Made by a program: the position numbers and the translations under genes
Origin: Ignisphaera sp.
GTDB lineage: Archaea > Thermoproteota > Thermoprotei_A > Sulfolobales > Ignisphaeraceae
Direction of reading: 5' to 3'
DNA length: 53,381 bases
Assembly: GCA_028275825.1 (NCBI GenBank)
Contig: JAPWTX010000008.1
Span: forward strand, 1 to 53,381
Notes under the pieces: model-generated
Database searches by the model: none
The model's input: only the letters and a program-made list of their open reading frames with translations
Told to the model about the DNA's origin: nothing
Part shown: piece after piece, positions 1 to 53,381 of the stretch
Layout of the letters: every line of letters starts with the position of its first letter
How positions within the stretch are numbered: the first letter of the stretch is position 1

Positions 1-310
1 CCGTAGTAGTGTGTATCTGTAGATGTTTTGTCAATCTCTACTCTAATTCGTGATAAGCAGTTAGCGAGATCTTGCAACCCTTACTCACATCAAAATGTTG
101 TCAAGCCTCCATAGCCTCTTATGGAAAGTGGCTGAAGAGGTTTTGAAACAATGGCTATTTAGAGTCTATATACAGATAAACAACTTGAGAAAAAATTCTA
201 GGAGGTGGCATACTGAAAGAGAGTGGGATAATGTTACTTATCACTATTCTATTTGCAGTTCATGTGGGCTAGTATTGATAAATTATTGTCTATAAGTAGT
301 TATTTGAAAA
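1..310. other. No convincing gene upstream of the HtrA-like gene
   Basis: I see no recognisable gene here. A 66-codon frame at 95-295 (+) ends in a CSSCG motif, but it has no ribosome-binding site and no family resemblance I can name. A TATA-like TCTATAAGT near 287-295 could serve the protease gene that follows. Confidence 0.4.
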
Positions 311-385
311 GTGTGGTGTTTATTGAGTTTTGTGAGCAATAATGTAATAAGTGTTTTCAAACTTATTGAAAGCAATTTGAAGAGG

Positions 386-1291
386 ATGATTGGACAGGTT
401 TTAGAGTCTATAGTGGCAATTATTGTGAATAGAGGAGGGTGTATAGATAATGATACATATGCAGTGGAAGAATATATTGCTACTGGTTTTTACATAGATA
501 GAAATACTGTTGTAACGGTTTCGCATGTTTTTAAGGGTCTCGATGAAAAGGGTCTATGTATCGTATCTTTAGATGGAGAGGTATATAAAGGGTCAGTTAT
601 TTCCATAGATGAAGATAATGACATGGTATTTATAGCTACAGATAAAAGTAGGAGTCCTCTCAAGATTGAAGATACTTTAGTTAGTGAAGGAACAATAGTG
701 TTCTCTAGTGGAATAGCCCAAGGTGTTTTGAGGCATTTCATAACAGTAGGAATAGTTAGTGGTTTAGAAGTTAGAGCGGTAATTAATAATAGAGAAGTAG
801 AAGGTTTAATTCTATTAAACATGCCTACAATACCTGGAATGAGTGGTGCACCTCTAATAAATATCGACGGTAATGTTATTGGAATGGCTCTTTCAAGGTC
901 ACCTTTGTACAATGAGCTTTCATTAGCCTTACCATCTACAAGAATATTCCTTGACTATACTATGTTGAAAAAATTAGGGAAAATAATTCGCATTAGGCTC
1001 GGATTAAAGCTTCTACAATCTTCAAGTGCATTAAAGAAACTTAGACTAAGAAATGGGCTTATAGTAACAGAAATCACTAGCAAAACCCTACTCAACAACT
1101 GCAAAATAACTATAGGAGATATTGTAACAGAGATTAATGGAGAGAAAATCATTACATTAGAGGATTTTCGTAAAGCGCTATTGCACGCTATTTTAAATAA
1201 TACTGGCATTGAATTAATCTTGTTCTCACAGGAAGGAAATATAAAGAAGTGCTACATTGACATAAACTCTGAAAAATACATCAAATACTGA
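386..1291 (+). CDS. HtrA/DegP-like trypsin-fold serine protease with PDZ domain
   Basis: This is a trypsin-fold serine protease followed by one PDZ domain, as in the HtrA/Deg family that degrades damaged proteins. Counting from the ATG at 386, the triad is His47 (VTVSHVF), Asp79 (DNDMVFI) and Ser153 (PGMSGAP, instead of the usual GNSGGP). The PDZ part covers about residues 200-295 (GLIVTEIT, then GDIVTEINGEKI). The frame is open back to a GTG at 311, but the 25 extra residues look unlike the family, and the ATG at 386 follows a purine-rich AGAGG; the start is uncertain. I see no clear signal peptide or membrane anchor from 386, which suggests a cytoplasmic enzyme. The family call is firm; the substrate is unknown. 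Confidence 0.8.
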   Translation: MIGQVLESIVAIIVNRGGCIDNDTYAVEEYIATGFYIDRNTVVTVSHVFKGLDEKGLCIVSLDGEVYKGSVISIDEDNDMVFIATDKSRSPLKIEDTLVSEGTIVFSSGIAQGVLRHFITVGIVSGLEVRAVINNREVEGLILLNMPTIPGMSGAPLINIDGNVIGMALSRSPLYNELSLALPSTRIFLDYTMLKKLGKIIRIRLGLKLLQSSSALKKLRLRNGLIVTEITSKTLLNNCKITIGDIVTEINGEKIITLEDFRKALLHAILNNTGIELILFSQEGNIKKCYIDINSEKYIKY

Positions 1292-1353
1292 AGACCTCAT
1301 CACCAAGACTTCTATTACTAACCTTACTCTTTAAAACCAGGATGTGAAAGACT

Positions 1354-1457
1354 GCAAAATATTCCTCAGCTAATGAATCTTATAGCCGTATCGAGGACTC
1401 TTACAAAATACTTACCAATGACAAGTAATCAAGGCTATCATTAGCTGAGATAGTTTG
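1354..1457. repeat. Imperfect inverted repeat, about 104 bp
   Basis: CTCAGCTAATGA at 1365-1376 is the exact reverse complement of TCATTAGCTGAG at 1438-1449. The similarity extends outward (GCAAA on both sides) and, with a short offset, inward (ATAGCC/GGCTAT). The segment lies between two genes in a stretch with no other feature. It could form a long hairpin or be the remains of a small mobile element. Confidence 0.6.
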
Positions 1458-1635
1458 CAAATGTTAAATATTTTTAAAACTGCACAACATTTTAATTCAT
1501 TATTAAAGCTCAACAGCAAATAATAATGTGTTATTATGGATTTTAATTGCCTATCTAGAGAATGATTCAAACTCTCAATTACTTTGCAAATGAAAGTATG
1601 ATTCACAAAAATTCTCATTATGAAGTGGGTGTACT

Positions 1636-2304
1636 TTATGAAATTTCCTTTATAACTGGTCTACCACCACGTTCCTTCTCTATTTCGGTACGTGTCTTAG
1701 TTTCGCTTATATTGAAAACTATCTCAATTTCTTGAGGCACTATAATTATACGTTCATCATATACATACTCCCCTTCGCCAAGATCTTTATATACATAGAT
1801 AGCATACCTACCTTCAGGTACCTCAACTTCGCAAAAACCATTGTCGTTAGTTTTTGATGAAGCTACAACGCGGCCCTCCGATTCTATGCTAACTAATGCA
1901 TTGCTAAGCTCCTTGTTTTTAAAAAGTGCCTTTACCTTAAGTTTATAGTACTTTATTTCCTTGACACAACGATTAAGACCCTTAGATTCAAAGAACGTAT
2001 TTGTTTTTTGAGCCAGCTCTTCTAAGCCCTTCTTTATATTACCATCAACATTTTTATCAAGTAATATCAATCTATACATTTTTGAGAAAGTATCGCAAAA
2101 ATCAGCATATTTATCGTTATCAAATCTAGTGGTAAGAAGTATAAGCTTATCTCTCACATTTTCTAAGTGCTTAAATATATCAGTACCAAATTTAATTATG
2201 TATACATTGAAGACTTTTGTTAGAAATTCGTGTACTTCATCGCTTAGAGTTTTCTTTATTTCAACTTCAGATCTCTTGAAAGTTTTCCAATCTTCGCTAG
2301 GCAT
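1636..2304 (-). CDS. Protein of unknown function with C-terminal carboxypeptidase-regulatory-like beta domain
   Basis: A 222-residue protein I do not recognise as a whole. Residues 1-115 are mostly helical and charged. Residues about 120-190 look like a transthyretin/carboxypeptidase-regulatory-like beta sandwich: LSNALVSIESEGRVVASS, then a TNDNGFCEVEVPEGRYAIYV pattern typical of such folds. The C-terminal 20 residues are basic and polar. There are no transmembrane segments and no signal peptide, so the beta domain is probably not secreted by the usual route. It stands alone, transcribed toward the HtrA-like gene. It may be a binding or scaffold protein, but that is a guess. Confidence 0.65.
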   Translation of the reverse strand: MPSEDWKTFKRSEVEIKKTLSDEVHEFLTKVFNVYIIKFGTDIFKHLENVRDKLILLTTRFDNDKYADFCDTFSKMYRLILLDKNVDGNIKKGLEELAQKTNTFFESKGLNRCVKEIKYYKLKVKALFKNKELSNALVSIESEGRVVASSKTNDNGFCEVEVPEGRYAIYVYKDLGEGEYVYDERIIIVPQEIEIVFNISETKTRTEIEKERGGRPVIKEIS

Positions 2305-2526
2305 ATATAGCCACCATTATTATCAAATACACAAGTACTCTATATAACTAAGTCTAAAATAATAATAAAAGTTTTCAAGAAGTACATGCCTTTGGTGAGC
2401 AACATTCCTTAGTTTGTGGCAGTTATGCGTTAAGTTTTCCGCATAAAATTAATTCGTGTTGATCAGAATTATAATTGCTTTTATTCGAACCCTTGCTTTA
2501 TAATATGATTCATGGGGTTTTGAGCA

Positions 2527-3243
2527 TTGAGCTTGGAAAATGTGTCAATATTAATCATTAGCTCCTCACCACATAAATATGGCAATGTTAGGCTGACAGC
2601 TGAGGCCTGTAAAAGAATAGCTGAATATGTGGAAAAGGTTAGGGCAGTGGCGATAGATGTATATGACTTTGACATAAAGCCTTGTAAAGGGTGTGTTTCT
2701 GAAGATGTTAATCAATGCAAATTGCCATGCGTATATGAAGATGATATGAAAAGGCTTTACGAAGTTGTTGAAAAAAGTGATGGTATAATTTTTGTGAGTC
2801 CAATATACTGGTATAACATTCCAGGACCCCTGAAAAACTTTATAGATAGGCTTACAGTTTTTGAAAATGCCATATTTATTGAAGGGAGAAGTAGATTGGA
2901 AGGAAAGGCTACAGGATTTATAGCTATAGGAAATGATACAGGGGCTATAGCATTAATACAGAACCTCATGGCAATATTAAATAGCATGGGTGCAGCAATA
3001 CCTCCATGGGCACTTGCATACCATGTGTCAGAAGAACCTGTAGTAGAAAACAAGAACTTCATGTTAGATGTTGCTAATGTTGTAAGAGGAGTTGTAACAA
3101 TGATAAAAGTATTAAAAGGCATTGAAAGAGCAACATATTGGTATAGAGCTGATAATGAGTATTTAGAACAAGTTACCCAAATATTTCAACAAATATACAA
3201 AGAATTTAGCACTCAAAGAACACTTAAAAAACTCGCAAAATAA
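2527..3243 (+). CDS. Flavodoxin-fold NAD(P)H:FMN oxidoreductase / iron-sulfur-flavoprotein-like
   Basis: This is a flavodoxin-like FMN reductase. Near the N-terminus, ISSSPHKYGN fits the phosphate-binding loop, and FVSPIYWYNIPGPLKNFIDR is the family's second flavin-contact motif. Between them a cysteine cluster (C-x2-C-x7-C-x3-C, residues about 54-68) resembles the compact cluster of archaeal iron-sulfur flavoproteins, so a [4Fe-4S] centre is plausible. The apparent start is a TTG at 2527, since the ATG at 2512 runs into a stop; GGGG precedes it. The gene is monocistronic, with tRNA-Gly 12 bp downstream. The redox partner cannot be inferred from the context. Confidence 0.8.
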   Translation: MSLENVSILIISSSPHKYGNVRLTAEACKRIAEYVEKVRAVAIDVYDFDIKPCKGCVSEDVNQCKLPCVYEDDMKRLYEVVEKSDGIIFVSPIYWYNIPGPLKNFIDRLTVFENAIFIEGRSRLEGKATGFIAIGNDTGAIALIQNLMAILNSMGAAIPPWALAYHVSEEPVVENKNFMLDVANVVRGVVTMIKVLKGIERATYWYRADNEYLEQVTQIFQQIYKEFSTQRTLKKLAK

Positions 3244-3255
3244 GCAAAAAGTATA

Positions 3256-3331
3256 GCGGCGGTCGTCTAGCCTGGTCTAGGACGCCGGCCTTCCAAGCCG
3301 GAGATCCCGGGTTCAAATCCCGGCCGCCGCA
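3256..3331 (+). tRNA. tRNA-Gly (anticodon TCC)
   Basis: The sequence folds as a complete cloverleaf. The acceptor stem GCGGCGG pairs with CCGCCGC, the anticodon stem CCGGC/GCCGG encloses the loop CTTCCAA (anticodon TCC, Gly), and the T arm is CCGGG-TTCAAAT-CCCGG. The discriminator is A at 3331 and no CCA is encoded. No intron is present. The high GC content against AT-rich flanks is typical of hyperthermophile tRNAs. Confidence 0.97.
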
Positions 3332-3390
3332 TAAACAATTGAATGCTGATGTAACTCATTTTCAATTTCTTACCATCAAACCAACATCAC

Positions 3391-3422
3391 CATTGCATGT
3401 CTGATATTCATCACATGCAATG
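3391..3422. repeat. Perfect 10-bp inverted repeat downstream of the tnpB remnant
   Basis: CATTGCATGT (3391-3400) and ACATGCAATG (3413-3422) are exact reverse complements separated by 12 nt. The repeat lies about 30 bp beyond the stop of the tnpB remnant on the minus strand, where IS200/IS605 right ends carry subterminal hairpins. It could equally be a transcription terminator or an operator. Confidence 0.55.
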
Positions 3423-3452
3423 ATGTGATACATTTGCATGCGTTTCCCGCTT

Positions 3453-3990
3453 TCAATATTTGTGAATAGCTGTAGATAGTTTTAAGCAGGTCTGCGGGGT
3501 TGGGCTTTGGTGCGGAATCACTAGCTTCATCCACACCTCATGGGCCCCGGTCGAGCCCAACGCCACAAGGCTCCCATCTGTGTTTAGGTGCTTTAACCCA
3601 ATGTTTATTGCTCCTATAACATCTCTTTCAAGGGCTCTTCCACTCACCTTTGCTACTCTAAGAACTGTCTTCAACACTTTCACTCTCTTGAGCCCCTTCA
3701 CCGCAGTGCGGGTCATTAGGGGCTCGAACTTTTTAATCCTCTTGCCCGTGAATGGGTCTCTAGATGATGTCCCCCTCTCAGAGACTTTAACAACGTGTAT
3801 GGGCCTCTCATCAAGTAGCTCAATTAACTTCTTAACACTCCACTGATGAATCCTATGTTTCAGCTTACTGTTAGCATCCTCCTCCATCCTCTCCTTAGCC
3901 TTTTCATTAATATTACCAACCACTACTACAGCTTGAAAATGTAGTAGCATCTCTCAAGCTTATAATCAATGTCATTGGTGTAAGAGCGTT
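3453..3990 (-). pseudogene. tnpB: Truncated IS200/IS605-family TnpB (C-terminal part only)
   Basis: The open part (3453-3950) carries the C-terminal half of a crenarchaeal TnpB. It includes AVVVVGNIN in the RuvC-II region, the basic HRIHQWSVKKLIELL segment and RALERDVIGAINIGLKHL, with the final RuvC Asp. The usual zinc-ribbon cysteines are absent, which seems normal for this no-cysteine subgroup. Upstream, about 3950-3990, a fragment reading IDYKLERCYYIFKL lies in a different frame and is followed by stops. The N-terminal half and the RuvC-I region are therefore missing and the remainder is frameshifted. RuvC-II also reads GNIN where an acidic residue is expected. This is a dead element; no TnpA is nearby. 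Confidence 0.8.
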
Positions 3991-4353
3991 GATATATGTG
4001 AATAGCTAGTTTATTAGCGGATTCGATGATGAAGGGCCTCTACATATTGGAGACCATATTAAAGAAGAGTGGAGACGCGGTAGCTATAATGCTGTACATA
4101 GTCAAAGATAGTGCTCATCAATAACGTCTCTATAGAGCCATGCAAATACTTATAAAACTACTAAAGATATCGTTAAACAAAATAAGAGTAATGCAATTGA
4201 GGGTGATGTAAAACCAAACTCTTTTGTTCTTCATGCTCGTTTCTTAGAACATTTCCTCAACATTTAATGAAAATGTGTGTTGAGTGTATGACGTATTTTA
4301 GTTGCTAAAAACTTATTTAAGTTCTTCATCGTAACCAGAATTAGGGATGCTTT
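3991..4353. other. Gene-free stretch with promoter of the GH31 gene
   Basis: No gene is recognised. The left part is probably decayed sequence of the tnpB element. A TATA-like TTATTTAAG at about 4312-4320 lies about 35 bp before the GH31 ATG at 4354 and is the likely promoter. Confidence 0.4.
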
Positions 4354-6582
4354 ATGAAGAATACAATTGTAGGTTCTGTTGAGACTCCTTTTGGTTTGGG
4401 CGAAATCATTATTAGGTTTTATGACAGCAACATTGTTAATATTATTCATGTTCCTCATGACGTAGCTGTAGGGGAAAGCTTTGTTGTTATAGCTAAGCCA
4501 AAGTCTATAAGTGTTACAGTTGATGAGAGGGATAATGAGGTTGTGGTGTCTTCTGATGAGATCTCTGTACGTATTGATAAGGTTAGTGATATTGTGGAGA
4601 TAAGCTTTGGCAATTTAATTATTAGGGAGGTTAGTAGGAGGGCTATTAAACAAAGTCGATATGGGGTAGAGTTCTACACTTTTGAACATGTACTTGAGAT
4701 AGATCCTGACTCAAGTCTCTATGGTCTTGGTCAACACGCTGGTTATTCAGCTCATGGTGTTTATAACTATAGGAATCATGCTGTGTACCTTGTTCAGAGG
4801 AATACAGACATAGCTATGCCATTTCTGGTGTCTAGTGCGGGCTATGGGATTCTATGGGATATGTATTCTATGGGTGTAGTAGAGTCTAGAGGTAATATGC
4901 TCAGGATATGGTTTGAAGCTGGAGATTACCTAAGCTATTTCCTGATATATGGACCTAATCTAGATAGAGTTATAGCTGGGTATAGATGGTTAACAGGAAA
5001 AGCTGTTATGCTACCTAGGTATGCCTTTGGATATTGGCAGTCAAAGGAAAGGTATGCATCACAAGAGGAAATAGTCTCTACGGCTAAGATATTTAGAGAT
5101 AGAGGTATACCAATAGACATAATTGTCCAGGACTGGCTTTACTGGGGAAAATACGGATGGAATGCATTTAAATTTGATGAAGAGCGTTATCCAGATCCGA
5201 AGAAGATGGTTGAAGATGTGCACAAGCTAGGTATTAAAATAATCATATCTATATGGCCTTTCTTTGAGAAGAAAACAGATATGTATAGAGAGGCTGAGGA
5301 GAGAAGATGCATAGTTAGTGGAGGGCATGGCAACCATGGGTTAGTTAATGTATTTAACGAGGAGTGCAGAGAGTGGTTCTGGAAAAAGATAGAGGAGGTA
5401 TTCTTTAAGATTGATATAGATGGCTGGTGGCTAGATGCTTCAGAGCCCGAGGTGGGGCCTGGGCTTGTTTACGATACTTGGCAGAGAACCCTTGATATAG
5501 GTAACGGCAGAAAAATGGTGAAGTACTTGAACCTATATCCATTGCTAGAGACTAAAGCTGTTTACGATGGTCAGAGAAAAGTATTGAATAGAAGGGTGCT
5601 GATATTAACAAGGTCTGGGTTTGCCGGAATACAGAGGCATGGTGTTGTAAACTGGAGTGGTGATGTAACAGGTGATTGGACAACTTTTAGAACACAGATA
5701 TGGGCTGGGTTAAATTATAGTTTATCAGGTTTACCGTATTGGACAACAGATATAGGGGGATTCTTTAGTGGAAACCCCGAGACTGAAGGATACAAAGAAC
5801 TCTTTGTCAGATGGTTCCAATGGGGTGCATTCTGCCCCATATTCAGAGTTCACGGAACTTACTACCCTAAGGAGCCTTGGAGATTTGGTAAGGAGGTTGA
5901 GGAGATACTAATTAAATACATTAGGCTTAGATATAGATTGCTACCCTACATCTACACCTTGGCCTGGATGGTATACGAAAACGACTACACAATCATGAGA
6001 CCACTAGTTATGGACTTCAGGGAAGACAAAAACGCTATCCACATAGATGACCAGTACATGTTTGGCCCCTTCATAATGGTATCCCCGATAACAACGCCAT
6101 CAACATTCGAAAGAGAGGTATACTTACCGAGAGGTCTTTGGTACGACTTCTGGTCAGGTAAAAAACTTCTTGGCGGACGAAGAGTAAGAATACAAGCACC
6201 TCTAGATACAGTGCCCCTTTATGTGAAGGCAGGAGCAGTAATACCTCTAGCTATGGACAATATAAGAAACAGTGATGAAATTGGAACAGAGTTTGAATTA
6301 AGAATTTACAGAGGACGTGATGGAGAATTCGCTCTATACATGGATGATGGGGAAACATATGCTTATGAGAACGGAATGTACGCATTAATACCATTTAAAT
6401 GGATTGAAAAAGAGAACAAGCTCGTGATAGAAGACAAAAAAGGTCTAATGAATATACCTCAGCTAAGATTTAAAGTAGTGCTTGTTGAAGAAGGTAAAGG
6501 AGTTGGAGTAGATGAAGCAAAACCAGATGTAATAGTGGATTATAGTGGTAAGAAGATCGTGCTAACCTTCTCCCCACCCTAA
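4354..6582 (+). CDS. GH31 family glycosidase (alpha-glucosidase/alpha-xylosidase type)
   Basis: A 742-residue glycoside hydrolase of family 31, the usual length for archaeal MalA/XylS-type enzymes, without a signal peptide. The catalytic nucleophile is Asp361 in GWWLDASEPE and the acid/base is Asp437 in NWSGDVTGDW. The N-terminal beta domain (about 1-220), catalytic barrel (about 220-560) and C-terminal beta domains are all present. The WWLDA-SEPE form of the nucleophile motif is seen in several alpha-xylosidases as well as alpha-glucosidases, so the sugar specificity is open. The last codons and the stop (TTC TCC CCA CCC TAA) fall inside a dispersed repeat that begins near 6572, so the native C-terminus may have been replaced. 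A cytoplasmic role in oligosaccharide breakdown is likely. Confidence 0.88.
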   Translation: MKNTIVGSVETPFGLGEIIIRFYDSNIVNIIHVPHDVAVGESFVVIAKPKSISVTVDERDNEVVVSSDEISVRIDKVSDIVEISFGNLIIREVSRRAIKQSRYGVEFYTFEHVLEIDPDSSLYGLGQHAGYSAHGVYNYRNHAVYLVQRNTDIAMPFLVSSAGYGILWDMYSMGVVESRGNMLRIWFEAGDYLSYFLIYGPNLDRVIAGYRWLTGKAVMLPRYAFGYWQSKERYASQEEIVSTAKIFRDRGIPIDIIVQDWLYWGKYGWNAFKFDEERYPDPKKMVEDVHKLGIKIIISIWPFFEKKTDMYREAEERRCIVSGGHGNHGLVNVFNEECREWFWKKIEEVFFKIDIDGWWLDASEPEVGPGLVYDTWQRTLDIGNGRKMVKYLNLYPLLETKAVYDGQRKVLNRRVLILTRSGFAGIQRHGVVNWSGDVTGDWTTFRTQIWAGLNYSLSGLPYWTTDIGGFFSGNPETEGYKELFVRWFQWGAFCPIFRVHGTYYPKEPWRFGKEVEEILIKYIRLRYRLLPYIYTLAWMVYENDYTIMRPLVMDFREDKNAIHIDDQYMFGPFIMVSPITTPSTFEREVYLPRGLWYDFWSGKKLLGGRRVRIQAPLDTVPLYVKAGAVIPLAMDNIRNSDEIGTEFELRIYRGRDGEFALYMDDGETYAYENGMYALIPFKWIEKENKLVIEDKKGLMNIPQLRFKVVLVEEGKGVGVDEAKPDVIVDYSGKKIVLTFSPP

Positions 6583-6862
6583 AAGGCGAGGCTTTCGATC
6601 GTAAAGTAGAAACAGATTTCAACTTCACTAAAGATGGTTGAAAGATCTATACTTACCTTGTTTAATTGTTCTTGGTGATGAGCGTTAAAACCTTTGAGCT
6701 ACTGGCAATGATAAACAGTTCATTAATAATCCGAGCCCCGAAAGGGGTAAGGGTAATGGGCCGGAGACACGGCCTGGGATTGAACCCCGAAGGGGATGTA
6801 ATCCTAAACCTCTCCGCTCTCACAGGAACCCTAGCCCTTTAGGGTGGGGAGGAGGTCAGTGA
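6572..6862 (+). repeat. Structured repeat A, copy 1 (probable IS200/IS605 right-end/RNA scaffold remnant)
   Basis: This copy matches segments at 22553-22822 (minus strand) and 36636-36896. The core (about 6731-6860) contains CCCCGAAAGGGG, then GGGTAATGGGCC, a GGCCG-GAGACA-CGGCC hairpin, GGGATTGAACCCCGAAGGGG and a 3' end CCCTTTAGGGTGGGGAGG followed by AGGTCAG. The last part resembles the right ends of archaeal tnpB elements. The 5' module (CCCCACCCTAAAAGGCGAGG and following, 6574-6605) is inverted here relative to the other two copies. There is no open frame. GC content is far above the flanks, which in hyperthermophiles suggests structured RNA. Confidence 0.65.
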
Positions 6863-6953
6863 TTTTCTTTTTGCTGAATTTAGAAAAATATTTAAGTCTT
6901 TTACTGTTTAAACTTGAGTCTATATAGTTGATTAGTTGCTGTGGTGTCTAGGT

Positions 6954-7952
6954 GTGTTCGCTATAGAGGTAAGGGATTTGGTGAAAGTGTATTCTGGAGG
7001 TGTTGTTGCGTTAAATGGTGTTAATCTTGTTGTTGATGAAGGTGTTTCTCATGCTATTTTAGGTCCTAATGGAGCTGGTAAAACCACTCTTATAAGGATT
7101 ATTACGACCCAGATTAAACCTACTAAGGGTAGTGTTAAGGTTTTTGGTTTCGACATTATGTCTCAAGGTGGTAGAGTTAGGGGGTTGATTGGTTACGTTC
7201 CTCAAGAGATGAGTCTATGGACAGAGTTGACCGGTTATGAAAATGCTCTCATCTATGCTAAGATATATGGGATAGAATCTAGTAAAAGAGCTGAAGTTAT
7301 CGAGGATGTTTTAGAGTTTATGGGGTTAAAAGAGGTTGAGAAAAGACTTGTGAAAACGTATTCAGGTGGTATGATAAGAAGGTTGGAGATAGCTATAGCG
7401 TTGATGTGTAGACCAAAGCTACTTATACTCGATGAACCTACTATTGGTTTAGATCCGAGGGCGAGGATGCTTGTATGGGAGAGGCTTTTAGCATATAAGA
7501 AAGAGTTTGGTTCGACTATTTTCTTTGCAACTCATTATATGGATGAAGCTGATAAGTATGCAGATAAAGTTTCTTTAATCGATAGAGGGAGGATTGTTGC
7601 AGAGGGGACATCTTCAGAACTTAAGAAGATCTATGGAGTTGATAAAATTGTTCTTCGAGTAGTTGGGGATATGGAGAAAGCTAGGAAAGTGCTTCAAGAG
7701 TTTGGTTTTGATGTAAGTATTAGTAATAATGGGGAGGTTTCTATGGCTGTAAAAGATCCAGCAATCATGTTACCTAAAGTAATAGAGGGCCTCTATAGCA
7801 TGGGTATTGCTGTGCTTGAGGCAAGAGTCGTCGAGGCCTCTCTTGATGATGTTTTTATTAAGCTTACAGGTAAAGGGATTTCTGAGGAAGAGGAGAGGGA
7901 GCTTATAAGAGATATCTTGTCAACTAGGAGGATGATTAGGAGAGGTGGTTAA
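6954..7952 (+). CDS. ABC transporter ATP-binding protein (DrrA/NatA-type exporter)
   Basis: The ATPase subunit of an ABC-2 type exporter. It has Walker A GPNGAGKTT, Q-loop VPQEMSLW, signature YSGGMIRRLEIA, Walker B LLILDEPTIGLD and the H-loop FFATHYMDEADKYA. A C-terminal extension of about 80 residues after the nucleotide-binding domain is typical of the DrrA subgroup. The frame is open from a TTG at 6936, but the GTG at 6954 is preceded by GGTG at 8 nt and gives a standard N-terminus (FAIEVRDLVKVY). It overlaps the permease gene by 8 bp, so the two form an operon. The exported substrate is unknown. Confidence 0.9.
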   Translation: MFAIEVRDLVKVYSGGVVALNGVNLVVDEGVSHAILGPNGAGKTTLIRIITTQIKPTKGSVKVFGFDIMSQGGRVRGLIGYVPQEMSLWTELTGYENALIYAKIYGIESSKRAEVIEDVLEFMGLKEVEKRLVKTYSGGMIRRLEIAIALMCRPKLLILDEPTIGLDPRARMLVWERLLAYKKEFGSTIFFATHYMDEADKYADKVSLIDRGRIVAEGTSSELKKIYGVDKIVLRVVGDMEKARKVLQEFGFDVSISNNGEVSMAVKDPAIMLPKVIEGLYSMGIAVLEARVVEASLDDVFIKLTGKGISEEEERELIRDILSTRRMIRRGG

Positions 7953-8709
7953 GATATTGAAAACATTCGAAAGCATTTTAGCATTAGTTGAGATGGAGCT
8001 TAGAAGATTGAAACACGACCCTATAGAGATTATCACTAGAGCTATTCAGCCAATTCTTTGGGTAACAGTATTCGGCATTGTTATGGCTCATAGAGTTGCT
8101 TTAGGTGTTCAAGACTACATATCCTTTATAGCCCCTGGCGTTGTATTCCAATCGGCAACTTTTATGGCTCTTGCTTACGGTATTATGATGGTATTTGAGA
8201 GAGAATCAGGTGTGCTTAAGAAACTTCTTTCTTCACCAATTCCAAGAGTAAATATTGTTATAGGTAGATCTCTTGCAGGAGCTGTAAGAGCATCAACACA
8301 ATACATAATCGTACTTGCATCTGCAGCTCTAGTTGGAGCAAAATTCACTAGTAATCCATTGCTATTAATAGCAAGCTATATCATCGTTATCTACGTATGT
8401 ACAGGGTTTACAGCTATATCAATCCTTGCAGCATCCTTAATGAAAACTAGGGAGAGGTTCATGGGAATAGTGGGCGCAATATCAATGCCACTATTCTTTG
8501 CAAGCAACGCGCTTTACCCTATAGACATAATGCCTGAAGCACTTAAAGTATTTGCTCTACTAAATCCATTAACATATGCAGTAGATATATTAAGAAAACT
8601 AGTGCTATATAATGAATTAGACGTCCTCATAGATCTACTAGCATTAACCATATTCAACATCATCTCCTTGGCCATAGCCGTAAAAGAGTTAAACAAAATA
8701 ATAGAATAA
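7945..8709 (+). CDS. ABC-2 type permease
   Basis: The membrane partner of the preceding ATPase. It has 254 residues with about six transmembrane helices, and the ABC-2 family pattern is visible: FIAPGVVFQSATFMALAYG, the conserved loop FERESGVLKKLLSSPIPR after the second helix, and ALYPIDIMPEALKVFALLNP before the last helix. The GTG start lies in the sequence GAGGTGGTT and overlaps the ATPase by 8 bp, suggesting translational coupling. No third component is adjacent; a gap of about 1.2 kb follows. A lipid, drug or polysaccharide exporter is possible. Confidence 0.88.
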   Translation: MVKILKTFESILALVEMELRRLKHDPIEIITRAIQPILWVTVFGIVMAHRVALGVQDYISFIAPGVVFQSATFMALAYGIMMVFERESGVLKKLLSSPIPRVNIVIGRSLAGAVRASTQYIIVLASAALVGAKFTSNPLLLIASYIIVIYVCTGFTAISILAASLMKTRERFMGIVGAISMPLFFASNALYPIDIMPEALKVFALLNPLTYAVDILRKLVLYNELDVLIDLLALTIFNIISLAIAVKELNKIIE

Positions 8710-9904
8710 TAAAACCATTGCACAATAAACTCGCTTTAAACTCTACACATTAAACACTCTAAACACTACAATAAAATTGAAAATCATTATATAAATTCCA
8801 GGTACTTAATAAGAGTAATACTTCAATATACATTCTATGGCTCTATAGAATATTTTATCAACTAAGAAAGATTTTCTTCTCTTAGCTAAAATTCAATAAC
8901 AACATCTCAATATAATTGTACAATTATCTCTAAGTTTCTTAACTCTACTTATCTCAATCTCTAAATTTAAAGATTTTAGAATTTGTTAATAATGTTCGCA
9001 ATCTACACTATAGGAAGATATCTTGAAGCTATGTATGCTTCCTCAAGTCTAGCAATATAGTGTACGAAGAGGTAGGGGTAAAAGATCTTTTAAGATTTGT
9101 TCTAGAGATGTTTAAACCTCTTGCCAAGTCCATATAGCCATAAAGTGCTTGAATACCTCAAGAATTTCATGGGTAATAGCTAGAAAGGTTGAGGAGATAG
9201 TTGTGAAGATAGATCCTAATGTATATGGTTGTTGTATAAAGGTTTACAAGTGTAAGCGATATAGATATTAATCATTATCCAGAACATTGATAGGAAATGC
9301 AAGATCATGGTTGAAGTATGTAGAGGGCAAACAGGGATGCGGTAGTGTTAACAGTTAGACTAGCTCTATATGTAATGTTCTTAGCAACATCAATAACATT
9401 ACGATACTGCTAATTGAGGCAAAGATGTTGAGAAGTAGCTAAAACATCTCTATATGACAGTATTAGAGATGTGAGTTCCTCGCTAACAACATTTGATGGT
9501 ATTCGTAACTTATGTTTCCTCTTTACAGAGTTGCACTTCTGCGTAGGTTCACCAACACTCTCATCTGTCTTCAGAGGTGCCTGTTGAGCTAAACGTTACG
9601 AGACTTCCATCGAGTTTTGAATCACTGTAGTGCATGGATTATTCAGAATTGTGTAGTGAATTTGTGAGCTGCTCATTTTTAGCAGAAACCATGGGGTCAT
9701 TATATTCACAGAATGTTTGCAAATTGCTTCAAACTTGTGGTTGTCTTGCCTGCAGACTTTAAACATACTTTTAGGGTCATGAGTAAACTAGGAGGTTTAG
9801 CAATCACAATAAGCAATGGCTCGCTTCAGACCCAGAAAGACCATAATAGACTTTTCTGCTCTACCTTAGATTGCAAGTAGTCAGTAAATCTAAGTGAAAT
9901 CATC
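8710..9904. other. 1.2-kb region without intact genes; traces of decayed coding
   Basis: No intact gene is visible. On the plus strand short coding-like segments are interrupted by stops. About 9063-9138 reads YEEVGVKDLLRFVLEMFKPL followed by a stop, and about 9180-9272 reads ARKVEEIVVKIDPNVYGCCI and on to KVYKCKRYRY. These look like the remains of one or two genes that I cannot identify. The left 300 bases are very AT-rich and look non-coding. Confidence 0.4.
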
Positions 9905-10486
9905 ATGTTGAATAAGTTGAGACCTCTTATTGCAAGATACATAAATTTGATCTTACAGAAGATAGATGTGAATCCAAACATCATTACACTAATAGGATTG
10001 GTACTCTCATTTTTTGCAGTGCTGTCATCTGTAATGAAATTTGTTAATATGGTGCCATTATTAATAGTGTTTTCAAGTATTGCAGATGTTCTCGATGGTG
10101 CTATTGCAAGAGCAAAAAATAGAGTTACTCCATGGGGTAGTATATTAGACTCTTTCTGTGATAGGATTGAAGAATTTAATTATCTGCTATCACTAATAAT
10201 ATTAGGTGTGAAGCCTTTGCTAGCTTATTTTGCTATGTTCATATCTTTTTTAATAAGTTACTTGAGAACATTAGGTGAGAAAAGAGGAATTAGAGTTGAA
10301 GGCATAGGTATATTAGAACGTGGAGAAAGAGTTATACTAGTATTCATATCTGCATTAGCAATAGCTTTTAGTGAGGATTATGGAATTAGCATTGCAAATA
10401 TAATAATGCTGTTAATAATATTATTGGGTATTGTAACAATAATTCAAAGGCTTTATCATATATTTAAAGAGTTGAGGAATTTATAG
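9905..10486 (+). CDS. CDP-alcohol phosphatidyltransferase family membrane enzyme
   Basis: The family signature D-x2-D-G-x2-A-R-x8-G-x3-D-x3-D is complete: Asp61, Asp64, Gly65, Ala68, Arg69, Gly78, Asp82 and Asp86. These residues bind the metal and the CDP-activated lipid. The rest forms about five to six hydrophobic helices, and 193 residues is the normal length. In archaea such enzymes join CDP-archaeol to a polar head group, most often inositol-1-phosphate (archaetidylinositol phosphate synthase) or serine; this one resembles the short inositol-phosphate type, but the head group is not settled by the sequence. Its end overlaps the convergent rps26e by 6 bp. Confidence 0.85.
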   Translation: MLNKLRPLIARYINLILQKIDVNPNIITLIGLVLSFFAVLSSVMKFVNMVPLLIVFSSIADVLDGAIARAKNRVTPWGSILDSFCDRIEEFNYLLSLIILGVKPLLAYFAMFISFLISYLRTLGEKRGIRVEGIGILERGERVILVFISALAIAFSEDYGISIANIIMLLIILLGIVTIIQRLYHIFKELRNL

Positions 10487-10765
10487 TTTTGTTACCTTCT
10501 TTCTTTCTTCTTCAGATCTAACCTTTATAATACCATAGAATATTGCACAATTAATGCAGTAACACTTTGTCACAGGGTATCTCATAATTATAGCTCCTTT
10601 CTTTTCCAGCTCAGTAGCTAACTGAGGATCTACTGGAGAGTACATTCGAGTTACACAAACTGCTTTATCTTCAGGTATAAGGGCGCCACAATTATCGCAA
10701 TGTATTCTTGCTACAGATCCCTTATCCCCCTTTCTTCTTCCTCTGTTCTCCCTCTTCTTAGGCAT
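10481..10765 (-). CDS. rps26e: 30S ribosomal protein S26e
   Basis: A 94-residue member of the S26e family, found in eukaryotes and many Crenarchaeota. The basic N-terminus (KKRENRGRRKG) is followed by a zinc site made of IHCDNCG and KCYCINC, with the family segment PEDKAVCVTRMYSP between. The upstream sequence on the minus strand contains GCTTTTAAGC, a probable TATA box about 60 bp before the ATG. It overlaps the convergent phosphatidyltransferase gene by 6 bp. It acts in the small subunit near the mRNA exit and the anti-Shine-Dalgarno region. Confidence 0.95.
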   Translation of the reverse strand: MPKKRENRGRRKGDKGSVARIHCDNCGALIPEDKAVCVTRMYSPVDPQLATELEKKGAIIMRYPVTKCYCINCAIFYGIIKVRSEEERKKVTKL

Positions 10766-10890
10766 TTAAAACATCACCACATCTTCAAACTCTCAGATTA
10801 CTCCTTTCTACACCACCAAGCTTAAAAGCGATAATTAAACCAAGGACATTGACATAACAAGAACTTTGCGAAAAACACATTGCCAACTAG

Positions 10891-12366
10891 TTAATACTTC
10901 TTAGCCAAAGCCACGACAGCCTTTGCATTTTTACCGCAAAAACTACACTTTGCTTCTCTAAGTAGATCTAGATCGATGTTGAGTCTCTTTAATGAGACAT
11001 CCATAACCTCGCCTATCACATCAATTCCTTCAAAACCTTGCAATCTATTATAAATACACCTCTCATCTCCACACCATGGCATTAATACAAATCCTCCTAA
11101 CTCTCTTACTATATTTACAGCCTCATCTATATTCTGAGATAACTTAATACTTGAAGTGAATTCTTTCCATGCTCTATCTATAAGATTCTGCATTATTTCA
11201 CTTAGCATAATACGAATTCTTTCAACTAATTGTTGTAAAGGTATTGTTTCCTTCTTAAGAATATCACGTCTAAATACTGTTACAACATTATTTGAACACT
11301 CGCGCATCCCAATCTCAATTCTTAGTGGAGCTCCTTTTAGCTCCCATTCATAAAACTTTTCAGCAGGTCTCATATCATCCCTTAGATCCAGATGAACTCT
11401 TATACCATTCTCATGAAGTATTTTTGCTATATCACTACTATACCTAATCACAACATCCTTTGTATTCTCTTGATATATTGGTATCACAACAACTTGGTAA
11501 GGCGCAATAATAGGTGGTAAAATAAGACCTTTTTCATCACTATGGAAAGCAATAATTGAGGCTATAGCTCTTTCAGATATGCCATAGCTTGTCTGCCATG
11601 CATAATCTATTGATTCGTCTTTTTTCTGAATCTTAACATCAAATACCTTAGTAAAGGTCTGACCAAGATTATGCACAGTCCCTATTTGAACTGCTTTTCC
11701 ATCTGGAAATATGGTATCAAAGGCTATTGTATATATAGCGCCAGCGAATTTATCCCATTGAGGTCTTCTAGACACAATATATGGTATCCCTAGCGAGTCA
11801 AAGAATTTTCCATAGATGTCAACAGCCTCTTTTATCTGTTCCTCGCTACTTTCAAAACCTTCGTGAACAGTGTGCGCTTCTTTAAATGTTGTTACCTCTC
11901 TTACTCTAACCATAGGCTTTGTCATTTTAGTTTCATATCTAAATATGCTAACAATCTGGTAATACTTTTTAGGAAGCTGCTTGTAACTTTTAATCCATAA
12001 GCTCTCCATATAACTAATTGCTGTTTCGCTTGTGGGTCTTAGTGCTAGTTTCATGTCTAATTCTTCTAGACCTGCTTTGGTAACCCAAAATACCTCTCCT
12101 TCAAAACCTCTGACATGTTCGCTTTCCTTTGCAAATAAGATTTCTGGTATTAGCAATGGTAGCAATATCTCTTCATGTCCTGATTCATCTAAAAGTAGTC
12201 TTATTAATTCAATAACTCTTCTTCTAATTTGAAAACCATATGAAAGCCACACACCCATTCCTTTAACAGGATATCTTCCATAGTCATATATTTCAGCCTC
12301 TGAAATAATCCAACTAAACCATTCACTAAAGCTTTCACCATATTTTTTAGGTCTCGGTGTACTCAT
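10891..12366 (-). CDS. proS: Prolyl-tRNA synthetase (archaeal/eukaryote-like)
   Basis: A class II aminoacyl-tRNA synthetase specific for proline. It shows the N-terminal [19 protein letters not shown] region (motif 1), [20 protein letters not shown], the motif 2 area [20 protein letters not shown], motif 3 IGMRECSNN in the anticodon region, and a C-terminal zinc-binding domain (CGDERC and CSFCG) ending in Tyr, characteristic of the archaeal/eukaryotic form. Length about 491 residues is normal. The frame opens at 12387, but the ATG at 12366 ([11 protein letters not shown]) has GGTGAG about 13 nt upstream and gives the usual N-terminus. trmI ends about 25 bp before this start, so the two genes are probably cotranscribed. 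Confidence 0.95.
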
Positions 12367-12391
12367 ACCTCGTCGCTCACCATACATAGAG

Positions 12392-13198
12392 CTATTGGCT
12401 GCTCTTAATTATTTTTCTGGCGAAAAGTATGAAGCCTGTGTGCCCTACCATATAAGTTGAGGGCCTGATGGCTCTTCTTGACAGCTCTATTTCTCTAAGA
12501 AGTATCTCATAAGCTCTTATATCTATAAACCCTTTGTGCTCATCGATTGCTTCAAAGAGCTTCAATAATTGTTGCATAGATGGGATAAAGAAGGCTATGG
12601 AGGCTGAAGGCTTTAATGCTAAATACAGCGAGTCTAAGGCCTCCCAAGGATCAGGTATGTCAATAATTGCTGCATCTAGCCCCCTCTCGTCAACACCTTT
12701 TCTAATATCACCATACTTTATAGTTACATATTTATCTAGCCCCATCCTTGCTAAATTGCCTTTGGCAATTTCTATAAATTCCTTTCTATTCTCATATCCA
12801 AATACATGGCCTTGGGGTTTGACAAAGTGAGCCAAAACCATTGTAGTATTGCCAGAACCCACTCCTGCTTCTAAAACCCTATACCCAGATTCCAATCCAA
12901 GCATTAGGATTATGAGCCCCAGATCCTTAGGATAAATTACTTGTGTAACTCTTTTAATGCCTTTTTCTAAGTAATCTATGAGTAGGGGTTGCAATATCCA
13001 TGCTTTAACATTTAATGAAGTTGTTACTTGACTTCCTATCTCTTTATTAACAATACTATCAACTGGTATTGTTCCCCTATCTGATGAAATTTTCTTACCT
13101 TGTTCTAATTTAACTAAAAACTTTCTTCTATTATCAAAGTAAATTAGAACTTCTTTACCATACTCTAAAGCATTACTATGGCTCAGAACTGATGTCAT
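12392..13198 (-). CDS. trmI: tRNA (adenine-57/58-N1)-methyltransferase TrmI
   Basis: An AdoMet-dependent methyltransferase of the TrmI family, which makes m1A at positions 57/58 of the tRNA T loop and stabilises tRNAs at high temperature. The N-terminal beta domain (about 1-70) precedes a Rossmann domain with motif [14 protein letters not shown], the acidic residue of [10 protein letters not shown], and motif [16 protein letters not shown], where the Asp-containing motif binds substrate adenine. The protein is 268 residues, normal for the homotetrameric archaeal enzyme. proS follows closely and is probably in the same operon. Confidence 0.93.
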
Positions 13199-13357
13199 AT
13201 ATCATCACATTCTATAATACCAGCCCTCATCATTACCTATCTAAGATATTCTTTTGCAACTTAATACTTTAATGCTCAAACATTTTATTATTAACTGAGA
13301 AAATGTGGTATTGTGTTATAACCTAGCTACTTTATATTTAATTTACGGATTTATTAT

Positions 13358-13570
13358 TTAAATTTCCTTTAGAACCTCGATAACCTTGGATCTAGCATTT
13401 TTCTTCTTAGATTTCTCTAAACCATGCTCAGATTCCCATAACTCCCTCTTTAACAATTCCCTTATAGCAGCTCTTATTACTTCACTTCTTGAAGAGTATC
13501 TCCCCATCCTTACTAATTCATCTATTGCTTCTAAATATGTTTCAGGCATCTTTACTGTAACAATACGCAT
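13358..13570 (-). CDS. Ribbon-helix-helix (CopG-type) transcription regulator
   Basis: A 70-residue protein with an N-terminal ribbon-helix-helix fold: strand [10 protein letters not shown], helix [12 protein letters not shown], then [20 protein letters not shown], which is the typical second helix with the S-R-S-E-V-I-R signature. The C-terminal 20 residues are basic. Such proteins bind DNA as dimers and often repress their own promoter. It is divergently transcribed from rps25e with about 100 bp between the starts, so its operator could lie there, although I see no clear palindrome. Its targets are unknown. Confidence 0.85.
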
Positions 13571-13672
13571 TGCGTATCTACACCACCTACCTATTTACGT
13601 TGATTATAATTTATAAGCAAGAGCACTGATAAACTATTTAAGATATACTTTATATATAGTGAGGTCGAAATA

Positions 13673-13990
13673 ATGGGTACAAAAGGAAAAAAGCCTCTTT
13701 CAACCTTAGAAAAGAGACAGCGAAAACTTGTGAAAGAAGAGACCAAGAAAGTTGCAAAGGAAGAGAAAAAAGAAAGAAAAACTGTGTCTATTACTGGCTT
13801 AGATCCAGCAATGATTACAAGAGTTATTGAGGAAGTTAAAAACACAGGTTTTGCAACACCATTCACACTTTCACAAAAACTTGGAGTAAAATATAGCATA
13901 GCCAGAAAACTGTTAAAGGAATTAGTTAAAAGCAATGACGTTGAATTGGTAGCAAAGAACAGACGTATAATTCTCATCACTAAGAAATGA
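13673..13990 (+). CDS. rps25e: 30S ribosomal protein S25e
   Basis: A 105-residue S25e protein with a lysine-rich N-terminal tail (about 1-45) and a winged-helix core: ITRVIEEVKNTGFATPFTLS, then KLGVKYSIARKLLKELVKSN. A TATA-like CTATTTAAG near 13635-13643 and GAGGT 8 nt before the ATG support this start. The tail is encoded by a run of A-rich codons. S25e lies near the head of the small subunit and is found in Crenarchaeota and eukaryotes. The gene stands alone, divergent from the RHH regulator. Confidence 0.93.
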   Translation: MGTKGKKPLSTLEKRQRKLVKEETKKVAKEEKKERKTVSITGLDPAMITRVIEEVKNTGFATPFTLSQKLGVKYSIARKLLKELVKSNDVELVAKNRRIILITKK

Positions 13991-14330
13991 TCTATCAATT
14001 CAGCGATACAGAAGTTCTACAAAACATTTATCCCATAACCGTAGCTAAAACAATAATTCCATATGCTAGGAGCTTCATAACATAATTTTCCATCAATGTA
14101 AGCATAAATATCCATAGATTAGGAGCGACATGGATTTCAACGAGGCAATAACCTATAAACAGCTATAATTAGCCCGTAAGCAACCTTTTCACTCTGAAGC
14201 CTTCTGCATTTGATCTAGTGAATGAACTCAATGAATGAAATGTTGTTATAATTTTAGTTTAGATGCCATGAGCAAATCACATTAAAATTTTTATGACTAG
14301 ATAACAACCATGAAATATTTGGATTTTATC
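13991..14330. other. Gene-free region
   Basis: AT-rich sequence of 340 bases with no gene, no C/D box pair and no clear repeat. It lies between the converging rps25e and the nitrilase-fold gene. Confidence 0.5.
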
Positions 14331-15140
14331 TTAGTGTAATAGTTTTTTCAAGGTCTTTAGAAGCTTTTTTCTTTCATTTGTGATAATTGAATTGCTACGT
14401 TGCTTTGGGTTTACATTCAATACTATTATTCTCTCATCTACTTTATCGACTCTCTCTATTTCATCTCCTTCCTCATCTATTACAATAGTTGGTATTACTG
14501 CTAATATTTCCTGCTTATACATATAAATACCTCCCACCATTATGGCAACATTTTTGCTTTCAACTGTTCTCGCCTTTGCGATTATCTGCTGTTTTGTAAT
14601 ATCGTTCCCAATTCTAGGGAAAAATATAGTTACATTAGGATTTAGAATTGATAGTATAAGGGCAATTTCTGGATAAAACATGTCATCAGCTATGTAAATC
14701 CCTATACCCAAATTATCTAAATCTATGTAAGGGATTTCTTTATGTCCACTAACTCTTCCTCCGGTCATGACTTGCCTTATAACCCTTTTTACTTCAGATC
14801 CTGATATAAATGTTGAGGATCTGTAGAGTTTAGATCCTCTACGCTCTAGTATAGGACCTGCTAAAAGATCTGCTCCATACATTCTACTTATATTGATTAA
14901 CCCATCTGTAAAAGGACCTGGTATTGTTTCTCCACTAATTTTAATACCCTTTCTAGCTATCTCTTCATATGCTGCAATTCCATTTATCATTTGTGGCAAA
15001 ACTATCATTCTTACACGTTCTTCGTAATGCAAAACCTTTTTTATGGCATCTGAAATTCTGTCCATATTCTTCTTCTTCGCATTGAATTCTACAAATGTGT
15101 GCAACACAGCAATTCTTACAGCATTTTCATTTATATGCAT
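14331..15140 (-). CDS. Nitrilase-fold protein lacking the Glu-Lys-Cys triad
   Basis: The 269-residue sequence follows the carbon-nitrogen hydrolase fold along its length, but all three catalytic positions are changed. The Glu of the first motif is Gln50 (VLPQMINGIAAY), the Lys is Gln123 (RVIRQVMTGG) and the nucleophilic Cys is Ala151 (GIYIADDMFYPEIA, normally CYDxRFPE). The flanking residues of each motif are kept, so the fold is probably intact while amidase or nitrilase activity is unlikely. Its start codon lies 10 bp inside the end of the reverse gyrase gene, which suggests coupled translation and perhaps a related role. It may be a binding or structural protein; its ligand is unknown. Confidence 0.8.
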   Translation of the reverse strand: MHINENAVRIAVLHTFVEFNAKKKNMDRISDAIKKVLHYEERVRMIVLPQMINGIAAYEEIARKGIKISGETIPGPFTDGLINISRMYGADLLAGPILERRGSKLYRSSTFISGSEVKRVIRQVMTGGRVSGHKEIPYIDLDNLGIGIYIADDMFYPEIALILSILNPNVTIFFPRIGNDITKQQIIAKARTVESKNVAIMVGGIYMYKQEILAVIPTIVIDEEGDEIERVDKVDERIIVLNVNPKQRSNSIITNERKKLLKTLKKLLH

Positions 15141-18100
15141 ACTGCATTCACTATGCTGCTAGTATGTATTAAGGGCAATATGTTTTTGCATATCTCTTTA
15201 AGAAGCTCCTCAACAACCTCTCTATAGTCAGCTTTTTCGCTTTCTATCTGCTCCATTTTTTTGAGTAATTCTGTTGTCCGCGAAATTGTAACCATATTCG
15301 CTATTGCTTCAGAATATTTAGAAACGTTACTTAGAATTGATTCAATAGTTTTTCTGAAATGCTGCACTTCAACTTCACCAGCTATAAAACTGTATTTCTT
15401 TAAGTACTTCTCCACAACATCTGAAATATCATAACGCTCTTTTTCATTAGGAAATTTACTCCCTGCTAAAAGCATGTATATTAGTATTCCGGTAATAGAG
15501 GGTATTAGATATTGCATTTTCTTACCAATTGAATATACATATCTCCTCTTCTGTATTGTTTCAATTATTTTTGCATATGTGCTTGGCCTCCCTATTTCAA
15601 CAGCTTTCATCCATTTAATTACATCTCCTTGTGTTGGCAACTTCACATCACTAATCTCAGCAGCCTTAATACTTGTTGGTTTTAGTACTACTTCATGCTT
15701 AGGCAGCGTTACTATTTGGATAGGTGAGTAAATTAAGATGAAGCCAGGCTCTATAACATTTACTGCAACATCTATATTCCCCTTCCACAAGGTAATATTA
15801 CTATTTTCACCCTTGTACACTACTTCTACACTATATAGCACTTTCTCTACTATTGCAGGTCTCATCTGACTTGCTATAAATCTCCTAAATATTAAGTCAT
15901 ATAGTTTGAAATGCTGAGGTGTTAGCCGTATAGGAATTTCTATAACACCCTCTGCTATAAGCTCCCTCAACTCAACAACATCTATGGGTCTTGTTGGTCT
16001 TATAGCTTCATGAGCTCCTCCTTCACCCCACATCCTTGGTGTAAAATAATTGCTAACATTATCATTAAATACTTTTGTGAGGTACTCTCTTGCTACACCT
16101 ATTCCTGTCGATGAAATTCTAGTGCTATCAGTCCTATGGTATGTTATGAGACCTAATTCAAATAGCTCTTGTGCTATTCTCATGGCTTCTACAGAGTTTA
16201 ACAATAATACTCTTTGAGCCTCTGACAACATTTCGTCTGTTGTGAACGGTGGTGATGGATATAAAGAATCTGTGTATGATTTTAATGGTTTAAATATGAT
16301 ATCAATATGCTGAGGTCTCACTCTCTTTAGACCATGTTTTTCTATCTCTTCTTCTGGTATCTCAAAAGTTAATGCACCTAACTTAACAATTTTACTTCTT
16401 CTTAATGTATGAATTCTAGCTAAAGCTAACTCTATTATTTTTCCTAACACTGGGGTTTGAACTCTGCCAGCGCTATACCTTCTATCCAATTTCTCACGTC
16501 CACTTACTTCAGCATAACGTTGCGTCACATATTCTGAAAGTGCAAAACCTAGCCATCGATCTTCAATTCTTCTAGCCAGCTGAGCTTTTACAAGATGTAT
16601 ATTTATGTCTCTAAGATTTTCAAGTGCAGTCAAAATAGCCTTTCTTGTCACTTCATGGAATTCTGCTCTCTTAATATATTTAGCATAGGGGGCTAAGGCC
16701 ACTGCTATATCATAGCCTATTTTTTCACCTTCAGCATCAGGATCTGTAGCTATGATAACCTCATCTACTTCTATAGCTAGGCGTTGTAAAGCCTCAACAA
16801 TATCTTTAGAGGATTTAAAATGTGAGGAACCACATATAGGGCACTCATCTCCTTTCACAAACTGGGTACCACAATTTAAGCATCTTTTGATAAAGTCATA
16901 GCGAGGTACAAACCATGGAATGCCATTATACTTCCGTTTCTCAACACCATATATAGAGTCTCGTGAAAGCTCCTCTTCAACAAGTTCAAAGACGTGCCCA
17001 CCAGATGCCGTTATAAGCAGGTGTATTTTACCTATGTTTACCTCATAGACTCTAAGAATGCCATAATCTCTTACTGAAGGTCTTCCAAAAAATGAGGCTA
17101 TGGTCCTAGCCTTGTTGGGTGATTCGACAATGAATAGTGCAGTCTTTATAAGTTCCTCCCTCCTTTTCACAATATCCTCAGGTACTGTGCCAGACTTCAG
17201 CACCTTTATGATCTCTCTATCCCTATCAATATTCCTCAATTCCTGTTCCAATGCAACTTCATGAAGATTGTAAAACTTGAAATCATCAACATAAAATCTA
17301 AGCCTTTTTTCTAATCCTTTCAAAAGTCTAGCATCGTCAACTATAACTATAGATAAGCCCCTAGTTATACCCCCTATATAAAGTCTTGAAGTCCTGCCAC
17401 TCGCTTGAATATATGTAGGTGCGTCTGGTATTAACATGTACGGCTGACCGTTTTCCTCGTATATGACCAGAGTCTCAACACTCTTTAATTTATCAATTAT
17501 ATCGCTTCTCTGTATCATGCTAAAGATGTAGTTGCGAATCTTTATCAAAGTTCTCGCTACATCCTCATCAATTTCATAACCTTCTTCAAGAGCCTTAACC
17601 AAGTTCTTTAATTTTGCTAATGAAACTCTTCTAGCTATTCTTCTTAGCAAAGCAATTAAGTTCAAAATTTCTTGCTTTTCTTTATCCTCAACAACCTCAA
17701 TCAACACTGACAATAATCTAAGCAATGTAGTTGGATTGTACTCTATTTTTGTAAGTGATATCTTGTGCCTTGGTACACCAAGAAATATCGCATATCTTAT
17801 TATTTCTGGTAAATCAATTCCTCTAACAAGAAGACCATAATACGTCGCTACACCAATCACAGCTTGTAGCCTACCCCTCATAAATTCCTGCAATGCCTCA
17901 CTTCGCTTACTTATAACAACATCTGTTGCTATACCTCTATTTCTTAACTCCTGTGCTATTCTCTGGGCTTCTGCAACTCCTTTATCAATAGGTACGAATA
18001 TTAGCCCTCCAAATCCAAGATCCTTCACAAGGTTACTTAATAACTCTACTACCTGCTTTTCATCGACATGAACATATGTGTCAAGAACATTTCTATATAT

Positions 18101-19141
18101 CTCTACACCTGCCCCTATAATGAACCCAAGGAGCTCTCTAAACAATTTGATTCGGCGTCCTCTTGCCTTGCCTGTTGCAGAACTAACAACAAGTATCCCG
18201 GCATTTGCTCTTTTCTCGGCAAGCTTCTTTTGGTATTCGTTAAACATCTCTGTTATGGGCATGCCCTCTTCTTTACAATATTCGCTATAACCCCTTTCTC
18301 TTACACCTTCACATCTTGTAAGTCTAAGTCTTAAACCTGCTAACTTATATCCTAGCTGCATATCTTCTTCAGAGAATCCCATTAGGAGTAGTATGTATTC
18401 TATTGCTTTACTTCCTTTCATTATAGCATCGACATCATCAGCAAAAACAAAGTTTATTTTAACGCCTTTGTCAATTAAAGGCTTAAAAGTATCTATAAAG
18501 TTCCTCTGCAGATAGTTCGATGTTGTAATCAATATATCAAATTTCCCTTCCTTAATGCCATTTTCTAATTCCAGCCTTTTCTTAGCAGACATTTTAGAAT
18601 GAATCGCTATAACCTCTACAACTATCCCAGCTCTGTTCATATATTCCAAAAGCTTTTCATAGTAATGGCTAACAAGAATAGATGTGGGTACAACTATGTA
18701 TACCTTTCTATTATATTTGTACGATAAGAAAAGCGCTGTTATTAATCCAAAAGTTGTTTTTCCTACCCCTGTAGGAGCTATCATAGCAAAGCTTTGATTT
18801 TGAGCTATTCTATATGCCCAACTTATCTGTAAATTCCATGGATACCCCCCAACACACTTGCTAAAGAATTCAACGAATTCCTCAACAAATTTTTCTATTT
18901 CCACAAGCTGATTTAATCTATGTGATGGTTTTTGCACATAATTAGCTAGTTCCCTAAATGTAGATATCTTCACTAATGAATGCCTTTGCATACATTTCTC
19001 ACAAGCATTCTTGTTCAATGCCCTAACATCGTCTATAGGCCCCCCACAGTTGATACACAACCCCATATACTTTGCTAAGGGCAGTGTCATATCACTGACA
19101 TAAGCATTTCCTCCAATAACAGCATTGCTCTGCACTTCCAT
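15131..19141 (-). CDS. rgy: Reverse gyrase
   Basis: The hallmark hyperthermophile enzyme that introduces positive supercoils, a fusion of an SF2 helicase and a type IA topoisomerase. From the ATG at 19141 (1336 residues) I see an N-terminal zinc finger (CINCGG...CEKC, about 27-50), Walker A APTGVGKTT (about 118), the DDVDAI motif (about 235), the second zinc finger (CLNCG and CPICG, about 755-770), Toprim DPDAEGE (about 797) and the active tyrosine in LITYHRTDSTRIS (about 999). The frame is open to a GTG at 19162, but GGTG lies 7 nt before the ATG at 19141. It is somewhat longer than many family members, without an intein motif. Both zinc fingers are complete. Confidence 0.97.
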   Translation of the reverse strand: MEVQSNAVIGGNAYVSDMTLPLAKYMGLCINCGGPIDDVRALNKNACEKCMQRHSLVKISTFRELANYVQKPSHRLNQLVEIEKFVEEFVEFFSKCVGGYPWNLQISWAYRIAQNQSFAMIAPTGVGKTTFGLITALFLSYKYNRKVYIVVPTSILVSHYYEKLLEYMNRAGIVVEVIAIHSKMSAKKRLELENGIKEGKFDILITTSNYLQRNFIDTFKPLIDKGVKINFVFADDVDAIMKGSKAIEYILLLMGFSEEDMQLGYKLAGLRLRLTRCEGVRERGYSEYCKEEGMPITEMFNEYQKKLAEKRANAGILVVSSATGKARGRRIKLFRELLGFIIGAGVEIYRNVLDTYVHVDEKQVVELLSNLVKDLGFGGLIFVPIDKGVAEAQRIAQELRNRGIATDVVISKRSEALQEFMRGRLQAVIGVATYYGLLVRGIDLPEIIRYAIFLGVPRHKISLTKIEYNPTTLLRLLSVLIEVVEDKEKQEILNLIALLRRIARRVSLAKLKNLVKALEEGYEIDEDVARTLIKIRNYIFSMIQRSDIIDKLKSVETLVIYEENGQPYMLIPDAPTYIQASGRTSRLYIGGITRGLSIVIVDDARLLKGLEKRLRFYVDDFKFYNLHEVALEQELRNIDRDREIIKVLKSGTVPEDIVKRREELIKTALFIVESPNKARTIASFFGRPSVRDYGILRVYEVNIGKIHLLITASGGHVFELVEEELSRDSIYGVEKRKYNGIPWFVPRYDFIKRCLNCGTQFVKGDECPICGSSHFKSSKDIVEALQRLAIEVDEVIIATDPDAEGEKIGYDIAVALAPYAKYIKRAEFHEVTRKAILTALENLRDINIHLVKAQLARRIEDRWLGFALSEYVTQRYAEVSGREKLDRRYSAGRVQTPVLGKIIELALARIHTLRRSKIVKLGALTFEIPEEEIEKHGLKRVRPQHIDIIFKPLKSYTDSLYPSPPFTTDEMLSEAQRVLLLNSVEAMRIAQELFELGLITYHRTDSTRISSTGIGVAREYLTKVFNDNVSNYFTPRMWGEGGAHEAIRPTRPIDVVELRELIAEGVIEIPIRLTPQHFKLYDLIFRRFIASQMRPAIVEKVLYSVEVVYKGENSNITLWKGNIDVAVNVIEPGFILIYSPIQIVTLPKHEVVLKPTSIKAAEISDVKLPTQGDVIKWMKAVEIGRPSTYAKIIETIQKRRYVYSIGKKMQYLIPSITGILIYMLLAGSKFPNEKERYDISDVVEKYLKKYSFIAGEVEVQHFRKTIESILSNVSKYSEAIANMVTISRTTELLKKMEQIESEKADYREVVEELLKEICKNILPLIHTSSIVNAVCI

Positions 19142-19164
19142 AACATAGCACCAGCATTCCACAT

Positions 19165-19203
19165 TATAACATTGTAGTAAACTACAAAACAGATATATAA
19201 CTT
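19165..19203 (-). promoter_or_regulatory. Reverse gyrase promoter with palindromic site
   Basis: On the minus strand TTATATATCT (19191-19200) is a strong TATA box, placing the transcription start near 19170. Between them lies TTGTAGT-AA-ACTACAA (19172-19187 on the plus strand), perfect 7-bp arms around 2 bp. A protein bound there would overlap the start-site side of the promoter, so the palindrome may be an operator. Confidence 0.6.
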
Positions 19204-19272
19204 GTTAAAAAGGTATTTTCAATGTTATTAATTTCTCAATAGAAAGCCATGGCCTAGAGAATTTGTTGCGAT

Positions 19273-19331
19273 AAGGATCAGCGAAGAGAAGTGTCATCAC
19301 CGCTCAAGAGACCGTCATATCATCATACTCA
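19273..19331 (-). ncRNA. C/D box sRNA (2'-O-methylation guide)
   Basis: Read on the minus strand, all four boxes are present with archaeal spacing: box C ATGATGA (19326-19320), a 12-nt guide TATGACGGTCTC, box D' TTGA (19307-19304), a 3-nt spacer, box C' GTGATGA (19300-19294), a 12-nt guide CACTTCTCTTCG and box D CTGA (19281-19278). Only D' deviates from consensus, by one base. Predicted targets are GAGACCGUCAUA and CGAAGAGAAGUG; the GACCGUC part of the first may fall in 23S rRNA. It sits head to head with the next sRNA. Confidence 0.85.
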
Positions 19332-19375
19332 CAAAAGAATAAATAGCTTAAGAGAGTTTATTAAATGTTAAGGCC

Positions 19376-19432
19376 CTACAATGATGAAGCTCACAATCTG
19401 ACAAAGTGATGACACCTGTCTCAGCTGATCAA
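19376..19432 (+). ncRNA. C/D box sRNA (2'-O-methylation guide)
   Basis: All boxes match consensus: C ATGATGA (19381-19387), guide AGCTCACAAT, D' CTGA (19398-19401), 4-nt spacer, C' GTGATGA (19406-19412), 12-nt guide CACCTGTCTCAG and D CTGA (19425-19428). The D guide would pair with CUGAGACAGGUG. Its UGAGACAGGU core resembles a conserved large-subunit rRNA segment upstream of the sarcin-ricin loop, and a 16S segment near E. coli 1040-1050 is an alternative. The target is inferred from memory and unverified. Confidence 0.87.
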
Positions 19433-19509
19433 ATCACCAACTCTGAAGTGCAATCACCTTCTATATAGAAGGATTAAGATTTTAGAATGAGGCTATACCA
19501 CAACTTCCA

Positions 19510-19740
19510 ACTAGTTTAGCAGCTTGATTTCCCAAACAAGGTTTCTCTGTTTGTTACCTCACCCTTTTAGGGCCAGAACCACAGCTTCACAGAATATCAT
19601 CACCTAAAGTTCTAATCTTTCTCTATCTCAAATAGTGGGGGTCTTGCCAAGACAGGGTTTGAGAACGCATTTCCCCGCCTTGGGGATCCAATCCCAGGCT
19701 GTTATGGGTTTGAAGTGATTTGTGATTAGCCGTAAATATT
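19510..19740 (-). repeat. Degenerate copy of structured repeat A
   Basis: On the minus strand CAGCCTGGGATTGGATCCCC and AAGGCGGGG...CTCAAACC match the core of repeat A, and TTAGGTGATGAT matches its 5' part in the copy at 22553-22822. The order of segments is rearranged. The plus strand also carries CCTCACCCTTTTAGGGCC, a right-end-like hairpin. It has no coding potential. Confidence 0.45.
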
Positions 19741-19750
19741 TTTACACTAA

Positions 19751-20010
19751 GTGATTCTCAGGGGGTTCAGCTCTTATATAGATTCATATTGCTTTATGGT
19801 CATAGCCTCATCTCTATTCCCCTGCACCGCTCCTTGGGTCTGCATCCGCCTTAGGGGCGTTCAGGGCCACCCCAGGGACCCCACACCTTGGGTTATTGCC
19901 GCCCTTGGGGAGAGTCCTTGCAGGCTCTTCACCCCTCACAGGGAATCTCATGAAAATGTGTAATAGTGTCAAACCTTATAAACCTGATGAAACTCGAAAC
20001 AGCTGCGAAA
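19751..20010 (-). other. GC-rich structured module with its own TATA box, copy 1
   Basis: The segment is much richer in GC than the surroundings. On the minus strand AGGTTTATAAGG (about 19974-19985) is a TATA box; about 25-40 nt downstream lies the small hairpin CCCTGTGAGGG, followed by about 180 nt of GC-rich sequence with many short stems. The left edge carries GAGCTGAACCCCC, shared with 22858-22872. A related module with the same TATA context lies at 36945-37260. Open frames here are proline-rich and look accidental. I infer a non-coding transcript or element-derived RNA. Confidence 0.45.
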
Positions 20011-20129
20011 GGCGAGTGGTGAACGCTAGGTCTTTGCTCGTTACCTTATCCTGATTAAGACTTGGAGTAAAGTGCAATATATATGACCAGGAGCATACAG
20101 AAGAATGCAAAGATTTTTATTATTTACTA

Positions 20130-20265
20130 TGAGTGATCTTGTTATTTAGAGGTTTGGGCTCTATAGACCACTGTGGGGTCATGGGTAACTGTCGAGTCCA
20201 ACGCCACGAGGCTTCCATTTGAGTCTCTATTTCACCGCAGCGTGGATCATCCGAGAAGTTATAGT
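20130..20265 (-). pseudogene. tnpB: tnpB 3'-end remnant
   Basis: On the minus strand the segment reads NGSLVALDSTVTHD, matching DGSLVALGSTGAHE at the C-terminus of the tnpB remnant at 3453-3990. Just upstream, GGATGATCC followed by sequence like the RDVIGAINIGLKHLN region is recognisable but frameshifted. It is a short fragment with no upstream half. Confidence 0.65.
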
Positions 20266-20390
20266 GAGTATAGAGCTGTTTACAACTATCTAAACTCATC
20301 ATCAGTCCTGCAACAACCTGATGCAAATCTAAGACTGCATCACTACGTATTGTGGTGTCCATTCTCTTTGGTGGTTAGATGCATCATACG

Positions 20391-20399
20391 CTTTATAAG
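20391..20399 (+). promoter_or_regulatory. TATA box of the 20424-21678 gene pair
   Basis: CTTTATAAG at 20391-20399 lies about 29 bp before the ATG at 20424, predicting a nearly leaderless transcript. GGTG at 20416-20419 also precedes the ATG. This independent promoter argues that the pair is expressed and is not part of the surrounding decayed elements. Confidence 0.6.
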
Positions 20400-20423
20400 T
20401 TTTCTGAATTTTAAGGGTGTTAG

Positions 20424-20714
20424 ATGGGTAAACCTCGGAAAGTGTATCGACAAGGAGATCTCCTACTCGTAGAAGAGGAGGGTGTAGATCTAAGGTATGC
20501 TATGAAAGAGGGTGAAGTTTTGGAGATAGTTTCTGAAAATGGGAATACCCATAGATTAAAGAGCTCTGTCTATACTATCCATGGTCGTCGATATGTTGTT
20601 GTTGAGAGCCCCTCGATTTTAACACATCCACAGCATCCAGAGCTTGTTATAGAGCCTGGTATTTATAGAGTTGAGTTTGTTAGAGATTATGCTCTGAATA
20701 GATCTATTGATTAG
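20424..20714 (+). CDS. Small beta-rich protein of a phage/plasmid-type conserved family, function unknown
   Basis: A 96-residue protein. It follows a pattern I recall from a small, widespread bacterial family of unknown function: RQGDLLLVEEEG near the N-terminus, then GE...NTHRL, then RYVVVESPSILTHPQHPELV, PGIYRVEFVRDYA. The histidines in NTHRL and LTHPQHPE are at the conserved positions and could bind a metal. In bacteria this small protein is often encoded beside a larger DUF6745-type protein; here a 313-residue gene follows after 22 bp. The family assignment is from memory and should be tested by profile search. It has no signal peptide and no transmembrane segment. Its promoter is clear, but its role is not. 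Confidence 0.7.
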   Translation: MGKPRKVYRQGDLLLVEEEGVDLRYAMKEGEVLEIVSENGNTHRLKSSVYTIHGRRYVVVESPSILTHPQHPELVIEPGIYRVEFVRDYALNRSID

Positions 20715-20736
20715 CATAGCTATGCTGTGTTAAGAT

Positions 20737-21678
20737 ATGTTTTGCCACGTAGGTTTAGGTAGAGCCTATAGAAGATCATATGAATTTTTTCTATCTGATG
20801 TAATTACAAGTAGTGGTGCTAAGAAGAGATTCTATAATATATTTAGAGTTGAAGGTTTCCTTGGATACCCTCTAAGGGCTCTCGTTGAGAAATTCAAAGA
20901 CAGTTCTATACACATGTATAAGTATGGTGGAAGACAGTACTACATATTTCCTGAGAAATTCTACTCGTTGTTTATATCTATATCCAAGCTTATATACACT
21001 TTGGATAAGTATTATAGGAAAGATGTTGAGAAAATTTTCAATCATATCGATAGAGTTATAAATTTGTGTAGAGATGTAGATCAATGTGTAAATGCGTTAC
21101 TAAAAGAGGTATCCACTGTCGAGACATTATGCATTAAGAGAGTTATGAGGGGTAGGAGAGGTTTAACTACAAGATTTGAGAGAGGCATGGAGAGGTGTAG
21201 AGATGTTGTAGAGAGATTCTTTCCAGATCTACTCAACCCTTATATCTATAGATATGAAGGTTTTGAAGAGCTTGAGGAATTTATGAGGAGGTTCTTTGGC
21301 GACAGAGTTGCTAGAAGCTATAGAAGATTTGCAGAGATCCATAGCCCTATACTTGTAGCTAGGGATGGGATTATATTACTGACTGAGAATAGACAACCTC
21401 TAGACAGCTTCTCTATATATGTTGATGACTGCTCGGTAACGAGTAGCTATGCAATTGTGAAAATAGTTGGCGTAGAAATGCTGAATGGCTATGTGAATAG
21501 AGTTAAATGGGTTGCCTTGCTTGGGATAGATCTTTACACTAAACAGCTATTCCTACACTATGTCTCACCAACACTTATTCTACGTAGAGCAGAGCTATGC
21601 AGATTATGGGTTCTAGGACTTGTAGATGATTTCGGTAAACCATTGTATGAAGATGATTTAACTTTGATAGAGGTCTAG
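20737..21678 (+). CDS. Uncharacterised 313-residue protein paired with the small beta protein
   Basis: I do not recognise this protein with certainty. The N-terminal two thirds are helical and rich in Arg, Tyr and Phe, with cysteines scattered between residues 110 and 160. The C-terminal third (about 205-313) looks beta-rich: SPILVARDGIILLTENRQPL, WVALLGIDLYTKQLFLHYVS, then PTLILRRAELCRLWVLGL. The pattern D-x2-T-x3-FL...P...RA...GL resembles, from memory, the C-terminal end of bacterial DUF6745 proteins, whose genes neighbour homologues of the preceding small protein. That would make the pair an archaeal version of a conserved two-gene module. The ATG at 20737 has no clear ribosome-binding site; translation is probably coupled to the upstream gene. 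Confidence 0.6.
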   Translation: MFCHVGLGRAYRRSYEFFLSDVITSSGAKKRFYNIFRVEGFLGYPLRALVEKFKDSSIHMYKYGGRQYYIFPEKFYSLFISISKLIYTLDKYYRKDVEKIFNHIDRVINLCRDVDQCVNALLKEVSTVETLCIKRVMRGRRGLTTRFERGMERCRDVVERFFPDLLNPYIYRYEGFEELEEFMRRFFGDRVARSYRRFAEIHSPILVARDGIILLTENRQPLDSFSIYVDDCSVTSSYAIVKIVGVEMLNGYVNRVKWVALLGIDLYTKQLFLHYVSPTLILRRAELCRLWVLGLVDDFGKPLYEDDLTLIEV

Positions 21679-22102
21679 CTACACCTCAAGCAGTTCTCAA
21701 TCGCTTATAAATCTACAGTACCATCTATCGAATTGCGTAGGTGTTACTATATGTAGTTCTATGGAAACCCCTAGATAGTCATTTCCTTCATTTTAGGTTT
21801 TTCAAGGCCTCATCTAGGGCTTCTACTTCACCCACAGGGGTTTTTGTTCATCTCTTTGATCTTGCATCTATTATATTCTGGAGATTGTTAAGAAATATTC
21901 CAAAAAGTCTGGATCAAGGTTTTTGCGCGAAGCTCTAAGCATCTAAAGCTTTATGAAATTTTAGGGAACTGTGTTAAGGAAAGATTATGAGATGATTGTA
22001 ACAATTTACATGATGTGAACATGAATGGATGTGGGAAACCTATGGATCTTTGAAAGGGGTCCTCACCCTAAATGGTGGGAGAAGGTTAGATGATTCTATG
22101 AA
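21679..22102. other. Gene-free region with a right-end-like hairpin
   Basis: No gene is supported. At 22061-22089 CCTCACCCTAAATGGTGGGA followed by GAAGGTTAG resembles the 3' end of repeat A (CCCTTTAGGGTGGGGAGG...) and could be another worn IS200/IS605 right end. About 21760-21900 on the minus strand reads KTPVGEVEALDEALKNLK followed by a stop, perhaps the end of a lost gene. Confidence 0.4.
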
Positions 22103-22163
22103 TTCCTCAGTGATCGAGGGCTTCTTCATATTAATCGTCAAAACCCCATTCTCATCATTCTAA
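22103..22163 (-). ncRNA. Probable C/D box sRNA
   Basis: On the minus strand: box C ATGATGA (22158-22152), 10-nt guide GAATGGGGTT, box D' TTGA (22141-22138), 8-nt spacer, box C' ATGAAGA (22129-22123, one mismatch), 12-nt guide AGCCCTCGATCA and box D CTGA (22110-22107). A TATA-like CATATAAACT lies about 25 nt upstream of box C. The internal boxes are imperfect, as is common in archaea. Predicted targets: AACCCCAUUC and UGAUCGAGGGCU. Confidence 0.6.
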
Positions 22164-22217
22164 GCTATACAGTTTATATGATATTACAGAGTAAATTAAT
22201 TTTGTTGGTGAAGCTAA

Positions 22218-22505
22218 ATGGCTTTGGAATTGAGTAAAAAGTCTATTCCACCGCAAATAGCTATTTTAGTAATCATAGCTAGTCATAACAACATTACCTT
22301 AAGGCAACTCTTCGAATTAATAAAACACCAGGAACACAATGATATTGTGAATTATTTGAGTGTTGATGAGCTATTTAAGGATCTAAACGTACTGCAATTA
22401 CTAGGTCTTGTTGAAGAGAATGATGGCAGGTACACTATAACGGAAAGAGGTAGACTAGTTATAGAAAAAATTTTGAAGAATTACAAGAACTCTGTTCATC
22501 AATAA
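22218..22505 (+). CDS. Winged helix-turn-helix regulator
   Basis: A 95-residue protein with a predicted winged helix: QIAILVIIASHNNITLRQLF, a second helix region NYLSVDELFKDLNVLQLLG and a wing ending in GRYTITERGRLVIEKIL. The last motif (Y-x-I-T-x-x-G-R) is typical of PadR/ArsR-like and other small archaeal winged-helix proteins. GGTG lies 8 nt before the ATG, and GTTTATATG at about 22172-22180 can act as TATA box on this strand. It has no partner gene, and its neighbours are mobile-element remnants, so its targets cannot be guessed. Confidence 0.75.
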   Translation: MALELSKKSIPPQIAILVIIASHNNITLRQLFELIKHQEHNDIVNYLSVDELFKDLNVLQLLGLVEENDGRYTITERGRLVIEKILKNYKNSVHQ

Positions 22506-22552
22506 CGCTCCATGAACATTAATGCAGTCAGTATGCAACAATGCCAAAGATG

Positions 22553-22822
22553 CTGACTTCCTCCCCACCCTGAAGGGCTAGAGTTCCTGGTGGTGCGGGG
22601 AAGTTTGAGGCTACATCCCCCTTCGGGGTTCAATCCCGGGCCTAGTCTCTGGCCCATTACCCCTATCCCGATTGGAGCTCGGGGCTATGGGTATTCTAGC
22701 CATCATCACCTAAGCCTCACAGGATCTGAACACTCATCACCAAGATTAATTGAAATGAAGAGTATTCATAAGCTTTTCCATTCATCCCCACCCTAAATGC
22801 GAGGCTTTCGGTTGTAAAATGC
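22553..22822 (-). repeat. Structured repeat A, copy 2 (most complete)
   Basis: On the minus strand the order is ACCGAAAGCCTCGC, TTTAGGGTGGGGATGAATGG, CTTGGTGATGAG, TTAGGTGATGATGG, then CCCCGAGC...GGGATAGGGG, TAATGGGCCAGAGACTAGGC, GGGATTGAACCCCGAAGGGG and the 3' end CCCTTCAGGGTGGGGAGG. The same modules occur at 6572-6862 and 36636-36896. The CCCC...GGGG and GGCC...GGCC stems persist despite loop changes, which suggests a selected RNA fold at some stage. Two C-box-like GTGATGA motifs are present but no matching D boxes. Confidence 0.65.
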
Positions 22823-22855
22823 CATTTTATGTCATAGATTATACAGAAATTCTAC

Positions 22856-22985
22856 TAAGGGGGTTCAGCTCTCGTATATGTTCATATGGTTTTATCCTTG
22901 GTACAAGATCGCCAGCTTTGTATATATCCCATGGATGTCTAATAGAGTCCAACACCACAGGGTTTCTCATCTGTGATATAGTATG
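22856..22985 (-). pseudogene. tnpB: tnpB 3'-end remnant, frameshifted
   Basis: On the minus strand GATGAGAAACCCTGTGGTG and TTGGACTC match the DNA encoding DGSLVALGS in the larger tnpB remnant, with one extra base that shifts the frame. Downstream, CATATGAACATATACGAG followed by AGCTGAACCCCC is shared with 19755-19790. Only the last part of the gene survives, next to a copy of repeat A. Confidence 0.5.
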
Positions 22986-23141
22986 TACCTAGACTTAGAG
23001 TAGAACTAGTCATCAGAAAATAAATAGTGAGAGCAAGAATATTTAAATCTAGTGTTTTTCTCTATTTTCAATATTTGGGATAACTGTAGTTAATTTTAAA
23101 TTGTAATGATAAAGTATATTAACTTGAGTTTAAAGTAAATA

Positions 23142-23212
23142 TTTAGATGAAGAGGAATCCGGGAACTGAGAACAATGTGATGTAAGGTCTGCGTAAATCT
23201 CAGCTGATGGGG
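23142..23212 (+). ncRNA. Weak C/D box sRNA candidate
   Basis: Possible boxes: C ATGAAGA (23147-23153, one mismatch), 12-nt guide GGAATCCGGGAA, D' CTGA (23166-23169), 7-nt spacer, C' GTGATGT (23177-23183) and D CTGA (23204-23207). The second guide would be 20 nt, longer than usual. The arrangement may be chance. Confidence 0.35.
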
Positions 23213-23219
23213 GGTTGAA

Positions 23220-23879
23220 ATAGGCTTTTCGAATAAAAATAGAAAAATTATTGTATCTATATACAATCCTAGGTTGCTTTACAGAGTTGTTGAAATGTTA
23301 AGGTTTCTAGGTGTTGTCTATCAAGGAGCATACCCTGATATGAGATCTCAATTGGCAGGAATTGCAATAGTTGATGAAGAAGGATTGAAATACATACAAT
23401 CAATTTCTGATTTGAATAATGTTGAGATTGTGAATATTAGTGTTAATAGTGTTGAGGGTGCTGTAATAAGGGCAATAGTTTTATCAAAATTGGGAAGCAG
23501 TAGAGTATATACACTTGTAGCAGGCATAGATTATGGTAAGTCATTAGGCGTAGCAATAGTAGCAGATTCTATAGTTATTTATATGAATAGGCATAGAAGC
23601 GAGAAAGGAGTTATTGACTTAGTTAAACTCTTCTTTAATAACATTGAAGCAACTAAAAAAATTGTTAGAGTAGGGATACCCACAACTGTAATTCATAAAG
23701 ATTTTGAGCTGTTTGTAGATAAGCTAAATAAAGAGCTTCCACAAGAAATTATAGTAGAGTTTATATCTGAGTACAACACCTCTAAGACTGCCACCTATGA
23801 GGAGAAGCATCTAGACAAAGATTCTTTCGCAGCTCTAACCATCGCAATGAAGTTGCACAAAATTTATGAACAAAGATGA
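23220..23879 (+). CDS. RNase H-fold-like protein of unknown function
   Basis: The canonical frame begins at a TTG at 23274 (201 residues), but the preceding in-frame codons read RKIIVSIYNPRLLYRVVEML, a convincing first strand and helix. They run back to an ATA at 23220 that follows GGGGGG with 5 nt spacing, and no ATG, GTG or TTG exists before the stop at 23205. I therefore extend the gene and mark the start as non-canonical or frameshifted. The middle part (TLVAGIDYGKSLGVAIVADS) resembles the first strand pair of RuvC/RNase H folds with an Asp. The rest (RVGIPTT... and KDSFAALTIAMKL) fits that fold loosely. The end is followed after 22 bp by the RNA kinase gene, so an RNA-linked role is possible. 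Confidence 0.6.
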   Translation: MGFSNKNRKIIVSIYNPRLLYRVVEMLRFLGVVYQGAYPDMRSQLAGIAIVDEEGLKYIQSISDLNNVEIVNISVNSVEGAVIRAIVLSKLGSSRVYTLVAGIDYGKSLGVAIVADSIVIYMNRHRSEKGVIDLVKLFFNNIEATKKIVRVGIPTTVIHKDFELFVDKLNKELPQEIIVEFISEYNTSKTATYEEKHLDKDSFAALTIAMKLHKIYEQR

Positions 23880-23901
23880 TACGATTATAGGAGGATATAA
23901 T

Positions 23902-25212
23902 ATGGTCATAAATATACAGAATCAGAAAATAGCAGATGTCGTTCAAACAAGGATTTCTGTAGATAGAGGAAAGCTGTTAAGAGTTGTTGGTCCAATAAAA
24001 GTTCATGTTGTGAATGGACGCATTAGGATACTAGGATTAGAGCTAGAGGCTGGTAAAGAAATTTGGATTAGCAGGTACAGGAGCTATGCTTTGAAGGTGC
24101 TAGAGCCAAGCATCATCAATGTTGTCATTGGTGAGGGGGGTAGCATTGAGGAGCCATTACCAGATGAGGAACCGATAGAGATATGGGAGTCTATAGGACG
24201 GGAAGTGGTTGAGAGAGGAGGAAAAGTAGTTATCTTGGGCCCTATTGAAAGCTGCAAGACATCATTTGCAACTCTATTATCTAACTTAGCTATTGAAAAA
24301 GGGCTTAAAGTAACTATAATTGATGCTGATATAGGTCAATGTGATTTAGCGCCACCAAGCTTTATAGCCATGAAGTTTATGGATAGAAAGGTACTGTGGT
24401 TAAGGGAGGTTGATGGTGAGGTAATGCGTTTCATAGGATTTTTATCGCCATCACAAGGCATTGCAATGTCGAAGTTGCTTTCATCCATATTAGAGCTTGT
24501 TAAAATAGCAGATGAGAAAGGGTCGCAATTAACCATAGTAAATACCGATGGCTGGTTTGGAGACATTGTAGCCATTCAATATAAGTTACAATTGATAAAG
24601 AATTTAAAGCCAAACAACATTGTGATAATGGGCATCGAATCTTGCAATTACTTAGCTGATGTTTTAACTAAGTTTCCAAGTATTAAGATGTACTGCATTC
24701 CTATACCGAAAATAGTGAGAAAAAGAGATAAAGAGGATCGAAAATATCTTAGGAAGGTTAATTATGTTCAATACTTTCAAAAAGTAAAGCGAAGATGCTT
24801 TAAATTGAATGAAATAGCATTGATAAACTCATGTCTCTTTAATGGGGTGCAAGATCCGCAATTGCGAAATGAATTACAAAAAGAGCTAGGTATACCTATA
24901 TTTATGGTGAGTAGATATAACGATAAAATAGTTATAGCTATACCTGATGAAATAAAGATAGAAAAGCTTAGTATGGATCGTAACAACCTCTACATTGTCA
25001 GACCATCAGATGCCAAAAGGATTCTTGTAGCAATTCTCAACGATCTATTTGAAGAGGTGGGAATAGGAGTTATTGATGATGTTAATTTTATGGAACAGAA
25101 GATATGCATTTTAACAGAATATGAAGGTGAGATTAGGGGCTTGGACATAGGTAGAATTATTATAGGAGAGGATTGGATAGATAAAGGAATAGCGAGTAGG
25201 TGTGTTTTATGA
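23902..25212 (+). CDS. Clp1-family polynucleotide 5'-hydroxyl kinase
   Basis: A member of the Clp1/Grc3 family, which phosphorylates RNA 5'-OH ends. After an N-terminal beta domain (about 1-95) come the P-loop GPIESCKTS (Gly113 to Ser121), the D-x-D-x-G-Q motif IIDADIGQCDLAPPSF and NTDGWFGD. The P-loop is unusual: Cys118 stands where Gly precedes the catalytic Lys119, although Lys119 and Thr120 remain. A C-terminal beta domain completes the family architecture. The frame is open from 23866, but GGAGG lies 8 nt before the ATG at 23902, which I take as the start. The RNase H-like gene is immediately upstream and probably cotranscribed. Confidence 0.85.
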   Translation: MVINIQNQKIADVVQTRISVDRGKLLRVVGPIKVHVVNGRIRILGLELEAGKEIWISRYRSYALKVLEPSIINVVIGEGGSIEEPLPDEEPIEIWESIGREVVERGGKVVILGPIESCKTSFATLLSNLAIEKGLKVTIIDADIGQCDLAPPSFIAMKFMDRKVLWLREVDGEVMRFIGFLSPSQGIAMSKLLSSILELVKIADEKGSQLTIVNTDGWFGDIVAIQYKLQLIKNLKPNNIVIMGIESCNYLADVLTKFPSIKMYCIPIPKIVRKRDKEDRKYLRKVNYVQYFQKVKRRCFKLNEIALINSCLFNGVQDPQLRNELQKELGIPIFMVSRYNDKIVIAIPDEIKIEKLSMDRNNLYIVRPSDAKRILVAILNDLFEEVGIGVIDDVNFMEQKICILTEYEGEIRGLDIGRIIIGEDWIDKGIASRCVL

Positions 25213-25378
25213 ATTTGATGAAATATTTTGAATACTAACATCACCATGAGCAAAGGTAATGGATGCAAACTGTTATCGGTTTATTCATTTTAAACAATTG
25301 GAAAATGGCTAGAATAATATTTAAAAGCTTCTAATCGTTGAATGACAAACTAAGCATGTATGGATAGGTGTTTTACTG

Positions 25379-26668
25379 ATGTCACTAAAGGAGTTTGTGT
25401 CTTTGCTTGATAAAAGTGAGATAGAGGATTACACAAGTTATGAGCTGCATCCAGAGTTAGAACCTACACGAATACTCTACTTATCTGATAAGAATGAAAA
25501 AGTAGTGCTTTTCAGAGTTAGAGATGCACAACAGTATTTATGCATTGGTAATATTCTGAATAATAGAAGAAGACTCTATGAAAAAGTGCTGAATACTAAA
25601 AGCGATGAGGAGGCATACAAAAGGCTCTTAGAGGCCGTAGCTAAACCAACTAAGCCAAGAGAGGTTAACTTCTTTAATAATTTTAAGTTTGTTAAAGATT
25701 TTGATTTGCATAGCATACCCTTCATAAAGTTTTACAGCGATGATGGTGGGAGGTACATAACATCAGCAATATTTATTGCATGCATAGATGGGACATGCAA
25801 TGCATCTATACATAGAACAAAGTTAGTAACAAAAGATGCTGTCGTGGCCAGAATTGTTCCTAGGCATTTGAGGTACATATATGACGAATATAAGAAGAGA
25901 GGATCTGATACACCTGTAGCTATAGTTATTGGAGTGCACCCAGCTGTAGAGCTTATGGCAGCATCTTCACCTCCTTTTGGCGTGTTCGAATTGAATTTGG
26001 TACCGAATATACTAAGTAACTTTGCAGTTGCCTACACACCGAAATACAATATACCTGTACCCTCTATAGCTTCTGTAATTTTTGAGGGAAGGATAAGTTC
26101 TTCACAATTTGTTGAGGAGGGTCCTTTTGTAGATCTGTTAAACCTTTATGATGCTGTTAGAAAAGAGCCGTTAATAAAAATAGATGCGGTATATGTAAAT
26201 CCAGATGAGTATTTCCATGTAATTTTGCCAGCAGGAAAAGAACATAAGCTGTTGCAAAGCTTCTATAGAGAAGCACTGGTGTGGCAGTATGTCAGTAATG
26301 TTGTGCCTAGGGTTCATAGAGTAAGATTGTTAGAGTCTGCAGGTTCTTGGCTTGTTTCAGTAGTTTCAATAACTAAGAATGTAGATGGCGATGCAAAGAA
26401 TGCTATCTTGGCAGCATTCTCTGCGCATCCAAGTGCCAAGGCTGTGTTAGTAGTGGATAGTGATATAGATTTAGACTCTCTAGATAACATTTTTTGGGCC
26501 TTTGCAACAAGGTTTAGAGGTAGGGAAAGTATTATTATTATTGAGAAAAGTAGGTGTTCAACACTAGACCCAATATCCCCAACTGGAATTTGCGATAAGA
26601 TAGGTGTAGATCTTACGATACCCATTTCTATGAATAAGGAGGCTTTCAAATACATTAGAATTCAGTGA
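25379..26668 (+). CDS. UbiD-family decarboxylase, probable trans-anhydromevalonate-5-phosphate decarboxylase
   Basis: A UbiD-fold, prenylated-FMN-dependent decarboxylase of 429 residues. Family features include ITSAIFIACIDGTCNASIHR, IGVHPAVELMAASSPPFG, and the late SSQFVEEGPFVDLL and MNKEAFKY segments. In archaea that use the alternative mevalonate route, this protein converts trans-anhydromevalonate phosphate to isopentenyl phosphate. The assignment is supported by the two genes that follow, which encode the two subunits of phosphomevalonate dehydratase, the preceding enzyme of that branch. The prenyl-FMN cofactor maker (UbiX) is not in the window. The three genes are tightly spaced and form an operon. 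The biochemical link comes from work on Aeropyrum; here it is inferred from family and context. Confidence 0.88.
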   Translation: MSLKEFVSLLDKSEIEDYTSYELHPELEPTRILYLSDKNEKVVLFRVRDAQQYLCIGNILNNRRRLYEKVLNTKSDEEAYKRLLEAVAKPTKPREVNFFNNFKFVKDFDLHSIPFIKFYSDDGGRYITSAIFIACIDGTCNASIHRTKLVTKDAVVARIVPRHLRYIYDEYKKRGSDTPVAIVIGVHPAVELMAASSPPFGVFELNLVPNILSNFAVAYTPKYNIPVPSIASVIFEGRISSSQFVEEGPFVDLLNLYDAVRKEPLIKIDAVYVNPDEYFHVILPAGKEHKLLQSFYREALVWQYVSNVVPRVHRVRLLESAGSWLVSVVSITKNVDGDAKNAILAAFSAHPSAKAVLVVDSDIDLDSLDNIFWAFATRFRGRESIIIIEKSRCSTLDPISPTGICDKIGVDLTIPISMNKEAFKYIRIQ

Positions 26669-26675
26669 GTGTTTG

Positions 26676-27845
26676 ATGTATCTTACTAGAATAGAAGAAA
26701 AAATGTTTAGTGGTGAATATGGTGAGGTTGTGGAGAAAGCGATTAGAGTGATAGTTAAAGTTGGTGAGGCTCTTGGAGCAGAAAGACTTGTTAAAATAAG
26801 TCATGCACATATCTCAGGAGTTTCATACTTCAATATAGGTGATGAGGGTCTTGAGCTATTGGAGGGTTTTAGTAATAGAGGTGCAATGGTTAGCATATAT
26901 ACTACAGCGAATCCCTATTCGTTTGCAGGTCTAGGCCTGTACAAGGATGATGAGCTTATTAGAAAGCAGGCAAAGATAATAGAGAGTTTGATAAGGATTG
27001 GTGTTGATCCAAATAGCTTTACATGCACTCCATATAAACTTAGGAAACCTTTTGTGGAAGAGCACCTTGCCTGGGCAGAGTCCAGCGCTGTAATTTACGC
27101 GAATACTATTTTTGGTGCTAGAACGAATAGAGAAGGTGGATTAATAGCCTTAATGGCGGCACTAATTGGAAGAACCTATTATGCAGGTATGCATAAATTA
27201 GAGAATAGAAGAGCTAGTGAAATAATAGTAACACTATTTGATGTAGATTCAATTCTTGTTGCAAGTCTTCTTGGACTTTACATAGGCAGAATAGTACACG
27301 ATATTCCCTACATTAGAGCAAGGTATAGAGCAGAAAATGAAACCATGCATGATATAATGATACGGAACACTCTAGCTTCAATAGCTACAACTTCAGACTT
27401 GCCCATGGCAGTATTAGAAGGTGTAACACCGCAAAGCACATATGTTATGGAAAAAGATGAAACAATATCTGTTGATATGAAGGAATTGGAGAATATAGAT
27501 ATAAAATGCGGTAGTGATGTACTGCTTCTAGGTTGTCCACATATAACACTAGATGAACTTGAAATACTGCTAAAAGATAAACAACTAAATTTATTGAAAA
27601 AATACGGCATTTCTAAAATTATTGTGACAGTACCTAAATACAATGAAAAGAGTAGTGAAATTTTTAAGCTTGTGCAAAAAGTAAGAGAAAGATATTCAAT
27701 AGAAATACAAATTTTGCCAGGGGCATGCGCTGTAGTATCGAATCTAAAAGCACTTGGCTTCACAGCTATAGCAACACCACATGGGAAAGCATTGCATTAT
27801 CTCCAAAATTTAGCAGGTGCAAAGCCTTGCGCAATTCATGTATAA
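26676..27845 (+). CDS. Phosphomevalonate dehydratase large subunit (aconitase X type)
   Basis: The large subunit of aconitase X type phosphomevalonate dehydratase, an iron-sulfur enzyme that dehydrates mevalonate-5-phosphate to trans-anhydromevalonate phosphate. Family features include the N-terminal VKISHAHISGVSYFNIGDEG, TTANPYSFAGLG, the cysteine in FTCTPYKL, the AWAESSAVIYANTIFGARTN stretch and the LLGCPHITLDEL and PGACAVV cysteines that may bind the cluster. The frame begins with TTG-ATG at 26673; the ATG at 26676 is the better start. It follows the UbiD-type gene by 7 bp and overlaps the small-subunit gene by 19 bp, consistent with coupled synthesis of the heterodimer. Confidence 0.9.
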   Translation: MYLTRIEEKMFSGEYGEVVEKAIRVIVKVGEALGAERLVKISHAHISGVSYFNIGDEGLELLEGFSNRGAMVSIYTTANPYSFAGLGLYKDDELIRKQAKIIESLIRIGVDPNSFTCTPYKLRKPFVEEHLAWAESSAVIYANTIFGARTNREGGLIALMAALIGRTYYAGMHKLENRRASEIIVTLFDVDSILVASLLGLYIGRIVHDIPYIRARYRAENETMHDIMIRNTLASIATTSDLPMAVLEGVTPQSTYVMEKDETISVDMKELENIDIKCGSDVLLLGCPHITLDELEILLKDKQLNLLKKYGISKIIVTVPKYNEKSSEIFKLVQKVRERYSIEIQILPGACAVVSNLKALGFTAIATPHGKALHYLQNLAGAKPCAIHV

Positions 27846-28249
27846 AACTTGTAAATGTTGTGACGTTGAAAGAAGGTGATGCGGTAGGTCAGATACTCAA
27901 GGTCCCCACTCTTTCATTTTTAGGAGATGTTGATAAGTATAGTGGAAGAATAGTATCTCAAGATGTTAATAATTATAATAAGAGCATTAAAGATGTTATA
28001 CTTATTGTTAGGAAGTTTCGAGGCAGTACGGTAGGTACATATGTTCTATATTCTATGTGCAGAAGAGGATTAGCGCCTAAAGCCATTTTAATGTGCAAAC
28101 CTGATCCCGTGATTATAGGTGGTATCGTTTTGTGCAATATTCTCGGTGTGAGCAATGTACCTGAAAAATTTTATGAAGAAATTCCTGATGGTGTTAAGGC
28201 TTTGCTAAGAATCAGAAAAAATGCGATGGAACTGTGTTTCAGTGTCTGA
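27827..28249 (+). CDS. Phosphomevalonate dehydratase small subunit (DUF126/aconitase X swivel)
   Basis: The small swivel-domain subunit of aconitase X type dehydratase. It contains EGDAVGQILKVPTLSFLGDV near the start, then DVILIVRKFRGSTVGTYVLY with the conserved R-G-S-T segment and the late PDPVIIGGIVL. The open frame extends upstream to 27725, but that part only overlaps the large-subunit gene in another frame. The TTG at 27827 is preceded by GGTG with 8 nt spacing (CAGGTGCAAAGCCTTG), leaving a 19-bp overlap with the large subunit. About 140 residues is normal. Together with the two preceding genes it completes the mevalonate-phosphate to isopentenyl-phosphate segment. Confidence 0.88.
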   Translation: MRNSCIKLVNVVTLKEGDAVGQILKVPTLSFLGDVDKYSGRIVSQDVNNYNKSIKDVILIVRKFRGSTVGTYVLYSMCRRGLAPKAILMCKPDPVIIGGIVLCNILGVSNVPEKFYEEIPDGVKALLRIRKNAMELCFSV

Positions 28250-28265
28250 AGTTGTAGGAATAGAT

Positions 28266-28751
28266 TTAAGTCTTTCTAGTGGGCCTTGCCTTGGTTTTTT
28301 CCTGCTCCTTCTCTTTACTTAGAATAATCCTAATTTTTTCAACTCTTTCAAGAGCATCCAGCCATGAGATAATGTTTCTAATATCTTCAAATTCAACTTC
28401 CTTACTGCTCTTTAGCTTGCTCACATAATCGCCTAGCCTGTTTGCTATAGACTTTTCCAACTCAGTTAACACTGATGTGACATTAGCCTTAGAGAGATCT
28501 TCCTCAGTTTTCACAAGCATTACACGACCATGAACAGGGCAGACAACTTCACCACTTGTGAGCTTGAACAAAGGCGAACCACAAAGGGGGCATGACTCAG
28601 CAAGCATTGTAGCACCACTTCTCATTAACTCGCTAGCCCTCTTTATTATAGCATCTCTATCAATGCGTTCCAACACATCACACCTACTATGCTCTAGCTG
28701 TATATTGCTATTGCATAAAGATTTATTAAGATTAAATATTTTAGATAACAT
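28266..28751 (-). CDS. Sjogren/scleroderma autoantigen 1 (p27)-like zinc-ribbon protein
   Basis: A 161-residue archaeal member of the autoantigen-1 (UPF0148) family. Residues about 35-80 hold the family core: RASELMRSGATMLAESCPLC, then GSPLFKLTSGEVVCPVHGR, a zinc ribbon with CPLC and CPVH. The flanking regions are helical, and the C-terminal end is very rich in Lys, Glu and Arg. In archaea the protein is widespread and its function is unclear; a nucleic-acid or ribosome-related role has been suggested. It converges on the mevalonate genes (16 bp apart) and is divergent from the membrane operon that starts at 28798. Confidence 0.8.
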   Translation of the reverse strand: MLSKIFNLNKSLCNSNIQLEHSRCDVLERIDRDAIIKRASELMRSGATMLAESCPLCGSPLFKLTSGEVVCPVHGRVMLVKTEEDLSKANVTSVLTELEKSIANRLGDYVSKLKSSKEVEFEDIRNIISWLDALERVEKIRIILSKEKEQEKTKARPTRKT

Positions 28752-28797
28752 CTGTTTATAAATGAATTCAGTAATGAGGTGTAGAGATACATAGGTA

Positions 28798-30543
28798 ATG
28801 AATGTTGGTAATAATATGAAGAGCGTCTACACTATTTTAATAGGCATTGTTGTTGGTCTATTTATAAGCTTTGCAAATAGCTATTCTTATGCAATATCTG
28901 GCTACACCACATCAGAAATTTCTTTAATATACATACCATTAGTAATCCTAACGATATTTAAGTTGTTAAAGCTAAATTATGATGGTCAAGATTTACTATA
29001 CTCAACAGCAGTAGCTATAGGAGTCGATATCACGACAACTCTAACAAGTGGAATGTATATAACATATGGTTTCCTTGGCTATGTTTCTAATAGACTTAGC
29101 CTATTTGGATTTAATATATCTATACCACCCCAGCTTTTCAGTAACAAAAGATTTTTCTTTGTAGATGTAGTAGCGATGCCAACATACATTACCTTAGCTG
29201 TGGCATCTCTAGGGGGGTTATTCATAGCATTTGCATTAAGAAGTCATTTCTTTGACAAGGAAAGGTTGAGATATCCTATAGGTACGGTATGCGCCATAGT
29301 TGTGCAAGCGCTTAAAAATGTTTTGATAAAAAGGAAATTCCTTGCAATATTTTTTATAGCGGGTTTTGCACTACAAATGTTTTACTTTATAAACCAAATG
29401 GCATTAGATTTAACGCCAGCAGCATCAATGTTCATTCCTGGTACTTCGCTTGCATTGGCATTTGTACCACTTGTATTTGCTCTATTTCTACTTCTACCCC
29501 TAGGTGTTTTGAGGATGTTGTTTACAGGATCTTTCTTAATGTATTTAGTCTTTATCCCAATGGCTATTATACTATTTAAAATCCCTATAATACCTGCACA
29601 AAGTTATGATGATATGCTGTTCAGTATATCACCAATTGTTCTTAGTTACAATGTTGGCTTTGTAATAACATTCCTGCTATTCTATATCATAAAATATCTT
29701 AAGCAGCTCTTACTGAGCTTAAAGGTTGCAATAGAATTTACTATTGAGAGATTTATGCTATTAGTTGGAATAACATTTTTAGCATTTCTCGGGCTTACAG
29801 CATTAATGCTTACTCATCTAAATAATTTTAGCCTCATGCTCATCATAATGCTAGTTTTGTTTCTTCACTTCATATTAATTATAGGTAACATCAGAAATGT
29901 GGGGGAAACAGGCACGGGTTCACAAGCTCTCTACCCCCTAGTGACTATGTCAATGTATGTAGCAGGGGTGCGCAATCCTTTAACATATGCAGTTTTGGAT
30001 CCTTATACAGGAATTCCAATGCCACAGACAGTGGCTGCATCTGTGATGAACTTACTTCGATATGCTAGATTTAGCAAAGGTAATAACATTAGAGTGATCA
30101 AGTATTTTAGTATTGGGGTTGTAGTGGGAAGTATTGCTACTTATCTATATGGGAACATACTTCTCTCTGTTTATGGAGTTAATTCGCCACAGATGCCATT
30201 AACAAGGTGGATACCTACAGTTGTTTGGATGGCAGCTATATACAATGGAAAACTTACTATGGCATCATTATACGTGGTTGTTTTTTCACTACTCTTCGCA
30301 ATACCACTCATATTCTTGTCTCATCTACTAGGTTTTCCACTATTTCCATTTTTAGTTGGCATAACACTCACACCTGATATAGGGTTTCAAGCATTGCTAG
30401 CATACTTTATAAAGAACTTGATTGTACGCTTTGGATCAGCATTGCACGAAAGGCTAATCATTAGCGTTGCATTTTTCTTACTTGGAGCAGCACTCGCAAT
30501 TATAGTAAATACTATACTTAATGCATTAGGGTTACCTTTATGA
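28798..30543 (+). CDS. Multi-spanning membrane protein, OPT-transporter-like
   Basis: A 581-residue protein with about 14-16 hydrophobic helices and few long loops. Several stretches resemble prokaryotic OPT (oligopeptide/siderophore transporter) proteins: RLRYPIGTVCAIVVQAL after the first third, GTGSQALYPLVTMSMYVAGV, then PMPQTVAASVMNLLRYARF and the late PLTRWIPTVVWMAAIYNGK. The overall arrangement fits a half-size OPT protein. It starts a four-gene operon: its stop overlaps the next ATG (ATGA), and the last gene is an ABC ATPase. OPT proteins normally work without an ATPase, so this combination is odd. The OPT assignment is moderate; the membrane nature is certain. Confidence 0.6.
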   Translation: MNVGNNMKSVYTILIGIVVGLFISFANSYSYAISGYTTSEISLIYIPLVILTIFKLLKLNYDGQDLLYSTAVAIGVDITTTLTSGMYITYGFLGYVSNRLSLFGFNISIPPQLFSNKRFFFVDVVAMPTYITLAVASLGGLFIAFALRSHFFDKERLRYPIGTVCAIVVQALKNVLIKRKFLAIFFIAGFALQMFYFINQMALDLTPAASMFIPGTSLALAFVPLVFALFLLLPLGVLRMLFTGSFLMYLVFIPMAIILFKIPIIPAQSYDDMLFSISPIVLSYNVGFVITFLLFYIIKYLKQLLLSLKVAIEFTIERFMLLVGITFLAFLGLTALMLTHLNNFSLMLIIMLVLFLHFILIIGNIRNVGETGTGSQALYPLVTMSMYVAGVRNPLTYAVLDPYTGIPMPQTVAASVMNLLRYARFSKGNNIRVIKYFSIGVVVGSIATYLYGNILLSVYGVNSPQMPLTRWIPTVVWMAAIYNGKLTMASLYVVVFSLLFAIPLIFLSHLLGFPLFPFLVGITLTPDIGFQALLAYFIKNLIVRFGSALHERLIISVAFFLLGAALAIIVNTILNALGLPL

Positions 30544-32150
30544 GTTTTGCCATATTATTGGCGTCAGGATATGTAATAGTAGTAGCAATACTATTATTCA
30601 CTATCTTGGTACTTGTGGTGCTGAATCGTATTAAAGGATTTGTAGAGGAGGAACAAATAGCTATACCCACTATGGTTTCACCAGCCTTCAAAATCATAAA
30701 GTTGATGTTTCTTAAGGTAGCCATAAGCATCGAAACTGTGTTAATGGTAGTAGCAGTAATGCTAACAGCATTTACAACAAGCTATGTAGCTACGTATTTG
30801 TATTCATTTACAAGCATAGATGCTGTAAATATACCACATACCTACTCTGTGTTGCTAATTTCAAATCACTTTGTGAATCAGATTGAGAAAGAGTTGATAA
30901 ATGTATCAACATCTCCTCTTAGTTATATTGAAATACTTCAAATATTTCATGAAATACCTGTTGAACATAGTAGTGGTGCAAGCTATTTACTTCCACTACT
31001 AATTAAATGCAAAGGTTATGATATTGAAAAATATAACAATACAATATCATATCTGTGCAAATATCTAGTCAATAATAAGTACGTGGCTTTGATTGATGTA
31101 AGCAATAGGATTGTTGAAGGAAGAATTAGAGTTGGAGATGAGGAATTTTTGATAATTAGAGAGAACCTTTCCAAGTATTTATCTATTCCATTATTGCCTG
31201 GAATATTTCCTATTCACACTATGGGTGTTATGGGTGGTGCTACAATCACAGCCTCAACATCTTCGATAATTGTAATGCCTTTCAGCAAAGACCTTTATAA
31301 CACCATTTGTGAAGGTGAATGTGACGTCAAGACATTCTTGCTAATCACTTCTTTGCTACCAAGTAGTGTGAAAAATGCTATTTTAGATGTAGGATTAAAA
31401 TATTTTGACATTGTCGCTATGCGACATGATAATGTAGTTGATATATATAGTCCTAATTTAGTGCCTTCTATGAAAACTCTAATGGGGGTGATCTCCTCGA
31501 TACTGATTGCACTAATATTTTCGCTTTCGATTTCAGGTGGTTTAGTTGAAAAAGTTGTAAGGATTTCGGAAAAGCTGTTTTTGGTGGGGGTGTCATACGA
31601 TACAATTACAGCGTCCACAAGTATGACCTTAATACTCGTTTTTATTATTTTCTTTGCACCCTTCTTGATCTTGATGCGATTTAGCGCTGCCACAGATATT
31701 TCAATACTTTCGTATATTCTTTCTGCGGTTGCTTCAAACATTTTACTGACATATAGAGTAGCAAGAAGCCTAAAGTCAAAAAGTTATAGAATTTTACCAA
31801 AGTCGTCTCTCACAATTAATACATTAATGCGATTGGATGTAGAACAACTTAAACAGGCTATACAAAGGTTTTTTGGCGTTGATGATCTTTTTGCATTAAG
31901 TGAAATAGAAGTATTAAAAGGTTTAGATGAATACAATGAGGTTAGAATAGAATTAATTTATAAAAGGAGTTTTGCTACATTGGTCACTGTGGAGATTTAT
32001 GAGGATAAGAACAAAGATGTATGGAGCTACAATGCATATGTTGATGTGTGGAGCATGGAAGAGCTGAGCAAATATGAATACAATAAAATTGCTGCACTTG
32101 TGCTTTCAAAGGTTCAGGGGGTTATAATGCAATGCATTACAAAATTCTAA
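30540..32150 (+). CDS. FtsX/MacB-like permease protein with large extracytoplasmic domain
   Basis: A 536-residue membrane protein. TM1 is near residues 3-26 and TM2 near 55-82; an extracytoplasmic domain spans about 85-320; three more helices follow at about 325-350 (ISSILIALIFSLSISGGLV), 365-388 and 390-410; and a cytoplasmic domain of about 115 residues ends the protein. The segment SEKLFLVGVSYDTITAS between helices looks like the coupling loop of FtsX-type permeases (LGAS-x3-I). It overlaps its upstream neighbour by 4 bp and its downstream neighbour by 19 bp. With the small membrane protein and the ATPase it probably makes a MacB/LolCDE-type complex. Its substrate is unknown. Confidence 0.6.
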   Translation: MSFAILLASGYVIVVAILLFTILVLVVLNRIKGFVEEEQIAIPTMVSPAFKIIKLMFLKVAISIETVLMVVAVMLTAFTTSYVATYLYSFTSIDAVNIPHTYSVLLISNHFVNQIEKELINVSTSPLSYIEILQIFHEIPVEHSSGASYLLPLLIKCKGYDIEKYNNTISYLCKYLVNNKYVALIDVSNRIVEGRIRVGDEEFLIIRENLSKYLSIPLLPGIFPIHTMGVMGGATITASTSSIIVMPFSKDLYNTICEGECDVKTFLLITSLLPSSVKNAILDVGLKYFDIVAMRHDNVVDIYSPNLVPSMKTLMGVISSILIALIFSLSISGGLVEKVVRISEKLFLVGVSYDTITASTSMTLILVFIIFFAPFLILMRFSAATDISILSYILSAVASNILLTYRVARSLKSKSYRILPKSSLTINTLMRLDVEQLKQAIQRFFGVDDLFALSEIEVLKGLDEYNEVRIELIYKRSFATLVTVEIYEDKNKDVWSYNAYVDVWSMEELSKYEYNKIAALVLSKVQGVIMQCITKF

Positions 32151-32530
32151 TAAAGACTGCTAAGTATTCGATTAAATGCAATGGCTTCAATTATGTCATG
32201 CTATATGCATTTTCTTTAATTCTATACATAATTACCTGTCCTGGTAATGTAACACTAGCTATTTCTCTTATCTTGAGTATTATAATGCTATATGCATCAA
32301 TATTGTCAGACAAGCTGAACATAGCACAACTAATCAATGCTTACAACATTGTGGGTTTAAAAAGAAAAGAAATAGCGTTAGCATTCTACATTTTTGTTAA
32401 TATTCGAATATTGTTAATCACAATGGTATACATTATAGCATACCCAAATTTTACTGTAATCGCTTATCTTTTCGTATTGTCAAACATATTTATAGCGTTG
32501 GTATATCATTTCTCATTTCAGAGGGGTTAA
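32132..32530 (+). CDS. Small four-helix membrane protein, possible split permease half
   Basis: A 132-residue protein with four predicted helices (VMLYAFSLILYIIT, NVTLAISLILSIIMLYAS, IALAFYIFVNIRILLITMVY, AYLFVLSNIFIALVYHF). Between helices two and three is NIVGLKRKEIALAF, a pattern like the coupling segment of FtsX permeases (LG-x-x-R-x-x-I). It could be the second half of a split permease whose first half is the preceding protein. It overlaps that gene by 19 bp and is followed after 2 bp by the ATPase gene. I know no named family for it. Confidence 0.6.
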   Translation: MHYKILIKTAKYSIKCNGFNYVMLYAFSLILYIITCPGNVTLAISLILSIIMLYASILSDKLNIAQLINAYNIVGLKRKEIALAFYIFVNIRILLITMVYIIAYPNFTVIAYLFVLSNIFIALVYHFSFQRG

Positions 32531-32532
32531 GA

Positions 32533-33213
32533 TTGAAAGACATCATAGTTACTGTGAAAAATCTGTGGAAATACTACAATTACATGGGTCAAAGAATAGC
32601 AATTCTAAAAGGTGTAAATGTATTGTTATATAGAGGTGATGTAGCATGTATTTATGGGCCTAGTGGTGCTGGCAAAACAACTTTCTTAAAAATTTTGGCA
32701 GGACTTGAAAGACCTGATGCAGGGGAAATTATAGTAGAGGGCTATAATTTAACTCTATTAGATGATGATGCTTTAGCCACACTTAGAACTACTATTGTGA
32801 GTTACATTCCGCAAGATTATGGGCTTATAGACGACTTTACAGTATATGAAAACGTTGAACTTCCATTACTAGTTGCCGGAATCCCCGAAGAAGAGAGGAG
32901 AGTCATACTCCTAGAAACCCTTAGATATATGGGAATAGTGGAGAAGATGTATACAAAGGTGAAGTATTTAAGTGGAGGTGAGAAACAAAGAGTGGCTATA
33001 GCTCGTGCGCTAGTTGTTACTCCATCGCTTCTCCTAGCAGATGAACCTACAGCAAATTTGGATTGGGAAAATGCAAAAAGAGTATTAGAATTGTTCACAA
33101 GAATAAATAGAGATTTTGAAACAACAATAACTATAGTGTCTCACGATGCTAGAGTTCTTGAATTCGCAAATAGAAGATTTGCACTTTATGATGGTGTCTT
33201 AAAGGAGGTATAG
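32533..33213 (+). CDS. ABC transporter ATPase, LolD/MacB-type
   Basis: An ABC ATPase of 226 residues in the LolD/FtsE/MacB group. It has Walker A GPSGAGKTTF, Q-loop YIPQDYGLID, signature YLSGGEKQRVAIARAL, Walker B LLLADEPTANLD and the H-loop TIVSHDARVLEFANR. The length and the LADEPT motif favour this subgroup over importers. The TTG start at 32533 follows GAGGGG with 6 nt spacing and lies 2 bp after the preceding stop. It is the last gene of the operon beginning at 28798 and would power the FtsX-like permease parts. Confidence 0.92.
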   Translation: MKDIIVTVKNLWKYYNYMGQRIAILKGVNVLLYRGDVACIYGPSGAGKTTFLKILAGLERPDAGEIIVEGYNLTLLDDDALATLRTTIVSYIPQDYGLIDDFTVYENVELPLLVAGIPEEERRVILLETLRYMGIVEKMYTKVKYLSGGEKQRVAIARALVVTPSLLLADEPTANLDWENAKRVLELFTRINRDFETTITIVSHDARVLEFANRRFALYDGVLKEV

Positions 33214-33634
33214 AATAGAACATAGAATACCATCGGGGTTATTTCCTCTATAAGCGATTTGATATAGCTTTAAATATCACATTCATATCTAGATCCTATT
33301 GATATGATATTATTCAGAGATCCTAAACTATGAGGATCATTACCTTAACCATACATTGAGATAATGATCGAGAGCTTAATAGAACCTTCTCAAACATTCA
33401 AGACCTGGCTCTCTGAATAATTTCAAATGTTTAAACTTTATAGAGGCTCAAGAAGGATGAGGCTATGAAGTTTGTATCAATCCATATGAAACTATATGCT
33501 AGCAGGAACTCCTTCATATATTCGATGTTTTCCTGTAGCGTATAGCGTGTTTTGATGCAACATATTTCTCTTTATTATTCAATATAGCTTCTTTCTTATT
33601 TTTAAGAAACCAGGTTTATCTGAGAATATCGAGA
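33214..33634. other. Gene-free region
   Basis: No gene is supported between the ABC operon and the sRNA candidate. The sequence is AT-rich with frequent stops in all frames and no clear repeat. Confidence 0.5.
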
Positions 33635-33698
33635 TGCTTCACATGGTCCGTGAAATCATCACTATGTCAGCTAACCCAGCGTGCGCTCATCAAATTAG
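33635..33698 (-). ncRNA. C/D box sRNA candidate
   Basis: On the minus strand: C TTGATGA (33693-33687, first base off consensus), 16-nt guide, D' CTGA (33670-33667), 4-nt spacer, C' GTGATGA (33662-33656), 13-nt guide TTTCACGGACCAT and D GTGA (33642-33639, one mismatch). A TATA-like TTTTATAAGC lies about 22-31 nt upstream of box C. Imperfect outer boxes with perfect inner ones are the reverse of the usual pattern, so I hold this at medium confidence. Confidence 0.45.
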
Positions 33699-33751
33699 CT
33701 TTAAATTGCGCTGCTTATAAAACTATTTGGTTTTGGTAAGAGGGGAAATTC

Positions 33752-34477
33752 ATGAAAGTTGTAATACTGGCTGGTGGTCTTGGAAAAAGATTGAGACCAT
33801 TAACAGAGGATAGGCCAAAGATTCTTGTTGAGGTGTGTAAAAGACCTATTCTAGAATGGCATATTCATTGGCTTAGTAAGTATGGGTTTAAAGATTTTGT
33901 ATTGCTTTTAGGGCATGCAAAAGAGAAGGTTTTAGAAGAGGTTGGAAGTGGAAAGAAGTATGGTATAAATGTGGCTTACATAGTAGAGGATGAACCGCTT
34001 GGCACTGGAGGTGCTATAAAGAATGCAGAAGGTCTTTTAAGGAATGAAGAATGGTTTTTGGTAATAAATGGAGATGTAATTACAGATTTGAATCCTCTTA
34101 TGCTTTTAGAAGTGATTAAGGGTAGTAATGCTATTGCATGCATAGCTTTGGTTCATATGAGAAGCCCATATGGTATTGTGAAAGTTGTTGAGGGGTATGT
34201 GAAGGAATTCTTGGAGAAACCCATACTGGAATATACTATTAATGCAGGGGTCTATGTAATGAAGCCACAGATTTTTGATTACTTACCTGAGAAAGGCGAT
34301 ATTGAGGTAACGGCGTTTCCTCGGCTAGCTGAGGAAGGTAAGTTAAAGGGGCATGTATTTAAAGATGTGTTGTGGAAGTCTGTAGATACTATCAAGGATC
34401 TAGAAGAGTGCGAAAGTTTACTTAGGCAAAAATATCCTGAGTTCTGCAAGAAAAACCAGAACTTGTTTAATCAATAA
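33752..34477 (+). CDS. Sugar-phosphate nucleotidyltransferase (NDP-sugar pyrophosphorylase)
   Basis: A 241-residue nucleotidyltransferase that joins a nucleoside triphosphate to a sugar-1-phosphate. It has the nucleotide-binding signature VILAGGLGKRLRPLTEDRPK at the N-terminus, EDEPLGTGGAIKNAE, the metal Asp in VINGDVITDL and the sugar-site segment INAGVYVMKP. It lacks the C-terminal beta-helix found in GlmU or long GMP synthases, so it is the short catalytic form. Mannose-1-phosphate guanylyltransferase or a glucose-1-phosphate transferase are the likely activities. It converges on the dolichyl-phosphate sugar synthase gene with a 2-bp gap; both relate to protein glycosylation or cell-surface glycans. 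Confidence 0.88.
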   Translation: MKVVILAGGLGKRLRPLTEDRPKILVEVCKRPILEWHIHWLSKYGFKDFVLLLGHAKEKVLEEVGSGKKYGINVAYIVEDEPLGTGGAIKNAEGLLRNEEWFLVINGDVITDLNPLMLLEVIKGSNAIACIALVHMRSPYGIVKVVEGYVKEFLEKPILEYTINAGVYVMKPQIFDYLPEKGDIEVTAFPRLAEEGKLKGHVFKDVLWKSVDTIKDLEECESLLRQKYPEFCKKNQNLFNQ

Positions 34478-34479
34478 AG

Positions 34480-35598
34480 TTATACACACTTCTTTTTCCA
34501 AATACCTATTTCACTAATTATGTAATTTGCTGGGAATCCTATTATAATGCCTATGAATTGAGCCAGCAAAGGATTCCACGATAAGCCATATTTTATAGAT
34601 ATTGCTGAAATGTATTGAGTTATTGCACTAACTGCTGAAGATACGTGAAAGAGTAAGAGTCTATGAGTTAAAGCTCCAAAGCGTCTCTCTCTGAAGGTCC
34701 AAGTTTCATGAATAAAGAAATTGAATAATATACTAATCTCTATAGCTATAGCACTGCCCAATATGAAAAGCTTATCATATAATAGTGGTGCAACATATTT
34801 GAAGAATAACAATACGCCAAGATTTACAAAAGTACCGGCAAGCCCAACAGCAGCAAATTTAAAAGGCCTCCAACCACTTAACTTAAGAACATGAATTAAG
34901 TAAGCCACAATGGTTTTTGAACCTAGCTTGCTTTTTCCAAAAATTCTAGGTTTAAATATATAGGGAACTTCAACTACTTTTCGAGGATTGCAATGCTCTA
35001 GAATTTCAAGCAAGATCTTAAAGCCTTGAGGATTTAGCCTCTTTCTATTATCAGATACAAGCTTTGTTTTAACCAAGAAGAATCCTGACATTGGATCTGT
35101 AAGTCCTCGCACACTAGGTAAGAAGAGCTTTGCAATTAATTCAGCTCCCTTAGATATCAAGAAGCGTGTCTTTGACCATCCTTCAATACCCCCACCCTTC
35201 ATATATCGAGATCCTATCACTACATCAGCCCCCTCCTCAACGGCCTTTCTAAAAAGAGATTCAATGTATTTTGGCGGATGCTGCAAATCAGCGTCCATTA
35301 CAATGGCATATTCTTTTAATGAAAATATAATTCCATCTATTACAGCAGTAGATAAGCCCTTTAAATTAACTCTCCTTATCACAGTAATACTTTCTGTAAG
35401 GAGTTCAACAGCCTTTCTCCATGTACCGTCAGGACTATTATCATCTACTAAAATAATTTCATAGTCAACATGTTTAGGCATATCATTAATAAGCTCTTTG
35501 AGCAGAATTTCTATATTCTCACTTTCATTAAATGTTGGGACAACTACTGAAAGACTGGCATCGGTATTAGCAGTGATTAATGCTGTGGGCGTATCTAT
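34480..35598 (-). CDS. Dolichyl-phosphate mannose/glucose synthase with GtrA domain
   Basis: A GT2 family glycosyltransferase fused to a GtrA-like membrane domain. The canonical frame starts at the ATG at 35481 (333 residues), but the essential first strand lies upstream in frame: SLSVVVPTFNESENIEILLK. Upstream of it there is no ATG, GTG or TTG before the stop at 35638-35640; the ATA at 35598 is one candidate, so the start may be non-canonical. The catalytic motifs are VDDNSPDGTW, VMDADLQHPP (metal-binding D-x-D) and IGSRYMKGGG. The C-terminal part (about 210-333 of the short form) has four helices including AAVGLAGTFVNLGVLLFFKY. It probably transfers a sugar to a polyprenyl phosphate for N-glycosylation. 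Confidence 0.85.
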   Translation of the reverse strand: MDTPTALITANTDASLSVVVPTFNESENIEILLKELINDMPKHVDYEIILVDDNSPDGTWRKAVELLTESITVIRRVNLKGLSTAVIDGIIFSLKEYAIVMDADLQHPPKYIESLFRKAVEEGADVVIGSRYMKGGGIEGWSKTRFLISKGAELIAKLFLPSVRGLTDPMSGFFLVKTKLVSDNRKRLNPQGFKILLEILEHCNPRKVVEVPYIFKPRIFGKSKLGSKTIVAYLIHVLKLSGWRPFKFAAVGLAGTFVNLGVLLFFKYVAPLLYDKLFILGSAIAIEISILFNFFIHETWTFRERRFGALTHRLLLFHVSSAVSAITQYISAISIKYGLSWNPLLAQFIGIIIGFPANYIISEIGIWKKKCV

Positions 35599-35766
35599 GC
35601 ACCTAATTACAGGTATAGATTTTGATAAGAAAAATGTTTATGGTATTCAAAATCTGTATATGTGGATTACAATTAATTGAATTGCGACTAACAATAGTTT
35701 AAAACTAGGACACTATCCTAATTTTTATGAGGCTCTATATTAAAAGTTGGTTGGGCGTCTAGGGTT

Positions 35767-36474
35767 GTGACTAGCGTAAATACAATTGTGGAGGTACTGA
35801 AAAGATTAGAGACTCTGTATAGACCTAAAGTGGAAGATTACATAGCGCTTAACTTGCTAAAGCCAAGTGTAAGCGACTTTGAGTTTCTTGTGGGTGTGAT
35901 ACTGAGTCAAAACACTAGTGATAAGAATGCGCTAAAGTCATTAAATGCATTGAGAAATGGGCTTGGAGGTATATTGAATCCAGATTCCATATTAAGTACT
36001 CCCTTAGAAAAGCTGGAAAGTTTAATTAAGTCTGCTGGCTTAGCTAAAAGAAGAACCAAGACATTAATAGCTCTTGCAAACTGGTTTAAAGAAAATAATG
36101 AAGTGATACAAAAGCTTAGAGAACTAGAGCCAAAAGAAATTAGGGAATTGCTTACAAAAATATATGGAATTGGGTTGAAAACAGCAGATGTGTACATTCT
36201 TATGAAGTTAAATAAACCTACATTTCCTATAGACACACATATCAGAAGAATTCTATCAAGATTGGGAATCTTTTCTACAACAGATGGCTATGAATATATA
36301 AGTAGTGTTGTGGTGTCGATATTTAATAACAATATTGATTCACTTAAAAAACTTCACATACTATTAATAGAACATGGTCGTAAAGTATGCAAGGCTAAAA
36401 AGCCTCTATGTACACAGTGTCTACTCAATGATTTATGTCATTATTATACTGCAGTAAAACAAGGCTCTCAGTAA
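35767..36474 (+). CDS. nth: Endonuclease III (HhH-GPD DNA glycosylase)
   Basis: A 235-residue base-excision repair glycosylase/AP lyase. The helix-hairpin-helix IYGIGLKTADVYIL carries the catalytic Lys (GIGLKT), FPIDTHIRRIL carries the catalytic Asp, and the C-terminal cluster C-x6-C-x2-C-x5-C (CKAKKPLCTQCLLNDLC) binds [4Fe-4S]. All key residues are present. The start at 35767 is a GTG, and the length is normal. The last codons and the stop overlap the 3' end of a C/D box sRNA on the opposite strand. Confidence 0.93.
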   Translation: MTSVNTIVEVLKRLETLYRPKVEDYIALNLLKPSVSDFEFLVGVILSQNTSDKNALKSLNALRNGLGGILNPDSILSTPLEKLESLIKSAGLAKRRTKTLIALANWFKENNEVIQKLRELEPKEIRELLTKIYGIGLKTADVYILMKLNKPTFPIDTHIRRILSRLGIFSTTDGYEYISSVVVSIFNNNIDSLKKLHILLIEHGRKVCKAKKPLCTQCLLNDLCHYYTAVKQGSQ

Positions 36475-36522
36475 TACCGGGTACATCACTTATTCAGCGC
36501 TCAGCTAAATCATCACAACGCT
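36462..36522 (-). ncRNA. C/D box sRNA antisense to the 3' end of nth
   Basis: On the minus strand: C GTGATGA (36516-36510), 12-nt guide TTTAGCTGAGCG, D' CTGA (36497-36494), 4-nt spacer, C' GTGATGT (36489-36483, one mismatch), 11-nt guide ACCCGGTATTA and D CTGA (36471-36468). The spacing is typical of archaeal sRNAs. The guides would pair with CGCUCAGCUAAA and UAAUACCGGGU; the second resembles the GCUAAUACC segment of 16S rRNA (unverified). Box D and the last guide overlap the nth stop codon. Confidence 0.82.
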
Positions 36523-36635
36523 CTTAATTCTACAAAAATCCTCAGTTAATTTCCTACTAACGGCGTTTATAAGTCTCTGCAAAACTCTTGCATCTCCATA
36601 TTAGCAACAATGTAACTACCTTGATGCTGATTTAC

Positions 36636-36896
36636 AACTGAAAGCCTCTCGCTCTTTAGAGTGGGGTTGAATGAAAAACCTTATGAGTTTTCTCTATTTT
36701 GATTGCTCTTGGTGATGAATGTTGAATTCTCTGGGCCATTGGCAATGATCAACAACTTATCCATAACCCCAAGTACAATGGATAGGGGTAATGGGTCGGA
36801 GACCCGGCCCGGGATTAAATCCCAGAAAAGGGGATGTAATCCCAAACCTCCCACTCTAGCAGGAGCCCTTGTACTTTAGGATGAGGAGGAGGTTAG
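36636..36896 (+). repeat. Structured repeat A, copy 3
   Basis: The copy runs from ACAACTGAAAGCCTCTCGCT to GATGAGGAGGAGGTTAG and has the same module order as copy 2: TCTTTAGAGTGGGG, CTCTTGGTGATGAA, CCCC...GGATAGGGG, TAATGGGTCGGAGACCCGG, CCGGGATTAAATCCC, AAAAGGGGATGTAATCCC and a 3' right-end-like tail. The GGTCG/CGGCC stem shows a T-G wobble in place of the C-G of copy 1, keeping the pairing. The CCCC...GGGG stem has a completely different loop from copy 1. Confidence 0.65.
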
Positions 36897-36944
36897 CAAA
36901 AGCACTTACAGTTACTCACAATAGCTATAACTAATACAGAGCTT

Positions 36945-37260
36945 GCTATGGGGTTCTGGTTTCATCGGGCTTGATGTTGTTTGGTATCAAGCCCTCTACC
37001 CTTGGTTTCACTGCCCTCAGGACCCCTTTTCATCGGGGTTCATATCACAAGGCTCCACCCGCTCGGGGTGACCCCTACCCACAGCTCCCCCTCCACTTTT
37101 CTCCGGGTCATTGCTATGGGGAAACCCCACATCCTAGCTTCTCCTCAAACCCACCTCTCTTGGGCCTTCGCGATATACCCGCATCTTGAGGCATCTCCCC
37201 AATAGGGGAAGGATCAACAACCCTTATAAACCTATATGAAAACCAAAACAGTCGCAAAAG
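36945..37260 (-). other. GC-rich structured module with its own TATA box, copy 2
   Basis: On the minus strand AGGTTTATAAGGG (about 37223-37235) is a TATA box and CCCCTATTGGGG lies about 25 nt downstream, the same arrangement as at 19751-20010. About 250 nt of GC-rich sequence with several hairpins (for example GGGGTCACCCC) follows. Its left end reads in one frame SPMKPEPHSKL, similar to tnpB C-terminal tails I recall. The plus-strand frames here are proline-rich and probably not translated. Overall the module looks like an element-derived RNA. Confidence 0.45.
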
Positions 37261-37559
37261 ACTTACCAGCCTGAAGCTTATTTTCAAGGCTCATATCTTT
37301 TTAGCATTGATGAATATCTGTGATTATATTAGCTGGGTTAATGTGTATAAACTGTTCTTTGATGAAGTTTAGAGGTGGAGCAGTTTTCTATACCTATTGG
37401 TAAATTGCTGAGGGATGTAAAGTGTTATATGGTAAGAGAGTTCATGTAATAATCATAGTAGAGAATAATATTGATCCATATAAAACTCAAAATAATTCAC
37501 AAAGGTATAGCTATTTAATTTGTTTTTCAGTCTCTTAGCAATGTAGAATAGGTGGTGTT

Positions 37560-38798
37560 GTGATTACATTGCAAAGTGTGAGATATAATTATATGTCTAT
37601 AGACTCGGCTATTGAAGAGCTTGTGAAGGTAGTTAAGCTGAATATCAGTGTTCAAGATATGGAGTTAGAGAATGCTGCTGGGATGATATGTGCTGAAGAT
37701 ATATATTCTCCTATTGATTTACCTCCGTTCGATAGAAGCGCAGTTGATGGATATGCTTTATATAGTGAAGCTACATCTTCTGCATCTTCAAACAATCCAA
37801 TACCCTTTAAGCTAGTAAACTATGGATCTGTACTTCCATCACATAATAATGCTGTACCCATATCAACAGGGCAAAGAATTCCTGAGGGTGCTGATGCTGT
37901 AGTTATGGTTGAAGACGTCATTAGGGAAGGAGATATTATATATGTAATGAAGCCCATACCTAAGTATGGTAATGTGTCTAGGAAAGGTGAAGATATTAGA
38001 AAAGGGGAGTTGCTTGTAGCTAAAGGAACAATAATTAAACCACAGCATTTAGCCGCGCTTTCAGCCATAGGAATGACGCATGTTAAGGTATATAGGAGGC
38101 TAAACATAGGGCTCATCTCTACTGGTTCAGAAGTAGTGAGTCCATTACAAGGGCTTAAAGCTTATGAACAAGGTTTCATCTTAGACTCTACATCGATACT
38201 CATATTTGCAGTGCTATCTGCACACAAGTTTATGAATGTCAATTGGTATGGTTTTGTTAAAGATGATGAACATGAAATTAAGGCCATGACTGAAAAAGCT
38301 TTGAATGAAAATGATATTTTGATTTTTACAGGAGGTACGGGGCCGGGGGAATCAGATAAAACATTTAAATCCATTGTAGAAATGAATAGAGATATTAGGA
38401 TTATTGCCAGGGGCCTTGCTATAAGACCTGGAAGACCAACATCGATTATTATTGTTGAGAATAAGCCTATATTTCTGCTTTCTGGATTTCCTGTAGCGGC
38501 ATATATAGCTTTATATGAGGTGGTCTTGAGAGCTCTCTATACGCTTCTAAAAATTAGGAATGAACTTTTTATAGAGGTTCCTGCAAGGATTGTCAAAAGG
38601 GTTTATGGTTCAGCTGGCTATGACAATTATCTTAGGGCTAAATTATTTAAATGTAACGAAGATTTGTGTGTAGAACCTATAATGCTTCGTGGTTCAGGAA
38701 TTTTGAAATCACTACTTGAAGCAAATGCATTAATTGTAATTCCGAGAAATGTAGAAGGATTTGAGAAAGGTGAGAAAATTTGGATAAAGATTCTATAG
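37560..38798 (+). CDS. moeA: Molybdopterin molybdenumtransferase MoeA (first copy)
   Basis: A 412-residue MoeA protein, which inserts molybdate or tungstate into adenylylated molybdopterin. Motifs are PPFDRSAVDGYAL (domain with the conserved Asp), STGQRIPEGADAVVMVEDV, RKGEDIRKGELL, STGSEVV and FTGGTGPGESDKT, then ARGLAIRPGRPTSI. The catalytic region GGTGPGESD differs from the more usual GGTS-x-GE-x-D at the serine. The GTG start at 37560 follows GGTGG closely. Its end overlaps the start of the second MoeA gene by 19 bp, so both are made from one transcript. In hyperthermophiles the metal is often tungsten. Confidence 0.93.
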   Translation: MITLQSVRYNYMSIDSAIEELVKVVKLNISVQDMELENAAGMICAEDIYSPIDLPPFDRSAVDGYALYSEATSSASSNNPIPFKLVNYGSVLPSHNNAVPISTGQRIPEGADAVVMVEDVIREGDIIYVMKPIPKYGNVSRKGEDIRKGELLVAKGTIIKPQHLAALSAIGMTHVKVYRRLNIGLISTGSEVVSPLQGLKAYEQGFILDSTSILIFAVLSAHKFMNVNWYGFVKDDEHEIKAMTEKALNENDILIFTGGTGPGESDKTFKSIVEMNRDIRIIARGLAIRPGRPTSIIIVENKPIFLLSGFPVAAYIALYEVVLRALYTLLKIRNELFIEVPARIVKRVYGSAGYDNYLRAKLFKCNEDLCVEPIMLRGSGILKSLLEANALIVIPRNVEGFEKGEKIWIKIL

Positions 38799-40762
38799 TT
38801 AAAAGGAAAGTATTTCATACACTACTATCTATAGAAGAAGCAGAGCTCAAACTAGAACAGCTTGGCTTATTAAAGCCTATAGGTGAGGAGGAAGTAGAAT
38901 TAGAGAATGCTTATGGAAGAGTTTTAGCTGAAGACATATTTTCGCCCATAGATTATCCGCCATTCGATAGATCTGAAGTTGATGGCTACGCTGTTTCAAT
39001 AAAATCTGTTGAAGGTGCAGATGAGCTTCATCCAAAGAAATTAAAGGTTGTAGGAAAGGTTTCAATAGGTGAGGTTCCTAGCATCTCTATTGCTGAGGAT
39101 TTTACTACATCTATAGACACAGGAGCCATTATTCCTAAGGGAGCAGATGGTATTATAATGGAGGAATACACAGAAAGAGTGACACCAAACGAGGTTATAG
39201 TTTATAAAAGTATTGTGCCAGGAGAAAACATTTCATTTGCAGGTAGCGACATATCATTGGGGGAGCTTGTTCTAAAAAAAGGTACAAGAATTACATACAA
39301 AGAGATAGGAGTTTTAGCAGCACTTGGAATAAGCCGTGTAAGGGTATTTAAAAAGCCTAAAGTTGTTGTAGTATCGATTGGCAATGAATTGCAAAAACCT
39401 GGTACAAAATTAGCTTTGGGCAAGATATATGACACCAATGGATATGCTATAACATCTTTCTTAAAGCAACGCGGGTTTGATGTAAGATATCATGGTATAT
39501 TACCAGATAGTGAAGAAGTTGTTTACAATGAAATCACGAAATTGTTAACATCATTCGATGTTGTAATAACATCGGGTGGCACATCTGCTGGAGAGGAAGA
39601 TATTACATATAGGGTTTTTGAAAGGCTTGGAACCATATTGGTTCATGGACTTAGGGTAAAGCCTGGCAAACCCACTGTTATTGCTATAAGTAGAGAAGGC
39701 AAGATATTATTTGGTTTACCAGGCTTTCCTTTCTCAGCCCTTTCAGTAGCAATGCTATTACTCGTTAAGGTTCTTGAAAGGCTTGAAGGCTTTGAGTCAA
39801 GGTTAATGATAGCCCGGGCTATGTCCACATTCAAAGTACGAAAAGATATTGGTAGAACATGGTTTATGCCTGTAATCCTAAGTAGTATAGGAGGGAAGTT
39901 ATTTGCAATATTACTTCAAACATCATCTGGAAGTGTCTCTGCTTTGCTCAAAGCGGATGGCATTGCTATTATTCGTGAAGACAGGGATTATGTGGATGAA
40001 GGTGAAGAAATAGAAATTGCGAGATTTGGTGATGAATTAAAGGAGGCAGTAATTATTGGAAGTCATGACACTTTACTAACGATGCTGTTAACAAGGTTTG
40101 GAATTATAGATAGAGTGTCAATAGGTTTCGTAGGATCTTATAGGGGGCTACAATTAATGCGAAGGGGGTATATAGATGTAAGTCCTATTCACCTACTGGA
40201 TCCTGCAACGGGGGAGTATAATATTCCATTTATAGAGAAGGATAAGGAACTAAGCAATAAAGCAGTATTAGTTAGAGGCTATAGAAGGAAGCTCGTCTTA
40301 GCATTTGCAAAAGGAAATCCAAAAAATGTTAAGGGATTTGAAGATATACTAAGAACTGACATAAGATTTGTTAATAGAAATAGAGGCTCTGGTACAAGAA
40401 TCTATATAGATAAAGTTCTAGAAGATATTGCTAAGAGTAGTAGTCAAAGTTTTTCCAAAATTGTGAGGAATATTAGTGGATACTGGTATGAAGTATCAAC
40501 ACATACTGGTGTAGCTGCTGCAATAGCCCAAGGCAGGGCTGATGTTGGTGTATGTACAGAACATGCAGCCATGCTTTATAACCTTGATTACATTCCTCTA
40601 ACGTGGGAATACTATGATTTTCTAATAAATGTTCATAGTATGGATAAGAATATCATTAAAAAGTTTATTGAAGGTCTGAGAAATCCGTTGACAAAAGATG
40701 TTGTTAATGGCTTTAGAGGTTATGAAGCGCCTAGTGAAATGGGGCTAAAGCTTTGCTGCTAA
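38780..40762 (+). CDS. moeA: MoeA fused to periplasmic-binding-protein-like domain (second copy)
   Basis: A 660-residue protein: MoeA (about 1-405) followed by a PBP-like domain (about 425-640). MoeA motifs include PPFDRSEVDGYAV, SIDTGAIIPKGADGIIMEEY, AGSDISLGELVLKKG, SIGNELQ and SGGTSAGEEDITY. The C-terminal domain starts at AVIIGSHDTLLTMLL and contains SYRGLQLMRRGYIDVSPIHL, NRNRGSGTRIYIDKVLEDI, then GRADVGVCTEHAAM, as in the PBP-like superfamily (PF12727) that probably binds molybdate, tungstate or a related ligand. This fusion is common in archaea. The gene overlaps the first moeA by 19 bp and its end overlaps the convergent endonuclease V gene by 18 bp. Confidence 0.92.
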   Translation: MDKDSIVKRKVFHTLLSIEEAELKLEQLGLLKPIGEEEVELENAYGRVLAEDIFSPIDYPPFDRSEVDGYAVSIKSVEGADELHPKKLKVVGKVSIGEVPSISIAEDFTTSIDTGAIIPKGADGIIMEEYTERVTPNEVIVYKSIVPGENISFAGSDISLGELVLKKGTRITYKEIGVLAALGISRVRVFKKPKVVVVSIGNELQKPGTKLALGKIYDTNGYAITSFLKQRGFDVRYHGILPDSEEVVYNEITKLLTSFDVVITSGGTSAGEEDITYRVFERLGTILVHGLRVKPGKPTVIAISREGKILFGLPGFPFSALSVAMLLLVKVLERLEGFESRLMIARAMSTFKVRKDIGRTWFMPVILSSIGGKLFAILLQTSSGSVSALLKADGIAIIREDRDYVDEGEEIEIARFGDELKEAVIIGSHDTLLTMLLTRFGIIDRVSIGFVGSYRGLQLMRRGYIDVSPIHLLDPATGEYNIPFIEKDKELSNKAVLVRGYRRKLVLAFAKGNPKNVKGFEDILRTDIRFVNRNRGSGTRIYIDKVLEDIAKSSSQSFSKIVRNISGYWYEVSTHTGVAAAIAQGRADVGVCTEHAAMLYNLDYIPLTWEYYDFLINVHSMDKNIIKKFIEGLRNPLTKDVVNGFRGYEAPSEMGLKLCC

Positions 40763-41401
40763 CTTTTTAACAGTTTTTCGAGAAAGTTCATCAGCAAGTC
40801 TAAGGGGCTCTGGAAGAATATAGCTATAATTCCATAAATTTAGCACAATATTTGCAGCATCTTCAGCTGTAACCTTATTCCCTATACTTACATAGATCTT
40901 TTTAGAGTTTCTTCTAAGAATATATCCTACAATCGTATTATCAATTACTATAGCTTCATTATCACCTATGCGAATTACATCTCCATATAGAAAACTTTTT
41001 GCAACGCCCACAGTTGGTATATTTAGCACAACGCCTATATGTGATGCTATACCGCATTTCCTAGGATGGGCCATTCCATGTCCATTTACAAGAGTTATGT
41101 CTATATGGATTTTACTCATTAGGTTAAGCAAGGCTTTTATCATTAGTGGAGCCTCCCTGAATGCTAGAAATCCCGGTATATAGGGTATAGCCACTTTTTC
41201 GCAGTATTGTGAATAGGTAGTTAAGGCTCTATTCTTTGAGTCATATGCAACTGCAACTGCACAGCCAAGGCCATCTTTATAACTAACATCAAGACCTGCT
41301 ATTATGTTGATCATCGAAATATTTATGGGCTGAATAATAACAAGTTTGCTGAGTATTTTCTGTGCTCTTAAAGCATTTTCGATTAGGAACGTCATAATCA
41401 T
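40745..41401 (-). CDS. nfi: Endonuclease V
   Basis: Endonuclease V cleaves DNA (or RNA) beside deaminated adenine (inosine). The 218-residue sequence has AGLDVSYKDGLGCAVAVAYD with the first catalytic Asp, YIPGFLAFREAPLM with the Glu and wedge residues, VNGHGMAHPRKCGIASHIGV with the second Asp replaced by Asn (family consensus VDGxGxxHPRxxGxAxHxG), and PTVGVAKSFLYG. The third acidic residue position could not be assigned with certainty. The VNGHG change is worth noting because that Asp is usually a metal ligand. The protein begins at ATG 41401 or the ATG at 41395. It converges with the second moeA and lies downstream of the proteasome gene. Confidence 0.88.
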   Translation of the reverse strand: MIMTFLIENALRAQKILSKLVIIQPINISMINIIAGLDVSYKDGLGCAVAVAYDSKNRALTTYSQYCEKVAIPYIPGFLAFREAPLMIKALLNLMSKIHIDITLVNGHGMAHPRKCGIASHIGVVLNIPTVGVAKSFLYGDVIRIGDNEAIVIDNTIVGYILRRNSKKIYVSIGNKVTAEDAANIVLNLWNYSYILPEPLRLADELSRKTVKKLAAKL

Positions 41402-41419
41402 ATCTTTAAAAATTCTGTT

Positions 41420-42022
41420 CTATAAAACTATGCTTTTTTCTATAATGCCATCCTTGCTTATAGCTATTACATCTATGCCATCGCCTGACACCGCATCTCT
41501 CGATATGGCTGATCTTATGGCCTTAATGGTTAGATCCATAGCTTTCTCAAGCTCGAGATCTTTCCGATACTCAGTCTCTATAATACCTATAGCTATTGGA
41601 GCCCCTGTTCCCACAGCAGCATAATCATCTTCAATTACGGAACCTACAGGATCTAGTACATATAGGTGATAACCACCTTCATCATATCCGGCAAATATTA
41701 TCTCTGATATAAATGGCATTAACTTGTAGCTATACAAAATAGCTGAAAGAAGTTTTGCAGCAGATCTCACACTCATTTTTGAAGATGTTACAAGTTCCCT
41801 ATACATTATTTCTGCGCTTAAAATCTTGTGCAAGGTCTGCATATCTCCTATAAGACCAGCAGCAGCTATAGCCATTCTATTACCTATCTTAAAAACCTTC
41901 TTACCTACTCTACTTACAATGTATCCTCCATAACTTACCCTCTTCTCTGCCCCAACAACAACACCACTATCGACTTTAAGACCTACGGCAGTAGCTCCTG
42001 CTACTATCCTTTCATAAGTCAA
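41420..42022 (-). CDS. psmB: Proteasome beta subunit, probably non-catalytic type
   Basis: A 20S proteasome beta subunit of 200 residues. Aligning on the conserved Gly of VAGATAVGLKV and the Lys of VGKKVFKIG, the Thr1 position is Ala10 and the Asp17 position is Glu, while Lys33 is kept. Later motifs (AAAGLIGDMQTL, EIIFAGYDEGG, YAAVGTGAPIAIG, AVSGDGIDV) are normal. Without an N-terminal Thr nucleophile, this subunit is unlikely to be an active protease by itself. Crenarchaea usually carry an active and an inactive beta type, and this matches the inactive one. A 9-residue N-terminal extension remains that may not be processed. The other subunits are not in the window. Confidence 0.9.
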   Translation of the reverse strand: MTYERIVAGATAVGLKVDSGVVVGAEKRVSYGGYIVSRVGKKVFKIGNRMAIAAAGLIGDMQTLHKILSAEIMYRELVTSSKMSVRSAAKLLSAILYSYKLMPFISEIIFAGYDEGGYHLYVLDPVGSVIEDDYAAVGTGAPIAIGIIETEYRKDLELEKAMDLTIKAIRSAISRDAVSGDGIDVIAISKDGIIEKSIVL

Positions 42023-42072
42023 GATCTACACCAGAAGCTAGTAATAGTATTGCCCTATTAAAAACATTAATG

Positions 42073-42429
42073 CTACCTTTGTTCAAACTCTGACGGGTCA
42101 TAGCCATAAAGGAGCTTAAAAAGCTTTTTACCTTCATCAGTCATCATACTTGGGCTCCACTGACGTTCTAAATCTAGCTTAACTTTGATATTTTTGTCAG
42201 GAAATGCCTGCTTCAGAGCATTTTCAGCTTGTTGTACTACAAGATACGCTATGGGGCAGAAAGGCGTTGTTAAGCCTAGTGTGACCTCTAAATCACTATT
42301 ATTTATACTAATAGAGTATACAAGACCCAGGTCATATATATTAATAGGTATTTCAGGGTCATAAACACTCTTCAAAACATTAACAATTCTTTGCCTGAAC
42401 TCTTCTTTTTCTGCTGCATCTCCCGTCAT
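42073..42429 (-). CDS. DUF59/MIP18-family protein (iron-sulfur assembly, SufT/PaaD-like)
   Basis: A small protein (118 residues from ATG 42429) with the DUF59 core: VLKSVYDPEIPINIYDLGLV, SISINNSDLEVTLGLTTPFC, PIAYLVVQQAENALKQAFPD. The motif DPEIP-x2-I-Y-D-L-G and the Cys in TPFCP are the conserved features. Members help in Fe-S cluster assembly. The frame opens at a GTG at 42438, but GGTG precedes the ATG at 42429 with 6 nt spacing. It lies 50 bp upstream of the proteasome gene on the same strand, so cotranscription is likely. Confidence 0.9.
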   Translation of the reverse strand: MTGDAAEKEEFRQRIVNVLKSVYDPEIPINIYDLGLVYSISINNSDLEVTLGLTTPFCPIAYLVVQQAENALKQAFPDKNIKVKLDLERQWSPSMMTDEGKKLFKLLYGYDPSEFEQR

Positions 42430-42549
42430 TATAAGCACCTATAATGTAGGTAGAGTTTTGATATCACATAATACATTCAAAACGTAATATTCTTAACTCA
42501 CATGACTGGAAGGTAAGAGAAGCATAATTAGAGGATTTCATAATTTTAT

Positions 42550-43227
42550 TCAGCTTATAGCCCTTATCCTATCAACAGCCATTTTTGTAGCTCTATATGG
42601 GTCTGAACTCTTAGTGATGGCCGAACCTATCACAATTATTCTTGCACCACCACTGATAAAAAGATCGACATCTTCAGGTCTTATACCTCCAGCTATCGAC
42701 ACTACAATATCGCTTTCTGCCAACTCCTCAACTTCTTTAAGTAACTGTTTTGCACTTACACCTCTCTTTCGCTGCACATCCACGCCAACATGTAGGTTCA
42801 CAATATTTATGCCATAGCTTGCTAATCTGAAAGCACGTTCTATTGGGTTGTTGATGTAAATCATGTCAGCTATGAGATCTATTTTAAGGCTTTTACAAAT
42901 ATCATAAGCCTCTTTAATTACATCATCATCAATAATACCTAAAATGGTTATTGCATTAACACCTTCACTAGCATATGGGGTAAACTCTAGTGCAACAGCA
43001 TCAACAGTTTTTAAATCAGCTAAAATCAACTTTTCTTTAGCAATTTTTCTAAGTTCTCTTACAGCGAAGATTCCATAGGTTTTAGCTAATGGCGTGCCTA
43101 TCTCTACTATATCAGCATCAGCCTCAATGATTTTTGCTGCAATTTCAATAGCTGGTTTAAGGTCTGTGAGATCTAGTGCGACCTGCAACAAAGGTCTTTT
43201 AATAGCTTCTTGAAGCACTAAACCCAT
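42550..43227 (-). CDS. hps: 3-hexulose-6-phosphate synthase
   Basis: A 225-residue TIM-barrel protein of the OMP decarboxylase superfamily, hexulose-6-phosphate synthase branch. It shows LLQVALDLTDLKPAIEIA, DIVEIGTPLAKTYG, LILADLKTVDAVALEF with the D-x-K-x2-D metal/catalytic site, HVGVDVQRKRG and the phosphate site VSIAGGIRPEDVD ... VIGSAIT. In archaea lacking the oxidative pentose phosphate pathway it works in reverse with an isomerase to make ribulose-5-phosphate from fructose-6-phosphate, with formaldehyde as by-product. The isomerase (PHI) is not fused or adjacent. It starts 8 bp after the SerRS stop, so both share a transcript. Confidence 0.9.
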   Translation of the reverse strand: MGLVLQEAIKRPLLQVALDLTDLKPAIEIAAKIIEADADIVEIGTPLAKTYGIFAVRELRKIAKEKLILADLKTVDAVALEFTPYASEGVNAITILGIIDDDVIKEAYDICKSLKIDLIADMIYINNPIERAFRLASYGINIVNLHVGVDVQRKRGVSAKQLLKEVEELAESDIVVSIAGGIRPEDVDLFISGGARIIVIGSAITKSSDPYRATKMAVDRIRAIS

Positions 43228-43234
43228 TTCTTTA

Positions 43235-44833
43235 TCACCAGTTAAGTTTTGAGATAACTTGGTTTAGTAATTCCTTTCCTTCTTTTGTCCTAGGATAGCT
43301 CACAGATATAACTGATCGTGGAAATGGTGAGGCCTTAACATACTCAAGGAATTTTTTAGGCCAGTCATTAACATCGAAACCTTTTTGCGCCAGTAAAGCT
43401 AGTAACCACCTCTCACTACCAAAGCCTGAGCACCCTGTCCACAATATATCACCCTTGTTATGTTTGACTCTAAAAGGCTCCGTAAACTTTGTACCATGGA
43501 TAGATATATTGCCTATTTCTAGCCAATTCTTATTGTCTTCTCTCGGTCCTTTATAAGGAAGCCATGCTTCAAAATCTATTGTTCCCGGTACATCAATATT
43601 TATGCTCTTCACCTCTTCCTGTACAACACCACTTTGCTCGTAAAACCATGGTGTTACCCAAGCCATCCTCCACTCTAGTTCTAGAATTTTATCCATGAAG
43701 TATTCATATCGTTCTAAAAGTTTATTTCTGATCTCTATTACTTGTTCAGGTTTGCCAAGCCAAACAACTTCAATTCTATGAAACTCTATAACTCTTTCAA
43801 TACCATGTATTCCTCCAGATTCCCATCTAAATGATGGCCCACTCATGTCAAACCACTTTATTGGAAGAATGTTATCATCAAGTATTTCGTTTTCAAAAAA
43901 CCAGTAGAATGGTTCACACTGAGCAAAGCAAAGGAAGTATGTTGGAGGCTTTAAGTATTTCTGTAAATCCTCAGGCTCAATGCTATCCATGACATACATG
44001 CTATCTATGAGCTCCTCGAATTCTGATAAATCATAACTCTTGGGAAGTGATGCAAATACAATAGAATTTATAACACCCTTTAAATGCCCTGTTTTCAACC
44101 CTACCTCAAGTGGATACATTTTTGGAAATATTGCTTCCTGGAAGCCCAGTGGTTTTACAACTTCATCAAGAAATAGTTTCTTCAATGCATTGAGCAAGTG
44201 AGTTAATGGTGGTGTATAGAGCCACTGCCCTATGCTCATCCTTTTTATCCATCCTATTTCCTCTAAAATCTTATTGGGATCCATTGTAATGGGTTTCTGT
44301 ATTCTTATATCACTATTCTTTAGCAATACCCAATGCTCTGCCTTACCACCCCATTTCATTCTTTTCTCTTTTTCTTCGATAAGTTGCATTAACCTAAGGA
44401 ATAGAGGCCTCTTTAAGTCGTCTTCATATAGCTCGGTCAATTCAATAATTGTCTTACCATTAGCTTCTGTTATCCCCTTAATGAATGGCAATTTAAGTGA
44501 TATAGAGATTTTTGTATCTAGAATCACCTTGACATCCTTTAATGCAAGTTTACGTATACCAATTCTATACTTGTTTCCCATGCTATTTGCTAACACATTC
44601 TTCACTCTAAGTGAAGCCTCATCTAGTCTTACCTTAGTCCCTGTCTTAATCTTCATTATAATTGTATTTAAATTAGCATTGAATTCTGTTATTGTCGCAG
44701 CATCTTCAACCCTTCTAGCCCCTCTCTTGAGATAATCCTCATTAAGGAACTCCACGATTTTTGGCATATCATTAATAGCTTCGCTTGGGAGCGGCTTGCT
44801 TAAGGTTATTTCGAGTGTTCCTGTTAAAATCAT
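43235..44833 (-). CDS. serS: Seryl-tRNA synthetase, type 2 (methanogen-type)
   Basis: This is the atypical SerRS known mainly from methanogens, not the usual SerRS with a long coiled-coil arm. The 532-residue sequence has the special N-terminal alpha/beta domain (about 1-165) and a catalytic core. The zinc ligands are recognisable as Cys in CFAQCEPFYWFFE, Glu in EFHRIEVVWLG and Cys in LWTGCSGFGSERW. Motif 2 reads WFDMSGPSFRWESGG, and motif 3 includes TGCSGFGSERWLLALLAQKG. No standard SerRS gene is seen in the window. The hexulose-6-phosphate synthase gene follows after 8 bp. The type assignment is firm; whether this is the only SerRS of the organism is unknown. Confidence 0.93.
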   Translation of the reverse strand: MILTGTLEITLSKPLPSEAINDMPKIVEFLNEDYLKRGARRVEDAATITEFNANLNTIIMKIKTGTKVRLDEASLRVKNVLANSMGNKYRIGIRKLALKDVKVILDTKISISLKLPFIKGITEANGKTIIELTELYEDDLKRPLFLRLMQLIEEKEKRMKWGGKAEHWVLLKNSDIRIQKPITMDPNKILEEIGWIKRMSIGQWLYTPPLTHLLNALKKLFLDEVVKPLGFQEAIFPKMYPLEVGLKTGHLKGVINSIVFASLPKSYDLSEFEELIDSMYVMDSIEPEDLQKYLKPPTYFLCFAQCEPFYWFFENEILDDNILPIKWFDMSGPSFRWESGGIHGIERVIEFHRIEVVWLGKPEQVIEIRNKLLERYEYFMDKILELEWRMAWVTPWFYEQSGVVQEEVKSINIDVPGTIDFEAWLPYKGPREDNKNWLEIGNISIHGTKFTEPFRVKHNKGDILWTGCSGFGSERWLLALLAQKGFDVNDWPKKFLEYVKASPFPRSVISVSYPRTKEGKELLNQVISKLNW

Positions 44834-44937
44834 GAGGAGTCACGGGGAAACATAACTATGCTATAGTACCTTCAGTCTCATATTACAAAGTATTTATAGC
44901 TCGAAATATAAGTTATGTTGAGTCAAGTACATTGTAG

Positions 44938-45690
44938 GTGGAAACAATGTTGGATTTTCAAGAGATTGCAAGATATGACAGACAAATAAGATTATTTGGT
45001 GTTGAAGGCCAAGAAAAGCTAAAGAAGACAAGTGTTCTAGTGGTTGGTGCTGGGGGTTTAGGTACAGTAGTTACAGTGTATTTAGCCTATGCGGGAATAG
45101 GAAAACTTATATTACTTGACGAAGGTCTTGTAGAGCTTTCGAATCTCAATAGGCAGATACTTTATGTAGAAGCTGATATAGGTAAGCCCAAGGCGCATGT
45201 TGCATGTAAAAAGTTGCAAGAGATCAATTCTAAACTTGTGTTAAACTGCTATGCTCAGAAATTTGATAGAGAGTTAGGGGAAAAACTTGTCAGAGATGTA
45301 GATATAGTAGTTGATGCTTTGGATAACTGGGAAACCAGAATGATCCTAAACGAGATTTGTGTAAAGTACAGAAAGCCATTGGTACACGCTGGGGTAAATG
45401 GGTGGTATGGTCAAATAACCACTATAATACCAGGCAAAACACCTTGCCTTTATTGCATAAGACCTTATCGGTCTAGTGAAAAGCAGAGATCTAGAGAGGT
45501 GATAAGTATAATTGGGGTTACGCCAGGTGTACTTGGAATATTAGAAGCTACAGAAGTACTAAAACTAGCTCTGGGCATTGGCGAAACTCTGCAAGGCAGA
45601 ATACTGTTTATAGATTTGCTAAGCCTCGAATTTAAAACTTTTGAAATTAAACGAAACCCTGCATGTCCTATTTGTGGTAATGTACATTAG
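44938..45690 (+). CDS. E1-like adenylyltransferase (MoeB/ThiF/UBA family)
   Basis: A 250-residue ATP-dependent adenylyltransferase that activates the C-terminus of a small sulfur-carrier protein or ubiquitin-like modifier. It has RYDRQIRLFGVEGQEKLKK, the nucleotide site VLVVGAGGLGTVV, LLDEGLVELSNLNRQILY, DALDNWETRMILNE and two zinc-binding pairs (CLYC and CPIC) as in MoeB. There is no rhodanese domain. The local context (two moeA genes) hints at molybdopterin-synthase activation, but archaeal SAMP/Urm1-like partners and thiamine synthesis remain possible. It is monocistronic, with a start at ATG 44938; the ATG at 44947 is also possible. Confidence 0.9.
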   Translation: METMLDFQEIARYDRQIRLFGVEGQEKLKKTSVLVVGAGGLGTVVTVYLAYAGIGKLILLDEGLVELSNLNRQILYVEADIGKPKAHVACKKLQEINSKLVLNCYAQKFDRELGEKLVRDVDIVVDALDNWETRMILNEICVKYRKPLVHAGVNGWYGQITTIIPGKTPCLYCIRPYRSSEKQRSREVISIIGVTPGVLGILEATEVLKLALGIGETLQGRILFIDLLSLEFKTFEIKRNPACPICGNVH

Positions 45691-45789
45691 CAACAGATGA
45701 AATATCGTCTTTCTGCAAATGAAATTATAAATATTTTGAACTTTTCTCTCTACAACTCTGTACCTAAAGAAGCGGTATGAAACAGAATG

Positions 45790-47583
45790 CTATGAAACAG
45801 CTTCACTAACTAGACCTAGCTTTGTCAAGTACTCCAAGGCTTTGAGTATAACATCTTTTTCCACAATCCTACAATATTCAAGGGATATATAGTCAATTAT
45901 TTCAGTTACTGTTAGAGTGTTATGCAAGAGTATGAGTGGGATGTATCTCATTACTATAAAGTTGGTGAAATCATCATCAATAAGCCTTATGAATTCCTTG
46001 AAATCATTTTTTGTAAGATTCTTAGCCAGGTATCTTAAGCTAAGAATACCTCTGGGCCCGACATATCTATATCTCTTATCTTCTGCATGAATATTATTTA
46101 TTGAAGTAGTGAAAGTGATGCCATGTTTTTCAAAGCATTGTTTTATAGCAAGATAACTACTTTTAAATTCTCTATAAGATTTCATCAGTGTATTAATGTC
46201 GAGCTCAAGAGCCTCGAGATTTGAAGCAGCAATTGAGAAAGCACCTACGGCTATGCCTATATCCCTTGCAATTTCTATATCAAATTTAGTTATATCATCT
46301 TCGCTACTATGGTAAAAGACGTCAGGCCACTGATTTATCATTACAGATGGTATAGAGAATTGCATGTAAATATCATGATCACTTCCACCCTCATATGGAA
46401 GTACATCAAATTTATACCTATTTATTCTAGTTACACCATTGAATGATTTATTGTTATAACTTATTGTATTTAAGAGCATTTTTAGCAAGAGAGATTCATA
46501 TAGTTCATTTGTTAAGAAACGTGGTGGCAGTATTAAATTAAGCGTTGATTTTGTAATTTCCTGTTTTTCTCCAATCATGTCTAAATTTACCCCGAACTCT
46601 ATTTCAGCTTTTTCTTCACTTTTCTTAATTAAGTAAGGTAGTGATCCATAGTACTCAGGAAACAGTACAAATGCAATGCATTTCTTGCTAGAGAGCTTAA
46701 GAGCATTTCTTGATATTCCTCTATCTATAGCAGAGGCCATTTCGAGGACCACAGCTACACCACTAATGTTGTCATTTATTTCACCCTTAGGATGGCAGTA
46801 ATGGGCATAAATATGAAGTTCACCTTTATCACAACTCTCACCTTGGTGTAATACAGCTTCAATAACTCTTATCTTTGCAGTATTTCTATAACGCGATTTT
46901 ATATCTATTCTTATAACAACTCTCTCTCCTCTTTCTAATAATGAGAGGATTCTATTAGCCGCATTCCTAGATATGGCAGCTGCTGGAGCAGTGTATTTTG
47001 CTATATCTTCAGGAGTGAGGAATAATGATAAGTAGGGGATAGCGTTTTCAGGAACATTCATTCTGTAAAAGAGAAACCCAGAAGCACCAGCATTAGCAGT
47101 ATTTGTGTAAACAATGTAAGGAGCACCATAACTTAGCACAATTTTGTTCTTTAACTTATCTAGGGTTGAAGGCTCTAAATCTATGCCTTTTCCAATGTAT
47201 ATAACTTCACCTTCAACTAAACCAGGGGGAGAATGGGCAACAGCACAGAGCCTTGATTCAATAGAGCTTGCTAATCTCATGTGAAAGGGTTTAACCATTT
47301 CAATTTGACACATTTCTAAATCCCAACCAATTACAGGAAGATGGAGGCCATATACTTTAGAATAGTCGAATTCATACATGTGAACATCAAAAGTTGAGTT
47401 CCTTTTCAGAGATGCATAGATATGTTCGCTAGCTTTTTCAAGTTCCGAAGATCCTTGAATTCTATGAAACTTTGAAATCTCAATAAGATATTCAGCAAGC
47501 TCGGATGTCGAAAATGTTTCGCGAAGTGTTTCCAATATTGAGGAGATTTTCATAAGGAATGACCTTCTTATTTTAGAGTGCAT
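45790..47583 (-). CDS. M28-family metallopeptidase with PA-like insert
   Basis: A 597-residue zinc peptidase of the M28 (aminopeptidase Y) clan. Zinc and catalytic residues are visible in HIYAHYCHPKGEINDNISGV (His and Asp), LFPEYYGS (Glu), NLDMIGE (Asp), EGGSDHDIYMQFSIPSVM and FYHSSEDDITKFD (His). Residues about 110-250 (VEGEVIYIGKGIDLEPSTLD, NAGASGFLFYR) look like a PA-type lid domain. The C-terminal 110 residues are helical and may form a winged-helix-like domain. No signal peptide is evident, so it is probably cytoplasmic. The first ATG at 47583 lies just after a predicted transcription start; a second at 47550 has a weak ribosome-binding site. It is divergent from the flavoprotein gene. 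Confidence 0.85.
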   Translation of the reverse strand: MHSKIRRSFLMKISSILETLRETFSTSELAEYLIEISKFHRIQGSSELEKASEHIYASLKRNSTFDVHMYEFDYSKVYGLHLPVIGWDLEMCQIEMVKPFHMRLASSIESRLCAVAHSPPGLVEGEVIYIGKGIDLEPSTLDKLKNKIVLSYGAPYIVYTNTANAGASGFLFYRMNVPENAIPYLSLFLTPEDIAKYTAPAAAISRNAANRILSLLERGERVVIRIDIKSRYRNTAKIRVIEAVLHQGESCDKGELHIYAHYCHPKGEINDNISGVAVVLEMASAIDRGISRNALKLSSKKCIAFVLFPEYYGSLPYLIKKSEEKAEIEFGVNLDMIGEKQEITKSTLNLILPPRFLTNELYESLLLKMLLNTISYNNKSFNGVTRINRYKFDVLPYEGGSDHDIYMQFSIPSVMINQWPDVFYHSSEDDITKFDIEIARDIGIAVGAFSIAASNLEALELDINTLMKSYREFKSSYLAIKQCFEKHGITFTTSINNIHAEDKRYRYVGPRGILSLRYLAKNLTKNDFKEFIRLIDDDFTNFIVMRYIPLILLHNTLTVTEIIDYISLEYCRIVEKDVILKALEYLTKLGLVSEAVS

Positions 47584-47628
47584 TAAGCTTAAGACCCAAA
47601 TTAAGCTTTTAATATGTAATGCTAAAGA

Positions 47629-48783
47629 GTGCTACATAGTGATATACTGTTGGAAATAGCAGTTATTGGAGGAGGTATTGCAGGTCTTCTAACAGCATAT
47701 TACTTAACGAAGTTTGGTGTAACTGTTACGTTATTTGAGAAAAGTAGAGGTATTCCACGAAGACATTGTACAGGTATTGTTTCTCACGAAACTTTGCATA
47801 ATATTCCTCTTGCCAAGAAATTTGTAATAAGTAAATACTCCTCTATGGAGATCTTCATAGGCACCTCTTTAGCTAGAATAGAGATAACATCTCCTAATAG
47901 CTTTGCATATAGAATTGATAGAACAGGGCATGAAACTGCATTACAAGATCTCTTAAAATGCTTAGGTGTTGAGATGAAATTTCTCCACAATGTTTTAGAT
48001 GTTAATAGAGAAAGCTATGGCTGGGGCCTAGCCATAGAGCATGAGAACAGCATAGTTAAAAAGTCATTCAAGAAAATAGCTGTGGCAGATGGCTATCCAG
48101 GTAGAGTATCAAGAAAAGCTGGCTGTAGTGCTGTAGCTATTCCGCTTAGTGCTATTCAAAGAGACTTTACTGTTATGGGTTTGAATACTGCAAATTCTCT
48201 ATATGTATACATAAATCCAAAGTTATTAGGTTATGGTTTTGCATGGCTTGCACCATTTAATGAAAATGATGTGACAATAGGCCTTGCCACATCGTACAAA
48301 GTTTCGCCAATAATCTATAAGCACATCTTAAGGTTCTTTAGCAAGGCTTTAAATTTGAATGTAGGCAATCCTTTAGGTGATTACTATGGTGGCACCATTT
48401 TAATGGGATACCCAGAGAAATTCTTAAGCAAAGATTTTAATGTAGTGTGCATAGGTGACTCAGTAAGCATGATAAAAAGTATTAGTGGTGGAGGTCTTTA
48501 TGGAATAGCAAGATATTCTTACATACTCTCTAAGGCATTACTTCAAGGAATTGTAAAGAACGTGGACATCGCATCTCTTTCTAATGAGTTTAAAAAGCAA
48601 TTTCGTATAAAGCAATTCACCTGGTCTAAGCAGAGCCTGTATGTAGTTAAGAAATTACTTGAAGTTATTGCGATTGCTGGGCATGAAATAAAAATCATTT
48701 TAACAAATGCAAAGCATTTTGATGCCCATGAAAAGATATGGCTTGACGTTATTTACAGTATTATGCGAGGTACAATGATATGA
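47629..48783 (+). CDS. Geranylgeranyl-reductase-family FAD-dependent oxidoreductase
   Basis: A 384-residue flavoprotein of the geranylgeranyl reductase/FixC family. The N-terminal FAD site is EIAVIGGGIAGLLTAYYL, the next family element is FEKSRGIPRRHCTGIVS with the PxxHCTG-type motif, and the late FAD-contact region is IGDSVSMIKSISGGGLYG. In archaea such enzymes hydrogenate the isoprenoid chains of ether lipids or quinones. This paralog is shorter and divergent from typical digeranylgeranylglycerophospholipid reductase. The GTG at 47629 would give a leaderless start, and the TTG at 47650 is an alternative. A TATA-like CTTTTAATATG (about 47606) lies in the shared divergent promoter. Confidence 0.82.
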   Translation: MLHSDILLEIAVIGGGIAGLLTAYYLTKFGVTVTLFEKSRGIPRRHCTGIVSHETLHNIPLAKKFVISKYSSMEIFIGTSLARIEITSPNSFAYRIDRTGHETALQDLLKCLGVEMKFLHNVLDVNRESYGWGLAIEHENSIVKKSFKKIAVADGYPGRVSRKAGCSAVAIPLSAIQRDFTVMGLNTANSLYVYINPKLLGYGFAWLAPFNENDVTIGLATSYKVSPIIYKHILRFFSKALNLNVGNPLGDYYGGTILMGYPEKFLSKDFNVVCIGDSVSMIKSISGGGLYGIARYSYILSKALLQGIVKNVDIASLSNEFKKQFRIKQFTWSKQSLYVVKKLLEVIAIAGHEIKIILTNAKHFDAHEKIWLDVIYSIMRGTMI

Positions 48784-48861
48784 TCAAATTGTTAAATTAA
48801 AATTAACCTATTTATAGCTACACACCTTTACCTTAATACCTAGAATTAGGTGTTTAATTTT

Positions 48862-49899
48862 ATGAATAGCAAGGACAGGATTTCATTGGTACACGGATTT
48901 GGAGGTAAAGAAACCTACGAACTTTTAGATAGAATTATCTTCTCAAAGTTACCATTAAATTTGAAAAGAGTTGAAGGTGGTGTAGGGCTTGAGGTGCTTG
49001 ATGATGGAGCTGTAATAAAATTTGGAGATAAGAATGTGGTTATAACTCTGGATAGCTATACTATTAAGCCTGTGATCTTTCCTGGAGGATCTATAGGTAC
49101 GCTGGCAGTTTCTGGTACTGTTAATGACCTTGTTGTCATGGGGGCACAGCCAATAGCATTTGCAGATTCTGTAGTTGTTGAAGAGGGATTTGATGTAGGG
49201 CTACTTAATAAAGTAGTAGATGATATGCTCAAATTGCTTATGGAACTTAGAATACCTCTAATTGGCGGCGACTTTAAGGTGATGCCAAAAGGATCTCTAG
49301 ATGGTATGGTGATAACATCTGTAGGTATAGGTGTAGCTAGGAACCCAATTATTGACATCAATATAACCCCGGGAGATAGGATAATTGTTACGGATCCTAT
49401 AGCATCTCATGGTGCTGTAATTCTTGCAGCACAGCTGGGTATGCTTGACAAGCTTGAGGGTATTAGGAGTGATGTCAAGCCATTAATAGGGATTCTTCCA
49501 GTAATAGATAAATACTCTGACTATATTCATGCAGCCCGGGATCCTACAAGAGGTGGCTTGGCTGCAATACTGAATGAGTGGGCGCGTCAAACTAATGTCA
49601 CAATAGTAATAGAAAGAGAAAAAATACCTATAGAAGATAATGTAAGGGATTTCTTAGAGGCTATGGGTATAGATCCCCTTACAATGGCTAGCGAAGGCGT
49701 AGCTGTAATAGCGGTTGCAGATACATATGCAGATGATATTGCTAAGGATCTGCGCTCCAGGGGCTTTAGAGCATCTGTTGTTGGATATGTTGAGAAGCCG
49801 AGGAATGAGTTCCTCAGGGGTAAGGTGGTGGCAATAACTGAGATAGGTGGAAGGGTAGTGGTTGAGGCTAGAGGGTACAACCTTCCAAGAATATGTTGA
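48862..49899 (+). CDS. hypE: Hydrogenase maturation protein HypE
   Basis: HypE makes the thiocyanate that becomes the CN ligand of [NiFe]-hydrogenase iron. The sequence (345 residues from ATG 48862) has HGFGGKETYELLDRIIFSKL, the ATP-grasp-like PurM fold motif VVITLDSYTIKPVIFPGGSI, GTVNDLVVMGAQP, VTDPIASHGA, AARDPTRGGLAAILNEWA and the mandatory C-terminal PRIC, whose Cys is carbamoylated by HypF. The frame is open from GTG 48850, but GGTG lies 9 nt before the ATG at 48862. hypF starts 6 bp after the stop, so the two genes are coupled. Confidence 0.95.
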   Translation: MNSKDRISLVHGFGGKETYELLDRIIFSKLPLNLKRVEGGVGLEVLDDGAVIKFGDKNVVITLDSYTIKPVIFPGGSIGTLAVSGTVNDLVVMGAQPIAFADSVVVEEGFDVGLLNKVVDDMLKLLMELRIPLIGGDFKVMPKGSLDGMVITSVGIGVARNPIIDINITPGDRIIVTDPIASHGAVILAAQLGMLDKLEGIRSDVKPLIGILPVIDKYSDYIHAARDPTRGGLAAILNEWARQTNVTIVIEREKIPIEDNVRDFLEAMGIDPLTMASEGVAVIAVADTYADDIAKDLRSRGFRASVVGYVEKPRNEFLRGKVVAITEIGGRVVVEARGYNLPRIC

Positions 49900-49905
49900 G
49901 CAGAA

Positions 49906-52251
49906 ATGGTCAAGGCAATTAAAATCTTTGTAAGTGGTCTTGTGCAAGGTATAGGATTTAGACCAGCGATTCATAGAGCAGCTGTGTATTCAAACGTTAG
50001 AGGCTATGTTAAAAATTTGGGGGGCTCAGAGGTAGAAATCTATGTTGAGGGTGAAGAGGAAAACATAAAATCTTTTATAAACTCATTATCACGCTTTCTA
50101 CCTCCGTATACAATAATTGAAGAGGTGCACATGCATTATGAAAATCCTCACAACCTAAGCAGGTTCATTATTGAGAAAAGCAGTGGTGCACTAGTCAAAA
50201 AATCCATGATACCTCCAGATATTGGTATTTGTGAGCATTGTTTGAAAGAGGTTTTAGATCCAAGTAACAGGAGATATCGGTATCCGTTTAATTCCTGTGC
50301 GTGGTGTGGGCCCAGATATTCAATGATGTATGGTATTCCATATGATAGAGAAAATACTAGCATGAGAAAATATCGGTTGTGTGATGAGTGCGAGAAGGAA
50401 TATGGGGATATAAATAATGTTAGGAGGCATCATGCACAAGGAATTAGCTGTCCGAGAGATGGCCCTCAACTTTATTTGTATACTTCAAATGGTGAAGCCA
50501 TAGATGTAAATGATCCTATCAGGGAGGTTGCAAAGCTTATTGATGAAGGGTTTATAGTTGCTGTCAAGGGTGTTGGGGGCTATCATATTGCATGTCTAGC
50601 AACAGATGATAATGTTGTTCTGAAACTTAGGAAAAGAAAGAAGAGACCTTCACAGCCCTTTGCCATAATGGCTTTGGATCTAGACACTTTATCGAGACTG
50701 ATATATTTTGTACCCCCCTCATCTATAGACTTACTGCTTTCACCGCAAAGACCGATAGTGCTACTTCCGAAAAGAGAAGGCAGCCCAGTGTCTTATTATG
50801 TATCTCCTGGTATGGATGTTGAAGGAGTATTCCTCCCATATACGGCTTTGCACTATTTGCTATTGCAAGAGGTAAGAGATAGGTTTCTCATTATGACTAG
50901 TGGTAATGTGCATGGCCAACCTATGTGTAGAACTGAAGAATGTGTATTTAAGAAGTTAGGAAATGTAATTGACTATGTGCTTGTGCACGATAGAGAAATT
51001 GTTAACAGAGTGGATGACTCTGTAATAAGGTTTACTAATGGGGAGTATGTATTTCTTAGAAGAGGTAGAGGTTATGCTCCTATGTGGCTGAGGACCCCAT
51101 TTAATCTAGATAGAGAAGTTATAGCAATAGGTGCAGAGCTACAAACTGCTGCGGCAATAGGATTTGAGGATAAAGTAGTATTAACACCTTACGTAGGCGA
51201 TCTAGATAATGTTGAAACAATGGAGGAATTGGGGGAAATGCTAAGGTTTTTAATGAGAAGCTATGGTATTGAATTCACAGAATCTATTGTTATGGTTACA
51301 GATAAGCATCCTGGATATGCTAGTAGGCAACTAGCATATGAAATTTGCAGCAAATATGGGTGCAATGTAATGGAGGTACAGCATCACTATGCACATATCT
51401 TATCTGTATTAGCTGATAGAGGTCTAAAGGTTGAAAATAATATCATTGGTATAGCAATTGATGGAACAGGTTATGGCGATGATGGAACTCTTTGGGGTGG
51501 AGAAATAATGGTGGTAAATTCTGAGGGTTACAATAGGGCAGGCTCCTTAGAATCAATTCCAATTACAAGTGAAAAAGATATTGAATATCCCATTAGATTG
51601 CTTGTTGCAACATTGGCAAAAATATTTGGATCCCAAGTTTATGAAATTATTGAGGCTATTTCGCAGAGTATATATATTTCAGAACTTGAGAGAGAAATTG
51701 TTGTTAGGAGTGTGTTTGAAGGTCGTTATATAGAGTCTTCAAGTGTTGGAAGGTTTCTAGACATGGTGTCGGCTTTACTAGGAGTTTGTCATTATAGAAG
51801 TTATGAAGGAGAACCAGCAATAATGTTAGAAGCTGTAGCTAGAGGAGGTAAATTGATAGATGAACTAGAATACATAGATGTAAGATATAGAGATATGTTT
51901 AGAATAGACACACTCAGTTATATGGTAAAACTTCTCTATGTAATACAGCAATACAACAATGTAGCCAATATGTATAAACTGAATGATATAGCATATACTA
52001 TCCAAATAGCCCTTGGAAGAGCTTTAGCAAGTGCTGCTCTAAAGAGCTTATATGGCAGGAGAAATATAGAGCAGTATGTAGTTGTTGGTGGTGGCGCAGC
52101 TGTCAATAGCTACATTATAAAGGGAATTATGAATGTACTTAAGGAAGCCAATGTAAAGGTTTATCTGCCTAAGAAAATACCTCCAAATGATGGTGGAATA
52201 GCGTTAGGGCAAGTTTATGCCTACTACATGAGCAAAGCATTCAAAAATTAA
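49906..52251 (+). CDS. hypF: Carbamoyltransferase HypF
   Basis: HypF converts carbamoyl phosphate into the carbamoyl group loaded onto HypE. Domains in order: acylphosphatase (about 1-90, VSGLVQGIGFRPAIHRAA), two zinc fingers (about 105-180, CEHC...CAWC and CDEC...CPRD with HH), a YrdC-like nucleotide domain (about 205-390, KGVGGYHIACLATDD and KRKKRPSQPFAIM) and a Kae1-like carbamoyltransferase domain (about 395-775, VQHHYAHILSVLADRG, IGIAIDGTGYGDDGTLWGGE, VGGGAAVN). The length of 781 residues is normal and all domains look intact. HypC, HypD, HypA and HypB are not in the window. Confidence 0.96.
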   Translation: MVKAIKIFVSGLVQGIGFRPAIHRAAVYSNVRGYVKNLGGSEVEIYVEGEEENIKSFINSLSRFLPPYTIIEEVHMHYENPHNLSRFIIEKSSGALVKKSMIPPDIGICEHCLKEVLDPSNRRYRYPFNSCAWCGPRYSMMYGIPYDRENTSMRKYRLCDECEKEYGDINNVRRHHAQGISCPRDGPQLYLYTSNGEAIDVNDPIREVAKLIDEGFIVAVKGVGGYHIACLATDDNVVLKLRKRKKRPSQPFAIMALDLDTLSRLIYFVPPSSIDLLLSPQRPIVLLPKREGSPVSYYVSPGMDVEGVFLPYTALHYLLLQEVRDRFLIMTSGNVHGQPMCRTEECVFKKLGNVIDYVLVHDREIVNRVDDSVIRFTNGEYVFLRRGRGYAPMWLRTPFNLDREVIAIGAELQTAAAIGFEDKVVLTPYVGDLDNVETMEELGEMLRFLMRSYGIEFTESIVMVTDKHPGYASRQLAYEICSKYGCNVMEVQHHYAHILSVLADRGLKVENNIIGIAIDGTGYGDDGTLWGGEIMVVNSEGYNRAGSLESIPITSEKDIEYPIRLLVATLAKIFGSQVYEIIEAISQSIYISELEREIVVRSVFEGRYIESSSVGRFLDMVSALLGVCHYRSYEGEPAIMLEAVARGGKLIDELEYIDVRYRDMFRIDTLSYMVKLLYVIQQYNNVANMYKLNDIAYTIQIALGRALASAALKSLYGRRNIEQYVVVGGGAAVNSYIIKGIMNVLKEANVKVYLPKKIPPNDGGIALGQVYAYYMSKAFKN

Positions 52252-52667
52252 AGGTTATCACATCATGGTAAATGATTTTGGTTAACTGTAACCAGTTTTA
52301 ATTAGCTTTTAACATTATAAGTTATTGCTGATATTGTATGAAAGTTTTAAGTTAGATTTTTGAAGATAACAAGCTAGGTGCATGGAATACGATATAGTAC
52401 TTTGTCCTTAAATTCATTCAATTCATAGATTTGATGATGATTACCATAGGTCCAATAGTAGCTAAGGATTGTAAGTTTTTCTTAGTTTAGAGACCTCTTA
52501 ATATAAGCATCTATTTATAATTCAATTCAGATAAGCAGTAGTTCTATATTTAAAGTATTAAAATGTAATTATAATAGTCTTTATACTAATTTATAGCTTA
52601 GTGGTAGAGGTTGTATAAGTTAAGTTTTTAAGCCTAGTCATTGACTAAGGTACCGAGGTAAAGTGCA
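52252..52667 (+). promoter_or_regulatory. Intergenic region and hydrogenase operon promoter with palindrome
   Basis: No gene is seen in the 416 bases. A TATA-like GTTTTTAAGCC lies at about 52624-52634. Immediately after it TAGTCA-T-TGACTA (52635-52647), extended by CC/GG with one offset base, forms a palindrome near the expected start site. GAGGT at 52653-52659 precedes the TTG start at 52668 with about 8 nt spacing. The palindrome is a candidate operator for a redox or hydrogen-metabolism regulator. Confidence 0.5.
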
Positions 52668-53102
52668 TTGAGTATTAAGCTTATCAGATATTCTCCATGG
52701 CTTGTTCATTTCAATACCGGTGCATGTAATGGTTGCGATATAGAGGTTTTAGCTGCATTAACTCCTCACTATGATCCTGAGCGTTTTGGAATTAGGCTAG
52801 CTCCTTCTATAAGGCATGGTGATATACTCATTGTAACTGGGGCTATAACAAAGAAAGCAGCTGCGCGTTTGAAGAGACTTTACGATCAAATGCCAAGCCC
52901 AAAATTTGTTGTGGCTGTAGGTGCTTGTGCATATGATGGTGGTGTTTTTAAAGATTCATATGCCTTAAGAAAGGGTGCTAAAGATGTGGTACCAGTAGAT
53001 GTTTACATCCCCGGTTGCCCACCAAGGCCAGAGGCAATATTGCATGGGATTGTTAAACTTCTTCAAAAAATTGAGAAGCTAGATGAGGTAAAGTCTAGAT
53101 GA
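52668..53102 (+). CDS. Membrane [NiFe]-hydrogenase small subunit / NuoB-like protein
   Basis: A 144-residue NuoB/EchC-type subunit that carries the proximal [4Fe-4S] cluster. Ligands are the cysteines of NTGACNGCDIEVL, VVAVGACAYDGG and IPGCPPRPEAI. The short length and GACNGCDIE motif favour energy-converting (group 4) hydrogenase-like complexes over bacterial complex I. The start is a TTG at 52668 with a GAGGT site. The next gene overlaps its stop by 4 bp and looks like the NuoC-type subunit. Nearby hypE and hypF support a hydrogenase, but the large subunit that would prove it lies outside the window. Confidence 0.88.
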   Translation: MSIKLIRYSPWLVHFNTGACNGCDIEVLAALTPHYDPERFGIRLAPSIRHGDILIVTGAITKKAAARLKRLYDQMPSPKFVVAVGACAYDGGVFKDSYALRKGAKDVVPVDVYIPGCPPRPEAILHGIVKLLQKIEKLDEVKSR

Positions 53103-53381
53103 GTGAAGCTAAAAATACAGATGTAGAACCTAGTAGTATCATTAGAGATATAATAGTTAAGGAGGAGTTTGTGAAACCTAATAGAAGGGTATTTATAATT
53201 GATAGATCAAAGATTAGAGAAGCTATCTCAAGATTGGTAAAAGCATATGGTGAGACCTCTATCTATATATCTACTATCGCTGGAGTTGATAGAATTGAAC
53301 AAGGATTAATGGAATTGAACTATTTCATTTCAGTACTTCCCCGAAGAGAGATTATAGTGTTAAGAGTTCAAATACCCAGAG
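53099..53381 (+). CDS. NuoC/30-kDa-subunit-like protein of the same complex (partial)
   Basis: The gene begins at ATG 53099, overlapping the preceding stop by 4 bp, and is cut by the window end after about 94 residues. The visible part reads SEAKNTDVEPSSIIRDIIVK and later RVFIIDRSKIREAISRLVKA, YISTIAGVDRIEQGLMELNY and VLPRREIIVLRVQIPR. The helix followed by TIAGVD and the FISVLP...VLRVQIPR strands are typical of NuoC/NdhJ and EchD-like subunits, which link the peripheral arm. A hydrogenase or complex I-like large subunit would be expected next. Confidence 0.82.
   Translation, partial: MSEAKNTDVEPSSIIRDIIVKEEFVKPNRRVFIIDRSKIREAISRLVKAYGETSIYISTIAGVDRIEQGLMELNYFISVLPRREIIVLRVQIPR

Follow-up and report, generated by a model that had tools for sequence, protein, structure and literature searches.

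A mobile two-gene cassette of Ignisphaera pairs a homologue of a small phage protein family with a partner whose C-terminus may resemble DUF6745

Introduction

What do two short, adjacent genes in an Ignisphaera genome encode, and are they a settled part of the chromosome or a unit that moves between genomes? The genes lie at positions 20424–21678 of a 53,381-nt stretch of Ignisphaera sp. DNA (contig JAPWTX010000008.1 of assembly GCA_028275825.1, forward strand), which we call the window. A first-pass annotation, made from the sequence alone, had described them as an accessory module of uncertain function.

Results

The gene pair and its promoter

Protein A (96 aa) is encoded at 20424–20714 and protein B (313 aa) at 20737–21678, both on the + strand and separated by an intergenic gap of 22 bp. 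Both open reading frames lie where the first-pass annotation had placed them, as do the motifs it had quoted for A (RQGDLLLV, NTHRL, LTHPQHPE and PGIYRV...RDYA). To the left, the pair is flanked by a reverse gyrase gene (15131–19162, − strand; named from its sequence and size), and to the right by a small winged-helix-like gene (22218–22505, + strand; Pfam scan). The GC and GC3 contents of A and B are like those of the adjacent genes. Between the two genes, a perfect 14-bp palindrome, AGCATAGCTATGCT, spans 20713–20726; it is not kept in a second Ignisphaera genome that carries the pair (G001).

Upstream of A, a TATA-like box, CTTTATAAG, was read by eye at 20391–20399 (+ strand), ∼25–30 nt 5′ of the start codon. 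It would represent a leaderless-type archaeal promoter. An A/T-rich, TATA-like box with the same spacing was seen by eye at all seven Ignisphaera loci, and in the window it also coincides with the left boundary of the stretch in common with G001 (see below), in line with the earlier proposal that the pair has its own promoter.

Comparison of the window with G001 yielded a dN/dS ratio of 0.154 for A (dS 0.49) and one of 0.180 for B (dS 0.68), which indicates that both are genuine genes evolving under purifying selection. That the two reading frames are spurious is next to inconceivable: we found no point in favour of this idea, it is refuted by the dN/dS ratios, and the pair recurs elsewhere with motifs conserved across domains of life.

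Mobility of the cassette

By blastn of window positions 20000–22300 against the G001 locus (G001:C28:82000-99000), the DNA common to both genomes was delimited to 20392–21699 (+ strand), with 82% identity and no meaningful match in the flanks. Its left edge is the TATA-like box, its right edge lies 21 bp past B, and the G001 copy is located at an unrelated site. Between the two genomes, protein A shows 85% and protein B 79% identity, as against 55% for reverse gyrase and 46% for the product of the gene at 23866, the two core genes used for this contrast. Because the pair is far more alike than these core proteins, and because sharing stops at the cassette edges, the promoter and the two genes, ∼1.3 kb in all, are a recently transferred unit.

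The neighbours of the pair differ among the window genome, G001, G003, G006 and G010, and G004 and G005 carry it at one common site. In both G006 and G007, reverse gyrase directly adjoins the winged-helix gene with no pair between them, so that the window site is occupied where its G006 and G007 equivalents are empty; the G006 pair is located elsewhere. The differing sites, the occupied and empty states of the window site and the restriction of shared DNA to the cassette all agree with the horizontally moving module that had been proposed.

The mobile-element debris that had been noted around the pair was also recovered, as upstream context outside the module (no strand assigned). A dispersed repeat of ∼250 bp at 19762–20013 (∼252 bp) has >20 other copies in the genome, the full-length ones being 82–93% identical, and a second dispersed family of ∼100 bp at 20180–20282 is also represented in G000, G001 and G002 (about 78–86% identity). 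These two families within the upstream 1.2 kb could have supplied homology for recombination. An unsystematic reading turned up neither a transposase nor an integrase belonging to the cassette, nor terminal repeats around it. The sRNAs that had been placed around the pair were not found, the single Rfam match being a tRNA at 3256.

Other features of the surroundings were noted in passing. Relatives of the 19762–20013 repeat, which has no evident coding function, occur in G001, G002, G003, G005 and G020. A third repeated element is present three times in the window (22551–22815, 36634–36898 and 6731–6859; 74–82% identity) and has no Rfam match. The block from 9905 to the winged-helix gene at 22218 (9905–22505), with the cassette inside, is inverted relative to G006 and, judged by gene order, also relative to G002, G004 and G007.

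Distribution in archaea

Seven of the 11 genomes of the genus, the window genome included, carry A and B together, in the order A–B and on the same strand; the four without a detected pair include one that is merely 75% complete. The two genes adjoin at all seven loci, so the adjacency that the first-pass annotation had expected elsewhere does recur. Within Ignisphaera, the homologues diverge down to ∼40% (A) and 33% (B) identity with the motifs kept. At single-sequence sensitivity, neither gene was found in the other sampled genera of the order. A class-wide profile search of 229 genomes identified one more order-mate (G187), and a broader profile applied to 398 genomes of the phylum added G102, whose locus and the Caldarchaeum locus described below are probably one locus, judged by match size and position. 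Across these samples, the pair is thus rare and patchy among archaea. Searches of Thermoproteota genomes with PF20530 (DUF6745) and phrog_27831 returned zero matches and are uninformative because the controls likewise gave none.

Protein A belongs to a family found in archaea, bacteria and phages

The first-pass annotation had linked A to a small bacterial/phage family, and profile searches identified that family: A matched phrog_27831 (hmmscan E 5e-5), and a profile of seven archaeal A sequences matched one of 13 phage proteins across 93 columns (hhalign E 6.1e-19). By these comparisons, A is firmly placed as a homologue of the small phrog_27831-like proteins, in a family that spans archaea, bacteria and phages. 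A is similar to these YRQGD proteins in length and shares with them the terminal Asp and the motif order YRQGD, GxxH, HxxH, PGxY and RE/DY, whereas in the window-type archaeal A the first His of TGHxH is replaced by Asn, and Glu in HEEH by Gln. The Caldarchaeum-type homologue (L041) lacks both the Asp of RQGD and the terminal Asp. No match to archaeal A was obtained in phages and plasmids by direct tblastn, and neither Pfam nor NCBIfam yielded a matching model for A.

Conservation was assessed in 107 sequences, archaea included, which were reduced to 75 non-redundant ones at 70% identity. Residues G11, G40, H43, H68 and H71 of A are kept in 75/75, R9 and D12 in 74/75 and Q10 in 71/75; G79 is also among the conserved residues. 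The last residue, D96 in the window protein, is Asp in all 80 phage homologues and in 74 of the 75 non-redundant sequences. This residue set looks enzyme-like and could form an active site.

AlphaFold2 (AF2) modelled A as an all-beta protein of eight strands (pLDDT 90, pTM 0.80) with a less ordered C-terminal tail (block mean pLDDT 58). With Foldseek, no PDB fold matched below E 0.1, and catalysis therefore cannot be argued from the fold. Weak FABP-like PDB matches (TM about 0.15) were discarded. A cupin identity, considered on account of the HxH pattern, was likewise rejected: there was no cupin Pfam match and no PDB match at E ≤ 0.001, and cupins were absent from the best 50 PDB fold matches listed. 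PDB sequence searches with the A and B profiles gave nothing meaningful.

A and DUF6745 are neighbours in phages and bacteria

This family had further been said to neighbour DUF6745-type proteins, and phage genomes bear this out. In the 55 phage contigs that extend ≥800 bp past A, DUF6745 was detected downstream of A in 47 and upstream in five, using a profile built from partners already found, so that detection was not blind; several of the phage counts come from one collection (IMG/VR) with related contigs included, and the sets of phage loci partly overlap. The remaining three contigs gave no match, which may reflect contig ends before the conserved part since they extend only 818–1040 bp past A; one clearly ends within repeats. 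All of the first 10 complete partners matched PF20530, as did most bacterial, plasmid and cyanophage partners, and the pairing is also present on bacterial chromosomes, on plasmids and in cyanophage Ma-LMM01. On these counts, the A family and DUF6745 can be described as near-obligate neighbours. One DUF6745 gene, on a Nostoc plasmid, lacks an A gene within 4 kb, so B-type proteins do not strictly depend on A. An Acetobacter hit (H24) was rejected as a DUF6745 member: its similarity to a Deinococcus DUF6745 protein is confined to the LRR-like N-terminus, and its sequence does not look like DUF6745.

In one phage group, a DUF6745-like end (Pfam E 0.017, below cut-off) is continuous with YRQGDVILAK in a single reading frame, and such a fusion suggests that A and its partner are in physical contact. 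It was seen in five near-identical phage contigs (L027:3162-4135), where the next reading frame encodes the remainder of the small protein. The genes surrounding the phage pairs are scattered replication, recombination, HNH, HTH and regulatory genes, among which we noticed no recurrent neighbour. We found no mention of DUF6745 in the literature searched.

Phage DUF6745 genes also contain long 12-bp tandem arrays that encode tetrapeptides such as RDSV/WASV, with 28 copies at L034:4588-4928. Many IMG/VR contigs (many of L081–L160) stop shortly past A, in or near such arrays, which suggests that the arrays break assemblies.

The C-terminal module of B

Archaeal B proteins consist of a lineage-specific N-terminus, a helical middle and a conserved C-terminal module whose last residues are IE[VA]. 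In the alignment of the seven archaeal pairs, a small set, 18 of the 42 invariant residues fall within the last ∼55 residues. This C-terminal module, about the last 60 residues (21490–21678, + strand), resembles the ends of both DUF6745 and the Caldarchaeum-type partner. The AF2 model of Ignisphaera B, built from a four-sequence alignment, is of low confidence (pLDDT 54) and too poor for a fold search.

That B ends like DUF6745 had been claimed at the outset. In a Pfam scan, B had no match to PF20530 at E ≤ 10, hence none above the gathering cut-off, and comparing the profiles of archaeal B and DUF6745 over their full lengths gave no significant match. The C-terminal 75 residues of B matched DUF6745 C-termini with hhalign E 0.0018 (0/150 column shuffles) and a ten-sequence subset with CPSTG-type or otherwise divergent ends with E 0.00094 (0/100 shuffles); against a larger DUF6745 alignment, E was 0.026, with 3/100 shuffles reaching the score. 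These E-values are optimistic because the sequences had already been inspected when the C-terminal cut and the subset were chosen. The similarity of the B C-terminus to DUF6745 is thus suggestive, and homology of the two proteins is likely but not established.

Further resemblances lie in gene order and sequence pattern. Like B, DUF6745 is encoded directly 3′ of the small gene and has an exact, conserved C-terminus (ET/ES/QT in 46/50), and the two share a collinear pattern at the C-terminus, T-x-x-x-[YF]-L-x-x-V-P-P ... W-x-x-G-[LF]. Unlike DUF6745, archaeal B has neither tetrapeptide repeats nor LRRs; its N-terminal region is its own, and its last residues are IE[VA], not E[TS].

A related arrangement occurs in other Thermoproteota: the Caldarchaeum-type pair (L045, L041) comprises an A homologue and, directly after it, a partner of 315–319 aa whose C-terminal part is similar to that of B; this partner differs from B in its apparent N-terminal membrane helices, as read from sequence. 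The B C-terminus matched it with hhalign E 7.5e-5 (0/150 shuffles). The Caldarchaeum-type partner itself gave no clear match to DUF6745 (E 0.03–0.05; 4/150 and 2/100 shuffles). B-type proteins have a C-terminal part in common, and their N-termini range from LRR-like in Deinococcus (read from sequence) and tetrapeptide repeats in phages to apparent membrane helices in Caldarchaeum and, by a low-confidence model, a mainly helical region in Ignisphaera. Pattern matches of archaeal B in viral contigs yielded no relative.

STM4011–STM4015 genes beside bacterial pairs

The pair adjoins genes of the STM4011–STM4015 families in six of the eight plasmid records with A, counts that are not independent because these records are mostly from Deinococcus (three) and Streptomyces (two). 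The cluster flanks the A–DUF6745 pair on Deinococcus, Streptomyces and Methylobacterium plasmids, whereas its genes are absent from the archaeal and phage loci that were read. By Pfam, the members scanned are radical SAM proteins (STM4011/STM4012), a sulfatase, an LRR protein and, with a weak match, an ATP-grasp protein (STM4014). The seventh plasmid record, from D. ficus, has a VWA gene adjacent to the pair and a GSP_synth ATP-grasp gene a few genes further; the eighth, from Nonomuraea, is essentially unannotated, and its A–B pair was read from open reading frames. An archaeal radical-SAM link, via the gene beside the G010 pair, was rejected because that gene occurs in most genomes whether the pair is present or not. 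A single tangential paper, on MoxR/vWA conflict systems, mentions a radical-SAM effector; the text searched does not describe the pair (PMC7159879).

Discussion

Our preferred reading, plausible to us though still tentative, is that A and B are two subunits of one complex in which A carries a metal or ligand site. The complex would be encoded by a 1.3-kb cassette with its own promoter, of which like pairs also reside on chromosomes, plasmids and phages. A would be a small beta barrel whose putative site is formed by H43, H68 and H71 together with the Arg, Gln and Asp of the RQGD hairpin, possibly joined by the invariant C-terminal carboxylate. A would dock on the constant C-terminal module of B, and the variable N-terminal part of B would set the target or location. 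Together, the two would act as a putative metal-dependent enzyme that modifies or hydrolyses its substrate, in an accessory role probably tied to mobile elements. The site is suggested by sequence conservation together with general knowledge of small metalloproteins. Docking of A, and the directing role of B, are suggested by the genomic pairing, the fusion, the constant-C/variable-N architecture and the weak profile match.

A carrier or substrate would offer a different account of A, which would then be no enzyme: its C-terminal Asp would undergo ligation, tagging or some other modification, B would be the recognition subunit, and the bacterial neighbours STM4014 (ATP-grasp-like) and STM4011/STM4012 (radical SAM) would be the modifying enzymes. 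The near-invariance of the terminal Asp and the poorly ordered tail would fit, as would the plasmid neighbours, namely the STM4011–STM4015 genes in six of eight records with their radical-SAM and weak ATP-grasp matches, and the GSP_synth gene near the D. ficus pair. Yet no ATP-grasp or dedicated radical-SAM gene adjoins the pairs of archaea and phages (the radical-SAM gene next to the G010 pair is a common chromosomal one), and conservation of A is strongest in the barrel rather than the tail; we therefore regard this account as unlikely. Rather unlikely, too, is a toxin–antitoxin or abortive-infection-type conflict module, kept for defence or element maintenance. Patchy spread, mobility and presence on phages and plasmids would suit such a module, as would the order of a small gene followed by a large one and the differing N-termini of B, but no PADLOC model matched A or B, no toxin family matched B in the Pfam scan, defence genes were not evident around the archaeal loci when read by eye, and the phage copies lie amid scattered replication, recombination and regulatory genes. 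The sole PADLOC match listed was marginal (E 0.005) and fell in the repeat region of a bacterial partner.

Vertical inheritance would make the pair an ordinary accessory housekeeping pair of Ignisphaera, its apparent mobility being due to genome rearrangement around it. The common site in G004 and G005 and the match of A and B to adjacent genes in GC and GC3 agree with this, but the far higher identity of A and B than of reverse gyrase and the 23866 gene (at dS 0.5–0.7), the sharing of nothing beyond promoter and two genes between the window and G001 sites, and the failure to find the pair in 4 of 11 congeners or in nearly all other Thermoproteota render it quite improbable.

Building on the two-subunit complex, one may go further and see an undescribed, cross-domain cassette system for protein modification or conflict, a reading that we consider doubtful. 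Its parts would be a metal-site barrel with an invariant C-terminal Asp, seated on a partner whose N-terminal targeting regions are interchangeable; it would act alone in phages and archaea, and some bacteria would couple it to a radical-SAM/ATP-grasp pathway.

By pointing out the invariant residues, delimiting a mobile cassette of about 1.3 kb and connecting it with STM4011–STM4015, the analysis turns two uncharacterised families, which form one conserved unit from phages to hyperthermophilic archaea, into one testable complex. The archaeal pair, free of repeats and LRRs, may suit crystallisation.

A possible viral relative of A came from structure comparison. The best viral-model match to A was a 224 aa protein of rudivirus ARV2, ALG96871 (TM 0.62 of query, probability 1.00, E 0.016), to which the BFVD model A0A0N9P6K3 was assigned from length and organism. 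Its C-terminal 90 residues matched the A profile (hhalign E 0.002, 0/100 shuffles), and its C-terminus, TQGKLEIYK...GPGIYLLV...SRD, resembles A, although it has ∼140 extra N-terminal residues. Because the counterparts of H68 and H71 are missing, ALG96871 is a lead only, and homology to A is not established. The protein is encoded at L078:1099-1773, and the product of ARV2 29063–29659 likewise ends with an LPPGIY motif.
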